Source: Apostichopus japonicus (Eukaryota > Echinodermata > Holothuroidea > Aspidochirotida > Stichopodidae). Taken from it: a stretch of 64,000 bases of DNA. The DNA lies in assembly GCF_037975245.1 (NCBI RefSeq), contig NC_092579.1, positions 30,826,666 through 30,890,665 on the forward strand, read 5' to 3'. Below are positions 1-64,000 of the stretch, piece by piece. The notes under the pieces were generated by a model. That model did not search any database and was not told where the DNA came from. It worked only from the letters and a program-made list of their open reading frames with translations. The position numbers and the translations under genes are program-made. How positions within the stretch are numbered: the stretch's first letter is position 1; each line of letters opens with the position of its first letter.

Positions 1-115
1 ATTATTATATTTAGAGAAAAGGAAATATTATTTGGAGAAACTGATGGATTATTGGTACTTTCGAGAAAGTATTTACCCTCGATACTGGAAAGCAAAGCAA
101 ATACATGCAAATTAC

Positions 116-3100
116 CTTTGGATAGCCTTAGTTCCTGGAAAGTGATTTGTAGATTGTTCCCATGAAGCCTGGTAAAAGATCAAAATGTAAATAATGAAAT
201 TTTTAAATTTACAAACGTACCAGGTTATTCAAGTTGCTATATAGTCCTTATTGCTAAAAGATACAATACTTAAACTAACCAAGAGTCATTTTTTTTCATT
301 ATCTGAAATCAAGTATATATTTAATGAAATATCTGTTGAGATGTAATCAGTTTGTGACAGCTTAACTTCTATTTTGAAATTCTCCTTTCCCTCCACTAGT
401 TTTTAGATTGAAAAAAAAAACACTTCAGAGTGATCTACAGGCTCTGCTTGTGTTAAGCATTGCAGTGGAACAGATGTCTTAATAAATTGTGAGGCAAACT
501 GAATAAAGCATTGTGAATTGACTAAAATCAAAACATGTTTACATTGATCCAAACACTGTTGTTAATATGCTCTCTATACTTAATTTCAAGAGTTGAATTT
601 GTTGCATGTAATGCAGAGATATGAGGATGAGGGGAGGTGAATACCTGCATGAAGTACTACTGCCTTGTTTCTTCGTTTGGATGGTTTCAAGAAAATTATC
701 TGGCTTGAACGTCTTCCTGCGAATAAAAGAGGTCAGGTAAAGCAAATCATTCAATAGAATCTTTCAAATTGAACATACAACAGCATGTTACCATGGCAAT
801 GTGGTAGGTACTGAACCTTAAAGTACCCGATACTAACACAGTGAATAGGCCTGCTTTAAGTAATTAGCTATTGGTATCCGATACTAACACAGTGATTAGG
901 CCTGCTTTAAGTAATTAGCTATTGTTGTTGAAGAGTAACGCATCCATTATATACTTCCCGTGAACGATTGTGCAATCAAGTGACAGCATAATGGCATGGG
1001 TGAGACATTCGTATATTTATCTACTTCTGTGTTGGCATACATTGTTCATCTGATGTAAATCAGTTCATTTATGTCAAAATAATAGCTTTTTCTGTTGTTG
1101 TTATTGTTGTTGCACTGAAATGATAATGCCTGAATAAAAGGGACTAAATTGCTGACTGCCTTGGTGGCACTCAGAGCATGTTGAGCTGTACAATAACTAT
1201 ACACATGCAACTCCCAAGAGTATTTCCTTAATTGTAAAGCTATTTCAGGCATTATTGTAAAAGTTCTTATTTTCCTTACATATTGTTGCTCTAGGCAGAA
1301 GCTACTAGAAATAGACTTACTTTTTAACAAACAAAAGAAAATGTTATTAACTTATTTCTTAAAGAAAAGAAGACATTCATATGCCAGTGAGGTCTTTGAA
1401 TACTTTAATGCAGTTACACTGTTCTTTTAAGGATACATTTTCTTGATTTCTTGTTCCATATATGTGAGAAGGATTCGATATCAAATTAAAAACATATGTG
1501 TAGGCTTACTAAGATTCACTAAACCTCAACTGACATGCTCTTATTGTGACGTGCATAACATTCCTGTGTGTGCCATGGCCTGCACTCAGCCAGCTGTTGT
1601 AGCCGGAACCTACTTCTGACTTAACTTAGCAATGCAAACAATTGTTAGAATGCAAGTGTAACTAACACAGCCCTATTCTATAAGTAACTCACACCTAACA
1701 ACACACATACTTGCTAAGAAATCATATTCCTAATACCTTAATAAACAGGTCTACTTGCTACTCACCTCCTTTCATTAGTTCTAGTGCATCTTCTATTGAG
1801 GTAGGACAAACTTCTGTGAAGGAAAATTGGCTGCAACAAGAAATGGAAACATGGCAACCCATTAATGTGCACAGTAAACAATGAAAAAAAGCAACATTTA
1901 ACAATGTACAGGCCTAACGCACAGAGAATAAAAAAATGAGAAAGCCGAAAGAATTTACTAGCCAACATTTACCGTAACACTGTACACTTCATTTTCAAGT
2001 TTTGACCTAAAATGACCTTTGATCTCCACAGCTTACTCACAGCAGTTTGTGTACACGGGAACACTACTATTAATGAGGGAAATAATTCTGAGTCTTCAAA
2101 ACTGCCACACAACTTTTGAACACTAAATTACACCCTGATCATGACTTTTTTGTACTCATGAAGGTTGATCCCGATGTCTTGAATGAATTTCATCCAAGGT
2201 TTGAAGTTATCCCATTTACGTTTTCAGGCTTAGACCTCTGGTATATAGTTTACGTAAACTTTGTCTTTGAAATTGTGTTAACAAAGTTTTCAGAATCTGA
2301 CTTCTCTTGACCTCAAATGACTTTTGAAGAAACAACAGGGACTGACTGAGGTATGATGTAACTTAAACGACCATGAACATTTAGCGTTAGAGAGTTTACA
2401 AACCAATGTTTTCGGGTTTGAATGTACTGCAGATGATTTTTCCTTGCATCTCAACATCCACTGTACTCATCTTGGGGTACAGAAATCAACTACGAAGATG
2501 TTGCATTACTAGTGAATTTCCAGATCCCCTCTACTGACCTCAAATGACATTCAAATAGCATGAAATACCTCATTTCACAAATGCCCAGACCATAATCTGT
2601 AACAACATTTCATCTCATGAAGGGGATTTATGAATGAGAGTTGACAAAAGTTCAAACCTAAATGTCCATTTTGGCCTTTGAGTAAAATAGTATTTACATT
2701 AATGTATGTGTCAGATTTCTCCTTTTGTATTGTTTTTACCTTTTGTTTCGTTTCGTTTATTTCTGCCATTAAATCACAAATGAAGTACATTTCTTCATAC
2801 ATAGTTATAGCAATGAGGCAGCGGGACCAGAAATAAGATAACCTTAACATTATGCACCGCAGAGTACAAACAGTTCCCATGTGATAACCGCAAATCTATT
2901 ACCACTTGGAACACACCTTAAAAGTTGTATCTTATGTGTTTCAATAGTGGCAATAATATTGAGGCCATATCAACAGTAACATACTGAGAGACTGTATGAT
3001 CCAAGCAGAGGATAATAGCATAGTTGCATACACGTGGATATATCCATTGAAATTGCACTGCTTTGATCAAAATATCAAGAACAACTTACTGTTATTTTAT

Positions 3101-5093
3101 TTCTGGCGGCCAAAAATCTGTATATTTGTGTTGGCTCTGAAATATTAAGGAAGAGAAATGTCAGTTAACCATTGCTGTGACAAATTTAGAGGAAAAAGAC
3201 CATCTCTTTAGGCATCTTTGCTGCAATGACGTGTCAATTCCATTCAAATGAGTCATCTTAACTGATGAGTTATTTTACTCCTATATCCTTTTAGGAACAA
3301 TGGCTAATACATGTAAATGTACAAAGCTCCAGATATCCTTTTAAGAACAATGGCTAATACATGTTAAACTACAAAGCTCTCCTGTCCTGTTATTTCTTCA
3401 GAGACTTACGTAATCCAACATTTCATAGATTACGTAGAGTAGTGCATTATTGTATACAGATACATACTGATTCACATACAGATTCAAGAATTACATTGCT
3501 CTGTACAGTGCTTGAGATTATGTTGACTGCTCTGAGGGGTTGGAAGTTTAACCATTGGAGTGGTCGGGGATGGGCGGCATTTGATTCAGTCAGGTGCTGG
3601 TGGATACATGTATCCTCAATTATTTTCCACTGCGCATACTACATGGACAAAGTGCACAGTAGCGTCTGTACAACCATGATCATTGAAGTATTGTGGAATA
3701 TCCGCAAGTTTACTACCTTAATATTTTAGCTTAATTTGTATTCAGTCAGTCAACTGAACCTCAATCCTTGTGTGGAGGCACAGTCTTAGTCACCAAACTG
3801 TGCTCTATCACCACTATGACTGCTCCTTCACACCAGGATGGAGGCTTGGTAAACTTTGTGAAAACATAATAATGCATCACTCTCAAAATAAAAGCAAGGA
3901 CGACTTGGTTCAATGTGACTGCACCTCATCATTTTCAGATGTTTTCCAGTAGTTGCTAAGTATTCTTTAGCTACTTAGTTTGACCCAAGATTAGCTATTT
4001 TATGTACGGACAATTGCTAACATTGCTAAATTGCTAACATACATTTTCTACAATATTTTTGTATTTCTTTTGTCAGAGTATTATAAAATTTCAGGAATTG
4101 TTATTATCGTCATGATTATTATTTGTGCTAATGCAAGAATATGCAGCCTAGGCCCAGATCACAGTTCTCTGAGATTTTGACTGAAACAGCAGTCAATACT
4201 TGGCCCCACTAGACATTTGAAGCCTGTGACAGTCGTACTGACACCCCTTCTGTTACATGGACTTGTTTGCATGTATTGTAACCTAGCCTTATTTTGGCTA
4301 ACGTAACATACTTGTTAAGTCTAGCCAATCAATGATGGGACCAATAATGTTGCATGAAAACTCTGTACATTGTCCTTATTACATGTTTGATCTTTTAACA
4401 CTGAACTTTTCGCAATGGACCTTAGGCTAAAAGTCTTTAGCAGTTTAGGACTAGGCCTAGCCTAAGTTAGGACAAGCTCAATGTTTGTTAGGATAATAAC
4501 ACAGGCAGGTCCTATAAGTTTAAGGCAGGTTTAAGGGTGTACAGGCCTTCGGGCTACAGGAATTTGGTTTCCTTTTGTGTTTTCATACTTTGTTGTTTGT
4601 AGGCCTATACTGTTTTTGTGATTGGATCAAATGTATCATGAAATAAGTAACAGTACACTAACATTTTAGTGTGCTATCAACAAAGTCACACACTTTCTAG
4701 TAAGAAAGTTTGTGCCTTTGTTTAGACTACTGTTCAGTTTTAATTGCGCAGTCTCTAAAGCTCTGCGTTCCTTGACGGCCGAAGTTACCAAAGGCGTTCA
4801 ATTCAGGACATGAATGGGCCTAATTTACGTAGGCTTGTAGAACTAGGCCTAATGTTAGGCCTAACGTTACTCACTATCTATCCTAACAGTAACAATACAG
4901 TACAGCTTATGTTACATAGTCTCACGCCGTTCGTTATTACTAAGGATATAGAGGCTATGTTACAGTCCTCCTTTGTTCGAAAATCACACTTACTCTCAAA
5001 AGCTTGGAGAAAAAGTTCATGATCGGCTTGGAGCTGTTCGAACTTGGGTTTCTTTGGACTACTTCTGGCAGGGTCTTGCTTTGGGGGAGCCAT
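116..5093 (-). CDS. SUZ12: SUZ12, Polycomb PRC2 subunit (5' exons 1-5, partial)
   Basis: SUZ12 is a core scaffold of nuclear PRC2, the complex that methylates H3K27. Exons on the minus strand are 4994-5093, 3090-3136, 1766-1830, 645-716 and 116-168. All have GT-AG borders and the phases join (1, 0, 2, 2, 1), giving 112 N-terminal residues before the gene leaves the window on the left. Family-specific blocks are clear: [20 protein letters not shown] in exon 1 (human has [20 protein letters not shown]), KPTQIYRFL in exon 2, PIFLHRSLSYLNRRCTRTN in exon 3, RKTFKPDNFLETIQ in exon 4, and LQITFQELRLSK in exon 5, which matches the human LQLTF strand. The start is the ATG at 5093, because MAPPKQ resembles the MAPQK start of vertebrate SUZ12. 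The long Gly/Ser/Ala-rich N-terminus of mammalian SUZ12 is missing here. The zinc finger and VEFS box lie outside the window. Identification is firm; exact exon edges are inferred. Confidence 0.9.
823..924. repeat. 51-bp tandem duplication
   Basis: A 51-bp unit containing CCGATACTAACACAGTGA and GGCCTGCTTTAAGTAATTAG occurs twice in a row with two or three differences, inside SUZ12 intron 3. Confidence 0.85.
3284..3383. repeat. 50-bp tandem duplication
   Basis: A 50-bp unit starting TATCCTTTTA and containing GAACAATGGCTAATACATGT occurs twice head to tail in SUZ12 intron 1, with a few differences in the second copy. Confidence 0.8.
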
Positions 5094-6149
5094 ATCAGTT
5101 CGGACATCGAACGCGTCTTGTCTTTACAGATTAATGCGGCCAATCTACTTTCATTGACTCCTGACAATCACACTTGCCGCGGGAAGTGCTAGTGAAGCAT
5201 TATGGGAGGCGGAGTCACATATTCTGGCGGCGCATGGCCTGCCTGTAATCCAAAGATAATGTTACGGGAAGGCAGATATGCCTTTCAACTCGACCAGTTC
5301 CCTCTACTCAGTGGTGTAAATATCTAACCAGCTCGGGCCCAGAAACAAATGTGTCACCAGGCCCATTTGTCGATTGTTCTTTATTCTTTACCCCATATCT
5401 CGACCATAGTTCCTCTAATTGACACCGGGCCCGGAACTGTATTGCCCTTGACCACCTCTCGTCAGCCTTGTCGAGCTGCCGTAAAAAAAGTCATGAACTA
5501 AGATAAAGCATGCAAAAAGTGGGACAAAAATTGCCAATGTGTTGGAGTTTATTCGGCACCATACAACTGAGCCAGCTTCAAAACTACAAAGAGCAAGTTG
5601 TAGATAAAAAGATACGATGCTTTTTTATGATAATGGGGAACATACATGGGAAATTACAGCTGCATTACAGTGCGTCAACAAACTATCCAATATCGTGAAC
5701 TTAAAGAGTGTCTGTCTGAAACTGTTTCTTCCAATTTATTGAAAATACTTTCGCTCTTGTGGTTATCTTCTGTAAATCATTGCAAAACTTCAATGCATCT
5801 GTTGTCAGATGGGACACTTTCTTTCTTGAAAACTACCATTGTAAGCTGTATTCTAATAAGTTAGCTATATATGTACGTGTTCAGAGTGGCAAATAGCCCC
5901 TACCCCTTTAATCTGATCTTTTCTAGACAATGAAGACAGCTTATCTTGCTTTGTTGCATGCGTGATATACTATTATCATTATTATTCACGTTATAAATGT
6001 ATGACGTGTGAAATTCACATATCGCCACGTTTATGAAACTCCGTGTAGTTGTAAGAAGAAGTAATAATTACCGTACCAGGAGCGAACGAATTAAACAGCA
6101 AATTTCTATCACCCGACCAAGAACTACGACTAGTTTTGTCCATACCACT
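5094..6149. other. Head-to-head intergenic region, SUZ12 / FKBP14-like
   Basis: About 1.06 kb separates the divergent start codons of SUZ12 (minus) and the first FKBP14-like gene (plus). It must hold both 5' UTRs and both promoters. The SUZ12-proximal part is relatively GC-rich (for example near 5170-5340) and lacks an obvious TATA box. The FKBP-proximal part has a TATA-like word and an ACGT-core motif, listed separately. The short open frames at 5510-5864 look like chance. Confidence 0.5.
5992..6029 (+). promoter_or_regulatory. Putative core promoter of FKBP14-like gene A
   Basis: TATAAAT at 5992-5998 is followed by TGACGTGT at 6002-6009 and TCGCCACG at 6022-6029. TGACGTG is the core of the UPR element bound by ATF6/XBP1 in vertebrates, which would suit an ER-lumenal folding factor. 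TCGCCACG recurs at nearly the same distance upstream of gene B (12053-12060). A function is inferred only. Confidence 0.35.
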
Positions 6150-7607
6150 ATGGTGAAGATTACATTATGCGGCATGCTGGTCACATCATGTGTATTATGG
6201 GTTGCAACAGCGGCCGAAATTCAAAAAGCTGAAGAAGATCCCAGGGTGACGTATGAGGTACTGATGGACTCTCCAAGATGCATGGCGACCTGCAAATCAG
6301 GTTATCGCGGCTACATGGACTTTATAGGAAGATATCAAGATACGAACGAGATATTCTTAAACAGGTAGGACTGGTAGGCTTAAAGGTTGACTCCAGGCCT
6401 ATATAGGCACATTTATGTTGATATGTTGTATATGAGTTACCAAAAAGCTATAGTTATACATAGTAATAGGCCTACACTTAAGTTGAGAAATGACCCGTTA
6501 ATATATCAGCGACATGTCAATCAATGTGACTGGAAATGATATACAAGACTGTTATCTGGGCCTGAACTAACACATTTTGCAAATGTGCTACAAATACGTA
6601 AAGGACGACACTGTATCGTAACTTTTTGGTTGAACTATTAGAATTTATTAAACAATTCGGTATAGCGTTATGAAGTAGGCCTATATCTGGGCAAAGAGAG
6701 CCGGCGCCTAAAAAAGTAGTTTCTGACATTGACCATATTGTAAGTTGCGTATAATTCATAATGACTCATTTTGTTTTAAATGCTGCGGAGTATCAATTGT
6801 AGTTCTGCCTATCGTCGCCACCTTAAATATTCATTAAAAGTTTACATGAATTTAAATATCATTTGCATATTAACGCTTGGAATTTAACCGACTTTTGCTA
6901 AACGTTTATACTGTGATTCCCAGTCTATATATATGCATGCACACTTGACAACGCTTTACGCATGTACCTGCAGTGTATAGTGCGTACATATATATACTAA
7001 ACCTTATTTCTTCTTGTACTTTTGACAGTACGGAATACACGAAAGAATTACGAAATCAAACTGATGAGGACAAAATTGAACCCATTGACTTCCCGATGGA
7101 CATGGATTTCGTCATAGAAGGATTACGGATTGGAATGATAGGACAATGTAATCACGAAAAAAGGAAGATATGGATACCAAAAGAACTAGTCACAGGGGGA
7201 CAGAAAGTGTTCTCAGGTAAGTGAAAAGTCAGAATGAAAAGGTTCTAATTTAAAAAGTAAAGAAAAGAGAGGACGAACATTTTAACAACATGCCTTTACA
7301 CTCATCAACCTATGAATATATAGATCCGGCGTTAGGAATCACAAATGATTTCGAGTTGGTTAGCATCATGTTTGATCTCTAGAGTAAGGCAAAATATGTC
7401 ACCAAAAACAGAACTAGTATTGTTCGATACAGGGGACAAACGCCTACAGTGGAATTACGACCTTCCTTACCGGTTTCGAACCCCTGGACATACAATCAGC
7501 GTCCTTAGCCTAGTGGTTAGGGTGTCCGCGTACAGAGCGGCAGGCCCGGGTTCGAATCCCGGTGGAGACTGGAAGTTTTTTCACTGTTCTTGATTTTCCA
7601 ACGCATT

Positions 7608-7644
<37 letters not shown>

Positions 7645-7653
7645 GTATATATT

Positions 7654-7704
<51 letters not shown>

Positions 7705-8646
7705 ATATATATATATATTCTTATATTATTAGTGGTTTGCTATATGCACAGACAACAATAGGCTTCTTGACGTTTTTTACTGTACTTTTAAATGAAAGCA
7801 ATTTCATGTTTATAGCGTTATTAATCTCTCGTCATCATTACTTCTTACAGAAAAGTACGTCCCTCGAGGTAGAGACCTGGTATTTGAAGTACAGATGTGG
7901 AATGTTGCACCAAACTACATGTTTGGAATGCCAAATATGTTTAAAGTCTACGATACGGACCAAGACGGCTACTTGACAAAGAAAGAGGTATATGCTTCAA
8001 ACAAATTGATTTCTAATTTACCGGCCTCTTAAAAATCGCCAGTTTTGCCTAAATTTAACTTGCTGAAAAGAGGTTAAAGCTATATGTTCTAACTTTCCCA
8101 ATTACAACAAGATATTCCAAGAGGCGTCGTTTTACTTGGAATAAAAATTTCGCAGTGAGAGTGACCATTATATGGATATCTGACGTATTTGTCGCAACAA
8201 GCTTGGTCACTTTTATTCAAATCTGTAATAGGAATCACTTCTTTAGGGTTCAAACAATCTTTTATTTTCTAAAAAAAAGCAAGGTATATAAGGAAAATAT
8301 CAATGAATATTTGGAAAAGGTGATGTCGTAAGTATGTAACGCGCTTCGTATTTCTTTAGATACATATTTCTCACTAGACTACCATGCTCCCTCCAGAATA
8401 CATATATAATGTTGAGTGAACCAGTCTTTATGTTCTTCTAGTGCTAACGGGAAACCTCCTTTTCCTTTCTTTCAGGTCGGAGAATATTTCGTTAATGTTG
8501 AGAAACAACATTCTGGTCCACTCGTTACAAAATTAGTGAATTTATTTATGGCTGACGATGACACAGACGGGGACAACCGAGTATCTTTTGACGAGTTTAA
8601 GGGACCTAAGTGGGACACGAATGCGTCTCGCCGTGACGAGCTATAA
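6150..8646 (+). CDS. FKBP14: FKBP14-like ER protein A (FKBP fold, two EF-hands, RDEL)
   Basis: Exons are 6150-6364, 7029-7216, 7851-7987 and 8476-8646 (intron phases 2, 1, 0), giving 236 residues; human FKBP14 has 211. The chosen ATG at 6150 opens a hydrophobic signal peptide (MVKITLCGMLVTSCVLWVA). An upstream in-frame ATG at 6033 would add a basic leader and bury the signal peptide, so it was rejected. An FKBP-type domain follows, including EGLRIGMIGQCNHEKRK and IPKEL, aligning with EGWDQGLKGMCVGEKRK and IPPAL of FKBP14; the two FKBP14 disulfide cysteines appear kept. EF-hand loop 1 is DTDQDGYLTKKE. Loop 2 is DTDGDNRVSFDE, with Asn where Gly is usual at position 6. The C-terminal RDEL is an ER-retrieval signal. 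The FKBP pocket residues equivalent to Trp59 and Tyr82 are Leu and Thr, so isomerase activity is doubtful. An N-glycosylation sequon (NQT) lies in exon 2. AATAAA occurs at 8651. Confidence 0.8.
7501..7569 (+). repeat. tRNA-derived SINE head
   Basis: The segment has a pol III A box (TAGCCTAGTGG) and a B box (GGTTCGAATCC). It has a perfect 5-bp T stem with 7-nt loop, a 4-bp anticodon stem around a 7-nt loop, and an acceptor stem with one mismatch and two wobble pairs. At 69 nt with a weak anticodon stem, it is followed by about 35 bp of unique tail and then a long TA repeat. That is typical of a tRNA-headed SINE rather than a functional tRNA. It lies in intron 2 of FKBP14-like gene A. Confidence 0.7.
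7606..7720. repeat. (TA)n microsatellite
   Basis: About 115 bp of TA dinucleotides with scattered interruptions, directly after the SINE tail. It may be the 3' tail of that SINE. Confidence 0.9.
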
Positions 8647-8786
8647 GCACAATAAACGATTCATATACACTACATGTTAATGCAGGAATGGTCACATGCT
8701 TTTGATTGATGAAGACGAAAGAAGTTCCTAAAAGGGCTTATTTCAGTTTCAGCCTTGTAATTGTGGTGGTGGTGGTGGCATACCAA

Positions 8787-8979
8787 ATAATGGATAGATA
8801 TATAGCTACCACATTAAGTATAGATATGTAGCGACCAAATAATGGAACAGTAGGTATATACTATATAGTTACCAATTAATGGATCTGTAGATATATAGCT
8901 ACCAAATAAAGGATAGATATATAGCTACTAAAATAAGCTATATAGCTACCAAATAAAGGCTAGGTATAACTACCAAATA

Positions 8980-9030
<51 letters not shown>

Positions 9031-9115
9031 AAATAGAGGATAGGTAAATATAAAGGATAGATACATAGCTACCAAATAATGAATAGATATTAACTGAACT
9101 ACCAATTTAGTATAT
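8787..9115. repeat. Degenerate ~28-bp minisatellite
   Basis: Irregular copies of a unit containing ATATAGCTACCAAATAA and GGATAGATA are interrupted by a TA microsatellite at 8983-9028. It lies just downstream of FKBP14-like gene A. Confidence 0.75.
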
Positions 9116-11035
9116 AGGAGGGGTATATGTCTGAATGAATCACTTTCTTTTATCTGTTCATTAATCATGTCGTGTTTTCTCTATCTTTTTTGCTTATACA
9201 TATCAATGGCACTGTCAGCCATTACACAGAGAACATAGTAATAACTGTAACACTCACGTGATGGATGAAACAGAAATATCTGCTGTATATACTTGTCTCG
9301 AGTTAACATTTTTAAGCTCTTCACAGGCGGACATATACGCTTTCCTTTACTTGCAACGATAAATTTGTGTGTTGCGATGCATGATTAAAGATTCAACTAA
9401 AACGACACGTATAGCTATACTGTAGCTGTGTGTCGCCATCACTTAAAAACGAAGAAACAAAAACCCACCGTTGACATTCATCCACCCCAAGGCCTTCCCA
9501 TCCACATACCGTCTGTGAATCACTATAGTTTCTTTAACCGCCTGCACCCACTTTTCGCGAGTTCTTTAACCGTGGAGTTATACCATATATATCCTGGTAA
9601 GTCAAGGAGTCTTGTATGTCCTCTCAGAGTTATTCACATTTCTCGAGACTAATGGCCCTGTCCATCAGTATGACGATATTTACGTCATAACTATAAATTT
9701 AGAGATACGATGGTTGCTTTAAAACTTTCATGATGAAATGTTAATAACATTCCATATTCTGCAGACCATCGTAATTGGCTGAACTCTCTACCAAGATGGC
9801 GTCGCCATGCCTGTTGCGGTAACTGCTACCGCACCAGCCAATGATCTACAAGTCCTTTTGACAAAACCAATGTCCTTCGTTCTTTAATTTTGAATAGCCC
9901 ATACACAATGACATTGGAAATCAGCGAGGAGCTGCAGAACATACTATACACCAAGCCCATTGGAGGTACCGTGTCGTAAGCTGTTTGATGTTAATCCTCC
10001 TGAAATGTTCATCGGAACCAGTGCCTACTGCAACATTAATGCATTACACCATTGGCCAAACATCACTGCATATATAATGTCTGTGGTACTCGTCTCGGGT
10101 TGTCTCCTCTCATGAAAGAGACCATTAAGACTAGTTGGCGTACATCCCAAAATTAAAACTATCACACACCGTTAATCTCAAATACATTATCTCTAACTCG
10201 AGATATGGTAGCTTGGTCCTAAACTAACTTTCACCTGATAAACACTTCTCTTCTTCAATTAGTCAAATTAGTCAGTGGATGATAGTCACCACTGCAGATT
10301 AGTTTCCAAGTGAAACCTTTTTCAGTTTATCTATCGATGTGATACAATGTGATACAATGTACATTAAACTTCCAATGTTCTCTATAATCCATAATGCAAA
10401 ATTTCATGTATATCTTGGAGGAGGTGGGTTTGACCTGAATAATATGCACACTTGCAGCAAGTTTTGTATAAAGCAACCAACTCGCTAAACTGCAATCGTT
10501 AATTGTTTTTGATGATGGTTTTGGTTTACGTCGGACAATACTGTGACAGGGAATGGTGCCCGATGATTCCAAAACGGTACAACATGGTGGGTCAGGTTGA
10601 TGAAGGGCATGGCTGTTGAAACTAGGAGCGTGAAGTGGTCATATATGACATGATAATTTGACGTGAATCACCATGTCTTTATAAAGGTTCAGGTTTGATG
10701 ATTTTTTTGTTTGCTATGTAGCAGAAAATCAAGTTAGACCGCTTCGAAGGCTTGGTATATTGATAAAGATACAATTTAACCACTGGGGATTAAATGATAC
10801 TAAATAGGTATGATATAAGCATAAAGTAATGCCTAAGTAAAACTGAACATGACTAAACTTGAAAATACATTAGATCGGTTCACGTGTTTAGAATCCGTTT
10901 TACGGTAATTTTGATATAATTGGAACTTTGCCTGGCATCAGAGACTCTATAACCTATAGCGTGGCGTCAATCAATCGGCCCTCAGAATGTTTTTTATCAA
11001 TCTTTGTAAGTACTACTTAACGCTTGTTAAAAACA

Positions 11036-11128
11036 AGTTACCCATCCTCTCCCTCTCCCCTCCCCTTCCCCTCCCCTTCCCCTTCCCCTCCCCTTCCCCT
11101 CCCCTCTGCCCCATCCCCACCCCGCCTC
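11036..11128. repeat. C/T-rich simple repeat (CCCCTTCCCCTC type)
   Basis: The plus strand is almost pure C and T for about 90 bp. It yields a spurious Pro/Ser-rich open frame. Confidence 0.85.
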
Positions 11129-11272
11129 ATCCCTCTATATATACGATCAGCTAACAAAAGGAGCAAGCATACACAAGACCACTCTTTGGCTCAAGCGGAC
11201 GTGTCAATCGTATTAAGTGAAATAGAAAAAGTAATATTATTCTGACTGAACATTAGTAAAAAAAAAGGTTGT

Positions 11273-11347
11273 GCGAAATGACCATGCTGGTTGGGCGAAA
11301 TGACCATGCTGGTTGGGCGAAATGACCAGGCTGGTTGGGCGAAATGC
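11273..11347. repeat. 22-bp tandem repeat, about 3.4 copies
   Basis: GCGAAATGACCATGCTGGTT plus GG is repeated at 11273, 11295, 11317 and 11339, with one C/G change in the third copy. Confidence 0.9.
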
Positions 11348-12016
11348 CTCTTGCTCTATACTGAAATACAAAACATATCAGGGTATAACATGCTGCGAGA
11401 CATTGGACAAAACCTAGGACATCAGCCTCCGACAGGCTGTAGGCTCCAGATCAAACTTAAACGGAGCGAGGTATATGTTTTAATATACACAATTAGCACT
11501 AGCCCTATAATGATAATGGAAAGATAGTGACCGTTGAACCTTGCGGACGAGTAATAAGTAAATGAAGATGCTAAAACAACATACAATACGGCGCATCCGA
11601 TGGTTTGGGACTGTGACGTCATGGGAAAAGAACAGATGCACAGGAATGGGGAAACAAAGAAACTTCCTTCGCCCTTAAAGGGAACATGCTTCTAATTCAT
11701 AGGCCTATATATATCCATGCGGATAATTGAAATATTGCTTTTAATACTTATCTCCATATCTTAGCCTTTATATATCCTCAGCACTACTAAAATAGATCAC
11801 TGCATAATCGGTTTTCTCTTGTGAAAAACAAAGCTGAGCATACTAATTAGAGTAAGTGACAATTAGAGTAAGTAATTAGAGTAAAGTAACAACATAAACT
11901 GGAAGTCTTCTATGCCGAATTTGGATGACAATAAGGGTGTTCTTTAAGAGGCTTGTCTTGTTTTAATTCGACACGTAATCGTTACACTTGATGAGTGCGT
12001 CCGTTCCCGAGTACAG

Positions 12017-12060
12017 TAAATAAAGGCTAGCTACAGGTGGAGTTGTCACAAGTCGCCACG
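12017..12060 (+). promoter_or_regulatory. Putative core promoter of FKBP14-like gene B
   Basis: A TAAATAAA word near 12018 is followed by TCGCCACG at 12053-12060, 115 bp before the ATG. The same octamer lies 121 bp before the ATG of gene A. Shared spacing after duplication suggests a conserved transcription-start or 5' UTR element. The ACGT-core UPR-like motif of gene A is not present at the matching place. Confidence 0.3.
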
Positions 12061-12174
12061 CTACTTTAACAACTTAGTGATCTACGGCAAAGCAACAAAA
12101 AGACAAGCGAGGAGTCATTTAATGATTGAGCCTTTTCTCAAGAAGATTGTCATACCAACTTTACCTTTACCATC

Positions 12175-14973
12175 ATGATTAAGATCCTCCTCGGAATATC
12201 GCTATTCTTATCCTGTGTATTATGGGCTGCAGAGGGGGGCGAAATTCACAAAGCAGAGGATGATCCTAGGGTGACATATGAGGTACTTAAAGAATCCCCG
12301 AGATGCAAGGCGAAGCTAAAAGGAGGCTACCAAGGACACATGGACTTTATAGGAAGATATCAAGATACGAACGAGATATTCTTAAACAGGTACAGATATG
12401 CTCAATATTTATTCAAAGCTCACAAGTGCTGAAAATATAATTAGTATTAAAAATAATTAAAATAATTAATATACGTAAAGTAAAAATAAATTAAAAAATA
12501 TAAAACAGTTACCTTTACCCTCCCCACACTTGAGTTAACAACTGGTCAACGCAACTGTATGCATAATGAATTTCACAACAGTGTACATACGACGCATGTT
12601 AAAAAAACTATTAGGTGGTTCATCTCAAATCCTTCCTCTCCCCCCTCCCCCCCCCCCCCAAATGTTTGAAACAATTTAGTTCTGGAATATTTCTATGGCC
12701 ATTAAGGTTTTCAAGATTAAAGTATAGGCCTATAACTTTGAACTTGTCTAGAACGTTTGATTGAAGCCAGCTTCACGATGATGTTGGTGATTCAGTTAAG
12801 GCCTTTTTCTTAAATTAATGTATCAACTCTAACAATTTGTATTTGTTATTTATAGCACAACAGCAAAGCACTCTAGGCTGAAAACCAGCACAAGACAATA
12901 CCATTTATCAGTTATTGCATCGTATACTAATTTACATGTCAATTCACGTCACTTGTTTATGTTTTCCCAAGTTGTTGTGGCGCTTTAGGAGCTCATTTGA
13001 TTTCTAGTTTTGTATCCAGTGTATTTTACAGTATAGGCCTACTTATATCATAGTAGTCGCTACCGAGAAACAACCGAGGAAAGTGTCCGATAAATTGATT
13101 GGTGTATACGTATCGTATGGCTTCGGGAAATTACAGGTGCAAACATATTCACATGTAACCGATAGGCATTGAGGGGCGGGAGCGGGGGATTATGAGGGGA
13201 GGGACATAGGGATTATGAAGGGAGAGGGATTAATGATGCAGCGAAGAGGAGCGGGTACAGGAAGCAAAGAAAAGGGCATGGGAAACAACCAAATGCGGGG
13301 GGGGGGGGGGGAGGAGGAGAAAGGTCAAGCCCACAAACAATAATCCGTTTGATATTTGTGCATGAACATGGAAATTTGTCAAATTAACATATATTACTGC
13401 TTTGAAGATTGAAAAGAGAATCGAAGCCGATGGAGGAAGGATACACCATGCATGGAACTTGCGCATATAGATTGATGAATATGTATTAATACTACCTCCT
13501 ATCAAAGTACAGATTCCTTCTAATGATCAATGTAATACTTTCTCCCTTTGCACCACATATATAGTAATGCATGCGCTTTGTACGGATGTCTTGTATAGTC
13601 ATGACTGCAATATATAATGCAATTTTCAGTCCTGTTGAGGTACGGGTGCCAATATAACGGTGCATTTAATGCTTCCTCTTTAACATGATAAATGTATTAG
13701 GATTTTTTACTTTCTTTAGTACGGAATATATGAAGAAAGTACTTAACATTGATGACGAAAACGAAATGGTTAATCCGGTTAACTTCCCCATGGACATGGA
13801 TTTCCTGTTGGAAGGATTACGGATTGGATTAACAGGACAATGTAATCACGAACATAGGAGGATATGGGTGCCAAAGGAACTAGTCAATGGGGGACGGAAA
13901 GTGTTTTCAGGTGAGTGCACGAGCCGTATTAATATCACACAAGACATACGTACTATAGACTATAGTATAAATCTCTTTCTTAGAAACAGAGCTGTAATAT
14001 AAAATGAAATATCCATTCACCGGTTTCTGACTATTTTCGTTAGAGATGAAATCTCCCTCTTAGGACCAGGTGTGGTTGAGGAGGGTTCAACCTGGAAGGG
14101 CGGGAGGGAACCACAAAGTTACCTCAAAACTTTCCGACAAAATGGATCTTCTGTGCATACCGTACCACATAATTCAGTATTTGAAGGTTTTAAACAAAAT
14201 GGCACTTTTGAAATAGGCTATATATATATTTCTTCAATTAATTTTTCAGCAACATGGCCTCTAGTAGCTACATTTATTTATTTTCTTGTAAACAAAAGGA
14301 TAAATCAAGAAAGGGCATCTCTAATAACACACAATGGTAAAGATTTTGTACTGAAAAGCCCATGCACTGTTCATAGGTCATATTTAATTATCTAGTAAGT
14401 ACTTTTAAGTGTAAGCAATATCATATTTATCGCGTGATGAATCTCTCGTCATCATTGCTTCTTACAGAAGAGTACATTCCTCGAGGTAGAGACTTGGTAT
14501 TTGAAGTACAGATGTGGAATGTTGTACCAAACTACATGATCGGGATGCCAAATATGTTTAAAGTCTACGATACCGATAAAGACGGTTACTTGACAAAGAA
14601 AGAGGTATGCTTTCTCTTCTAACATGCAGCAGTCTTCAGTCTATCCATGATGCATACCGTATATCCATATCATTGTTTGCTATTTATGGATGGTCGGCAT
14701 ATCCCAATATGAAATACCAGAGATGTGTCTTCACGGACCGACTATACCTACTATTTATTGCTGCTTTTATCTCCGATATATCGTCTTCTTTCGTCCCACC
14801 AGATTGGAGAATATCTCGTCGAGACCGACCAATATCCGTCAGGTCCACTAATCACTAAATTAGTGAATGAATTCATCAGTAAAGATGACAAAGACGGCGA
14901 CAAACGAGTATCTTTTGAGGAGTTTACGGGACCTAAGTTTGACACGGATGGATCTCGTCATGACGAGCTTTAG
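12175..14973 (+). CDS. FKBP14: FKBP14-like ER protein B (tandem paralogue, HDEL)
   Basis: Exons are 12175-12389, 13720-13910, 14468-14604 and 14803-14973, with phases 2, 1, 0 exactly as in gene A and exon lengths 215, 191, 137 and 171, giving 237 residues. It has a signal peptide (MIKILLGISLFLSCVLWAA), a degenerate FKBP domain with EGLRIGLTGQCNHEHRR, and an EF-hand loop DTDKDGYLTKKE. The second loop, DKDGDKRVSFEE, has Lys at position 6. The C-terminal HDEL is a canonical ER-retrieval signal. Much of exon 3 is identical in sequence to gene A, so the duplication is fairly recent or under strong constraint. As in gene A, the positions of FKBP12 Trp59 and Tyr82 are Leu and a non-Tyr residue. It probably acts as a Ca2+-binding ER chaperone or scaffold. 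The NQT sequon of gene A is not kept. A possible poly(A) signal is at 15265-15270. Confidence 0.8.
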
Positions 14974-17128
14974 ATGCAGTTAATGATTCGCAGAGACTTA
15001 TGTTATTGTTTTAATGGTCACATGACGTTGGTTGGAGTGACGTTAAGATGGACACGAATCGACTAGAAACAGCTGTATCGGTCACGGAACTTAAAAAGGA
15101 AATGAATTACTGCAAGGCTTGCTTCTAAAAGTCCTAAGTGGGGAAGGGTGGGATTAACAGATGACTTCATTTCTACCGGTACAGGTTCAGAAAACATAAT
15201 CCTTAACCCGAGAGGGGTGGGGTGTGCAGACATCTGGGGGGAGGGGGGTGGGTGATATCCGAGCAATAAATATAACCATGGCTCATTTTCTTGCCAGTTT
15301 TATTGAACAGGAATTGGTTGTTGGTCGATGATGTAACATTTCATAATTGTGTTACCAGCTCGTTCAGCTGCCAGTGTTGGTCCATCATACACCGTACTTG
15401 TATTTAAAATTGCAAGTTCTAGGTCCCTTACAAAAACTTTGAAATCCTTTTAAGTCATTTTACCTGGTCCTTTCACTAACAGTACACAAAACTTTGTCTG
15501 AGGGAGACATTCAGGCCATTTTCATCGTCGTTCACACCACATCTTGGAAGACAGAAGTTCAAGGGAAGGTGGGGGGATGGAGGGGGGGGTGGTTGGTTAT
15601 TTGGAAGAGCTTTTGACTGTTCTTCTATGTTCATCTTTAAAGAACAAATTTTATTCATTCTAAATTCCCCCAGTTTGGGCATATTTTGAATTAAATGAAT
15701 AATTACAACTGAAAAATCATGTTTTCTGTATTTTGTTTTTGTAACTGACAAAGATAATAACCTTGCTGATAATTAACAAAGCTATACACCGTGGGCATGC
15801 AAGGATGACACCTCTTGGATGCCATCACTAGGTGTAAGAGGTTGATTGAGGAGGGGAAGGTGATAGACTAGAAAATAGCTGTAATAAAACGGCATGTTCT
15901 AGATTGGAGGGTGGGGGAGGGGGAATCATTCACTGTCATTGGATATAACAAGGGTGGTGATGCACCCCTCCCCTCCCTTGCCCCCCATCCCCTCCAAATA
16001 CAAAGAAAGAAGAAACCAATATTAAACATAAGTCAGTGTCGATGTTTGTTGGATTTTTATTCACTGCTTAAACAAGTAAAAGTTTAACCTCTTAGGCAGG
16101 AGTCAACCAGAAGGTAAACTGCTGAAGAGTTTGACCCTTAACTATTTCAGATGGTTACTTGATACTATGAAATCCAATGCATTCCATGCCTCCTGTTGAC
16201 CAACACCAAAACTTCTCACTATGGGAAACCTACCACCCTACCATCAGATGTTGTTATCAAATTTTTGCCACTGGTGATCACATACTGACCTTTGACCCAC
16301 TCAATAATGGAAGGAGTCAAGAACTTACTTACGGTAAATTTTCTCATTTTGGGGACGGGAATGAAAAGAGCCAAGAGAGATGCCATATTCTGAATAAATA
16401 TGAAGACCTGTTTAAAATTAAGAAATATTATTGTTACTTATTAGATACAACAGCGACACAACTATGATTCATTGGCATGATGAGTAAAGGATCACTTTAA
16501 ATAAATGCAGAAAATTGAAATGTGTGCGTTATATATGTGAGTAATACTAATACAAAAATTATGTCTGGGGGAAGAAATTTTGAAAATCAATAGAAATTAT
16601 GAATTGCTGAGATAATTAAAAGGGTATCTTGTACTTTGGTATAAATGTCTGAAATGGCAACTCACTGAACTAGGTTGGTTAAAGGATCTAATTTGATGAC
16701 TCATTATTGAGCCATATGCTCTCTTTACAACAGCAATTTCAATAGTTATTACACAGCAATTGGCCATCACAATCTAACCTGCTTGTTCAATCCTCACAAT
16801 TTCAGTTAAAACAGTGTTTACTTACCACACAGTCCTTCATTATATATAAACATCCCTTGGCAATATTTAATTATGCTGATGTTGTTGATTTATTTGATCA
16901 TGTAGTGGGACAGGTCATTGGAGAGGTAATTGTGTCACTCCCTGCCCCACTACCCTCCCCCACTACCCTCCCCCACTACCCTCCCCCACTACTCTCCCCC
17001 ACTACCCTCCCCCACCACAGCCAGCAGGTACTACTTGCTTACTTTGACTTTTCACACTTCAATAAATACTTGTAGCCAACCATGACATTAATCTTGAATT
17101 CATGCAACAGTTCTTCACTGCAATAATA
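14974..17128. other. Intergenic region, convergent gene ends
   Basis: FKBP14-like B (plus) and the FBXO42-like gene (minus) end towards each other here. Short G-rich and C-rich runs occur (15228-15250, 15569-15592, 15905-15990), plus a CCCCCACTACCCT repeat at 16950-17013. AATAAA on the minus strand at 16889-16894 may be the poly(A) signal of the FBXO42-like gene. Nothing else is recognisable. Confidence 0.45.
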
Positions 17129-20100
17129 CTATCTTAGAACATCAATACTGCAAGGATGCTTGCAATCTCTCAAGGGACAGGGTTTCCACCCTAAGATGAC
17201 GACTTGTGCAGTACCCGGTACAGCTTGGAAGGGTCGAAAGTAAGTCTGACCTCGAGTAGGATAGGTTGAGCCTGTACAGTCTATATCACTGTTTAACCAC
17301 TGCAGAGTTCCAGCACTTATTGCACTAGTGGTATCCAGTATTGCTGTTTGTATAGAGGTTCCCAGTCGATCACAATCACTGAAGACACACCGGCCTCTCC
17401 AAGCTGCATGGATTGCTTGTGTACAATGAGGGCAGCCTTTCACTCCATTTGGAGTCAGTTTCTTTGCTGCCGAGAGTCTTTGCTGAGCATTTAACAAGAG
17501 AGTTCCTTCCAAGGGGTAAAAGACAATGATGTATTTTCCAACCTGTGAAACAAAAGAAATATTGGATTATGATGTGAAGCCTCACAAGGAAAGTATGAAA
17601 TCTGAACCTTAAGAAATGTGGAGAAATCATATGTTTTCCCTGTTTGGAGTCCCTCAGGATCCCTCTTCCAAGCTGGGGACACCCTGAAATGTTTCTCCAA
17701 AAAGTCTGGTCAGAAATTATTGTGTATATTTACAAAAAAGTCCATAACTACCAAAACCATATGGTTCACATTTTGCTGTTCTCAAATCATCCTGTAAAGG
17801 TAAATATGATATTACTAATGTTTAGTGTTTCGATATTGTAACCCGTTTTCATTATTAAGGGTTAACTATAATTCATGCTTTAGACACAGCTATTTCTGAG
17901 ACTTAAGGAGGTCTCTTATATTTTTCTTTGGAAATCTATGCCTAGATTAATGCTACAACTGTATTGGACTGTTCTGGTAGCACATGGGGTCAACGTTTAA
18001 CTCTTCACAACTCATAGGCAGGATGATAGCCACATCATTTATCCAACTTAATTGTCAATGCAATTTTGTATTGAGATGAACATGGAATAAAGAAGTTGTT
18101 TGTTGAGGTGTTTCAATGTGATTTGGGGCTAAGCAGCTACTGGTAACAAGTGTGTGAATTTATATATGAAATCACACACATATGTAAATGTACTGCAAAT
18201 CTTATTTTGAAATAGTGCAACCTATTTGAATTAAAGGTGAACATGACTGCCCCCATATGTGTAGTTGCTCATCACACAGTTAATACTCGCACACACTCGC
18301 TAGTTATATTAGATGGATTAAAACACAAGCAATGGAGAATCCCGTCACCCAGCATTACACTTAATACTTTAAGACATGCTATCGGCATTATCAAGCCACA
18401 TACACAAATCCTTAAAGTTTCACATCTGTTATCGACAGTCCGTTAAAGCAGAGGACAATACCAAGTCCTGCTTCGTTCAACTGTTGCAAACTTTGAGAAA
18501 CAAGATTCTACATAGGTTATGAACTGTGTGAACTTTATTTAAATGATTTGTACAATGTAGTCATTGGAGAAGCCCTAATTCTTGATGTCCATTGGTGCTC
18601 TTATTAAATAACCCCTAATCCTATCACCCCTAAACCCAATCCCCTAAACTCAATCCCCTAAACCCAATCCCCTAAACCCAATCCCCTAAACCTAACCCAA
18701 ATTTCATTCACAGAGAATGGGTCTAACAGAAACCCTTCCATCTCCATAAATATCTCTAAGCCATTCATAAGACCCTCAATGGATGGGTGGAGCAGCAAGT
18801 GCACTAACCTCTCATTTGTGTTCAGGAGCTCTGAAAGAACATGAATGGTGTGTGACATGACCACATGTCTCACATAATCATTCCTCCTAGTTTGTGTGTA
18901 TCCCATGGGTATAAGTATACACTCACTTTGGACAATCTGAGAATGTATACACAACTCCAGCAGCTAATGATAGTGCAACTTACCTTGCAGGTTTGGCATG
19001 GGTTTGGTAAACGCTTGTTGTTATTTGATATTAAGAGACTAGTCCACTTAGGAGATGGGTCACCAAGGTCTTGAATATTCAGAAGGTAAGCATTGCACTC
19101 TTTCTGTACAAAAGAAGAAAGAATTTATAACAAATTTGAAACAGTGCGCTTCCTACTTCAAGTCTCAAGAGTTTCTCAGATGTTGTTTAATGTGCTTAAT
19201 TCAAGGTAATTTATGGGTTTGTCATACCCAGCATATGTAAATCTATGGGAATCTTCATGACAATAAACAACTGAACAATGACCCTGTCTTGTCACTCCTT
19301 TAAATACAAAAGCAAGTCTTGGTTACTAAATAATGGCAATGTGGTCATACGAAGCTTTATTCTATTTGCAAGATGTAATGGTTTTAATAATAAGAACTGG
19401 GACTTGTGCAACACTTAGCAGTGCTCTGTTGATAATCATCTTGAAAAAACCAAAATGAAAGGACAAAACAAAAGAACAGCAAAAGGCTTCATCCCCCAGT
19501 TGCCACTATGACATCACACCTTGTAACAAATGGCAGCTGAGTGACAAACACTTGATAGTTTACATACAGAGCAAAATTTTCAGAGCTCTTTCAACGAGTT
19601 GCTTAAGGTTCTGATGACAGTTGGGTTTGTGCCTCCTTTCGATATGAATATCTTCGGAACAAGAAATACTTGTTAGCAAAGAGCAAACAATTTCATCTCA
19701 TTAAGACCAATTATAACTAAATATAGATTTAATGCATGTGTCAGATTAAGTTACAAAATAATTCTTGAAAGAGAAAGCGAGGCCCTAGATAGATAATTGA
19801 GGAGTAAACACAGTGGAGGGTGCTGGGCTTTTGTCAATTTTAGAGACCTCTTACTTACTTTAGTTGGGTGATTTGTGAGTACCAGAAGGTGTTTGTCATC
19901 TACAGAGAACTATAGAGAAAGACACAAAGAAATGAAACTTGGTAGTAATAATAACACAAAATTAATGACATCAACTAAAATATTGGACAAACTTGCATCT
20001 GCTGGGCACAGATCACTAAAGATCACTAAAGATGACCAAAGCACCGGCCATTACAGCCATCTTCAATATTTGAAGGATTTCGAACAGAACATTCAATCAT

Positions 20101-23100
20101 TTTTTATATTTTTTTGGCAATTGGCGAACTAGAATCACCAAACTTTATTTGATAAATTCAAGTCAAAAAAACAATCCATTAACTTTTATCCTTGTTTGTT
20201 TCTATGGTGATTAAAGCACTTATATAAAAGTTCCAAATTCAGTGATCTATCATAAAGACAAAGTTCTTCAAGAGAGAAGCTGTTCCATCTGACCTAAACA
20301 AACGTAAGTGCCAGTAGAATTAGCCCATCTGAGCTATGACAGAATTAACAAGTGTAGTTGGCCCACCTGAACCTAGGACATAGTTAAGTGGTATAGTTGG
20401 CCCACTTGAGGTAGGAAATAGTTAGAAACTACATGTTAAGTTTACATGTGTTAGGGGTTTAAGAGTCTGCTCTGAACTTAGCCAATGAGAGGCAACAATG
20501 TTCGAACAGGCAGAAGAAACAAAGAGAGGCTTACTCCACAGAATAGGACAAGAAAAGGTCAACAAGCAACTCACTAGTTTCATTTCAGGGGCATGAAATG
20601 GTTTACTTGATGCTAACTGGATGGATGATGGATGACAACACAAATCTGTGTACTGCAGCTGAAAGCTGTCAAGAAATAGAATTATTCAACACATTATTTA
20701 TACTCTTTGAAATCATTTTTGTCTATCTTTCAGATTACATTATGAGATTTACAAGTTTTATCACAGCAAGGTATACAAGCAGACTGGTATGTGTGATACT
20801 GGTGCTTGCCCCAGTAGCTACTGCTGTGTGTTTGAGGTTAAAACATCCCTTTCTATGCAGTTAGTACCGGCCTCCTCTTTCACTGCCCATCTTCATTATC
20901 AAACCGACCAAAGCTGCAGGTTTGCAAAATCGGTTTCACTTTACTGGTTAACTTTGCGGTCTTATACGTTATGAAAGTTCTCACAATATAGGATATTCAC
21001 ACTTGACTGTTTGTTATCAATGCTCAATGAACCATAAATATATGTTGATAGTCCTACTACTATGTTCCTCAAACTATGGAGTCTCTGGTGGGTCATAGTT
21101 CAGTGTCCATGGAAGGCTTTGGGCTTAGAGGATTGCAGACTGCTGCCCTACACATTCCTTTAATAACTACTTTTTACACTCACCCATCTTCACTGATTTT
21201 GTGGCAGGTAAATAAGTAGTCTCCTACAATACAACAGTCATATATAGCAAATTCAGTTCGATGGCTATTTCCTTGGTTACATTTCAAGAGGCTCCATGTA
21301 CTGGTTGGAATGTCAAATTTGAAAATTTCTTCTGTAGCACTTTGGAAGATAGTTGGTGCAAATGGGGATTTTTTTTCAATGACTCCACCACACAGAATCA
21401 AGGTATTTTCACCATGAGGCAAAAGATATGCATAACCCCTTGGACTTGGTCGTCTCTCTGTGGATAAACAAAATTGTTTCATAAAATAAATTGAAAAGAA
21501 CTTTTGTATTGTGAAATACTTTTTACAGTAGGGTTCATTGCCCTAGTTCTCTCACAGCTTACAATTACAAGGGACAGTTATTTCTCCCTTACTTTTAAAT
21601 ATGTTAATCCATTCATCTAAAACCAACAGCAATGTCTTTAAGCAAACTACAATAATTGAAGATTGCAGTTAATCCAATGTTAGTGTAGCGCATAGGCAGA
21701 ACATAGCTCGGTAAAATGTAAACCGGGTTTATACTTTATAGTTTACTTTCTGATTTTCTGTCAAAAGAAAATATAATAAGTTACAAGAAAATATCTGCAC
21801 ATGTTTAGCTTTCCCAAAGCTAACCCTTTTTTGCAAATTTTAAGACAAGAACAATAACATTGCCTCTTACAAGTTGTCTGCATTTGCATATTAAACACAT
21901 GTGTTACAAACTTCTTAACCAATCATACTAGTTTTGAATGGTAATTCAAAAAAGAGAGAGAGAGAAAAGTAAAATACAAACAAATGTATATGAATATAAA
22001 CCCTGCATCCTCACACCACACCACATCACACCACATCACACCACACCACACCACACCACTAAGAAATGTTTCAGCATAAAGTCACAAACCTTTGCAGTTT
22101 GTTTGTATTCTCTTCACTTTCCTCAAAGTCATATCTACCTTCCAAAGATCATTGTAGGCCTGTCCCTCATTTTTGAATCCGCCAAACACGTAAAGGCATC
22201 GACCATGCATACAATTAGCATGATCAGTCCTGGCAGGAATGCTGATATATGGGCAGCCACTAGTGTTGAATGTCAATTGATTTTCACTAACACGATGTCT
22301 AAAGAGTTCTTCCCTACCTTTGAGAACATCTGCAATGAAAAAGCGAGAAAACGTCAATCCATCTTTTAAATATCTTGATATTGGAGGCTAAATAGCTTTG
22401 GGTAAGTTAATTGGATACCCAGAATAAGATAAATATACATTCATTGATTTCATTACTTTGTGTAAAGAAACAAATTTGATGAATAAAGCAGTTTGCTCTG
22501 GTAGTTGTTGTCATAAGACATTTAATTTATGTTCCTTAATTCATTTATCATCTTAACCAGAAAGACAACAGGTTTACTATCTTAAATATTTATCCTTTTT
22601 CAACCTTTGTTTATTCAATGTTTTTTCTTGAAATTGTTTTGTTTTTACTAATTAGGACCATACTTTCTTATTTTTGTATTGATTATATTTCCTTTCTTCA
22701 ATTTTAATGTAAGCAGCTTGCATTTTTACTGGAATAAACTGAAACTACATCTGATCATATATAAAATTTGGTCTTCCAAGTGATCAGCAAGGTTCTTGCA
22801 CAAATATTTGGTTACAAATCCAGTCATGAATAACATTTGTCTGTTTACATTGAAGGACTGCAGACATTTTGTTGACCTTAAATGACATTTCACATGCACA
22901 GAAACAATGAGGCTCCCACAATCACTAAAGTGTATCTACACATAAATATGTTTAACTAAGGTGTACCTTTATGGAATTGTCATGCTTACAAGGTTTCAAG
23001 TTTTGATTTCTGTTGATCTCAAATGACCTTTGACGTTGGAACACTTTAACCTATAGGGTGCTTCTACTAGCCAGTATCATGTCCCTTATTATATATTGCT

Positions 23101-23565
23101 ATGGTTCCTGTTTGCTCTCTAATTTGTCCCTTATTATACAGATACCTATGGTTCCTGACTGCTCTGTAATTTGTCCCTAATATATGACTATAGTTCCTGT
23201 GTAAGAAACTGCTATGCATCTTTGGACATGTATAGCAACTTGGAAATTTTTCATAGCATTTTTCATCGATTTCAATACTGGATAAATTATAGCAACTTTG
23301 TTATGTGTCAATGTAACGTAGACTGCAGATATAAACATGATACAATTTGTTTAGTCGATCATAACCAATCAAGATTTGATAAATGAATTTGACTAACTTT
23401 ACATTATTTAAAGTTACCATTCCTACCTTGTGCAATTGGTTTCCATCGTCGACATACTTGCATGGCAGATTGCAATTCACCATACAGTGAAAGGTATGTG
23501 AATACTGAATGAAGCAGTTCTGTTGGCAAGTCATTAAGTTGCAACCCAGATGGTGGTGATGCCAT
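17129..23565 (-). CDS. FBXO42: F-box/kelch protein, FBXO42-like
   Basis: FBXO42 is a substrate receptor of SCF (SKP1-cullin-F-box) ubiquitin ligases. Seven minus-strand exons: 23427-23565, 22090-22329, 21184-21457, 20575-20665, 19859-19909, 18984-19103 and 17129-17542. They join in frame (1329 nt, 442 residues) with GT-AG borders throughout. Exon 1 encodes the F-box (LNDLPTELLHSVFTYLSLY ... VCRRWKPIAQ). Exons 2-6 encode a kelch propeller: DHANCMHGRCLYVFGGF, YNDLWKVDM, RRPSPRGYAYLLP, LILCGG, DDKHLLVLTN. Exon 7 starts VGKYIIVFYPLEG, resembling the FBXO42 block VGQCVVVFSQAPSG, and ends with a strand (TAQVVILGW) resembling the FBXO42 C-terminal blade. Human FBXO42 has 717 residues; the long disordered linker is mostly absent here. 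A 5' UTR exon probably starts at 23959 (donor GTAAGT), splicing to 23615, with a tiny upstream frame ATG AAC TGA. It could be a separate F-box/kelch subfamily; the F-box/kelch assignment itself is firm. Confidence 0.72.
18605..18700. repeat. Interstitial CCCTAAACCCAAT repeat
   Basis: About seven degenerate 14-bp copies of CCCCTAAACCCAAT lie in intron 6 of the FBXO42-like gene. The C-rich word is reminiscent of telomeric CCCTAA/CCCTAAA, but the period is 14 bp. Confidence 0.8.
22008..22060. repeat. CACCA/CATCA simple repeat
   Basis: Tandem ACACC and ATCACACC units, about 50 bp, just inside the intron after exon 2 of the FBXO42-like gene. Confidence 0.85.
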
Positions 23566-23958
23566 CTTGCTTGAAGGATATAGAAAAGCAGGTCAGTCCT
23601 CCTCAGTTCATCAAGCTACAAATTAAACATTACAAAATGGTTGATTCAGCTATTTATGAATATATTAAATACTTGATCATATGGAATAATGAATGTGATA
23701 AAATTTGTCTTACTCATGTTAAGAGATAGCTTGTTAACCATAATCTGCCTACACCATTAACAAGACCAAGGCCCTAGGACTAGACTACAAATGCATTAAC
23801 AATCTTTCGCAAAACAGGTACTATCCTATGCTATGGACTATTTCATGCCAGCGATGATACACATTACAGAAAAAATAGCACAGCAAGGAAATTTTGTTTA
23901 ACGTAAAAAAGATGCATAGAAAGAAAGAAGAAAAAAATAATTACTGCCTCTAACTTAC

Positions 23959-24060
23959 TTTGCAGACTCGAACGAATCTTGACCTACGTCTACTCAATTG
24001 GACAATCTTTTCTTTCTTTTTCTAACATTCACTGAGAAGTGAGAATCATAGATGTCCAAA
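23959..24060 (-). other. Probable 5' UTR exon of the FBXO42-like gene
   Basis: Read on the minus strand, this AT-moderate segment ends with the strong donor AAA|GTAAGTTAG at 23959/23958. A matching acceptor (TTTGTAG) precedes 23615, 50 bp before the start codon. The upstream edge (transcription start) is a guess. Confidence 0.4.
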
Positions 24061-25488
24061 TAGTAAATACCGGAAAATGTCGTAGTGATTTGCATATTTC
24101 AAATTTGCATAGTGAGTACATGGCACGCCGATTAAATGTACATGAAACATTATTATTGGTCGCACAGTAATAATGAAGGTGAATTGCAATTCACATGTCG
24201 TAGTTAATTAATTGTGGTGCAGAAGAAAGGTGTGTCATGGTATATTTCCCAAACAGAAGTTTGGTTTTGTAGCTGTTAAAGGGTGTGAAGACTCGCGCAA
24301 AAAGAAACGTTTAATGCCGGTAATCTGACCTAGTTTCGAATGACGTGTAACAGAAGTGTTAGACACCACCATCGATCCCAGAAAATACACACACAGCTTG
24401 CTACCGTCGGTCAATAGACACTAGTGTACAGTCAGTACATACAGCTGCGGTCAATACCCACAGCACAGTGTACAAACGAAACAGCGATGGACATCTCAGG
24501 TCTAGCTAAAGATAACAAGGTATCACGTTTCATAACTGTCTGCATTTTGCAGCGACACAAACAAAACATCACTTGCAAGCAACAGAAAGTTAACTTTTTT
24601 TTCAGATGGCCATACGCGGTTTGGGGCGAGTCTTCAATGCCTTTAAGGTGACTCACATGAGACATTGGAGACATTGGAAGTATAATGTTTTTTCTTCAAA
24701 TTTCAACTCTGGCAAACTCACAATATACAATATCCTGCAACTTTTTCGACAGATTTCTCGAAATGTTAACTACTTTATGGATTTAACTAGAAACTTTTTT
24801 CAAGATAATTTGGAGACATTTAAGCTCAAGGCTTCGAGTTTTTACTTTGTCCCACCTGCCTCCCCATTCACCTAAACATTATCCCTTACATCTTCTTTAT
24901 CTTCTTTGGGGACATATTAGGCTAAGGACATGCTAAGCCTTACAGGGGCTTAGCCTTAAGACCCCCGCAGGACTTTGGATGATTCGAATGAAATGTCAAA
25001 TATCTAGATTTTACTTTTAAATAGCTACAAGAAAGCACTATAGCTTTCAGGCTTGGAGTACCTTTCACCGAAATTAACTTCCTCTTTCTGACATGTGCTT
25101 TTGTGCTAGTTAATATAGTGAACAGTTGTGAATATAAAGCAAGTTGCCGCGCGGCGATTGTTGGTTTAGTTTTTGAAACGTTACTTGAAGACGGTTAATT
25201 TCCCTCTTGGATGAATGGTGAATGCTCGAGCCTTGTTATACGACATTAAAGTTTTGTTACAAATTTGAATCTAATGTAAAACCCAAAATATTCTTATATT
25301 AAAATTTGGAGGGATGGGTCAGGGTTAGGACGTGTTCCCCAGCCCCTATCTGAAATATTCCTGTGATGTGCGCTTTATACAGGTGCGTCATGCGCCAACT
25401 GTTTGTTTCTCCAACTTTCACCCCAACCCCCCCAACAACAACACACCACACCCCACCACGTTTGGAATGTCTGGTACGCTACTGTCCA
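24061..25488. other. Intergenic region, no supported gene
   Basis: This is upstream of the FBXO42-like gene. A small plus-strand exon-like piece (ATG at 24487 and donor AACAAG|GTATCA, then acceptor TTTTTTTTCAG before 24606) could mark a divergent transcript, but its product matches nothing I know. The rest is unremarkable. Confidence 0.35.
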
Positions 25489-25990
25489 CAGGGGCGTAGC
25501 GAAGGTTTTTTTGTTGGGGGTGTGGAGAATTTGATTTGCCGACGGATCTGGAAGTGGTGACTGAAATGGGGGAGGGGTCTAAGGGGAGGGGGTGTCCCCC
25601 TCCCCCTTTGGAAAGCTTTTAGTTTTGAAACGTCCTTAGATGCAATCTGGTGCATATTTTAAGTCAAATTTGATTTGCCGACAGATCTGGAAGTGGTGAC
25701 TGAAATGGGGGAGGTGTCTAAGGGTAGGGGGTCTACCCCTCCCCTTTGGAAAATTTTTAGTTTTGAAACGTCCTTAGATGCAATCTGGTGCATATTTTAA
25801 GTCAAATTTGGCACGGAAGAAGCTCCCGTTCTCCTTTTCTCTATTCAGCTTTCCTTCTTTCTTCCCCTTCCGCTCTCTTCACCTTTTCTCCTTTTGCCGA
25901 CAGACCCAAAATTTGCCGACAGCGACCAAATTATTGGGGGGGTGTGACACCCCCTTCCCACACCCCCCCCCCCCGCTCGCTACGCCCCTG
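25489..25990. mobile_element. hAT-type MITE (CAGGGGCGTAGCGA termini)
   Basis: A 502-bp element with terminal inverted repeats CAGGGGCGTAGCGA / TCGCTACGCCCCTG. A perfect 8-bp target duplication ACTGTCCA lies at 25481-25488 and 25991-25998. The 8-bp duplication and the CAGGGGCG terminus fit the hAT superfamily. The interior holds two tandem copies of a 139-bp unit (starts near 25531 and 25670) and no transposase, so it is non-autonomous. Confidence 0.9.
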
Positions 25991-25998
25991 ACTGTCCA

Positions 25999-26998
25999 AA
26001 CCCCTTCATAGGAGTCTTATGTCGTAAAGGTTCATGTCCATTCGGGGAGACTTTTGAATTTAACCCTGACATGCAGCTTTGAAATCCTGCGCAAGACACT
26101 AAGTAGCGATATCGATTCCATGATTAAATGAAATTATTTGGCTCTGGACTTGTACGGCACTAGACAATATAATATACGTGTACAATGAGCCTAAAGGGTT
26201 TATACTGAAATCTAAAAATATATCCGAATTGACAAAACACGGGGCTTATTTTTAACCACGGACATCTCCCTCGAAACCTGTCATGCGCATGAATCGCGGA
26301 GGAGACCTGAATAATATCTACACCTTGGGAGCTGTATAAATAGTATGATATGTGACATCTTGTTCGTCTGAGATGCAGAGATGTATCGAGCTGTCCCATG
26401 CATGGGTTCGGAGGGGCGGGCAGGGGAGGGGGAAATTAAAGCAGTAAGCATATGAGTAAGCATATTTTACAACAGCCTAATGCAAATTTCTTGAAGATAT
26501 GTTTACAACCTGTATTGGAACAATGCCCAGAAGGATGAAACCGTTCCTGACTGCAGTTCTGTAGCCAAACTACCGACAGTACCGTTCTTTAATTACTCCA
26601 TCAATATGACGTGTCACCCTCTACTCCTTGCTTCGTTACACAAATATATGTGGAGAAACTGCAAGTTCAACATGAAATATCCACAATCGTTTTGGAGTTT
26701 GATGACAGTTTTCCGATTTTGAACCATTTCGTGCTTTGAAACTACGTATACTTGTGACGAAGAAGGATATGCATCCCCATCTCATTTGTCTGTGTGTGCA
26801 TGGGGAGTGCGGGAGGGGGTTGGTAAAATTCTAATTGATGGGTTCCGTATCGGTTAGGCCAACGCCACTGTTGAGTTGTGTGTACGTGGGAACGGCGAGG
26901 GTATGGACGGCCGGCATTGGATAGGGTAGGTTGCATTATTAAGCACTTGCGTAACCGTCAAAAAGTATAGTCCGGGAGAGAAAACGCCGTGGGTCGAG
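25999..26998. other. Intergenic region, nothing recognised
   Basis: Unique-looking sequence between two MITEs. The short open frames at minus 26160-26936 match no family I know. Confidence 0.4.
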
Positions 26999-27006
26999 GT
27001 TCTTAT

Positions 27007-27824
27007 CATGGGCGGTGATCCGTACTTCCGAGTGGGGGGGGATATGACCTTGTTGACTATCTAAGCGTAGCGCCACCATGAGTTGGCGCGAAGCGTACAA
27101 GAAATTTTTTTGGATTTACAAACCCTCTAGATGGCCGGAAACGGCACTTCCCGAGGTTTCCAAGCGGCATATACCCAACTTTAAAATAGGGATATCATGT
27201 CCGAAATATCTCATAATCAGGATCTAAAATTCCTTTTTTTTAAATTTCGGGTGTTATTTTGGGAAAATTGCCCCTGTCAATCTTGTTTCAGGCGCTACGT
27301 TAAAATGTTCGAGAGCTCTTTTATATTATTCGATGAAGAAAATGGCCTCATGCAGGCTATTATAGGCCTACACACATGCAATACACAATTACACATAGTT
27401 ACATTCCTAGGTACCGATTGCTAGGGCATCCAGGTGAAACGTGTATTAAGCAATACCCTGGTAACATGAGATTCTCAGCTGTTCGAGGGAACATGTACGT
27501 GTGTAGGCCTACTATAGGGCCCATATGAATACTATGAGGGTGCATATATGTACTATATCAATACCGTGGGCGCAATAATACATTTTGTTGTTATAGGGCC
27601 AATGAAGCCTACAGTCAACTATTCTTGCTTTAAAAAGACGCTTTATTTGACAAGATCGCACTGCGTTTATGGTAGGCGAGAAATGAAGCTAAAAAAGAGC
27701 CGTACATTCACGATATTCTTAACCCTGGCATTTGGTGGGGGATATGGTGTATTACATCCCCTCCACCCATTTTCATGGGGGGATGTATCCCCCCTTCCCC
27801 CCCCCCCCAGGATCGCCGCCCATG
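27007..27824. mobile_element. hAT-like MITE (CATGGGCGGTGATCC termini)
   Basis: Inverted termini CATGGGCGGTGATCC and GGATCGCCGCCCATG flank 818 bp. A perfect 8-bp target duplication GTTCTTAT is at 26999-27006 and 27825-27832. The left 150 bp shares a module (AGCGCCACCAYRRGTTGGCG, then CGWAGCGTACARAA) with the CAGTGGCGGAGC elements at 58775 and 62809. No transposase is seen. Confidence 0.82.
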
Positions 27825-27832
27825 GTTCTTAT

Positions 27833-28612
27833 CATGTGGCATTTTAGTTTTGTAGATGCTACGGTGGCCCAAATGAGACATTGGAAATTCCGGCTATTTT
27901 ATGTCCAATAATGTACGGTACGTAATTTAATGTTTTATCGAAATGTTGACTTTTTTATCGAAATTTTGAGGAAATGGAGAATAGAGTTGACCTTTAATGA
28001 ACGCGAGGAACGTAAGCCTAACAAAATGGAAATGTTGATTGTTTGCCTCTGAAGCTCATTTTGATAAAGGCCTACTATTGGATCCAGCTGAATAATTTGA
28101 CAATGCCGCGGACATCAACCCTATATAGGCTATAGTTGAAAAAGTGTGACGGATGAAATTTTATCCCTTCCCTCTTATCATTGCAATCTTTATCAGCTAG
28201 GTCCTGTCGGATAGATCATGCAAATAAATGATGATACTGGAATCCCACAAGATTTGTAAATTAATGTAGGCTACGTTTGATCGATATATGTTTCAAGAAA
28301 AGGTGATAATGTAACAGCTCAGAAAATATTTGCAGACCCGGGCGTAGGTCTAGTCAAGAAATATATACTGGGACAAACATGGACATGCATCATATTAGCA
28401 CGATAGTTAAGATGTTGATCGAGACGACCTAGTCTGATCCCATGGAACCTCCCTGGGCCGGTATTAGCAGAGGGCCCATAAAGCATGTTGTAGCAATTAT
28501 CCCTCTAGCCGAATTATACGAAATAGTATGGGCATTCCGTTAATGAAACATGAACTTCGCTGTATGAGGCCTAGTCGAGCATCATACTCGAATTACTTTG
28601 GAACTTTTAACC
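27833..28612. other. Intergenic region, nothing recognised
   Basis: AT-rich sequence between two transposons, with no supported gene or repeat. Confidence 0.4.
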
Positions 28613-29427
28613 CAGTGGTGGAGCGTCCATACAGTCAGAGGGCGGATGCCCCCCCCCCCTTCACCCCTTATGGACTCAAATTGACTGCTGGCACCCTTTT
28701 CAGATTTTTACCACTTTTTACCTGTTCGCTATTAGGCCTATTGACTTTTTTTTATTGCGCTCTCATCTACCTATTGACATTCGTTACATTTTGTTGGTGT
28801 AATTTTCTGACAAACTTGGCGATGACACCCAGAGCCTTATATAGAGAGAGTTGCGACAACTGAAATTTGGGCGCCATTTTGGGGCCAAATGGGCAACATA
28901 CAGTATGTGTGGGAATGGGCGTTCAGGTGGATAGGGGAATTTTTCGATGGCATTGTAGAAGTGTGAGCGGGATTCTGGGTTTTATTTTTGGCCTGATAAT
29001 GTTGTGGTGCTTTTGGGCGCCGAGGCTGTGTAAGTAGGGCGTCGAGTGTCGAACGGGAGGGGGGGGGGGGGGAGGGATTGGCTGCGCTCAAGTTCAAGGG
29101 GATGAGGTTGGCACATTTGGAAGTCAAAATTCAACAGTTGATATTCTGGTACGGTAAAATTGTATTATGACTGGTTATATATCATATTGTAACACATATT
29201 GCACAGTTGCGGAATAATGTACATTCTTCCATTGTTGCCATGGTAACCAAACAAAGCCTGTGATTGGTCAAAATTGGGATTAACTGTAACTTGAGCTAGC
29301 AATGGCTGATGAAGTTGATATTTGGACATGTGACTGGTACTGACATGGTGCACAGAATCATGAAGCTAGGTCTTTGAAAATTGGTTGCTATGGTAACTAA
29401 ATGGACCAATCACATCAGGCTTGGGGC

Positions 29428-29575
29428 GATTACATCTGAATGTAATCGATTACGATTACTTGAGAATGTATGATTACGATTACGATTACAGCCTAAAGTT
29501 GAAGTAATCGATTACGATTACACTGTAATGTAATCGTGATTACAATCATGATTACATTGTGGTTACTTTTACAAT
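29428..29575. repeat. GATTAC / GTAATCGATTAC repeat block
   Basis: About 15 occurrences of GATTAC or GTAATC on either strand in 150 bp, including palindromic TAATCGATTA at several places. It could be the interior of a short inverted-repeat element. Confidence 0.8.
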
Positions 29576-30850
29576 CCTCTGCATATCTGTTTAATATAAC
29601 TCTCTGCCGGGAAATAGGGCAATGAAATAGGGCAAGGGAAGGGCATTTACAGTATATACGGACAAAATTGTGGAAGTATATCTACAATTCCTACCAGGCA
29701 TTACACATTTATGCCTTAACACGTTTAAGATGTGTAACCCATAAGTCCAGTAAAAAATACAATTTAAACAGACAAAGAGTAAACAGACAAATACTAAAGT
29801 AAAACAAATGAAGATTTTCATGCAACACTATATTTTGTAAACTAATAATTTCTGCATAGCAGCAAAACTAAAAACTGTTTTACATTATAACACCAAAATA
29901 AAACTAAACAGCTTTGAAATGGGGCATTCCACAAGACATGGGACATGGAAGGCCAAAATAAAAGTAAATTATTTTCATCAAAAAGTGGTCAACTCTGGTA
30001 AAGCAAATTCTGATCCACCAAAATACTTAATTTGCAGAAGCATAAATTGTCAGAAGTCGAAAATTAGAGAAGTTTTCTTTTGGGGGGGGGGGGATTGCTG
30101 GGGGGGTGAGTTGCCCGCTAACCATGGTAAAATGCTAGGTCTAGGCTCAGTCAAATTGAATTTCCTGGGTTATGTCCTCTTTTGCTTGGAACTGCCCGGT
30201 TGTAAGAATATGAATTAGGATCTGTATACCGTACCTACAGTATGTATGACATGGACAAACATGATTCCTGAGCCTAATTTGGCCTATGGTTTTCAGTTGA
30301 CTCTGTTAGTTTTTATCCTCTAACAGGACACAATGTTCTAGGAAATATTTTTACCTAGCCTACAGTGATATTTTAGTAACCTAATTTTTCAATATTATTT
30401 CATAAAAGATAGTGGAGTTCTGGACCAGTTCAATTCAAATCATCAAGTGCAAAGCAGAATGATTAATCATTTCAATGGTCTGCCAGATCGCCACCCAAAT
30501 TTTCATAAATAATAATCCGAACAAGCTCATGACTCAATGGAGCCAAGCAGTTTTTCATTAGGGGGCTAGGCTAGCCCTAGGTGCTTTGTATTGCACACTG
30601 TGCTTCGTAGATCCCCGATTTGTCTTGCCACGCTGGAGCCTTCAATTTAAGGAATATACCCACTAAACTTTGCAGAGATATTTTTATGCACCTTATAACA
30701 GATCTCATCCCAACATCGCAACTTTCTTGATCAGAACTTGTTAAAAATAGACCATTTTCATGCCTGAAATTTATGCTCTGTTTTCTGTGATGTTAACTAT
30801 GCGTGTATGTACACTGCACCATACCCACAGTAACCCACAGTCCTGGTTAT

Positions 30851-31509
30851 CAGGGATGTAAGTGCAGCCAAAAAAAACCCGGAAAACTATTCGGAGAAAC
30901 CGGGGGAATGTCGTCCTAACGCATCATACTCCTAGCTCTGAATACTTACGCACTATCGTTATGTTAGGCTAGCTCAAAAGTATTAGCGCTCTAACACATT
31001 ATTCCCCTAGTTCTGACTACTTTACACACTATCGTTATGTTAGGCTAGCTCCAAGTAACGAATACGTCGCAGCGAAATCCGGAATAAAAAACAGTCTCAC
31101 ATTTGAAAGCGATCACGAATATCGACTATCATATGCGTATCCCGTAGATTTAGCCGCTCACAAATATCACAAGCGTTATTTCCGAAACTTATGTCGAGCA
31201 CCAGCAGTTACGAATCAACGTGAATTAGGCAAGGTTTTTCAACGACAGAAATGAGCTATGCCGATTTGAAGTTCGCACGTACGCAACGATGTTCACATGG
31301 CACACACAATGTTGTACAGTGCAATGCGATGTGTAACAGGAAATGGTATTTTGGTTGAGCGATGAGTGAAAATTGAAGTTAGCTTGCTGCAACGGGCCAG
31401 GCATTTTTGCCGCGTTGTGTATTTGATATTTGTACAATTTTGTGGAACTTAATTGGAATTAAAAAAAAAAACCGGATTTCCGTAAAAATACGGAAGACTT
31501 ACATCCCTG
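30851..31509. mobile_element. hAT-like MITE (CAGGGATGTAAGT termini), nested
   Basis: Inverted termini CAGGGATGTAAGT and ACTTACATCCCTG flank 659 bp. TGGTTAT is repeated directly at both sides (30844-30850 and 31510-31516), a 7-bp match, or 8 bp with one mismatch. The interior has a degenerate tandem duplication of about 72 bp with CACTATCGTTATGTTAGGCT in both copies. It sits inside the THAP-bearing element, so it inserted later. Confidence 0.8.
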
Positions 31510-31581
31510 TGGTTATGGACTAGGCTAGGCCTAGTGTTACGAATCTTAGTTCATTGTACTAGGCCTAGGTGAAGTACTCAC

Positions 31582-31734
31582 ATCACAAAGTTTGTGATTG
31601 GAGTTCGCCTTCCAGTGAAGCCTGTTTACTTTTGCCTCCCAAGTTTTCCTCCTATCTAGGTTTGTTGGGAATCTGAAAAGTTTTGAACCATTTTCGGGAC
31701 GATTTGAACAGCCCCACGCTGAACAGCCAGGCAT
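31582..31734 (-). CDS. THAP zinc-finger exon (transposon-borne, partial)
   Basis: This 51-residue first exon starts MPGCSAWGCSNRPENGSK, followed by LFRFP, a conserved Trp and HKLCD before the donor GAT|GTGAGT. It fits the N-terminal THAP C2CH finger: Cys4 and Cys9, the RFP motif, a central Trp and Cys50; the expected Cys-x2-His partner would be in the next exon. THAP domains bind DNA and occur in P-element transposases and in host THAP proteins. Its position inside the right terminal repeat region favours a transposon origin. I could not find the following exons at lower coordinates, so this is a fragment or a truncated gene. A single-exon host THAP gene is less likely because the donor site is strong. 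Confidence 0.7.
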
Positions 31735-31865
31735 TTTGTGATGGCAGCGCAGATGTTGACTGCTCGAACGTACGTTGTTGTCGATCTTACGGCCAGAATT
31801 AGTTGGCCCCAAAATGGTGCCATGAGGTCACGTGATCGAAAATTCCGGGACCCGAGTTGTCGCAA

Positions 31866-31882
31866 CTCTCTCTATATAAGGC
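31866..31882 (-). promoter_or_regulatory. TATA box in transposon terminal repeat
   Basis: Read on the minus strand, CCTTATATAGAGAGAG lies about 140 bp upstream of the THAP start codon, with an E-box CACGTG near 31829-31834 in between. The same TATA block is in the left terminal repeat near 28835-28850. It probably drives the element's own gene. Confidence 0.45.
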
Positions 31883-31973
31883 TCTGATGACACCTATTAA
31901 AGGGCGCCATCAGTCCATTTGAGTCCGGAGGGCATTCCCCCCCCCCCCCGACTGTATGGACGCTCCGCCACTG

Positions 31974-34807
31974 CCAACACCCCTAGCGCCGCCACTGTTT
32001 TATAATTACCCTGAGATTTTTCCCTAGTTACAACATAATGACAAACATAATGCAGCTATGAATATTTAAATACGCCTTGACAGGAGATATATATGCCATT
32101 CATTTACCATTCAACGCGTTTGCTATTCCGCAAATATTCTGCGAAATGTGTAGCAGACGGCCTGTAGCTGAGCCTAATTGGTTGTTTTCGACGACGGCTT
32201 TTGAACTCGGTGCCTAGTACTAGTAGTAGTAGTCAGTCAGTCACTCAGCATCCAGTATCTTGATTCATGTGGTGTGCAGCTACATTATTTCCATGCCGAA
32301 CTGAACAGCCAGTTTGTCGACTGGGCCGATCTAGCGTACGGACTACATCATCGGGAGTCTTGGGTACATTACAAGAAAAAGAGTTACATCGGCTACAACC
32401 TAAATTCAGTGATGCTGTTACTAGACAGGTGAGAAGGTAATACAAGTTAACTCATTCATATTCATAATTCATAGTTCCTGGCTTACCCTAGACCTTTATA
32501 GTATATTGCGAAGTTCGCCATACTGCGAAGTTCGGGCACCCTAAGAAATACACGATTTTCACCATGAAAACCTACAGGAAGAGCCAAATTTCACCAAAAA
32601 GTACGAAGCTACAGTTATTTTCTCTCCAAAATGACCCGTGTGCAAGAAATTACTTACATATTTGTCAATAAAATGACGAAGATCTATGAAGTCTGTTATA
32701 ATTACTGAAAGAGCAACAGCGCCACCAATTTTTACCAGCGCCACACTGTAGGTTGCGTGGCCGAAATTCGCAATACTCTAGCAAGAAATACCAGTTCCAC
32801 AATCACGAAGAATCTTCTTGGAAAACAACGTGAAAACAGTTTGCAGGAAAGAAAGTTTGGCCGTGTATCGTACTATAACAAAATTCTCCCACCATATGAA
32901 GTATATTTTCTGGTGATTTAGACCAGAAGATTTAGTTTTGGGGTGTTTTAAGTCTTAAGTGGGCGAACTTCGAAGTCACCATCCTACCCAGGGCTACATG
33001 TAGTCAACAACGCAAAAATTTAAAGTAAAGCAAATGTCGACGATCCTTCGTCGTGCATTCGGTTAGTTTGTCGAATTTTGGTAATTTAAAACCACCTCAT
33101 TTTGACGCTCTCTGCCCTGAGTAAACTGAAAAGGAAAGTTGAGTTAGGTATGGCCTACCCGAGGCCTAAAGGCTCAAGTGAGTGTTGGCGAACATGGAAT
33201 TCATGGATTGGTTAGTGTAGACCTAGGCTAAGCCCTAATTCCAGACAAGCAGCGCTTAGTATCATTTCATGGTAGCCTTACAATATTACTTCAAGATGTT
33301 TGCAAGTCTGTTAGCAGTTGCCAGGTCATTGTTGTTAAACAACTCATTACAAACTAGGTCTAGTAGGTGTTCAGTATGTGTGTAGTAGTTACAGCAGAAT
33401 ACGATCACTAATGAGTCATAGGCCTACTTGCTTAAGTGATGCAAAGCAGTAGCTTCCTTATATTTTAAAGTGACGTTTAGTAAACTGAACTAATGTTATT
33501 CCCTAATCCTTCATACGCACATACTGCACACTCCTAGTTTGCAATGGTACAGTATGTTCATAGACAATGAGGTGACAACCACTAATGGACTTGATCCGAC
33601 AGCAGTAATTTTATATGCCTAATTGAAATGTTTTCATTGGGTTATAGTTACACTTTAACTCATGCCTACCTGTAGTCTATGCCTAGGCTAGACATGTTGT
33701 AAGTGGGATGCCATGTTTTAAAGTTAGACCCACAATCTATGCCTTCTATCACTATCCTCCTGCCATTGTTTCAACCACCCTACCCCCTCCACCTTCCTTG
33801 TCAAATACCTGGTGGGATCACTTTTTATTTGCAAAACTGGTTGGTTTGGGACTTTGGATGAGATAATTTCATTGGGGGAGGGGAAACCAAATATTTTGTA
33901 TTGGTGGTCATCCCCACACCCCCAACCCTTGACCATGACACTACAGCAAGTGTAGGGACACCAAAAGGGTAAAAGACACTCTGATGGTCCATGCTATAAT
34001 TATTTCTCCCAAATTCCATGGTCATGTGACCCTCTGGCTGTACCATATTACATGGCTGTGTGTGAGCTACACATCCCTGGAATATAAGCATGCTTACTAG
34101 ATACTGTAAGTTACAGTATACAGATTACAGCTGCGCAATACAGTTCACATACTAGCCTAGAGATTACATAGAATACACAGAACTACAGGATTACACAGGT
34201 CCTACACAGAATTACATTAGAGTACAGATAAAACAAGGCTGTCATACCCTACAATGTGAACCTCTATTTGCTTTCACTCTCTACAGAGTTTATAAATTTG
34301 CCATTTATATGAACTTACAATATAATACTATAGATTTGTAACCAAATTTTAAACATTCCAAGGTAGTTAAGTTGGTGGTCATGAGTTCACTCAGGTGTGC
34401 AGTTCATTTGATATGAAAGCTAAAATGAGGTACAGTAATTCATATCAAACTCTGGAAAAAAAGTTAGCTTTAGTAAAATTTTGCTTTTTAGCTTTAGACA
34501 AAGGGCTACATGATTCATGCAAAGAACAAATACCCTTGCCTTACTGAAGAAGTCAAGGAGAGTGACTCACTTTAATGAATTGCAATCCCTAGTTTCGAGT
34601 ATTATATTTGCCAGCCACACATACTGTACAGAAGCTGCATGGTATACTTTAATATCTAACAGTGCATTGAATAATTCCTTCCTCAGATTGAACGAATCAT
34701 TCTTCTTCATAGTGATTATGAATGCTGGTCCAGTGCAAGTAGAAGACTACTGTACATAAGAGAATGTGGCATGATAAGAAGACACCTGACCTGTATTAAT
34801 CATTGCA
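31974..34807. other. Upstream region of the TAZ-pseudokinase gene
   Basis: No coding sequence is recognised. A candidate non-coding first exon ends at 32428 (CTAGACAG|GTGAGAAGG). It has no long frame (its ATG at 32293 meets a stop after two codons), so it could be 5' UTR spliced towards 34808. The remainder is AT-rich, with several TAGGCCTA-like words. Confidence 0.35.
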
Positions 34808-37800
34808 ATGGATCACTTAGAGAACAAAGACGAGCTTTGCCAGAAATTAGGTAACACAGTTATTACACAGGTAAAAGTGCCTTCAATTGAGATAAACGAA
34901 CCCGAAACTGGGACTGTATCAAATCAAAAACGAAGCATACAACGGTGGTGTCAACTTCAACGACAGTATGCACAGTCAGAAAGTATTGACCATGAAGCAG
35001 ACCTTGATTCTGGTGTAGGAGCTAGCTTGTCATCAAGTTTTTCTTCTAGTTTTGCTTCTCGATCGGATTATGGTAGTTTTGATAGAAATTTGTCAGAACG
35101 GAACACTCCTTCTGATGTATCTGATGGGAGGCTAGAGGACCGAAATGAAGTATGGGGGAAACAATCACTGGATGTACCCAATCGCCAACCGCCAAGAACG
35201 CAGCTTTCTCAAGCATCTAGTGGGTTTTGGGGAGAAAGTGATGATGTTGAAGATCCTCTGAGTTTAAGCAATGCTAGTAGTGTATTCGCGGAAACTGACA
35301 CACGCCCATTGTGGCAACAGGATTGTGAAAACCTAATTAAACGATTAACAACAGACAGATTGTCCAGTTTGATTGCAGGGGCCAATTCAATCTCAGATGT
35401 TTGTGAAGTTAAAAATCAAACATGTGATTGTAGTGTGCGTAGCACCGACCTACTTATATCAGACACAAGCTGCAGTGGTGAGTTAAATTATAAAATGTAT
35501 TTTGCAAGATACTCATCAAATTATGGTCATTTTCTTGCTAGATCTACAGTAGACTGTTTTTTGTTACCATTATCCACAATAAAGGTATCATGCAATGGCC
35601 TTCTTTCCCTTGGAGTGGTAGGACGCCGTTTTCATTGGCCAGTACAAATCGACACTCCAGATTTATTAAGCAATGCAGAAAACTCCATAGATTAAATTTC
35701 AAAGGCTAGAGCTTGCCAGTTGGGACCTTTTGTAAGGACTGTTCTGGTCTCTTGTCCATTGTATTGTTGTAGGATTGTTTGTTCATGTCTTTATATTTTG
35801 TTATATTTTGTATACTGTTCACTGTTCACTGTTTTATACAAGCATTCATGTACCATTTGTGGGGTTTAATTAAGTTTATCATATCTTATCAAAGCAAGTC
35901 ATAATAGTACTGGCAATTGTGTGCTACCACCCTCAGTCCTGAAACAATGCAATTGTAGATACAGTACCTGATATTCTCTGTAAGGTTTGTTGTACACATA
36001 CATGACTATAATCTGGACAAGTCATGTATTCACATACATGAATGTGAGCTGGACGTGTCAGGTATTCACATGCATGACTAGGAGCTGGTGGAGTCATGAA
36101 GTTACATAATATGACTATAATCTGATGTGTCATGTATTCACATACATGACTATAAACAGGACATGTCATGTATTCTCATACATGACTATAAATTGGAAGT
36201 GTCATGTATTCAAATACATGTCTATAAACTGGACAAGTCATGTATTCACATGCATCAATGTGATATGGATGTGTCATGTATTCACATACATGACTATTAA
36301 CTGGAAGTGTCATGTATTCTCATACATGACTATAAATTGGAAGTGTCATGTATTCAAATACATGTCTATAAACTGGACAAGTCATGTATTCACATACATG
36401 AATGTGAGCTGGACGTGTCAGGTATTCACATGCATGACTAGGAGCTGGTGGAGTCATGAAGTTACATAATATGACTATAATCTGATGTGTCATGTATTCA
36501 CATACATGACTATAAACAGGACATGTCATGTATTCTCATACATGACTATAAATTGGAAGTGTCATGTATTCAAATACATGTCTATAAACTGGACAAGTCA
36601 TGTATTCACATGCATCAATGTGATATGGATGTGTCATGTATTCACATACATGACTATTAACTGGAAGTGTCATGTATTCTCATACATGACTATAAATTGG
36701 AAGTGTCATGTATTCAAATACATGTCTATAAACTGGACAAGTCATGTATTCACATGCATCAATGTGATCTGGATGTGTCATGTATTCACATACATGACTA
36801 TAAACTGGACGCATCATGTATTCACATACATGACTATTTAACTGGACTTCATGTATTCTCATTGAAAGTAAATACCTAAAAGTAGGTAAACTACATCTTG
36901 AAAGCTAAAATTCCTTGATTTGGAAATATCTATTTATATTTACAGTTGTCCATGTCTTGTCAAATTTTCTTTCAATTTTACAGGTTCTTTGGAAACTCCA
37001 CCTGATGGTATGTCAGGACCTATGGAAACAGATTGTGGGTGTGATTCATTAGGTACGGACTTTTGTTTTTTACTTGCTTTAGACAGACAAGGTACCAGTA
37101 CCAAAAAGTTGTCATGTAAGTGTGTGTGGGTGTGAGATATCTCACTCCTCAGCTCTTAAACATGATATCTCAAGAAAGAAAATGAAAATATATTTACACA
37201 AGTTTGACAAAATTGGCATGTGAAGTTCTTAAAACCATATTTCTTGTTCATGGACAGCAGTTCTTTATTCACTGTCAGAGGTAAACCATCAGCACAAATG
37301 AATACACTATTGAAAGATGGTAATTGTTTTTCTGACCAGAAACAGGACTGGAAAATATTCTGGCATTTTTAATTTTTGGTTACTTGCCACTCTCAGCTAA
37401 AGTTCAGATTTATTTTTGACAATACACTGTTAAAAGAGCCACAAGTAAGACATAATTGTAACAGGATTCTGAGAACTCTGCAAATAAACGACATTGAATA
37501 TTGTACTAAATGTATGCAACAGTGTTTTAAACATTTCATTTTGAAACTGGCTATAAGCATGCTTAGTTCAGCTTTCCTAATATGGCAAGTAACCATAGGG
37601 AGAGTGTAGTCACCCTGATCATGTTTGGTATCACTTTTAGGCTTTCATTTTGAAACTGGCTTAGTATAATTAAGAACTGGTATGTGTGTAGAATAAAGAA
37701 TTGGTATACAAGATAAATGGTATGTATACAGAATAAAGTATATAATGCATCCAGAATAAAGTACTGGTATGCATACAGAATAAAGTATTGGTATGTATAC

Positions 37801-40800
37801 AGACTAAAGTACTGGTATGTATACAGATTCTAATAAAGTATTGGTATGTATACAGGGAAAGCATTGGTATGTATACAAAAAAAAGTACTGGTATGCATAC
37901 AGAACAAAGTATTGGTATGTATACAGAATAAAGTATTGATATGTATACAGAATGTATACAGAATAAAGTACTAGTATGTATACAGAATAAAGTATTGACA
38001 TGTATACAGAATAAAGTATTGGTATGTATGCAGTAAGATGTATTGGTATGTATACAGAATAAAGTATTTGTATGTATATAGAATAAAGTACTGGTATGTA
38101 TACAGAATAAAGTATTGGTATGTATACATAATGTATACAGAATAAAGTACTATTATGTATACAGAATGTATACAGAATAAAGTATTGGTATGTATACAGA
38201 ATCTAAAACACTTGTAACTTTGTTGGATATGAAAAGTTTACGAAAGTCACAACTCATGTGTTATTTAAATGTGTTGGGGTTTGCATTAAAACACACACAC
38301 ACATCCAAGTACCAATTTAAGGTTAAAACTATTGATTGTTTAACAAGGAAACAGTTAAACAATGAATGTCTTAATATCATGACTTTTCTATTTTGCTTTG
38401 ACAGATCCAGTAACAGGTGACAGTAACAGGGGCATGGGTCTTGTGGTAGCTAATCTGTGTAAACCCAGGAAGGCAAGAAAGCCAAAGGACATCACTACGT
38501 CACAGATACGATGTAAATCATGGGATTGTTTAGAAGTATGTATGTAATTAAATTCTGTAACATTGCATTGTTAACGTAATTTATGTTTCTATTCCCAATA
38601 TCGTTAGGGGTAAGTTCATGTTGTAGCCAATACAAGCAAAGTATTCATCTTGTCTGTTGAATATTCATTTGCAATCTATAATTTCAATTTTAACTCATAT
38701 TCCATTAGAAGCAGCATCTCACTTAATTTTGAATTGAGTGGAGTGAATACTTAAGTAATTTATTTGTTCATAGCCTGGGGCAAAAGGAATCGTTGCCATG
38801 GTATTAACATACGTGTGTTGCTTGGTGTGTTAGTGTATGTGATGCCTTTGACTTATAAACAGATAACTCAAAATATACACGATTGAAATATACATTGGCC
38901 TTCTTGGTATGTATAGCCCCCCTGGTAATTTGGTAAATGCAATGAAATTGGTGGAAGTCCACTTTAGGTCCTTTTGAGGTCCAAAGCGGTCAAACAGGAT
39001 AATGCAAGAGGTTCATTTTGGTTTAAGTTTAGGTAGATTCCCATGGTAAGTATGGATATGGTTTATATGTAGTAGGTAGACTGCCTGTGGTTAGTATGGG
39101 TATGGTTTATATGTAGTAGGAAGGTTCCCTGTGGTTAGTATGGGTATGGTTCATTTGTAGTACATAGATTCCCCATGGTTAATATGGGTATGGTTCATAT
39201 GCAATAGGTAGATTGCCCATGGTTAGTATGGGTATGGTTCATTTGTAGTTGGTAGATTCCCATGGTTAGTTTGGGTATGGTTCATATATGTAGTAGGTAG
39301 ATTCCCATGGTTAGTATGGATATGGTTCATATGTAGTAGGTAGATTCCCCATGGTTAGTATGGGTATGGTTTATATGTAGTAGGTAGATTCCCCATGGTT
39401 AGTATGGGTATGGTTCATTTGTAGTTGGTAGATTCCCATGGTTAGTTTGGGTATGGTTCATATATGTAGTAGGTAGATTCCCATGGTTAGTATGGATATG
39501 GTTCATATGCAGTAGGTAGATTGCCCATGGTTAGTATGGGTATGGTTCATATGTAGTAGGTAGATTGTCTGTGGTTAGTATGGGTATGGTTTATTTGTAG
39601 TAGGTAGATTCCCATGGTTAGTATGGGTATGGTTTATATGTAGTAGGTAGATTGCCCATGGTTAGTATGGGTATGGTTTATTTGTAGTAGGTAGATTCCC
39701 ATGGTTAGTATGGGTATGGTCTATTTGTAGTAGGTAGATTCCCATGGTTAGTACAAATACCTGATGGACAGTCTTTGGACTTTGACAAATGAGTGGTTCA
39801 TGTCATGGCTTCTTACAGTACTGCATTGTTGTGTTGATCGGAGTACACTATGATAATGGCCGTCTGGATTCAATGGCAGGTTTTCTATCAACGATGATTG
39901 GAAGCTGAACACATATCTGCAAGATACTCTTGAGAATGATGAAGGCATAATGCATGGAAGTTGTAATTAGTTTGAACTTAATACTGTAGATCATTTATTG
40001 GAGGCCACCTGCTTTCTCTCTCTCTTTTCATTTTAAATGTTTTACAAAAGATGGGACAGAGCCATTAAGGAATGAGTTGGGTGAGATGTCAGGTGCAATA
40101 ATGGACGGAGATGAAAAACCCGTTCTGTACTGAAATCAAGCAGCTGTTACTAGTGCAGTTTAAGCTCTGGTAACACAAACTGGTGGCTTTCCGTTTAGTT
40201 GATACCATGAAATAGATCCCAAACCAGAGTTGATTGGCTTGAACATTGATACAGCTATGAACTTGATAGCGATTTCTGCTTTGCTCACAGGCACAGTACT
40301 TTCTTGTACTGATGGATCGGTGTTTTCATCTTGGCACACTTCCCCATTGCACTCGTTGCGATGGAACACTGCACAACGTACTAGACCATAACAGGACATG
40401 TCAAGAATCCCACTGCAGCATGCCATTCTGCCGAGCCATTACACAACGGTATGTACATGTCAGGAATACTCTCCCTAGTGAGCACTGCAAACCCTCATTT
40501 CTGATGCAAAAGAACAAGTGAAGTATATATATATTCAACACATGTACGACCATTTCAAATTTAAATCAAGCAAATTCTTGATTAAAGAAGTTGGTTGTGA
40601 AAACAAGATGCAGCCAAACTGCAGTTGAATATTAACCTAAGAGGATCACCATTTTCGAAATCACACAAAAGGTATTGATTGTGATGGTAGCGGTGGGGTT
40701 TGTGGGGATTCAGTTATAATAGTGGAAGGTATATAAAGGGAATCTTCCATGAGTTATATGCCATTAATGTGCTGTACATTGTTCATTCAATGTATGAAGT

Positions 40801-43800
40801 GTTCTCGTTCAAGTTGTGAGTTCATGGAGGGGCAGTGCAGTCCTGCTTTGATTGATATGCTTTACGTAGTATGCCTAGGCAACCACTGAGCCTATTGTGT
40901 ATATTGTGCTCATATGCATGAGATATACAGCCTCAATGCAATCACCCTTCCAGTCTTTCTGCTTTACAATTGCTTTGTCACCTTTCAGGCATGGATATTG
41001 TACGCCCTATAGTGTTTCATCAAACAAGAGTGTGAAATCTTGTGTGCCATTTCCTGTGTAACACTATCCATTGACTGACACCAATCTGTGTATAGCAACT
41101 TTTGTTTAGGTTGTAAAACTATGGCTTTACTGTTATGTGGCTGTTATGCTTCATAAAACAACAGCTATCCATGCTGATGTACATTGTCCCAGTTTATAAT
41201 TTGTAGTCATTTAGTAATCTAATATCTATAAGTACAGTGCTCAGGGGATTTCCATCTGTTCATTGTAAGTAGACTAGTGGGCCTGCTAGGCTAGTACTGT
41301 ACTCAACTGATGTTTTACAGGTTGCCTGGGCATAGCCAAGCCCTCATGACATCGATGTTCCACAAATGTTTTTAATTGTCCTAGAAATGAATATATGAGT
41401 ACCATTTGTTTATGAATACACAATAGTCACATTGCAATACCCACTTTGCAAGCTCAACCCCTTCCCGGATCTGAGTGACAATATAAAATAAGATTTCAAA
41501 ATGATGTTTTCTCTGAAAGTGTTCAAATGAAAGGAAAATGCTTTGTGAAGTTTGTGAACAACCAACTCACATGAAATATTCCTGTATATATTGCATGTAT
41601 ACAAATAGCGAACCATATTATGCAGTTTAATACTGTACCCGGCATTGAGATTGGTTGTTGACAGAAATCAACTTTCAACTTTAACTTGCCAAGGTACTGC
41701 TTTATCATCTAAATCAGGGTTGTCCAACCTACGGCCCGCGGGCCACAGTCCGGCCCGCCGCAGGGTTGTGTCCGGCCCGCCACAGGGTTGCGTCCGGCCC
41801 GCCTCAGGGTTGCGTCCGGCCCGCCTCAGGGTTGCTCTACGTTGCGAAATTTTAGTGAGCAGATTTATTGATAACAATTTGAAGCTATATAGTCAATCAT
41901 TCGAACCTTCTGGGTCCAAAAAACTGCATACAGGTCAGTTTGTGTGACACCCTCTCAACGGAGGGGGGGGGGGAGTGGGCTGGAAAATAAATCAGTGCGC
42001 TTCGCGCGCAGTGCTCACATTTTGTTGCCTTGGGCTTCGGGCAAAAAATTGAAAAATCGAGCGTAGGGTTCATGCGGCCTCCTCCTTGATCATAATCATT
42101 CCATGTGGCCCTCCTCTGCAAAAGGTTGGACAACCCTGATCTAAATACTACTCTGTGTAAAATTGTGCAAAGGTAGTCTTATTACTATTATTGTGTAGGC
42201 TAGTATATGATGAACTGGGGTGGACTAGCCCACGATTCACACTTGCCAAGTAAAGTTGGCGAGTGTATTTGGCAAGGCCTATAATTTAGCCTATTATGAT
42301 TATGTTGTTTATTCAATAGTTACATAATTTTGCCTATTAACTGCTAGCAATGTATATTATGTTGTACATTCAATAGTGACATAATTTTGCCTATTAACTG
42401 TTAGCACTACATGCTTTATATATTTTACTGTCAATAGTTACATAATTTAGCCTAGTAACTGCTTGCAATGTATGTTATGTTGTACATTCAATAGTTACAT
42501 TATTTTGCCTATTAACAGCAATGTATGTTATGTTGTACATTCAATAGTTATGTAATGTATGCTTATGTTTTCCTTTAAGATAGAGATTAAGCCTATAAAG
42601 TGCTAGCAATGTATACTTATGTTGTGGTTCAATAGTTTTATAATGTATGCTTATGTTTTCCTTTAAGATAGAGATTAAGCCTATTAACTGCTAGCAATAC
42701 ACTTTCAGTACAGTGGTTTGTGATTTAGCCAGTAGCTGCCAGTAATGTATGCTTAGCCTATTTGCTCTGTCATGTCTTCTTCTTTTTCTGTTACTTCAGG
42801 CGGACAATGCTTGGCCGACACCTAGGTATAGAGGAAGTGAAAGGAGAGGTTTCCATTGCTGGTAAACTCTCTGTTATGGAACAGATGTCAGCTACTATTC
42901 ATTCCTTTCCTGGTGCTCAGGTAAGGCTCAAAAAGTCATTCTCAATAGATGTTGTCAGGAGGAGGGTGTGTGTGTGTGGGTGGGGGGGGAGGGGCAAAGC
43001 AGGGTGGTGTAGAGGTGGTTGATGATTATGATGAACCTTAACTTAGTAAACTTGACTCATTTCAGATGATTATACAGAAAGCAACGGTTTGGCTATAGAG
43101 ATGGTATGGATATAGTCCTCACCATGCTATGACTTTGAAGTAAATATATATTATTTTCTCATTTCGTACATTAAACGAGAAAAACATGTAGTAACATTGC
43201 ACTGGGCTCAAACCATCCTGTAATGATGTTCTTCCCTTAGAGAAAAGGTTCTGCAAGGTCCATTCATATGACTTGTGACTACTTACAGACTCACAAAAAT
43301 TGATCATAAAAGAGTTCACATTAATTATGATGATCCTACTCTTCGTTCAATATGCAGGGTAAAATTTAGTGTTCAAAACTTGCATCTATAGCAGTTTTGA
43401 AAGCTGCATATTGTTTTTTATAAAATAATATGGTTTAATGTTTAAATAAAAAACTGCTATAGATCTATGTAAAAGTTTTTTCCCAATTTTGTGATGAGGT
43501 ACTAGATAAATTATTCCCTGTTATGTCAGTCCTTCATTCATGTGTGGAAATGTAACAAAATATTTGAATCATATTTACTGAAAAGCTAGCAGAATCTTCA
43601 GAAGGGTTAAAATATATCAAGGAGAATCCATATATCTTGTAGTAGTGAAGTACTTCTGCAGCTACAGTCCACACAAAACCATTAATGTTATTTGAACTTG
43701 TAAAATCAATTGCTTCTGTACAGTCTCAGCTGTTTCACTATGATATAAAATAAACTTGAACATAATATTTGCTTTTGAAGTTGTCAAAGAGTGGTATTGA

Positions 43801-46800
43801 TTTTTTTCTTGAAAAAGAAACACCTCCCTATTGTATGGATATTGACATTGTGGTTGCTATGGAGAAGTTGTTTATGATTGTAATTTGGTGCCATCTGCAT
43901 TAAATAGTGTTGTTCTGATTGTCAAACTCTGTTTGACCTTGATCCATTAAAAACATTTTCTACTGGAGGCAGCCTCATGCTGTGCCCATTTCCCCAGAGA
44001 TATGCAAATTGAGGCTTGTTAAATGGTTTGGGTGGGACCATCATATGTTGCATTTACATCTTGTAGGCCCCACCCCAGAGATATGCATATAGAGGCAATT
44101 AAATAGTTTGAGTGTGACATCTTGTAGGGCCCACCCCCCAGAGATATATAGAGGCATTTTAAATAGTTTAAGTAGGACCAATTTTTTTAACCGGATACCC
44201 AACTGGTAACGGCTCTCGGGTAACCGGTTCCTGATTTTAGACCTGTGTAAACACTATAAGATGAACCATTTCATCTAAACAGTACCAAATATTACCTATT
44301 TATATGAACCTTAGATACCATTTCATCTAAACAATATTGATGTTCCATATTTAGATGAACTAACATACCATTTCATCTGAACAGTACCAAATATTATCTA
44401 CTTAAATGAACTTACATACCACTTCATCTATACAATACCAAATATGACCTATTTAGATGAATTTACATATCATTTCATATACACAGTATCAAATTTCATC
44501 TATCTATTTATATGAACTAACATACCATTTCATCTGAACAGTACCAAATATTATCTACTTAAATGAACTTACATACCACTTCATCTATACAATACCAAAT
44601 ATGACCTATTTAGATGAATTAACATATCATTTCATATACACAGTATCAAATTTCATCTATCTATTTATATGAACTAACATACAATTTCATCTAAACAATA
44701 CCAAATGTGACCAATTTAGATGAACTTACATACCATTTCATCTAAGCAATACCAAATATTACATATTTAGATGAAGTTACATATCATTTCATATACACAG
44801 TATCAAATTTCATCTATCTATTTAGATGAACTAACATACCATTTCATCTAAACAATACCAAATGTGACCAATTTAGGTGAACTTACATATCATTTCATCC
44901 AAGCAATACCAAATGTGACATATTTAGATGATTTATATGAACTAACATACCATTTCATCTAAACAATACCAAATGTGACCAATTTAGGTGAACTTACACA
45001 CCATTTCATCTAAGCAATACCAAATATTACATATTTAGATGAATTTACATATCATTTCATATACACAGTATCAAATTTCATCTATCTATTTATATGAACT
45101 AACATACCATTTCATCTAAACAATACCAAATGTGACCAATTTAGATGAACTTACATATCATTTTATCTAAGCAATACCAAATGTGACATATTTAGATGAT
45201 TTATATGAACTAACATACCATTTCATCTAAACAATACCAAATGTGACCAATTTAGGTGAACTTACACACCATTTCATCTAAGCAATACCAAATATTACAT
45301 ATTTAGATGAATTTACATATCATTTCATATACACAGTATCAAATTTCATCTATCTATTTATATGAACTAACATACCGTTTCATCTAAACAATACCAAATG
45401 TGACCAATTTAGATGAACTTACATATCATTTTATCTAAGCAATACCAAATGTGACATATTTAGATGATTTATATGAACTAACATACCATTTCATCTAAAC
45501 AATACCAAATGTGACCAATTTAGGTGAACTTACACACCATTTCATCTAAGCAATACCAAATATTACATATTTAGATGAATTTACATATCATTTCATATAC
45601 ACAGTATCAAATTTCATCTATCTATTTATATGAACTAACATACCATTTCATCTAAACAATACCAAATGTGACCAATTTAGATGAACTTACATATCATTTT
45701 ATCTAAGCAATACCAAATGTGACATATTTAGATGATTTATATGAACTAACATACCATTTCATCTAAACAATACCAAATGTGACCAATTTAGGTGAACTTA
45801 CACACCATTTCATCTAAGCAATACCAAATATTACATATTTAGATGAATTTACATATCATTTCATATACACAGTATCAAATTTCATCTATCTATTTAGATG
45901 AACTTATGTGTACCTTGTGTTGCCAGATATTTCCTTCCAATATTGTTAACCTTGAGCCATATCTTCAGTTATCTTAACGCTGTGTTTAAGCTATTTTTAT
46001 CATTTGGAATTTCCGCCTTGTCTGGTAAGTGATAATGTACACGTGTAGTTAGTGTAGTACTGTATGTACACAGTGTGATTATATGCATAGATTAGATGAT
46101 CATACCGTAGTGTGTTAGTATAGTATGTAAAGATATAATCAAAGTGACCTGGGATGTGCTCAGGAACATTTGAGTGCCCGGCAGAGTTGTGTCATGGGGC
46201 GGGGTCTAAGGGGTGGGGGTGTCCCCCCCAAATTTTTGCTAATGTCTGTGCCAAGTATTCACCCATATTTTGATAACGGTAAAATTTGGTAAATTAATCA
46301 TCAAAAACAGTGCCAGGCGAAAATGTTTAAAATACTGTTTATGCTGCACAGCATTCAGATATAATCACACTACATTGCATGTCTTGTTTTAATTGCACTA
46401 CATAGCATGGCATGTTTTAATTACTACATAACTGGCATGTTTAATCACACTACATAGGATGGCAGGTTTCAATTAAACTAAATAGCATGGCAGTCTTTAA
46501 TCACACGTCACATCATGGCTTGTTTTAATCAAACTACATAGGATGGTAGGTTTTATATCAAACTACATAGGATGGTAGGTTTCAATCACACATCATAGCA
46601 TGGCGTGTTTGATCAAACTACATAGGATGGCAGGTATTAAAGCAAACTACATAGGATGGTAGGTTTAATCGCACCACAGAGCATGGCAATGATGGCATGT
46701 TTTATTAACTACATAGGATGGCAGGCTTAAGTCAGACTACATAGGATGGCAGGTTTAAATCACTCTACAAAGCATGGCAGGCTTAATCATACTACAAAGC

Positions 46801-48708
46801 ATCAAAGGATTTAATCAAAGTTCAAAGAGTGACAGGTTTGAATCAAGCCATGTAGCTTGGCAGGTTTGGACCAAGCTATGTAGCTTGGCAGGTTTTAATC
46901 AAGCTATATAGCTTGGCAGGTTTTAATCAAGCTATGTAGCTTGGCAGGTTTTAATCAAGCTATGTAGCATAGAAGTTTTTACCCAAACTATACAGCATGG
47001 CAGGTTTTAATCAAACTATGTAGCATGGCAGGTTTGAATCAAACTATGTAGCTTGGCAGGTTTTAAATCAAGCTACACAGAATGTCAAGGGGTTATGTCA
47101 TAGAATTTAAGATTAGTGCTAGCTAATATGTCAGCAGTGTTGCTTGGACCAGACCTTGTATATAATTCTAGCACCAGTTGTAACGGCCATCTTAAAGGTT
47201 ATGTTTACTTCTTTAAAATGGCAATCTCAAGTACCATCCAAGGTTCATTCAGTAGCTGCTGTAAATATTGCGATGGTCTCTATGACAACAAAGCTCAAAG
47301 TACATATTATGCCTAGTAATATGCCTTAAATCTGTAGTAGTTCCATGGTAGGAACACAGTAGAAATCCAAGTTACATTTCATATTCAGATTTGATATAAT
47401 AAATGAATTTCATTCATTTTTAACTGAAGATTGTTACATTGAACAAGAGATACCACATAGCTGCTGCAGTGCTAGACCCTTTCTATTCAACCTGTTGAAA
47501 CACATTAATCCCTGTGAAGGAGAAATTGTTAGATCATGCAGTGTACTTAATGAGTACGTTAGTCCACACATTGTAGCACACACACTCACACACACATTGA
47601 TCATCAGGTAGGCATCATTGTTCATGCAACCAGCAATTTTAATACTGTAACAGGGAATTCCAGCCAGGACTTGATTAGAACATTTCAGTGGAACTGTGTA
47701 TTACAAATGGGTCCTTCACATCCAAAGTTCATACAGGTTACCTGGAAACAGAACTTTCTGAAAATGGTGATTGTTCACAGGAAGTCCTAAAGGCATTACT
47801 ATTAAAGATGAATGAGGAATAGTTCAAAGAATGTGCTGCTATTGTTGTCACAGAAAACCCCTGAGACAATTTTGGGTCCGCTGAATTTTCGGAATACTAG
47901 GGTGTTTACGCCCGTACGATGCAAGATGCAACAATTAAACAAAAGACCAATATTAGTTATTACAATGACGAATTTAATGACCAATAATAATTATGTCGGA
48001 CTTATACAAAATATTACAACATCATTACTTACATTACTTATTGATAAAATACTTGGGTTTATGTTCAGTTAATAAGGTCATTCAATAATCATAACAACGT
48101 GATGTTAACTTTTATTACAATGTAAATGCCCGCTCGGACAAGTTGCTATAGCGTAATTTTAAAGATCCTAAAATCTGCTTAAACCTCCAGAGACCCTGAA
48201 AGACAAACCAGTCGGCTTATCAGACCAATCGCATAATTATACTGAGAGTTTTACAAGCCATCAACTTTTAATAGTCAACCTACAGGAGATTTAAATTTCC
48301 ATACAACTTGTGACAATTGTCAAGATAAGAAGTCTGACTTAATTTAAATAACTATGTGTTTGTGTCTTTGAAAAAAAAAAAAATCAAACAAAGGTCAAAT
48401 TATTGGATCATACACTAACTATAACAGGATCTCATGCAACTCCTCCAAGACAAAGAAGGTTCATTACAGTGAATGGGTGCCCAGACCTATACTGGATGTG
48501 TGTCAGGCCAATAGTACCTCCTCATGGCAGGTCTCCTTCTCCTACCCATCATCACCCCCTTCTACCCATCATCACCCCCATACCAGCCATGACCCTGCCG
48601 ATATAAGACATACATGAGTTTTTAGCTTCTAACTGGTTGTTTTGGACCTTATTTGAGCATTCATACAGAGATCATATTCCTTGCAGGTTTGTGTTGTGTA
48701 AATAATAC

Positions 48709-48748
<40 letters not shown>

Positions 48749-49466
48749 CCTTCTAACAGGGTCATTAAATTACATTTTGCATTATATATTAGACCAACTT
48801 TGGTGCACAAAAGAGTGATCATTGTATTTCATGATATTCTGTTACAGTTTGCAGAATTTTCAACTTACTTCACTCCTCGCTTATTTGTCTCCCCAAAACC
48901 TTAGCATCTTGTTCTACCGTGCCTAGAATGAACTGGTAACCTTTTTACACTGCGCCCTCTAAGACCGGCTCCTCCGGACAATGCCTTTCCTTTTCATTCT
49001 ACCATCCAAAGTTTTTCATCTGGTTTTTCCTGATCATTCAAGTAACTTGTGATAGTTTTTATAACCTGTAGATACATTTCAGTACATGAACAGTATCCTG
49101 TAGGACTGTAAATGTGTTTCCTTCCTTCTTTCTTACTAAACCAACACGTATTGGAATGTTAACAAAGGACTTGACCTGAGACCTTTGCATTGGTGTGTTT
49201 GTGTTATATTTGATGAACTGATGTGAAGGAAGTTATTCTTTTGATGTGACAGTTGGAAAATCCCTTTTGATACATATATTCGATTTTGTAGAAGTTCAGA
49301 TAATAATCTTCTTTGTTTTCACGTAAAGATTATTTGGGTGGTTTCGTTTTGTTCCTTGTCTTGCTATTTTGATTTAAAATACACAAAAGTTATTGTTGAG
49401 GTTGTGAAGTATGCTTGAGTTATACTACAGTATGCTACAGTAGTATGCTACAGTAGTATCTTGATA

Positions 49467-49501
<35 letters not shown>

Positions 49502-52500
49502 AATATATAAAGAGTATATAAAAGAGTAAAACTTACATGAATTTCCTACCATGTTCATAGAACCTTGTTCTACAGGCAGATCAGAATGGTGTTGTTTTTA
49601 TTAAGGTCACTGTTTATGTGAGGCCAGTAGAGGTTCAAGTCTGAAAACTTTGTAGACAACTCCCAAAAGTAAAGCTTGGATGAAAATCATACTTTGCATT
49701 TAAATATAGCTTAATGAGTGCAAAGAACCCTATTGTTTCATGGCAATGTCATTTGAGGCCAGTGGAACCCAAAGTCAGACAATGTTGTAGACATGTTAGT
49801 TTCAATCTTAAACTGCTTATATGAGCATCATACAGTTCATGTTCAGATCACAGAGTAAACGAGAAGGTCAAACATAATTTCAGCTCAACAATAACAAAAG
49901 TCTAAATTGTAATGCCAAAGTTAAGCTTTGTACTAGTTCTGTTGGAACTTTTTGTTGTAGAAAGTTTTATTTTGTCTTGCCTTTGATAGTATTGTTTCAA
50001 CACAAAAAAAGCAACTACAGTGTGAAATGAGATCAAGTTTACAGTAGTTAAGGTATGTATTCAATATGTACATTTAAAGAAGTTTAGATGAAGAAAGGTA
50101 TACAGCTTTTGACTGCAAATGTGTTAACATTTTCATTTGTTTAAATATTTTTCAGATTCCTGATAGTGATATTGCAAAGGACGCATGCGAATTCCATCCT
50201 TTCCACTTCTTGGGTGACTTTGGCAAGTTCAATGTGCTGCTTGCTCGTTTGAAAAGGAATGACAATCAGCATTCCACTGTAGTTATCAAACAGGTATATC
50301 TTCTTGATGCAATGTCATGCATCCTGTATAGGTTAATATCGATATTAATATGAGTTGAAGCAATATTGCAGTATTTTGCCATGGACCAAGCACATTTAAA
50401 ACAGTAATATTATTATGAATAAATTATCAATTATAAATTATTAATTATTATAAATCATAAATATTATAAATTAATTAGAACACAGACACATACCGGTACT
50501 ATTAATTCTCCTCACCAGAACACAGACACATGCCGGTACCATTAATTCTCCTCACCAGAACACAGACACATACCGGTACTATTAATTCTCCATACCAGAA
50601 CACAGACACATTCTGGTACTATTAATTCTCCTCACCAGAACACAGACACATTCTGGTACTATTAATTCTCCATACCAGAACACAGACACATTCTGGTACT
50701 ATTGATTCTCCATACCATAACACAGACACATGCCGGTACTATTAAATCTCCATACCAGAACACAGACACATGCCGGTACTATTAATTCTCCATACCAGAA
50801 CACAGACACATTCTGGTACTATTAATTCTCCATACCAGAACACAGACACATGCTGGTACTATTGATTCTCCATACCATAACACAGACACATGCCGGTACT
50901 ATTAATTCTCCATACCAGAACACAGACACATGCCGGTACTATTAATTCTCCTTACCAGAACACAGACACATTCTGGTACTATTAATTCTCCATACCAGAA
51001 CACAGACACATGCCGGTACTATTAATTCTCCTTACCAGAACACAGACACATGCTGGTTTCTATTAATTCTCCTTACCAGAACACAGACACATGCTGGTAC
51101 TATTAATTCTCCATACCAGAACACATGCCGGACATGCCACAGACATATGTTGGTTTAATTAATTCCCTTTTAATCACATGGTTATAGTATGGTACTGTTT
51201 CACAGAATTTCTATCAATGCCAGACATTTGCACTTCTGACAAAATCGATCATGATTAAAGCTGTGAGAAACAAGAGGAGCTACTTTTAAGTTTTTGTCCT
51301 ATTCTATACAAAATTGTGCAAATGATTGATGTTAATAGGGAAAGTCTTGTCATGAAGCTCTGAACACAATTGGAGCAGCTTAAGTCTAATTAGTGTTTCT
51401 GTTGCTATGTACTTGAAATGGCAGATATTAACTAGATTGTATATTTCTTGTTTTTTCTTCTTCTGCTTTACTTTAGCTTACAAAAAGAGAAACCTTATTG
51501 CCAGCTCTGCAGATAATTCAGGGTCTTGACTGTGACAACTGGGTGAACGTGATTGACCTGGTTGATACGGAGGCCCATCTTTTTGTCATTTCAGACTTTG
51601 TGAAAGGTGAGAGAAATTTAGTTTGTTTTTGCATTGCACTATTGATGATGGTGGTATGTGATTGCACTATTGATGATGGTGGTATGTGGTATGTCATTGC
51701 ACTATTGATGATGGTGGTATGTCATTGCACTATTGATGATGGTGGTATGTGGTATGTCATTGCACTATTGATGGTGGTGGTATGTGGTATGTCATTGCAC
51801 TATTGATGATGGTGGTTTGTGGTATGTGGATGCTCTGTATTGTTTGTAGTGGAGGTCAGTGGTCATTTGATGTAAACACATCAGACAGTCAGTCAGTCAG
51901 TCAGTTAGTCAGTCCAGTGTGATAGCTTACTGTAGATAGATCTCATATCTATGTTTAATAGGTTAACCCTGTACTGATAATCTGTTTGGAGTATATGCAT
52001 GTTTCCCATTCTTTTTACTAGAAGTTAAAGGTCATTTGAGGTCAGAAAACCATGCAATCTGGTTGTCACATGCATTGAATCTTTGGAGATTATCATCTGC
52101 TGTATATGGATGCCCCATACTGAATAGATGAACGCTATATTTGCATAAGAAGATAAAGGTCGTTTGTGGTCATCAGAGGTCAAAGTCAGAAATGTTTAAA
52201 CAAGATATCTGAAGGAAGAAACCTTGCATGAATTTCTTCTGTTGTATGTGGAAGCACCCTATATTGATTAGATAAACCAAGTTTATCCAAATAGAAACAA
52301 ATAGAGAAAATCTTTGCATCATATGTAACACAGACATGTACTACTTGAAGTTTGATTCTTGAGTCACAATTGACGTAACTTGGCTCAGTTTCATCTCTTG
52401 GTTAAACTTGGCTCAGTTGCATTAATTCAGTGTATTAATTTGTTCAATGACATCACTCGGTTCAGAAACAATCCTCCAGAAGGCAACTTGTTATATTTCT

Positions 52501-55500
52501 TACATAGGATTATCATTTCAAGAAATCTTGGAGACGGAAGGTGACTGGGATTGGCAGATTCCATTTGAAGAAGTTGTTTCAGCCCTGAGTTTCCTCCATC
52601 AGCACAATATTCTCTTTCTTAATTGGGATTGTGAGTATAATGGCTAAAGTTTCCACATTTACACCATTAACATTCTTTAAAACAATGTGATTACATTCTC
52701 GATCTTAATTGGGATTGTGAGTATAATGGATTAAGTTACCACATTACCACCATAAACATTCTTTAAACAATGTGATTACATTCTCGATCTTAATTGGGAT
52801 TGTGAGTATAATGGCTTAAGTTACCACATTACCACCATAAACATTCTTTAAACAATGTGATTACATTCTCGATCTTAATTGGGATTGTGAGTATAATGGA
52901 TTAAGTTACCACATTACCACTATAAACATTCTTTAAACAATGTGATTACATTCTCGATCTTAATTGGGATTGTGAGTATAATAGCTAAAGTTTCCACATT
53001 TACACCATTAACATTCTTTAAAACAATGTGATTACATTCTCGATCTTAATTGGGATTGTGAGTATAATGGCTTAAGTTACCACATTACCACCATAAACAT
53101 TCTTTAAACAATGTGATTACATTCTCTCTCTTAATTGGGATTGTGAGTATAATGGCTTAAGTTACCACATTACCACCATAAACATTCTTTAAACAATGTG
53201 ATTACATTCTCGATCTTAATTGGGATTGTGAGTATAATGGCTTAAGTTACCACATTACCACCATAAACATTCTTTAAACAATGTGATTACATTCTCGATC
53301 TTAATTGGGATTGTGAGTATAATGGCTTAAGTTACCACATTACCACCATAAACATTCTTTAAACAATGTGATTACATTCTCGATCTTAATTGGGATTGTG
53401 AGTATAATGGATTAAGTTACCACATTACCACCATAAACATTCTTTAAACAATGTGATTACATTCTCGATCTTAATTGGGATTGTGAGTATAATGGATTAA
53501 GTTACCACATTACCACCATAAACATTCTTTAAACAATGTGATTACATTCTCGATCTTAATTGGGATTGTGAGTATAATGGATTAAGTTACCACATTACCA
53601 CCATAAACATTCTTTAAACAATGTGATTACATTCTCGATCTTAATTGGGATTGTGAGTATAATGGATTAAGTTACCACATTACCACCATAAACATTCTTT
53701 AAACAATGTGATTACATTCTCGATCTTAATTGGGTTGTTATTCTTCTTCACTCTGTACATTTAGAAATAAATTGTCAAAGTGTTCACTGTGGAATTGGAT
53801 TTATTTTATTTTATATTATATTATATTTATTGATATATTATATATTAATAATATTACATTATTAAATTTTAATATGATATTTTTAAATTGTAATACTATA
53901 TTATTAAATTGTAATACTATATTATTAATTTTTAATACGATATGATATGATATTATATTGTTTGGATTTGTTATATTGGAATTTTTTAATTATTTATTCC
54001 TCCTTTGACATTAAGCTAGCATATTGTATAGTGTTTGTTGTGAGTCAATGCTATTTTGTGTTCAATGGTTTGAGTTTACCTTACTAACTGTTTCATTTCT
54101 CTGACAGCGGATAATATCATTTATGGCAAACCTACAACTCTGTTGATCAGCCAAGGTTCTTTAACTCTGATACCAGATGGTGCTCCTTCTGTCAAAGTGG
54201 ATGCTACACTGTTGGAGGGTATCTCCCCTCGGATAGCTGCACCAGAGGTAAGGAATACACATAAACAGTCAATATCGTACAGATTTCTGGCATAATATTG
54301 GCATAGTGCTAACTATCATCAGTCACATGAACATGAAAAGGTGCTGTCATGGTGCTATATGTCATCAGTCATACCACATCAGTTATATGAACCCTGGAGG
54401 TAGAGGACATGTTCTTTTGAGATAGTCATTGCTTGGACGTGTTCTTTTGAGGTAGCAGTTGCTTGGTAACTGTTGCTTGGTATCCAAGCATACATTGTTT
54501 GTCATAAACTGTAAGTTGTGAACCATCCAGACATGATCCCTGGAGGTAGAGGACATGTTCTTTTGAGATAGTCATTGCTTGGACATGTTCTTTTGAGGTA
54601 GCAGTTGCTTGGTAACTGTTTCTTGGTATCCAAGCATACATTGTTTGTCATAAACTGTAAGTTGTGAACCATCCAGACATGATCCCTGGAGGTAGAGGAC
54701 ATGTTCTTTTGAGATAGTCATTGCTTGGACATGTTCTTTTGAGGTAGCAGTTGCTTGGTAACTGTTTCTTGGTATCCAAGCATACATTGTTTGTCATAAA
54801 CTGTAAGTTGTGAACCATCCAGACATGAACCAAGGAGGTCGAGGACATGTTCTTTTGAGATAGTCATTGCTTGGACATGTTCTTTTGAGATAGTCATTGG
54901 CTGGACATGTTCAGTTGCTTGGTAATTGTTGCTTGGTATCCAAGCATACATAGTTTGTCATGAACTGTAAGTTGTGAACCATCCAGACATGATCCCTGGA
55001 GGTAGAGGACATGTTCTTTTGAGATAGTCATTGCCTGGACATGTTCTTTTGAGGTAGCAGTTGCTTGGTAACTGTTGCTTGGTATCCAAGCATACATTGT
55101 TTGTCATGAACTGTAAGTTGTGAACCATTCAGACATTATCCTGAAGTGACTTGAGATGATACACTGAGCTGCTATTAATGTTGAAACTATATCCATTGCT
55201 TCATTCCAGATTTTGGAGTTAGGTGATGTAAGTTATGCTGCAGACATCTGGGGTCTTGGAGTCCTTTGGTACCAATTGATAACCAAAACTAAGCCTTACA
55301 GGGAGGTAAAACACAAGACTCTGGCTCAAGCAAGACACACAGTAAGTTTCTGATTGTTTGATGACAGTGTTGTCCACACTGTTAGCATGCTAGCAGTCCA
55401 ATATAATTGTCTCAGAGGTTTCAATGCTCACACACTATCAATTGTACATTTTCTCCTCTTTAGATTCGTACAAACAGTAAGCCACCAACTTCCCCAGTTA

Positions 55501-55601
55501 GCGATCCACAGAATATTGTTGAGCAGTGCTGTTGCTGGAATCCTGACGATCGCCCTTCTCTGGAATACTTGAAGAATCTCGTAAAAGTATCAATAACCTG
55601 A
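34808..55601 (+). CDS. TAZ-type zinc finger / pseudokinase fusion protein
   Basis: Eleven exons join in frame to 649 residues: 34808-35477, 36984-37052, 38405-38535, 40291-40448, 42800-42920, 50156-50293, 51477-51606, 52508-52630, 54108-54247, 55210-55341, 55464-55601. Residues 1-245 are polar and Ser-rich. Residues about 259-343 fit a TAZ finger: C283-x4-C288, C288-x12-C301, C310-x2-C313, then H323-x3-C327-x4-C332-x4-C337, spaced as in CBP/p300 TAZ2. Two of three ligand His appear replaced. Residues 384-649 form a kinase fold: degenerate glycine loop LGDFGKFNVLLA, VVIK (Lys428), helix-C Glu434, IAAPEI and ADIWGLG (Asp572). HRD is replaced by FLN (509-511), the catalytic-loop Lys by Asp513, and no DFG is present, so it is probably a pseudokinase. 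Some catalytic-loop spacing recalls RPS6KC1, but I do not assign a family. TAZ domains usually bind transactivation peptides; the role here is unknown. Confidence 0.82.
36001..36855. repeat. 36-bp minisatellite with 360-bp higher-order unit (intron 1)
   Basis: About 24 copies of a unit around CATGTATTCACATACATG and ACTATAAACTGGA. A ten-unit block of 360 bp is repeated nearly exactly (36125 onward and 36485 onward). It yields open frames on both strands with periodic HVF and YMTIN repeats; these are artefacts. Confidence 0.95.
37678..38203. repeat. ~24-bp minisatellite (intron 2)
   Basis: About 20 copies of TATGTATACAGAATAAAGTA plus TTGG, with single-base variation. Confidence 0.95.
39031..39752. 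repeat. ~43-bp minisatellite (intron 3)
   Basis: About 17 copies of a unit containing TAGATTCCCATGGTTAGTAT and GGGTATGGTTCATATGTAGT. Confidence 0.95.
41715..42138. mobile_element. hAT MITE (CAGGGTTGTCCAACCT termini, intron 4)
   Basis: A 424-bp element with inverted termini CAGGGTTGTCCAACCT / AGGTTGGACAACCCTG. A perfect 8-bp target duplication ATCTAAAT is at 41707-41714 and 42139-42146. The subterminal GGCCCGCGGGCC palindrome is familiar from hAT elements in many animals. It holds about four copies of a ~21-bp GGGTTGCGTCCGGCCCGCCT repeat and no transposase. Confidence 0.92.
42296..42720. repeat. ~60-bp degenerate tandem repeat (intron 4)
   Basis: Degenerate copies containing ATTCAATAGTTACATAATTT and GCCTATTAACTGCTAGCAAT run up to about 80 bp before exon 5. 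Confidence 0.85.
44240..45905. repeat. Satellite-like array with 268-bp higher-order unit (intron 5)
   Basis: About 1.67 kb of ~50-bp subunits built on CATACCATTTCATCTAAACA and ATACCAAATGTGACC. A 268-bp higher-order unit is exact in phase (the word AACTTACACACC starts near 44991, 45259, 45527 and 45795). Confidence 0.95.
46350..47085. repeat. ~30-bp minisatellite (intron 5)
   Basis: About 24 degenerate copies of TAGCATGGCAGGTTTTAATC plus AAACTATG, with subfamilies (CTACATAGGATGGCAGG, then CTATGTAGCTTGGCAGG). Confidence 0.9.
48712..48746. repeat. (TA)n microsatellite
   Basis: About 17 TA dinucleotides in intron 5 of the TAZ-pseudokinase gene. Confidence 0.9.
49471..49498. repeat. (TA)n microsatellite
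   Basis: About 14 TA dinucleotides in intron 5, preceded by a short CTACAGTAGTATG repeat. Confidence 0.9.
50479..51125. repeat. 40-bp minisatellite (intron 6)
   Basis: About 16 copies of a 40-bp unit: AACACAGACACATGCCGGTA followed by CTATTAATTCTCCATACCAG. Variant sites (CCGG/CTGG, TGCC/TTCT) recur. Confidence 0.97.
51636..51815. repeat. ~38-bp minisatellite next to exon 7 donor (intron 7)
   Basis: About five copies built on CATTGCACTATTGATGATGG and TGGTATGTGGTATGT, starting about 30 bp after the exon 7 splice donor. Confidence 0.92.
52617..53732. repeat. 85-bp minisatellite that includes the exon 8 splice donor
   Basis: The unit contains CTTAATTGGGATTGTGAGTA, which in its first occurrence is the 3' end of exon 8 (CTTAATTGGGATT, ending 52630) plus its donor GTGAGTA. 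It is followed by AAGTTACCACATTACCACCA and AACAATGTGATTACATTCTC. About 12 further full copies follow, then a truncated copy ending TTAATTGGGTTG near 53735. Confidence 0.97.
54385..55135. repeat. 146-bp tandem repeat (intron 9)
   Basis: About five copies of a 146-bp unit with GGAGGTAGAGGACATGTTCT, GGTATCCAAGCATACATTG and GTTGTGAACCATCCAGACAT. Copy four is rearranged. The array gives six look-alike minus-strand open frames, which are artefacts. Confidence 0.95.
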
Positions 55602-55845
55602 GAGTAAAATAACGGCCCATACTGCCAATGGTCCTCTTTCCTGGAGGGACAACCCTCTTTAGTTAAATGGAATCTTTCAATTTCTTTCATTTTTAGGAAC
55701 TGAGCCGACTTTTCCATTTCTTGCTGTCGTTCAGGGCATGTACAGTTTGATTGCTTTGTGTGATAGCTTGGGAGGATGGAATTAAATGTTTCTGAATTCT
55801 CCATGCATCTGTTGAGTAATCCATGTCTTCTGTGCAATAGAAACC

Positions 55846-55851
55846 AATAAA
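55846..55851 (+). other. Poly(A) signal of the TAZ-pseudokinase gene
   Basis: AATAAA lies 245 bp after the stop codon, the first such hexamer downstream of the stop. Confidence 0.55.
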
Positions 55852-56310
55852 CTCACTGAAATGATTGGGGGAAGGAAATGTGGAGAGAAGTTATAAGAGG
55901 TGGTTGGAAGAGGGGTTGAGTGAAGGAGGGGTTAAGCTGAGGTGTTGGGGAAGCTAGTGTTCAATATTATGGAGTTTCATTATTAATAAGGATTAGATTT
56001 GAAACAGGTTTGTAAATAGGGAATCCTTTACTAAGCCATGGTCAACTGAAATAGATATGCCAATAAATTAGAGAGCATTGAAATATGTATTTATATGTAT
56101 TTGTATTGAATGTGAGGCTAGTTGTGATATTGTTGACAGCTATGTCTCTTTCAGATAATTACTATTTATTTTTTATCATAGAATATATGAACATTAATGT
56201 ACTGATGGAAGAAGTACTGCTGTGTCATTGGATTGACTATATACACAAACTATTTTGTTGATTAACAAGAAGAATTAGAGAAAAGATGTTTTAAATGTTT
56301 AGATCTCTTT

Positions 56311-57085
56311 TCCTCTTACAGCTATGTGTAGTCACTAAACCCCTCTTCAGTGTTTAGTACTTCATGTATCTATGTTAGCATGGCTACTCTTACAGCTATG
56401 TGTAGTCACTAAACACCTCTTCAGTGTTTAGTACTTCATGTATCTATGTTAGCATGGCTGCTCAGTCTTACAGCTATGTGTAGTCACTAAACACCTCTTC
56501 AGTGTTTAGTACTTCATGTATTTATGTTAGCATGGCTACTCTTACAGCTATGTGTAGTCACTAAACACCTCTTCAGTGTTTAGTACTTCATGTATCTATG
56601 TTAGCATGGCTACTCTTACAGCTATGTGTAGGCACTAAACCCCTCTTCAGTGTTTAGTACTTCATGTATCTATGTTAGCATAGCTACTCCTACAGCCAAG
56701 TGTAGTCACTAAACACCTCTTCAGTGTTTAGTACTTCATGTATTTATGTTAGCATGGCTACTCTTAGAGCCATGTGTAGGCACTAAACCCCTCTTCAGTG
56801 TTTAGTACTTTATGTATCTATGTTAGCATGGCTGCTCAGTCTTACAGCCAAGTGTAGTCACTAAACCCCTCTTCAGTGTTTAGTACTTCATGTATTTATG
56901 TTTAGCATGGCTGCTCTTTCAGCTATGTGTAGTCACTAAACACCTCTTCAGTGTTTAGTACTTCATGTATTTATGTTTAGCATGGCTGCTCTTACAGCCA
57001 TGTGTAGGCACTAAACCCCTCTTCAGTGTTTAGTACTTCATGTATCTATGTTAGCATGGCTGCTCCCACAGTCAAGTGTAGTCAC
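56311..57085. repeat. ~75-bp minisatellite with a built-in hairpin
   Basis: Ten copies of a unit containing TCTTACAGCTATGTGTAGTC, a perfect inverted repeat ACTAAACAC-CTCTTCA-GTGTTTAGT, and ACTTCATGTATCTATGTTAG. Lengths vary between about 66 and 80 bp. Confidence 0.95.
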
Positions 57086-58152
57086 TTAAGGGAGGTTGTG
57101 TCCTTATTTGCAACTTTGACATGGAATTTATTGTTTACCTTCACTTATGATGATGATTTGGTTTGGTTTGATGCAAAACTTCAGAATATTTATTGTTTGT
57201 TCTGAGGTTCTTTCTGGCAAGGCTTTAGCAGTTTGTAAAGTTGTATTCTGGTCACATATGGTAGAATCTGATGTTACTAAAGAGATTTCCAGATGGGTAA
57301 TATAGAATCATGTAAGATAAATGTATGGATATATTTTTGGGTAAGAACAGCCTAGTGTACCTAGATTAGCATTAAAAGGAATTTAAAAATGTGTAGAATC
57401 AAACTTTTCAATTACTTTATCAATTTGTGAATTGTCTGCCTAATCTTGTGTATGAATCTTGTCTGTCACTTTAGTCATGCAGTAAGGGTGGAGTTGGTCA
57501 ACAGTGTATCTTGTTTACCAGTGCATTATGCACAAAGTTACACTATTTTATTTTATTTGTCGATATCTTAACCAATTCTTTGTCAAATATCATTATATCT
57601 TAGTTTGGGTTCTACTCAAGTTTTGTCTTTTGTCTTTTTTGGCCTTTGGTCTTTCTTGGTAAACAACAACATGAGTTGTCTGGACATCAAAAGTACCTAC
57701 TGTTTTTGATTCCTTGTGGAATCAAAGATCATTTGAGGTTAACAGAGGTCAAAGTGTGACACCATCACAATAGCCTCAAAGTAAATCTTTAATGAACTTC
57801 ACACTTGGTATATGGATCTAGTAAATGATCTGTCTATGCGCAGTTTACATTAACTACTCTCGTATACTTTAAAAATGTGGCTACTATTATGACTGTTGGC
57901 AGCATATTGGCTTTATGTTGTCTAGAAAGATGTGTCCTAGAATTTAAATGTGTATAATGGAATGATGGGTGTCATGGTGGGAAAGTAGGTCCCTGGAATC
58001 TTAACCTCCTCCTCACACACCCCAACCCCATCCTCTCTTTGGATTCTTGAATTGTCCCAACTGGCTGAAGTTTTGGTTATATAGTTTGACATGAATATTC
58101 AGCATCGAAGTTATATCATACCGACATGTTAGTTCATGAACTTACAATGTAT

Positions 58153-58520
58153 TCAACAATGTCTCTACCCCTCCTCACTCTCCTCAATCCCCCTCCTCTC
58201 TCCTTCCTGCCTCTTGTCTACATACCTCACTTCTCCTCCATGTCCCTCCCTTTAACCCCTCCTCTCATTTCCCCTCTTCTCCATCACCCTATACCTCTTG
58301 TCTCCCTACCTGACTTCCCCCTGTCCCTCCCTCACTACCCCTTCTCTCCCTTCCTCTCCACCCTTCTTCTCCCTCCATCATTGCCCCCTCTTCTCCCTTC
58401 CTTTTGTCTCCTTCCGTACCCCACTTCTTTCTTCCCATCCTCCCCCCTATCCTTACTATACCACTCTCCACCCCTGCTCACTCTCCTTCCCCTCCCTACC
58501 TCTCCTCCCCTCCCTCACTA
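58153..58520. repeat. Polypyrimidine tract
   Basis: The plus strand is about nine-tenths C+T for some 370 bp (CCCTCC, CTTCTC and similar words without a strict period). It gives long spurious open frames in several registers. Confidence 0.9.
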
Positions 58521-58774
58521 GTATTTCATGAGCTGTTGTCTTATCTTGGTTGCTTAGCCCACTAGAAACTGGTTTCCTTCCCAATGGGTTGCCATGAAGA
58601 CAATGGGAAACCTTAACACCCCCATGTCGTAGGCGCAAATCCATGGGCGAAAGGGTGTACACTCCTCCCTTTTAAACTAACCCTACCCCTCCCCCACAAA
58701 AAAAAGTAATAAAGGATTTAGTTGCCCAGTCTTTGTTGCACAGCACAGCACGGATGAGCCACATGAATGAAACA

Positions 58775-59978
58775 CAGTGGCGGAGCTAGGAGTATTGGTC
58801 AGAGGGGACGAGAATGGTCTGTATGGGCGCTTTCGACTTTATCTAAGCAGAGCGCCACCACAGGTTGGCGCGGAGCGTACAGAATTTTTTTGAGTTAAGA
58901 TACTCCCTAGATCGCCGGAAATGACCCTTTCCGGGCCTTGCTAATTTGCAGATAAACAAAGAATAAATAGGTGTCATCGCCAACAAAATGTGACAAATGT
59001 CAATAGGTAGATCAAAGCGCAATAATCGCGAATAAGTGAAAATTGGTAAATAGCTGAAAAGGGCGCCAGCAGTCCATTTGAGTCCGTCAGGGAGGGGGGG
59101 GGGCATCTGCCCCCTGACTGTCACGGTGGACGCTCCGCCACTGTTGGGAGCGCAGTGTGGAAGACAAGGGGGAGGGGCGGTATTTTTTAACGGTTTGAGT
59201 GAGCGTCTGCAATGATTCGTAATGACATGTTATCGCAAGCGTTCAACATGCTCAAATAAAATAAATGAATGAGGAGGAATTCATTTCACTTTTCAACCAT
59301 GTTTTGAAACAAATTCAGCGAATTGATCGTTAGTAATCTTGAAATTGATTTTATCACGGTCATTGTCATGTTTCCCATATGTACCTTTCTCATAGAAAAG
59401 GAGGGAGGGCGAATCTGTATGTAATGTAATCAGAAATAATTTTAAAATGACACCAAAGAGACTAAAAATTCTTTTCGACTTTGTTAATAATGATGTCTTT
59501 TAAGAGACACCGTAAATACGTTGATCGGTTGGGTTTACTGCAATAGTGGCAAATGGAGACCAATATCCGCACTTAGTGGACCTAATGTTATAGTCGTACA
59601 TTGACCTTGAACAGAGGGGCCTACCGTGAAAACGTACAGAAAATTCATCCTTTTATATCTCAGCGAGACAATTCCACTGGATACAGAAATACGACTCAAA
59701 AGTCCTTAGATGTGATCATTATAACAATCACATTGAAAGATATGTATGAAAAGCAGATTAAAGATATGATGGAAACTCAAATGTGGACCAAAAAACGATG
59801 TCCCCACGGATGCCTTTCAGTGACATTTGCATAATTTGTGTGTAGTAGGTTCTGTAGCTCTTTTTGTGGAAAAACTTTGGAATATGCTTAAAGTTGAGAG
59901 TTCATCCATGCTTTAGATTAATGAGGGACATAGATCATCACGTTTTATGAGGAGGGAGGCTGTTTTTAATTATTTACA
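58775..59978. mobile_element. CAGTGGCGGAGC repeat, copy 1
   Basis: A 369-bp foldback segment (58775-59143) opens with CAGTGGCGGAGC and closes with GCTCCGCCACTG. It is followed by about 830 bp that is also found after the matching segment at 62809. The flanks to the left of the two copies differ, so the CAGTGG end is a true element boundary. The closing half resembles the terminal repeats of the THAP-bearing element. Minus-strand frame 59300-59620 is an eroded counterpart of the longer frame in copy 2, with an in-frame stop. The right boundary is uncertain. Confidence 0.75.
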
Positions 59979-62808
59979 TAACATTTGGGTAATAGGTACT
60001 GTAACTCTTTTCTTGGAGAAAGCTTGGAATAGGCGGATAACAAAGAAAGTTTCGAGTTCCTCCCATGCATTAGATTAATGAGGGACCTAGATCATCACGC
60101 TTTACGGGGATATCTCATATATTAGGTGTAAAAGAAGCGGTGAGTGTGAGGAAGGGTAGGGGAGAATGGGGGGGGGGTAAATGATGTTACCAGGGGACGT
60201 AATAATTCGTCCTAAATGAGATTTGAAAAAATTCATTAATGTAATTGAATATCATTACTGCCTGCTCTCGCTGATTTCTTTTAACCCTAGGAGCGGAGTG
60301 TATGAGGTGAAGAAGGGTAGGGCAGGATGGGGAGGGATAAATGACGATGTAACCAGGGGGCTGATAATTCGTTCAATAAGAGATTTGAAAATATATATAT
60401 GTAAGTTAATATTATTAATGCCTGCTCTCACTGATTTCTATCAACCCTTAGTTACGCTTATCAGAAGACTAGGCCGATAATACAATGCTTTAACAAGAGA
60501 GATGCTTCTAATGTATTACTTAAAACCTGTGTTACTGTCACAAATCTATTTGGAAAAAATATGCTTTTAAGTTGAGAGACTCAGTAAGGATCAATTGAGT
60601 AGAACAAAGATCGTTGCGTGTTGCGTGTAACGATGCAGTTTCCTACATTGGGATGGAAGGGTATCAGGGAGTGTAGGATTGAGTGGGAAGTTAAATGACG
60701 GTGTAACTAAGAAATTAATAAAAAATCTTAGTGATAAAATCATTATTGCTTGCTCTTTGCTGATTTAACATTAGAATGAGTGTCTCTAATCATTAGATAT
60801 TCCTTTAACAAACGAGGTTCGGTTGGGAAGGGGGGGGGGGTTCTAGACGGATTGACGGGAAAGTATGAGTGGGAGGCTGCCACATGAATGAAACAGTTCT
60901 AAGGCTGAATTAGGACCGAGTCCAGAAACCGTGATGAAACGAGAATCAGCCATGTTTAAAGGAATTCAGTTATGGCAGTATTTGTTAGTTTCAAATTTTC
61001 AACGTTTGAGGTGTAAAGAGAGACACATCATTCACGTAGCTTATCAAAATTCTATCGCTTAACAAATAAAATGTAATCGATTTCGGTGGATTCGGTTTTA
61101 TTTCTCGAAATGGTTCAAGCAGTATAGCTTAGCCTGCTAGCACGCAGTCAACGGCCGGCTGGGATCATACAAGATGGCTGATACATTCCTCTGCATTGCA
61201 TGGCTTTGTCGGAAAAGTGGACGGAACAATGTGCACCTCTGTTGTGGTCGACATGATTTCATTACCTGGTGCGAGAAAATGAAGCTACGGATAGAAAAGT
61301 AAATAGATGATTCACCAACTAAAACCTGACATGGCCATGGATTCGTTGAAGTCGACCCATGTAGGGGATTTGAGGGTCCTCCCTGTTTTGGAGGATTCTT
61401 GGGCATATATGTAGACTATACATTATTAATGTTGTGCTCATAAATACTACTGTGGTGTGGGGGGGGGGGAAGATTTGAAATGGGGAATAGAATCACTACT
61501 GTTCAGTTGTAAGACCAACCCCCCCCCCCCCCCCATTAACGCCATTGCTCTGAAATTGTTACCGATTAGAATAACTGTTCAACATTGGACAGAGTAAAGT
61601 TACCTCAACAGAACGAGCTTTCACGTACCTCAATAAAGAAACAGGCCCATCTATGAGCTGGAATGCTGATCACCGCTTCGAAAGTAGTTGGTGTCTGAAC
61701 ACATAGAAAAAGCACAATGTCATTAAATGATCGTTAAAACACTGGTAACTATGAGAGGATCATCTTCCGTATCAAGTGTAAAGCCAGTGAAAAATATTAG
61801 AACAGTATGAAGTGCTGATCTGTCTCTTAATAAATGACTTCTCATCATAGTTACCGGTTAGATTGACCAATAGCTCTGTACACATCAAATGAAGTGACTG
61901 GACTACCAAGTCTAACACACAAAACATAAGATCAGTTCCTTAAATGCAACACAAACTCAATGGAAAACAAAACTTATGGCCGCAAATATCATGTTGTTTA
62001 TACGAAGTTAAAAGAACAAGTTTTGGTTTTGTTATTACAGTGGAATAAAACAATGGAATAATGCTCCGAGGAGCCGACTTCATAATGAATGTTGCCTTAT
62101 AGGAGCATTCCAACGATTTATCATATTATATATCTTGAAACCGAAATAGCTATAACATCACGTACACTAAAATAATCTTTCCCTTAAACGATGGCATTAC
62201 AAGACAAAATTCTGCTTAAATTTATCTTTTATTGACTGTAAAAGTAGGAATACTGCGTATATCCCTGGTCACGCCTTTCATGGTCGGTTGATATTCAATA
62301 ATTATCGCAAAGTGTATTATTATTAGTGTTAATACATTGTTAGTTAACATTACTACTAAGCTAATTTTAAATTACCAGTGTATTGACTTCAAAATTGTCA
62401 AATCGAACGTCTTGGGGAACTGGCTGGACACTTGATCCCGGTTCCTTAGCCATAAGCCGTCGAAAGTCCCTTCTAAAATTTCATGCAAGATGTAAGAAAA
62501 TTTCAGTGATTTTTGTTACAAGTATTTTATGTTCACGTAAGCTCTATTTTTAGCACTAAATTTTCAAGAGTAGTTCTTCGTGGTTTGTTATACTCTGTAT
62601 AACTGCATACAGATGTTCTTGCAATTTGTATAGCTAGGCTTAGGTTAAAAACAACATAAATCGTCATTTATATTATATTATGAGGACTGAAGCCTCTGAG
62701 ACGATGCCGGCAGTACTAAACTTAACGTGCTGACGCCGTTGGTTAGAACTGATATTACCCCCAGTTATAAGAAATGATATTATCCCCATCTATAAGAACT
62801 GATATTAA
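59979..62808. other. Intergenic region with degenerate tandem repeats
   Basis: A ~165-bp tandem repeat continues from copy 1 to about 60110 (ATTAATGAGGGAC, AGATCATCACG in both units). A second ~165-bp family has three diverged units between 60120 and 60790. The rest is AT-rich with short G-runs (60826-60840, 61457-61471) and a C-run (61516-61533). No gene is supported. Confidence 0.5.
60120..60790. repeat. Three degenerate ~165-bp tandem units
   Basis: Units starting near 60128, 60292 and 60648 share GAAGGGTAGGG-like, AAATGA-GTTACC-like and TTATTRCTTGCTCT-CTGATTT words, with the third most diverged. Confidence 0.65.
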
Positions 62809-64000
62809 CAGTGGCGGAGCTAGGGGTATTGGACAGAGGGGGCGAGAATGGTCTGTATGTGCGATTTCGAATTTATCTAAGCGGAGCGCCACCGCAGGTT
62901 GGCGCGAAGCGTACAGAAATTTTTTTGAGTAAAGATACTCCCTAGATCGCCGGAAACGGCCCTTTCCGGGCCTTGCTATTTGCAGATAAACGAAAAATAA
63001 ATAGGTGTCATCGCGAACAAAATGTGACAAATGTCATAGGTAGATGAGAGCGCAATAAAAAGTTAATAATCGCGAATAAGTAAAAAGTGGTAAATAGCTG
63101 AAAAGGGCGCCAGCAGTCCATTTGAGTCCGTCAGGGGGGACTGTATGACTGTATGGACGCTTCGCCACTGTTGGGAGCGCAGTGTAGGAAGAGAAGGTGG
63201 GAGGGCGGTATTTTTTAACAGTTTGGGTGAGCGTCTGCAACGATTCCTAATGGCACGTTATCGTAAGCGTTCAACATACTTAAATAAAATGAATGAATGA
63301 GAAAGGAATTCATTTCACTTTTCAACCATTGTTTGGAACAAATTGAGCGAATTGATCATTAGTAATCTTGAAATTGATTTTATCACGGTCATTATCATGT
63401 TTCCCATATGTACCTTTCTCATAGAAAAGGAGGGAGGGCAAATCTGTACGTAATGTAATCAGAAATACTTTTAAAATAACACCAAAGAGACTAAAAATTC
63501 TTTTCGACTTTGTTAATAATGATGTCATTAAAGAGACACCGTATATACGTTGCTCGGTTGGGTTTACTGCAATAGTGGCAAATGGAGACCAATATCCGCA
63601 CTTAGTGGACCTAATGTTATAGTCGTACATTGACCTTGAACAGAGGGGCCTACCGTGAAAATGTGCGGAAAATTCATCCTTTTATATCTCAGCGAGACAA
63701 TTACACTGGATACAGAAATACGACTCAAAAGTCCTTAGATGTGATCATTATAACAATCACATTAAAAGATATGTATGAAAAGCAGATTAAAGATAAAATG
63801 GAAATTCAAATGTGGACCGAAAAACGATGTCCCTACGGATGCCTTTCAGTGACATTTCATAATTTGTGTGTTGTAGGTTCTGTAGCTCTTTTGTGGAAAA
63901 ACTTTGGAATATGCTTAAAGTTGAGAGTTCATCCATGCTTTAGATTAACGAGGGACATAGATCATCACGTTTTATGAGGAGGGAGGCTGTTTTTAATTAT
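62809..64000. mobile_element. CAGTGGCGGAGC repeat, copy 2 (runs off window)
   Basis: A direct copy of the repeat at 58775: foldback segment 62809-63170, then a collinear body up to the last base of the window. It differs from copy 1 by scattered substitutions and small indels. A 102-codon minus-strand frame (63322-63630) is open here but broken in copy 1. The element continues beyond the window. Confidence 0.78.

Follow-up and report, generated by a model that had tools for sequence, protein, structure and literature searches.

Background

TAZ domains, four-helix bundles that bind activation-domain peptides, have been described in CBP/p300 and in the BTB-TAZ proteins of plants. The TAZ2 form has three zinc sites, each consisting of one His and three Cys (HCCC), as stated in PMC12022988. 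Tribbles and STK40 are pseudokinases with a replaced DFG motif, and Tribbles act as scaffolds for E3 ligases (PMC7586955, including a table in which the catalytic-loop Asp is retained in both).

A 64,000-nucleotide stretch of Apostichopus japonicus DNA, referred to here as the window, contains a gene with parts of both kinds. There is about an even chance that it encodes a non-catalytic scaffold of ~650 residues with a degenerate TAZ-derived module and a pseudokinase; among first-look candidates in the species' own 671.6-Mb genome, exons 3-11 have no second copy. Judged from sequence, the combination of TAZ module and pseudokinase looks real, and the best reading of the architecture is that of known parts in a new combination. 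The TAZ part is incomplete and is under the standard TAZ domain threshold. Like Tribbles and STK40, the protein has a pseudokinase with the DFG replaced, a likeness by description only; unlike them, it is without the catalytic-loop Asp. Literature searches for TAZ paired directly with a kinase yielded no paper, and looser ones showed no TAZ-kinase protein among the papers listed, by title and the start of the abstract; this is weak evidence of absence because the scope was open-licence papers. A term search of the main text of PMC3019232, PMC4883820, PMC4177888 and PMC7586955 did not find 'TAZ'.

Gene model

The nuclear gene is modelled as an 11-exon chain at 34808..55601 on the + strand (Table 1). 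The original prediction had 11 exons joining without a frame break to 649 residues, and the chain translates to exactly this length when exon 2 ends at 37052. There is no internal stop, and all 10 introns have GT/AG borders. The span 38405-55601, given at first for the protein, covers exons 3-11 only.

Exon 1 lies in the 34790-35695 frame of 301 codons, which is the longest open frame listed for the window. Its ATG is preceded by an in-frame stop, the donor reads G|GTGAGT, and the exon has no family match in Pfam. A DSGVGAS motif, a possible phosphodegron, is located at residue 67. Exon 2 is weakly supported. It has three further in-phase donors, after 37007, 37091 and 37115, which would result in 634, 662 or 670 aa, and skipping the exon keeps the frame and gives 626 aa. 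The codon score of exon 2 is intron-like (reached by 2646 of 8611 null stretches), that of exon 4 does not separate from the null (217 of 1668, 13%) and those of the kinase exons are reached by 7 to 15% of null stretches; codon scoring is too weak for a verdict on any single exon. The longest intron in the model is intron 5 (42921-50155, 7.2 kb). The introns of the gene are repeat-rich, and the 3' end of exon 8 together with its donor forms unit 1 of an 85-bp tandem array. An AATAAA is present at 55846, downstream of exon 11.

Table 1. Exons of the modelled gene, in window coordinates
Feature	Coordinates	Strand	Content
Exon 1	34808..35477	+	Start codon; 223-codon Ser/Thr-rich N-terminal region, 22% S+T
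Exon 2 (tentative)	36984..37052	+	Phase-compatible
Exon 3	38405..38535	+	C265, C283-x4-C288; hhalign alignment to TAZ starts here
Exon 4	40291..40448	+	TAZ2-like core
Exon 5	42800..42920	+	Linker, without Cys; phase join and open frame
Exon 6	50156..50293	+	Kinase N-lobe with beta-3 Lys428 and a degraded Gly loop; Pkinase match, MARK4 alignment
Exon 7	51477..51606	+	Kinase hinge; C-helix with Ala for Glu
Exon 8	52508..52630	+	Kinase E-helix, start of catalytic loop; HRD to F509-L-N511
Exon 9	54108..54247	+	End of catalytic loop; DFG to Q529-G-S; APE retained
Exon 10	55210..55341	+	F-helix D-x-W-x-x-G retained
Exon 11	55464..55601	+	Kinase C-terminus, conserved Arg; stop codon TGA

Cys/His module

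The Cys/His string is C283-x4-C288-x12-C301-x8-C310-x2-C313-x9-H323-x3-C327-x4-C332-x4-C337. The original prediction placed TAZ cysteine spacing in exons 3-5; the string is indeed present, in exons 3 and 4, and exon 5 contributes no Cys to it. What the spacing as first listed also passed over is that site 1 lacks its opening His and Cys and site 2 its His. One of the three HCCC sites is complete, so the three-site pattern of zf-TAZ is not present. The complete one is site 3 in exon 4 (H323/C327/C332/C337). Site 2, also in exon 4, reads L297/C301/C310/C313, with Leu297 where a His is expected. In site 1, C283-x4-C288 matches the last two ligands, and the opening His and first Cys are missing. 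C265 is a poor substitute in this site, with 17 residues separating it from C283, and inspection of exons 1-3 by eye found no alternative splice form that supplies the site 1 His.

One of the closest described counterparts is TAZ2 of CBP/p300 (PF02135), in which the last ten ligand positions have the same order and spacing, one single-residue insertion apart. The differences from CBP/p300 are that sites 1 and 2 are incomplete, the score is under the Pfam cut-off and the protein is not a HAT. The comparison with p300 TAZ2 has 16 identities over 61 positions and keeps 9 of the 13 Cys/His positions in the aligned stretch; these 9 are taken to be 9 of the 10 zinc ligands in that stretch of TAZ2. 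No equivalent of TAZ2 helix 1 was found in the A. japonicus module.

The zf-TAZ profile scores 17.3 bits (E 0.0066) in one trimmed piece, 18.6 in exon 4, 18.3 in a 106-aa piece and 7.5 (E 7.4) in the whole protein, compared to 53.9 bits for the p300 TAZ2 control and 72.5 bits for CBP TAZ1. Since it stays under the cut-off of 25 in all four forms scanned (three trimmed pieces and the whole protein), the label 'TAZ-type zinc finger' used in the original prediction is limited to a resemblance. The alignment evidence leans towards TAZ: hhalign gives a probability of 77.9% for TAZ, over 60 of 85 profile columns with one one-residue insertion and 27% identity (helix 1 lies outside), and a genuine DM protein scores 0.3% against the same TAZ profile.

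Among 2927 six-frame fragments of the window of at least 15 residues, a local TAZ profile built from four sequences ranks the exon 4 frame first, at 20.5 bits, with the next at 10.8. The real score is reached by 0 of 2000 free shuffles and by 3 of 2000 in which Cys and His were fixed. For a TAZ2-only profile these counts are 0 of 2000 and 10 of 2000. The match to a TAZ1-only profile is weak, at 6.5 bits, and is reached by 28 of 1993 free and 161 of 2000 Cys/His-fixed shuffles. With Cys and His fixed, the p300 identity count is reached in 196 of 20,000 shuffles and the BLOSUM score in 221 of 20,000. An AlphaFold2 model of exon 4 alone is uninformative (pLDDT 56.2, pTM 0.33); the input was exon 4 plus one intron base, 53 residues, its last residue unchanged from the spliced form. 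It is supported, not proved, that residues ~283-340 are derived from a zinc module of the TAZ2 type, of which site 3 is intact and sites 1 and 2 are retained in part.

Pseudokinase half

The C-terminal half has a eukaryotic protein kinase fold, in the same frame as the module, as originally proposed. It scores 77.7 bits against Pkinase (E 1.2e-21) when scanned alone and 74.4 bits in the whole protein, with a cut-off of 31.7; of the two Pfam profiles suggested as a check, Pkinase is clearly matched and zf-TAZ, with a maximum of 18.6 bits, stays under its cut-off. PK_Tyr_Ser-Thr is also above its cut-off, at 69.4 bits, and MARK4 aligns with an E of 2.9e-12 over residues 20-257 of a 266-aa piece.

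By eye, on the MARK4 and MARK3 alignments, HRD is replaced by FLN, DFG by QGS and the C-helix Glu by Ala, which agrees with the earlier call of a pseudokinase. The beta-3 Lys and catalytic-loop Asn are retained. Of the canonical catalytic set of Lys, catalytic Asp and DFG Asp, both Asp are lost. The domain is predicted to be a pseudokinase because other residues stand in place of the catalytic Asp, the metal Asp and the C-helix Glu, though the beta-3 Lys stays. The MARK/CAMK-type kinases, which are the best-scoring solved structures, share the beta-3 Lys, APE, F-helix Asp and last Arg with the A. japonicus domain; unlike them, it is without the catalytic Asp, metal Asp and C-helix Glu. The domain is too divergent for placement in a family.

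Alternative explanations

It is unlikely that the Cys/His stretch is not TAZ-derived but a zinc motif related to DM, or an independent one, that became fused to the pseudokinase, with the TAZ spacing convergent. The DM domain (PF00751; doublesex/DMRT) has two intertwined zinc sites, CCHC and HCCC. It shares C-x2-C ... H-x3-C-x4-C followed by a basic tail, and AITQRRTM after the last Cys of the module resembles the DM tail. DM is ahead of zf-TAZ in the first trimmed piece (17.9 bits, E 0.0029), the 106-aa piece (18.6) and the whole protein (16.3, E 0.0091); in exon 4 alone it is behind, with 17.1 bits. The DM cut-off of 27 bits is not reached in any form, and the doublesex control scores 79.1. 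A local DM profile also ranks the exon 4 frame first in the window (11.1 bits, the next at 8.2); free shuffles reach this score in 0 of 1988 cases and Cys/His-fixed ones in 10 of 2000. However, the hhalign probability for DM is 49.3%, and its alignment spans 41 columns, compared to 60 for TAZ, and needs a two-residue deletion. Two of the eight DM ligands, in roles assumed here, are absent from it. The two-site DM pattern is incomplete, as the NHG His and one second-site Cys are absent, and C-x-C-x2-C is broken with Met for the middle Cys. Fourteen solved chains match at E <= 10, two of them DM and the other 12 constructs of CBP/p300 TAZ2. A p300-p63 fusion ranks first (2.5e-4; best single stretch 0.0063), and with this fusion set aside the margin is modest, the remaining p300/CBP chains starting from 0.013 and the better DM chain being at 0.15. 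In the own genome, four DM matches are over the cut-off, at 54.7-88.6 bits, and exon 4 scores 16.8 (E 5.2). The alignment evidence therefore seems to favour TAZ over DM.

Two adjacent genes, with exons 1-5 and exons 6-11 as separate transcripts, would fit the length of intron 5, but the phases agree across this intron. Ahead of the kinase fold, the frame of exon 6 contains no Met; the kinase therefore depends on a coding exon further upstream, for which exon 5 is an in-phase candidate, and this makes the explanation improbable. Activity through an unusual mechanism is very improbable: the domain still has the beta-3 Lys and the catalytic-loop Asn, but three exchanges in combination speak against it, Asn for the catalytic Asp, Gln for the DFG Asp and Ala for the C-helix Glu. 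A decaying pseudogene might be suspected from the degenerate motifs in both domains and the repeat-rich introns, but is very unlikely given eleven exons that are open and in phase, ten GT/AG introns and a 223-codon first exon without a stop.

Proposed function

For the proposed non-catalytic scaffold, the zinc module may serve, like TAZ domains, as a docking site for a short helical stretch in a partner, and the pseudokinase would work by binding and conformation, not by phosphate transfer. The Ser-rich N-terminus with its DSGVGAS may govern stability. A wider proposal is that this is an undescribed animal family in which a TAZ module was recombined with a pseudokinase, resulting in a non-catalytic adaptor that would read activation-domain-like helices, signal to the kinase-like scaffold and possibly compete with or sequester CBP/p300 ligands. 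This is unlikely as a whole, and the putative transactivation-domain adaptor function is a guess. If the module does bind activation-domain peptides, a kinase-like scaffold could sense transcription factors outside CBP/p300, and TAZ modules would have spread in animals beyond coactivators. Even without such binding, the protein combines a pseudokinase with an unusual zinc module.

Copies and relatives

The kinase part matched 3 stretches by pattern in viral contigs, and exons 3-11 matched 32 in bacterial and archaeal genomes, with no relative confirmed in either. These collections were not built for animal genomes; therefore, the negatives are silent on orthologues. In the own genome, where scans score only candidates kept by a first look, exons 3-5 have four matches at E <= 10, three of which are the gene's own, while the last stands at E 6.9. 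A zf-TAZ scan at E up to 10 kept three first-look candidates, with the window exon absent; all are on contig C14, and they read as one CBP/p300 gene. For the kinase part, 6 of the 11 matches at E <= 0.01 are exons of the same gene. The remaining five are weak (best 4.2e-4, 22-34% identity), and one of them, L009, reads as an ordinary kinase.

Gene model

The window is animal DNA. The 11 exons of the gene join in frame into 649 residues with no internal stop, and all ten introns have GT/AG borders, which reproduces exactly the frame-intact join of the original prediction. Exon 1 lies inside the longest listed open frame of the window (301 codons), and an in-frame stop precedes its ATG. An AATAAA is located at 55846, downstream of the stop codon. 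Exon 2 is the weak link of the model, since it has three further in-phase donors, the frame is maintained if it is skipped, and its codon score resembles that of an intron.

The 7.2 kb length of intron 5 would fit exons 1-5 and the kinase exons being two separate genes. However, the splice phases are compatible across this intron, and no Met precedes the kinase fold in the exon 6 frame; therefore, the kinase requires an upstream coding exon. No second copy was found when the species' own genome was searched with exons 3-11.

Tandem arrays longer than 450 bp, with differing units, occur in seven of the ten introns (1, 2, 3, 5, 6, 8 and 9); those of introns 4 and 7 are shorter. In the array that begins within exon 8, every 85-bp unit carries the terminal bases of this exon and its 5' splice site. 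The string TTAATTGGGATT|GTGAGTATAAT has 13 exact copies, the true exon 8 donor and 12 decoys in intron 8, and use of a decoy results in an in-frame stop in all three translated.

Features of the gene and of the surrounding window
Feature	Positions	Strand	Details
Adjacent stretch	6012-8646	+	
Adjacent stretch	12130-14973	+	one exon with EF-hand_1, 26.6 bits (cut-off 25.4)
F-box plus Kelch gene, in pieces	21180-23592	-	F-box-like 41.9 bits, Kelch_1 26.2 bits, both above cut-off
THAP domain fragment	31546-31827	-	28.0 bits (cut-off 23.9)
11-exon gene	34808-55601	+	
Exon 4	40291-40448	+	
85-bp tandem array	52609-53738		13.3 copies, 96% match; over 450 bp; begins within exon 8
Other tandem arrays over 450 bp in the introns	35995-36862, 37718-38202, 39030-39753, 44265-45906, 46362-47084, 50477-51125, 54387-55141		

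Kinase half

The last 266 residues (384-649) score 77.7 bits against Pkinase (cut-off 31.7), with residues 418-640 matched, and the kinase part aligns to MARK4 with an E of 2.9e-12. Motif residues were called by eye from this alignment. As in MARK4, the kinase part retains the beta-3 Lys (K428), the catalytic-loop Asn, APE, the F-helix Asp and the last conserved Arg. Unlike in MARK4, Ala takes the place of the C-helix Glu, HRD reads F-L-N with Asn511 for the catalytic Asp, and DFG reads Q-G-S with Gln529 for the metal Asp. Judged by its sequence against the usual motif criteria (PMC7586955), this half is a pseudokinase, as had been proposed. It has diverged too far for assignment to any kinase family.

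Zinc module

The Cys/His string is C283-x4-C288-x12-C301-x8-C310-x2-C313-x9-H323-x3-C327-x4-C332-x4-C337. Exons 3 and 4 carry it; exon 5, also assigned to it originally, does not. Alignment to p300 TAZ2 takes one single-residue insertion and keeps 9 of the 13 p300 Cys/His positions in the aligned stretch, which are nine of the ten zinc ligands there. The ligand lost is the site 2 His (Leu297). Neither the His nor the Cys that open site 1 were found in the module at TAZ spacing; C265 and C283 are separated by 17 residues, and a Val occupies the expected His position. Because these residues are missing, the module has a single complete HCCC site out of three. In TAZ2, each of the three bound zinc ions is coordinated by one His and three Cys (PMC12022988).

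All four forms scanned against zf-TAZ (PF02135) are below the cut-off of 25 bits (17.3, 18.6, 18.3 and 7.5). The ligand order is TAZ2-like, and hhalign aligns the module to TAZ over 60 of the 85 profile columns, helix 1 excluded, at 27% identity and with a probability of 77.9%; a true DM protein, the control, gives 0.3%, i.e. no match. A local TAZ profile ranks the exon-4 frame first among the window's 2927 six-frame fragments (20.5 bits; runner-up 10.8). When shuffled with Cys and His fixed, 3/2000 sequences attain the four-sequence TAZ profile score, 10/2000 the TAZ2-only score and 196/20,000 the p300 identity count; the TAZ1-only match is weak (161/2000). Among solved structures, 14 chains match at E ≤ 10: twelve TAZ2 constructs of CBP/p300 and two DM chains. 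A p300-p63 fusion ranks first (2.5e-4, with 0.0063 for its best single stretch), the remaining p300/CBP chains follow from 0.013 onward, and the better of the DM chains has 0.15; the fusion aside, the TAZ2 lead over DM is modest. When the own genome was scanned with zf-TAZ at E up to 10, three candidates were scored, all in what reads as one CBP/p300 gene, and exon 4 is absent among the matches.

The stretch could instead be related to DM (PF00751), the zinc domain of doublesex/DMRT proteins, whose profile scores about as well as zf-TAZ on trimmed pieces and higher on the whole protein, and whose local form again places exon 4 first in the window. However, the hhalign alignment to DM is shorter than that to TAZ, has a two-residue deletion and a probability of 49.3%, and in the own-genome DM scan exon 4 is at noise level (16.8 bits, E 5.2) while four matches exceed the cut-off (54.7-88.6 bits). 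TAZ descent of the module is more probable than not, but it is not classified here as a TAZ domain.

The TAZ and DM profiles touch the same C-x2-C...H-x3-C-x4-C core in exon 4 with similar, weak scores. Whether both families have a common ancestor might deserve a structural comparison.

Proposed function

The pseudokinase, the partial TAZ-like module and the Ser-rich N-terminus suggest a scaffold protein. The TAZ-like module would dock a short helical partner, and the dead kinase would work via binding and conformation. The motif DSGVGAS, which is similar to a beta-TrCP degron, may control protein stability. A literature search of open-licence papers has no TAZ-kinase protein among the matches listed. 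The pairing of a TAZ-like module with a pseudokinase would be a new combination of known parts.

Neighbouring features

The two adjacent stretches upstream have open frames that look alike by eye and resemble a tandem gene duplicate. An FKBP_C match in this region (17.7) is under the cut-off of 21.1, and additional EF-hand matches in both stretches are sub-threshold. The THAP fragment is possibly of transposon origin.
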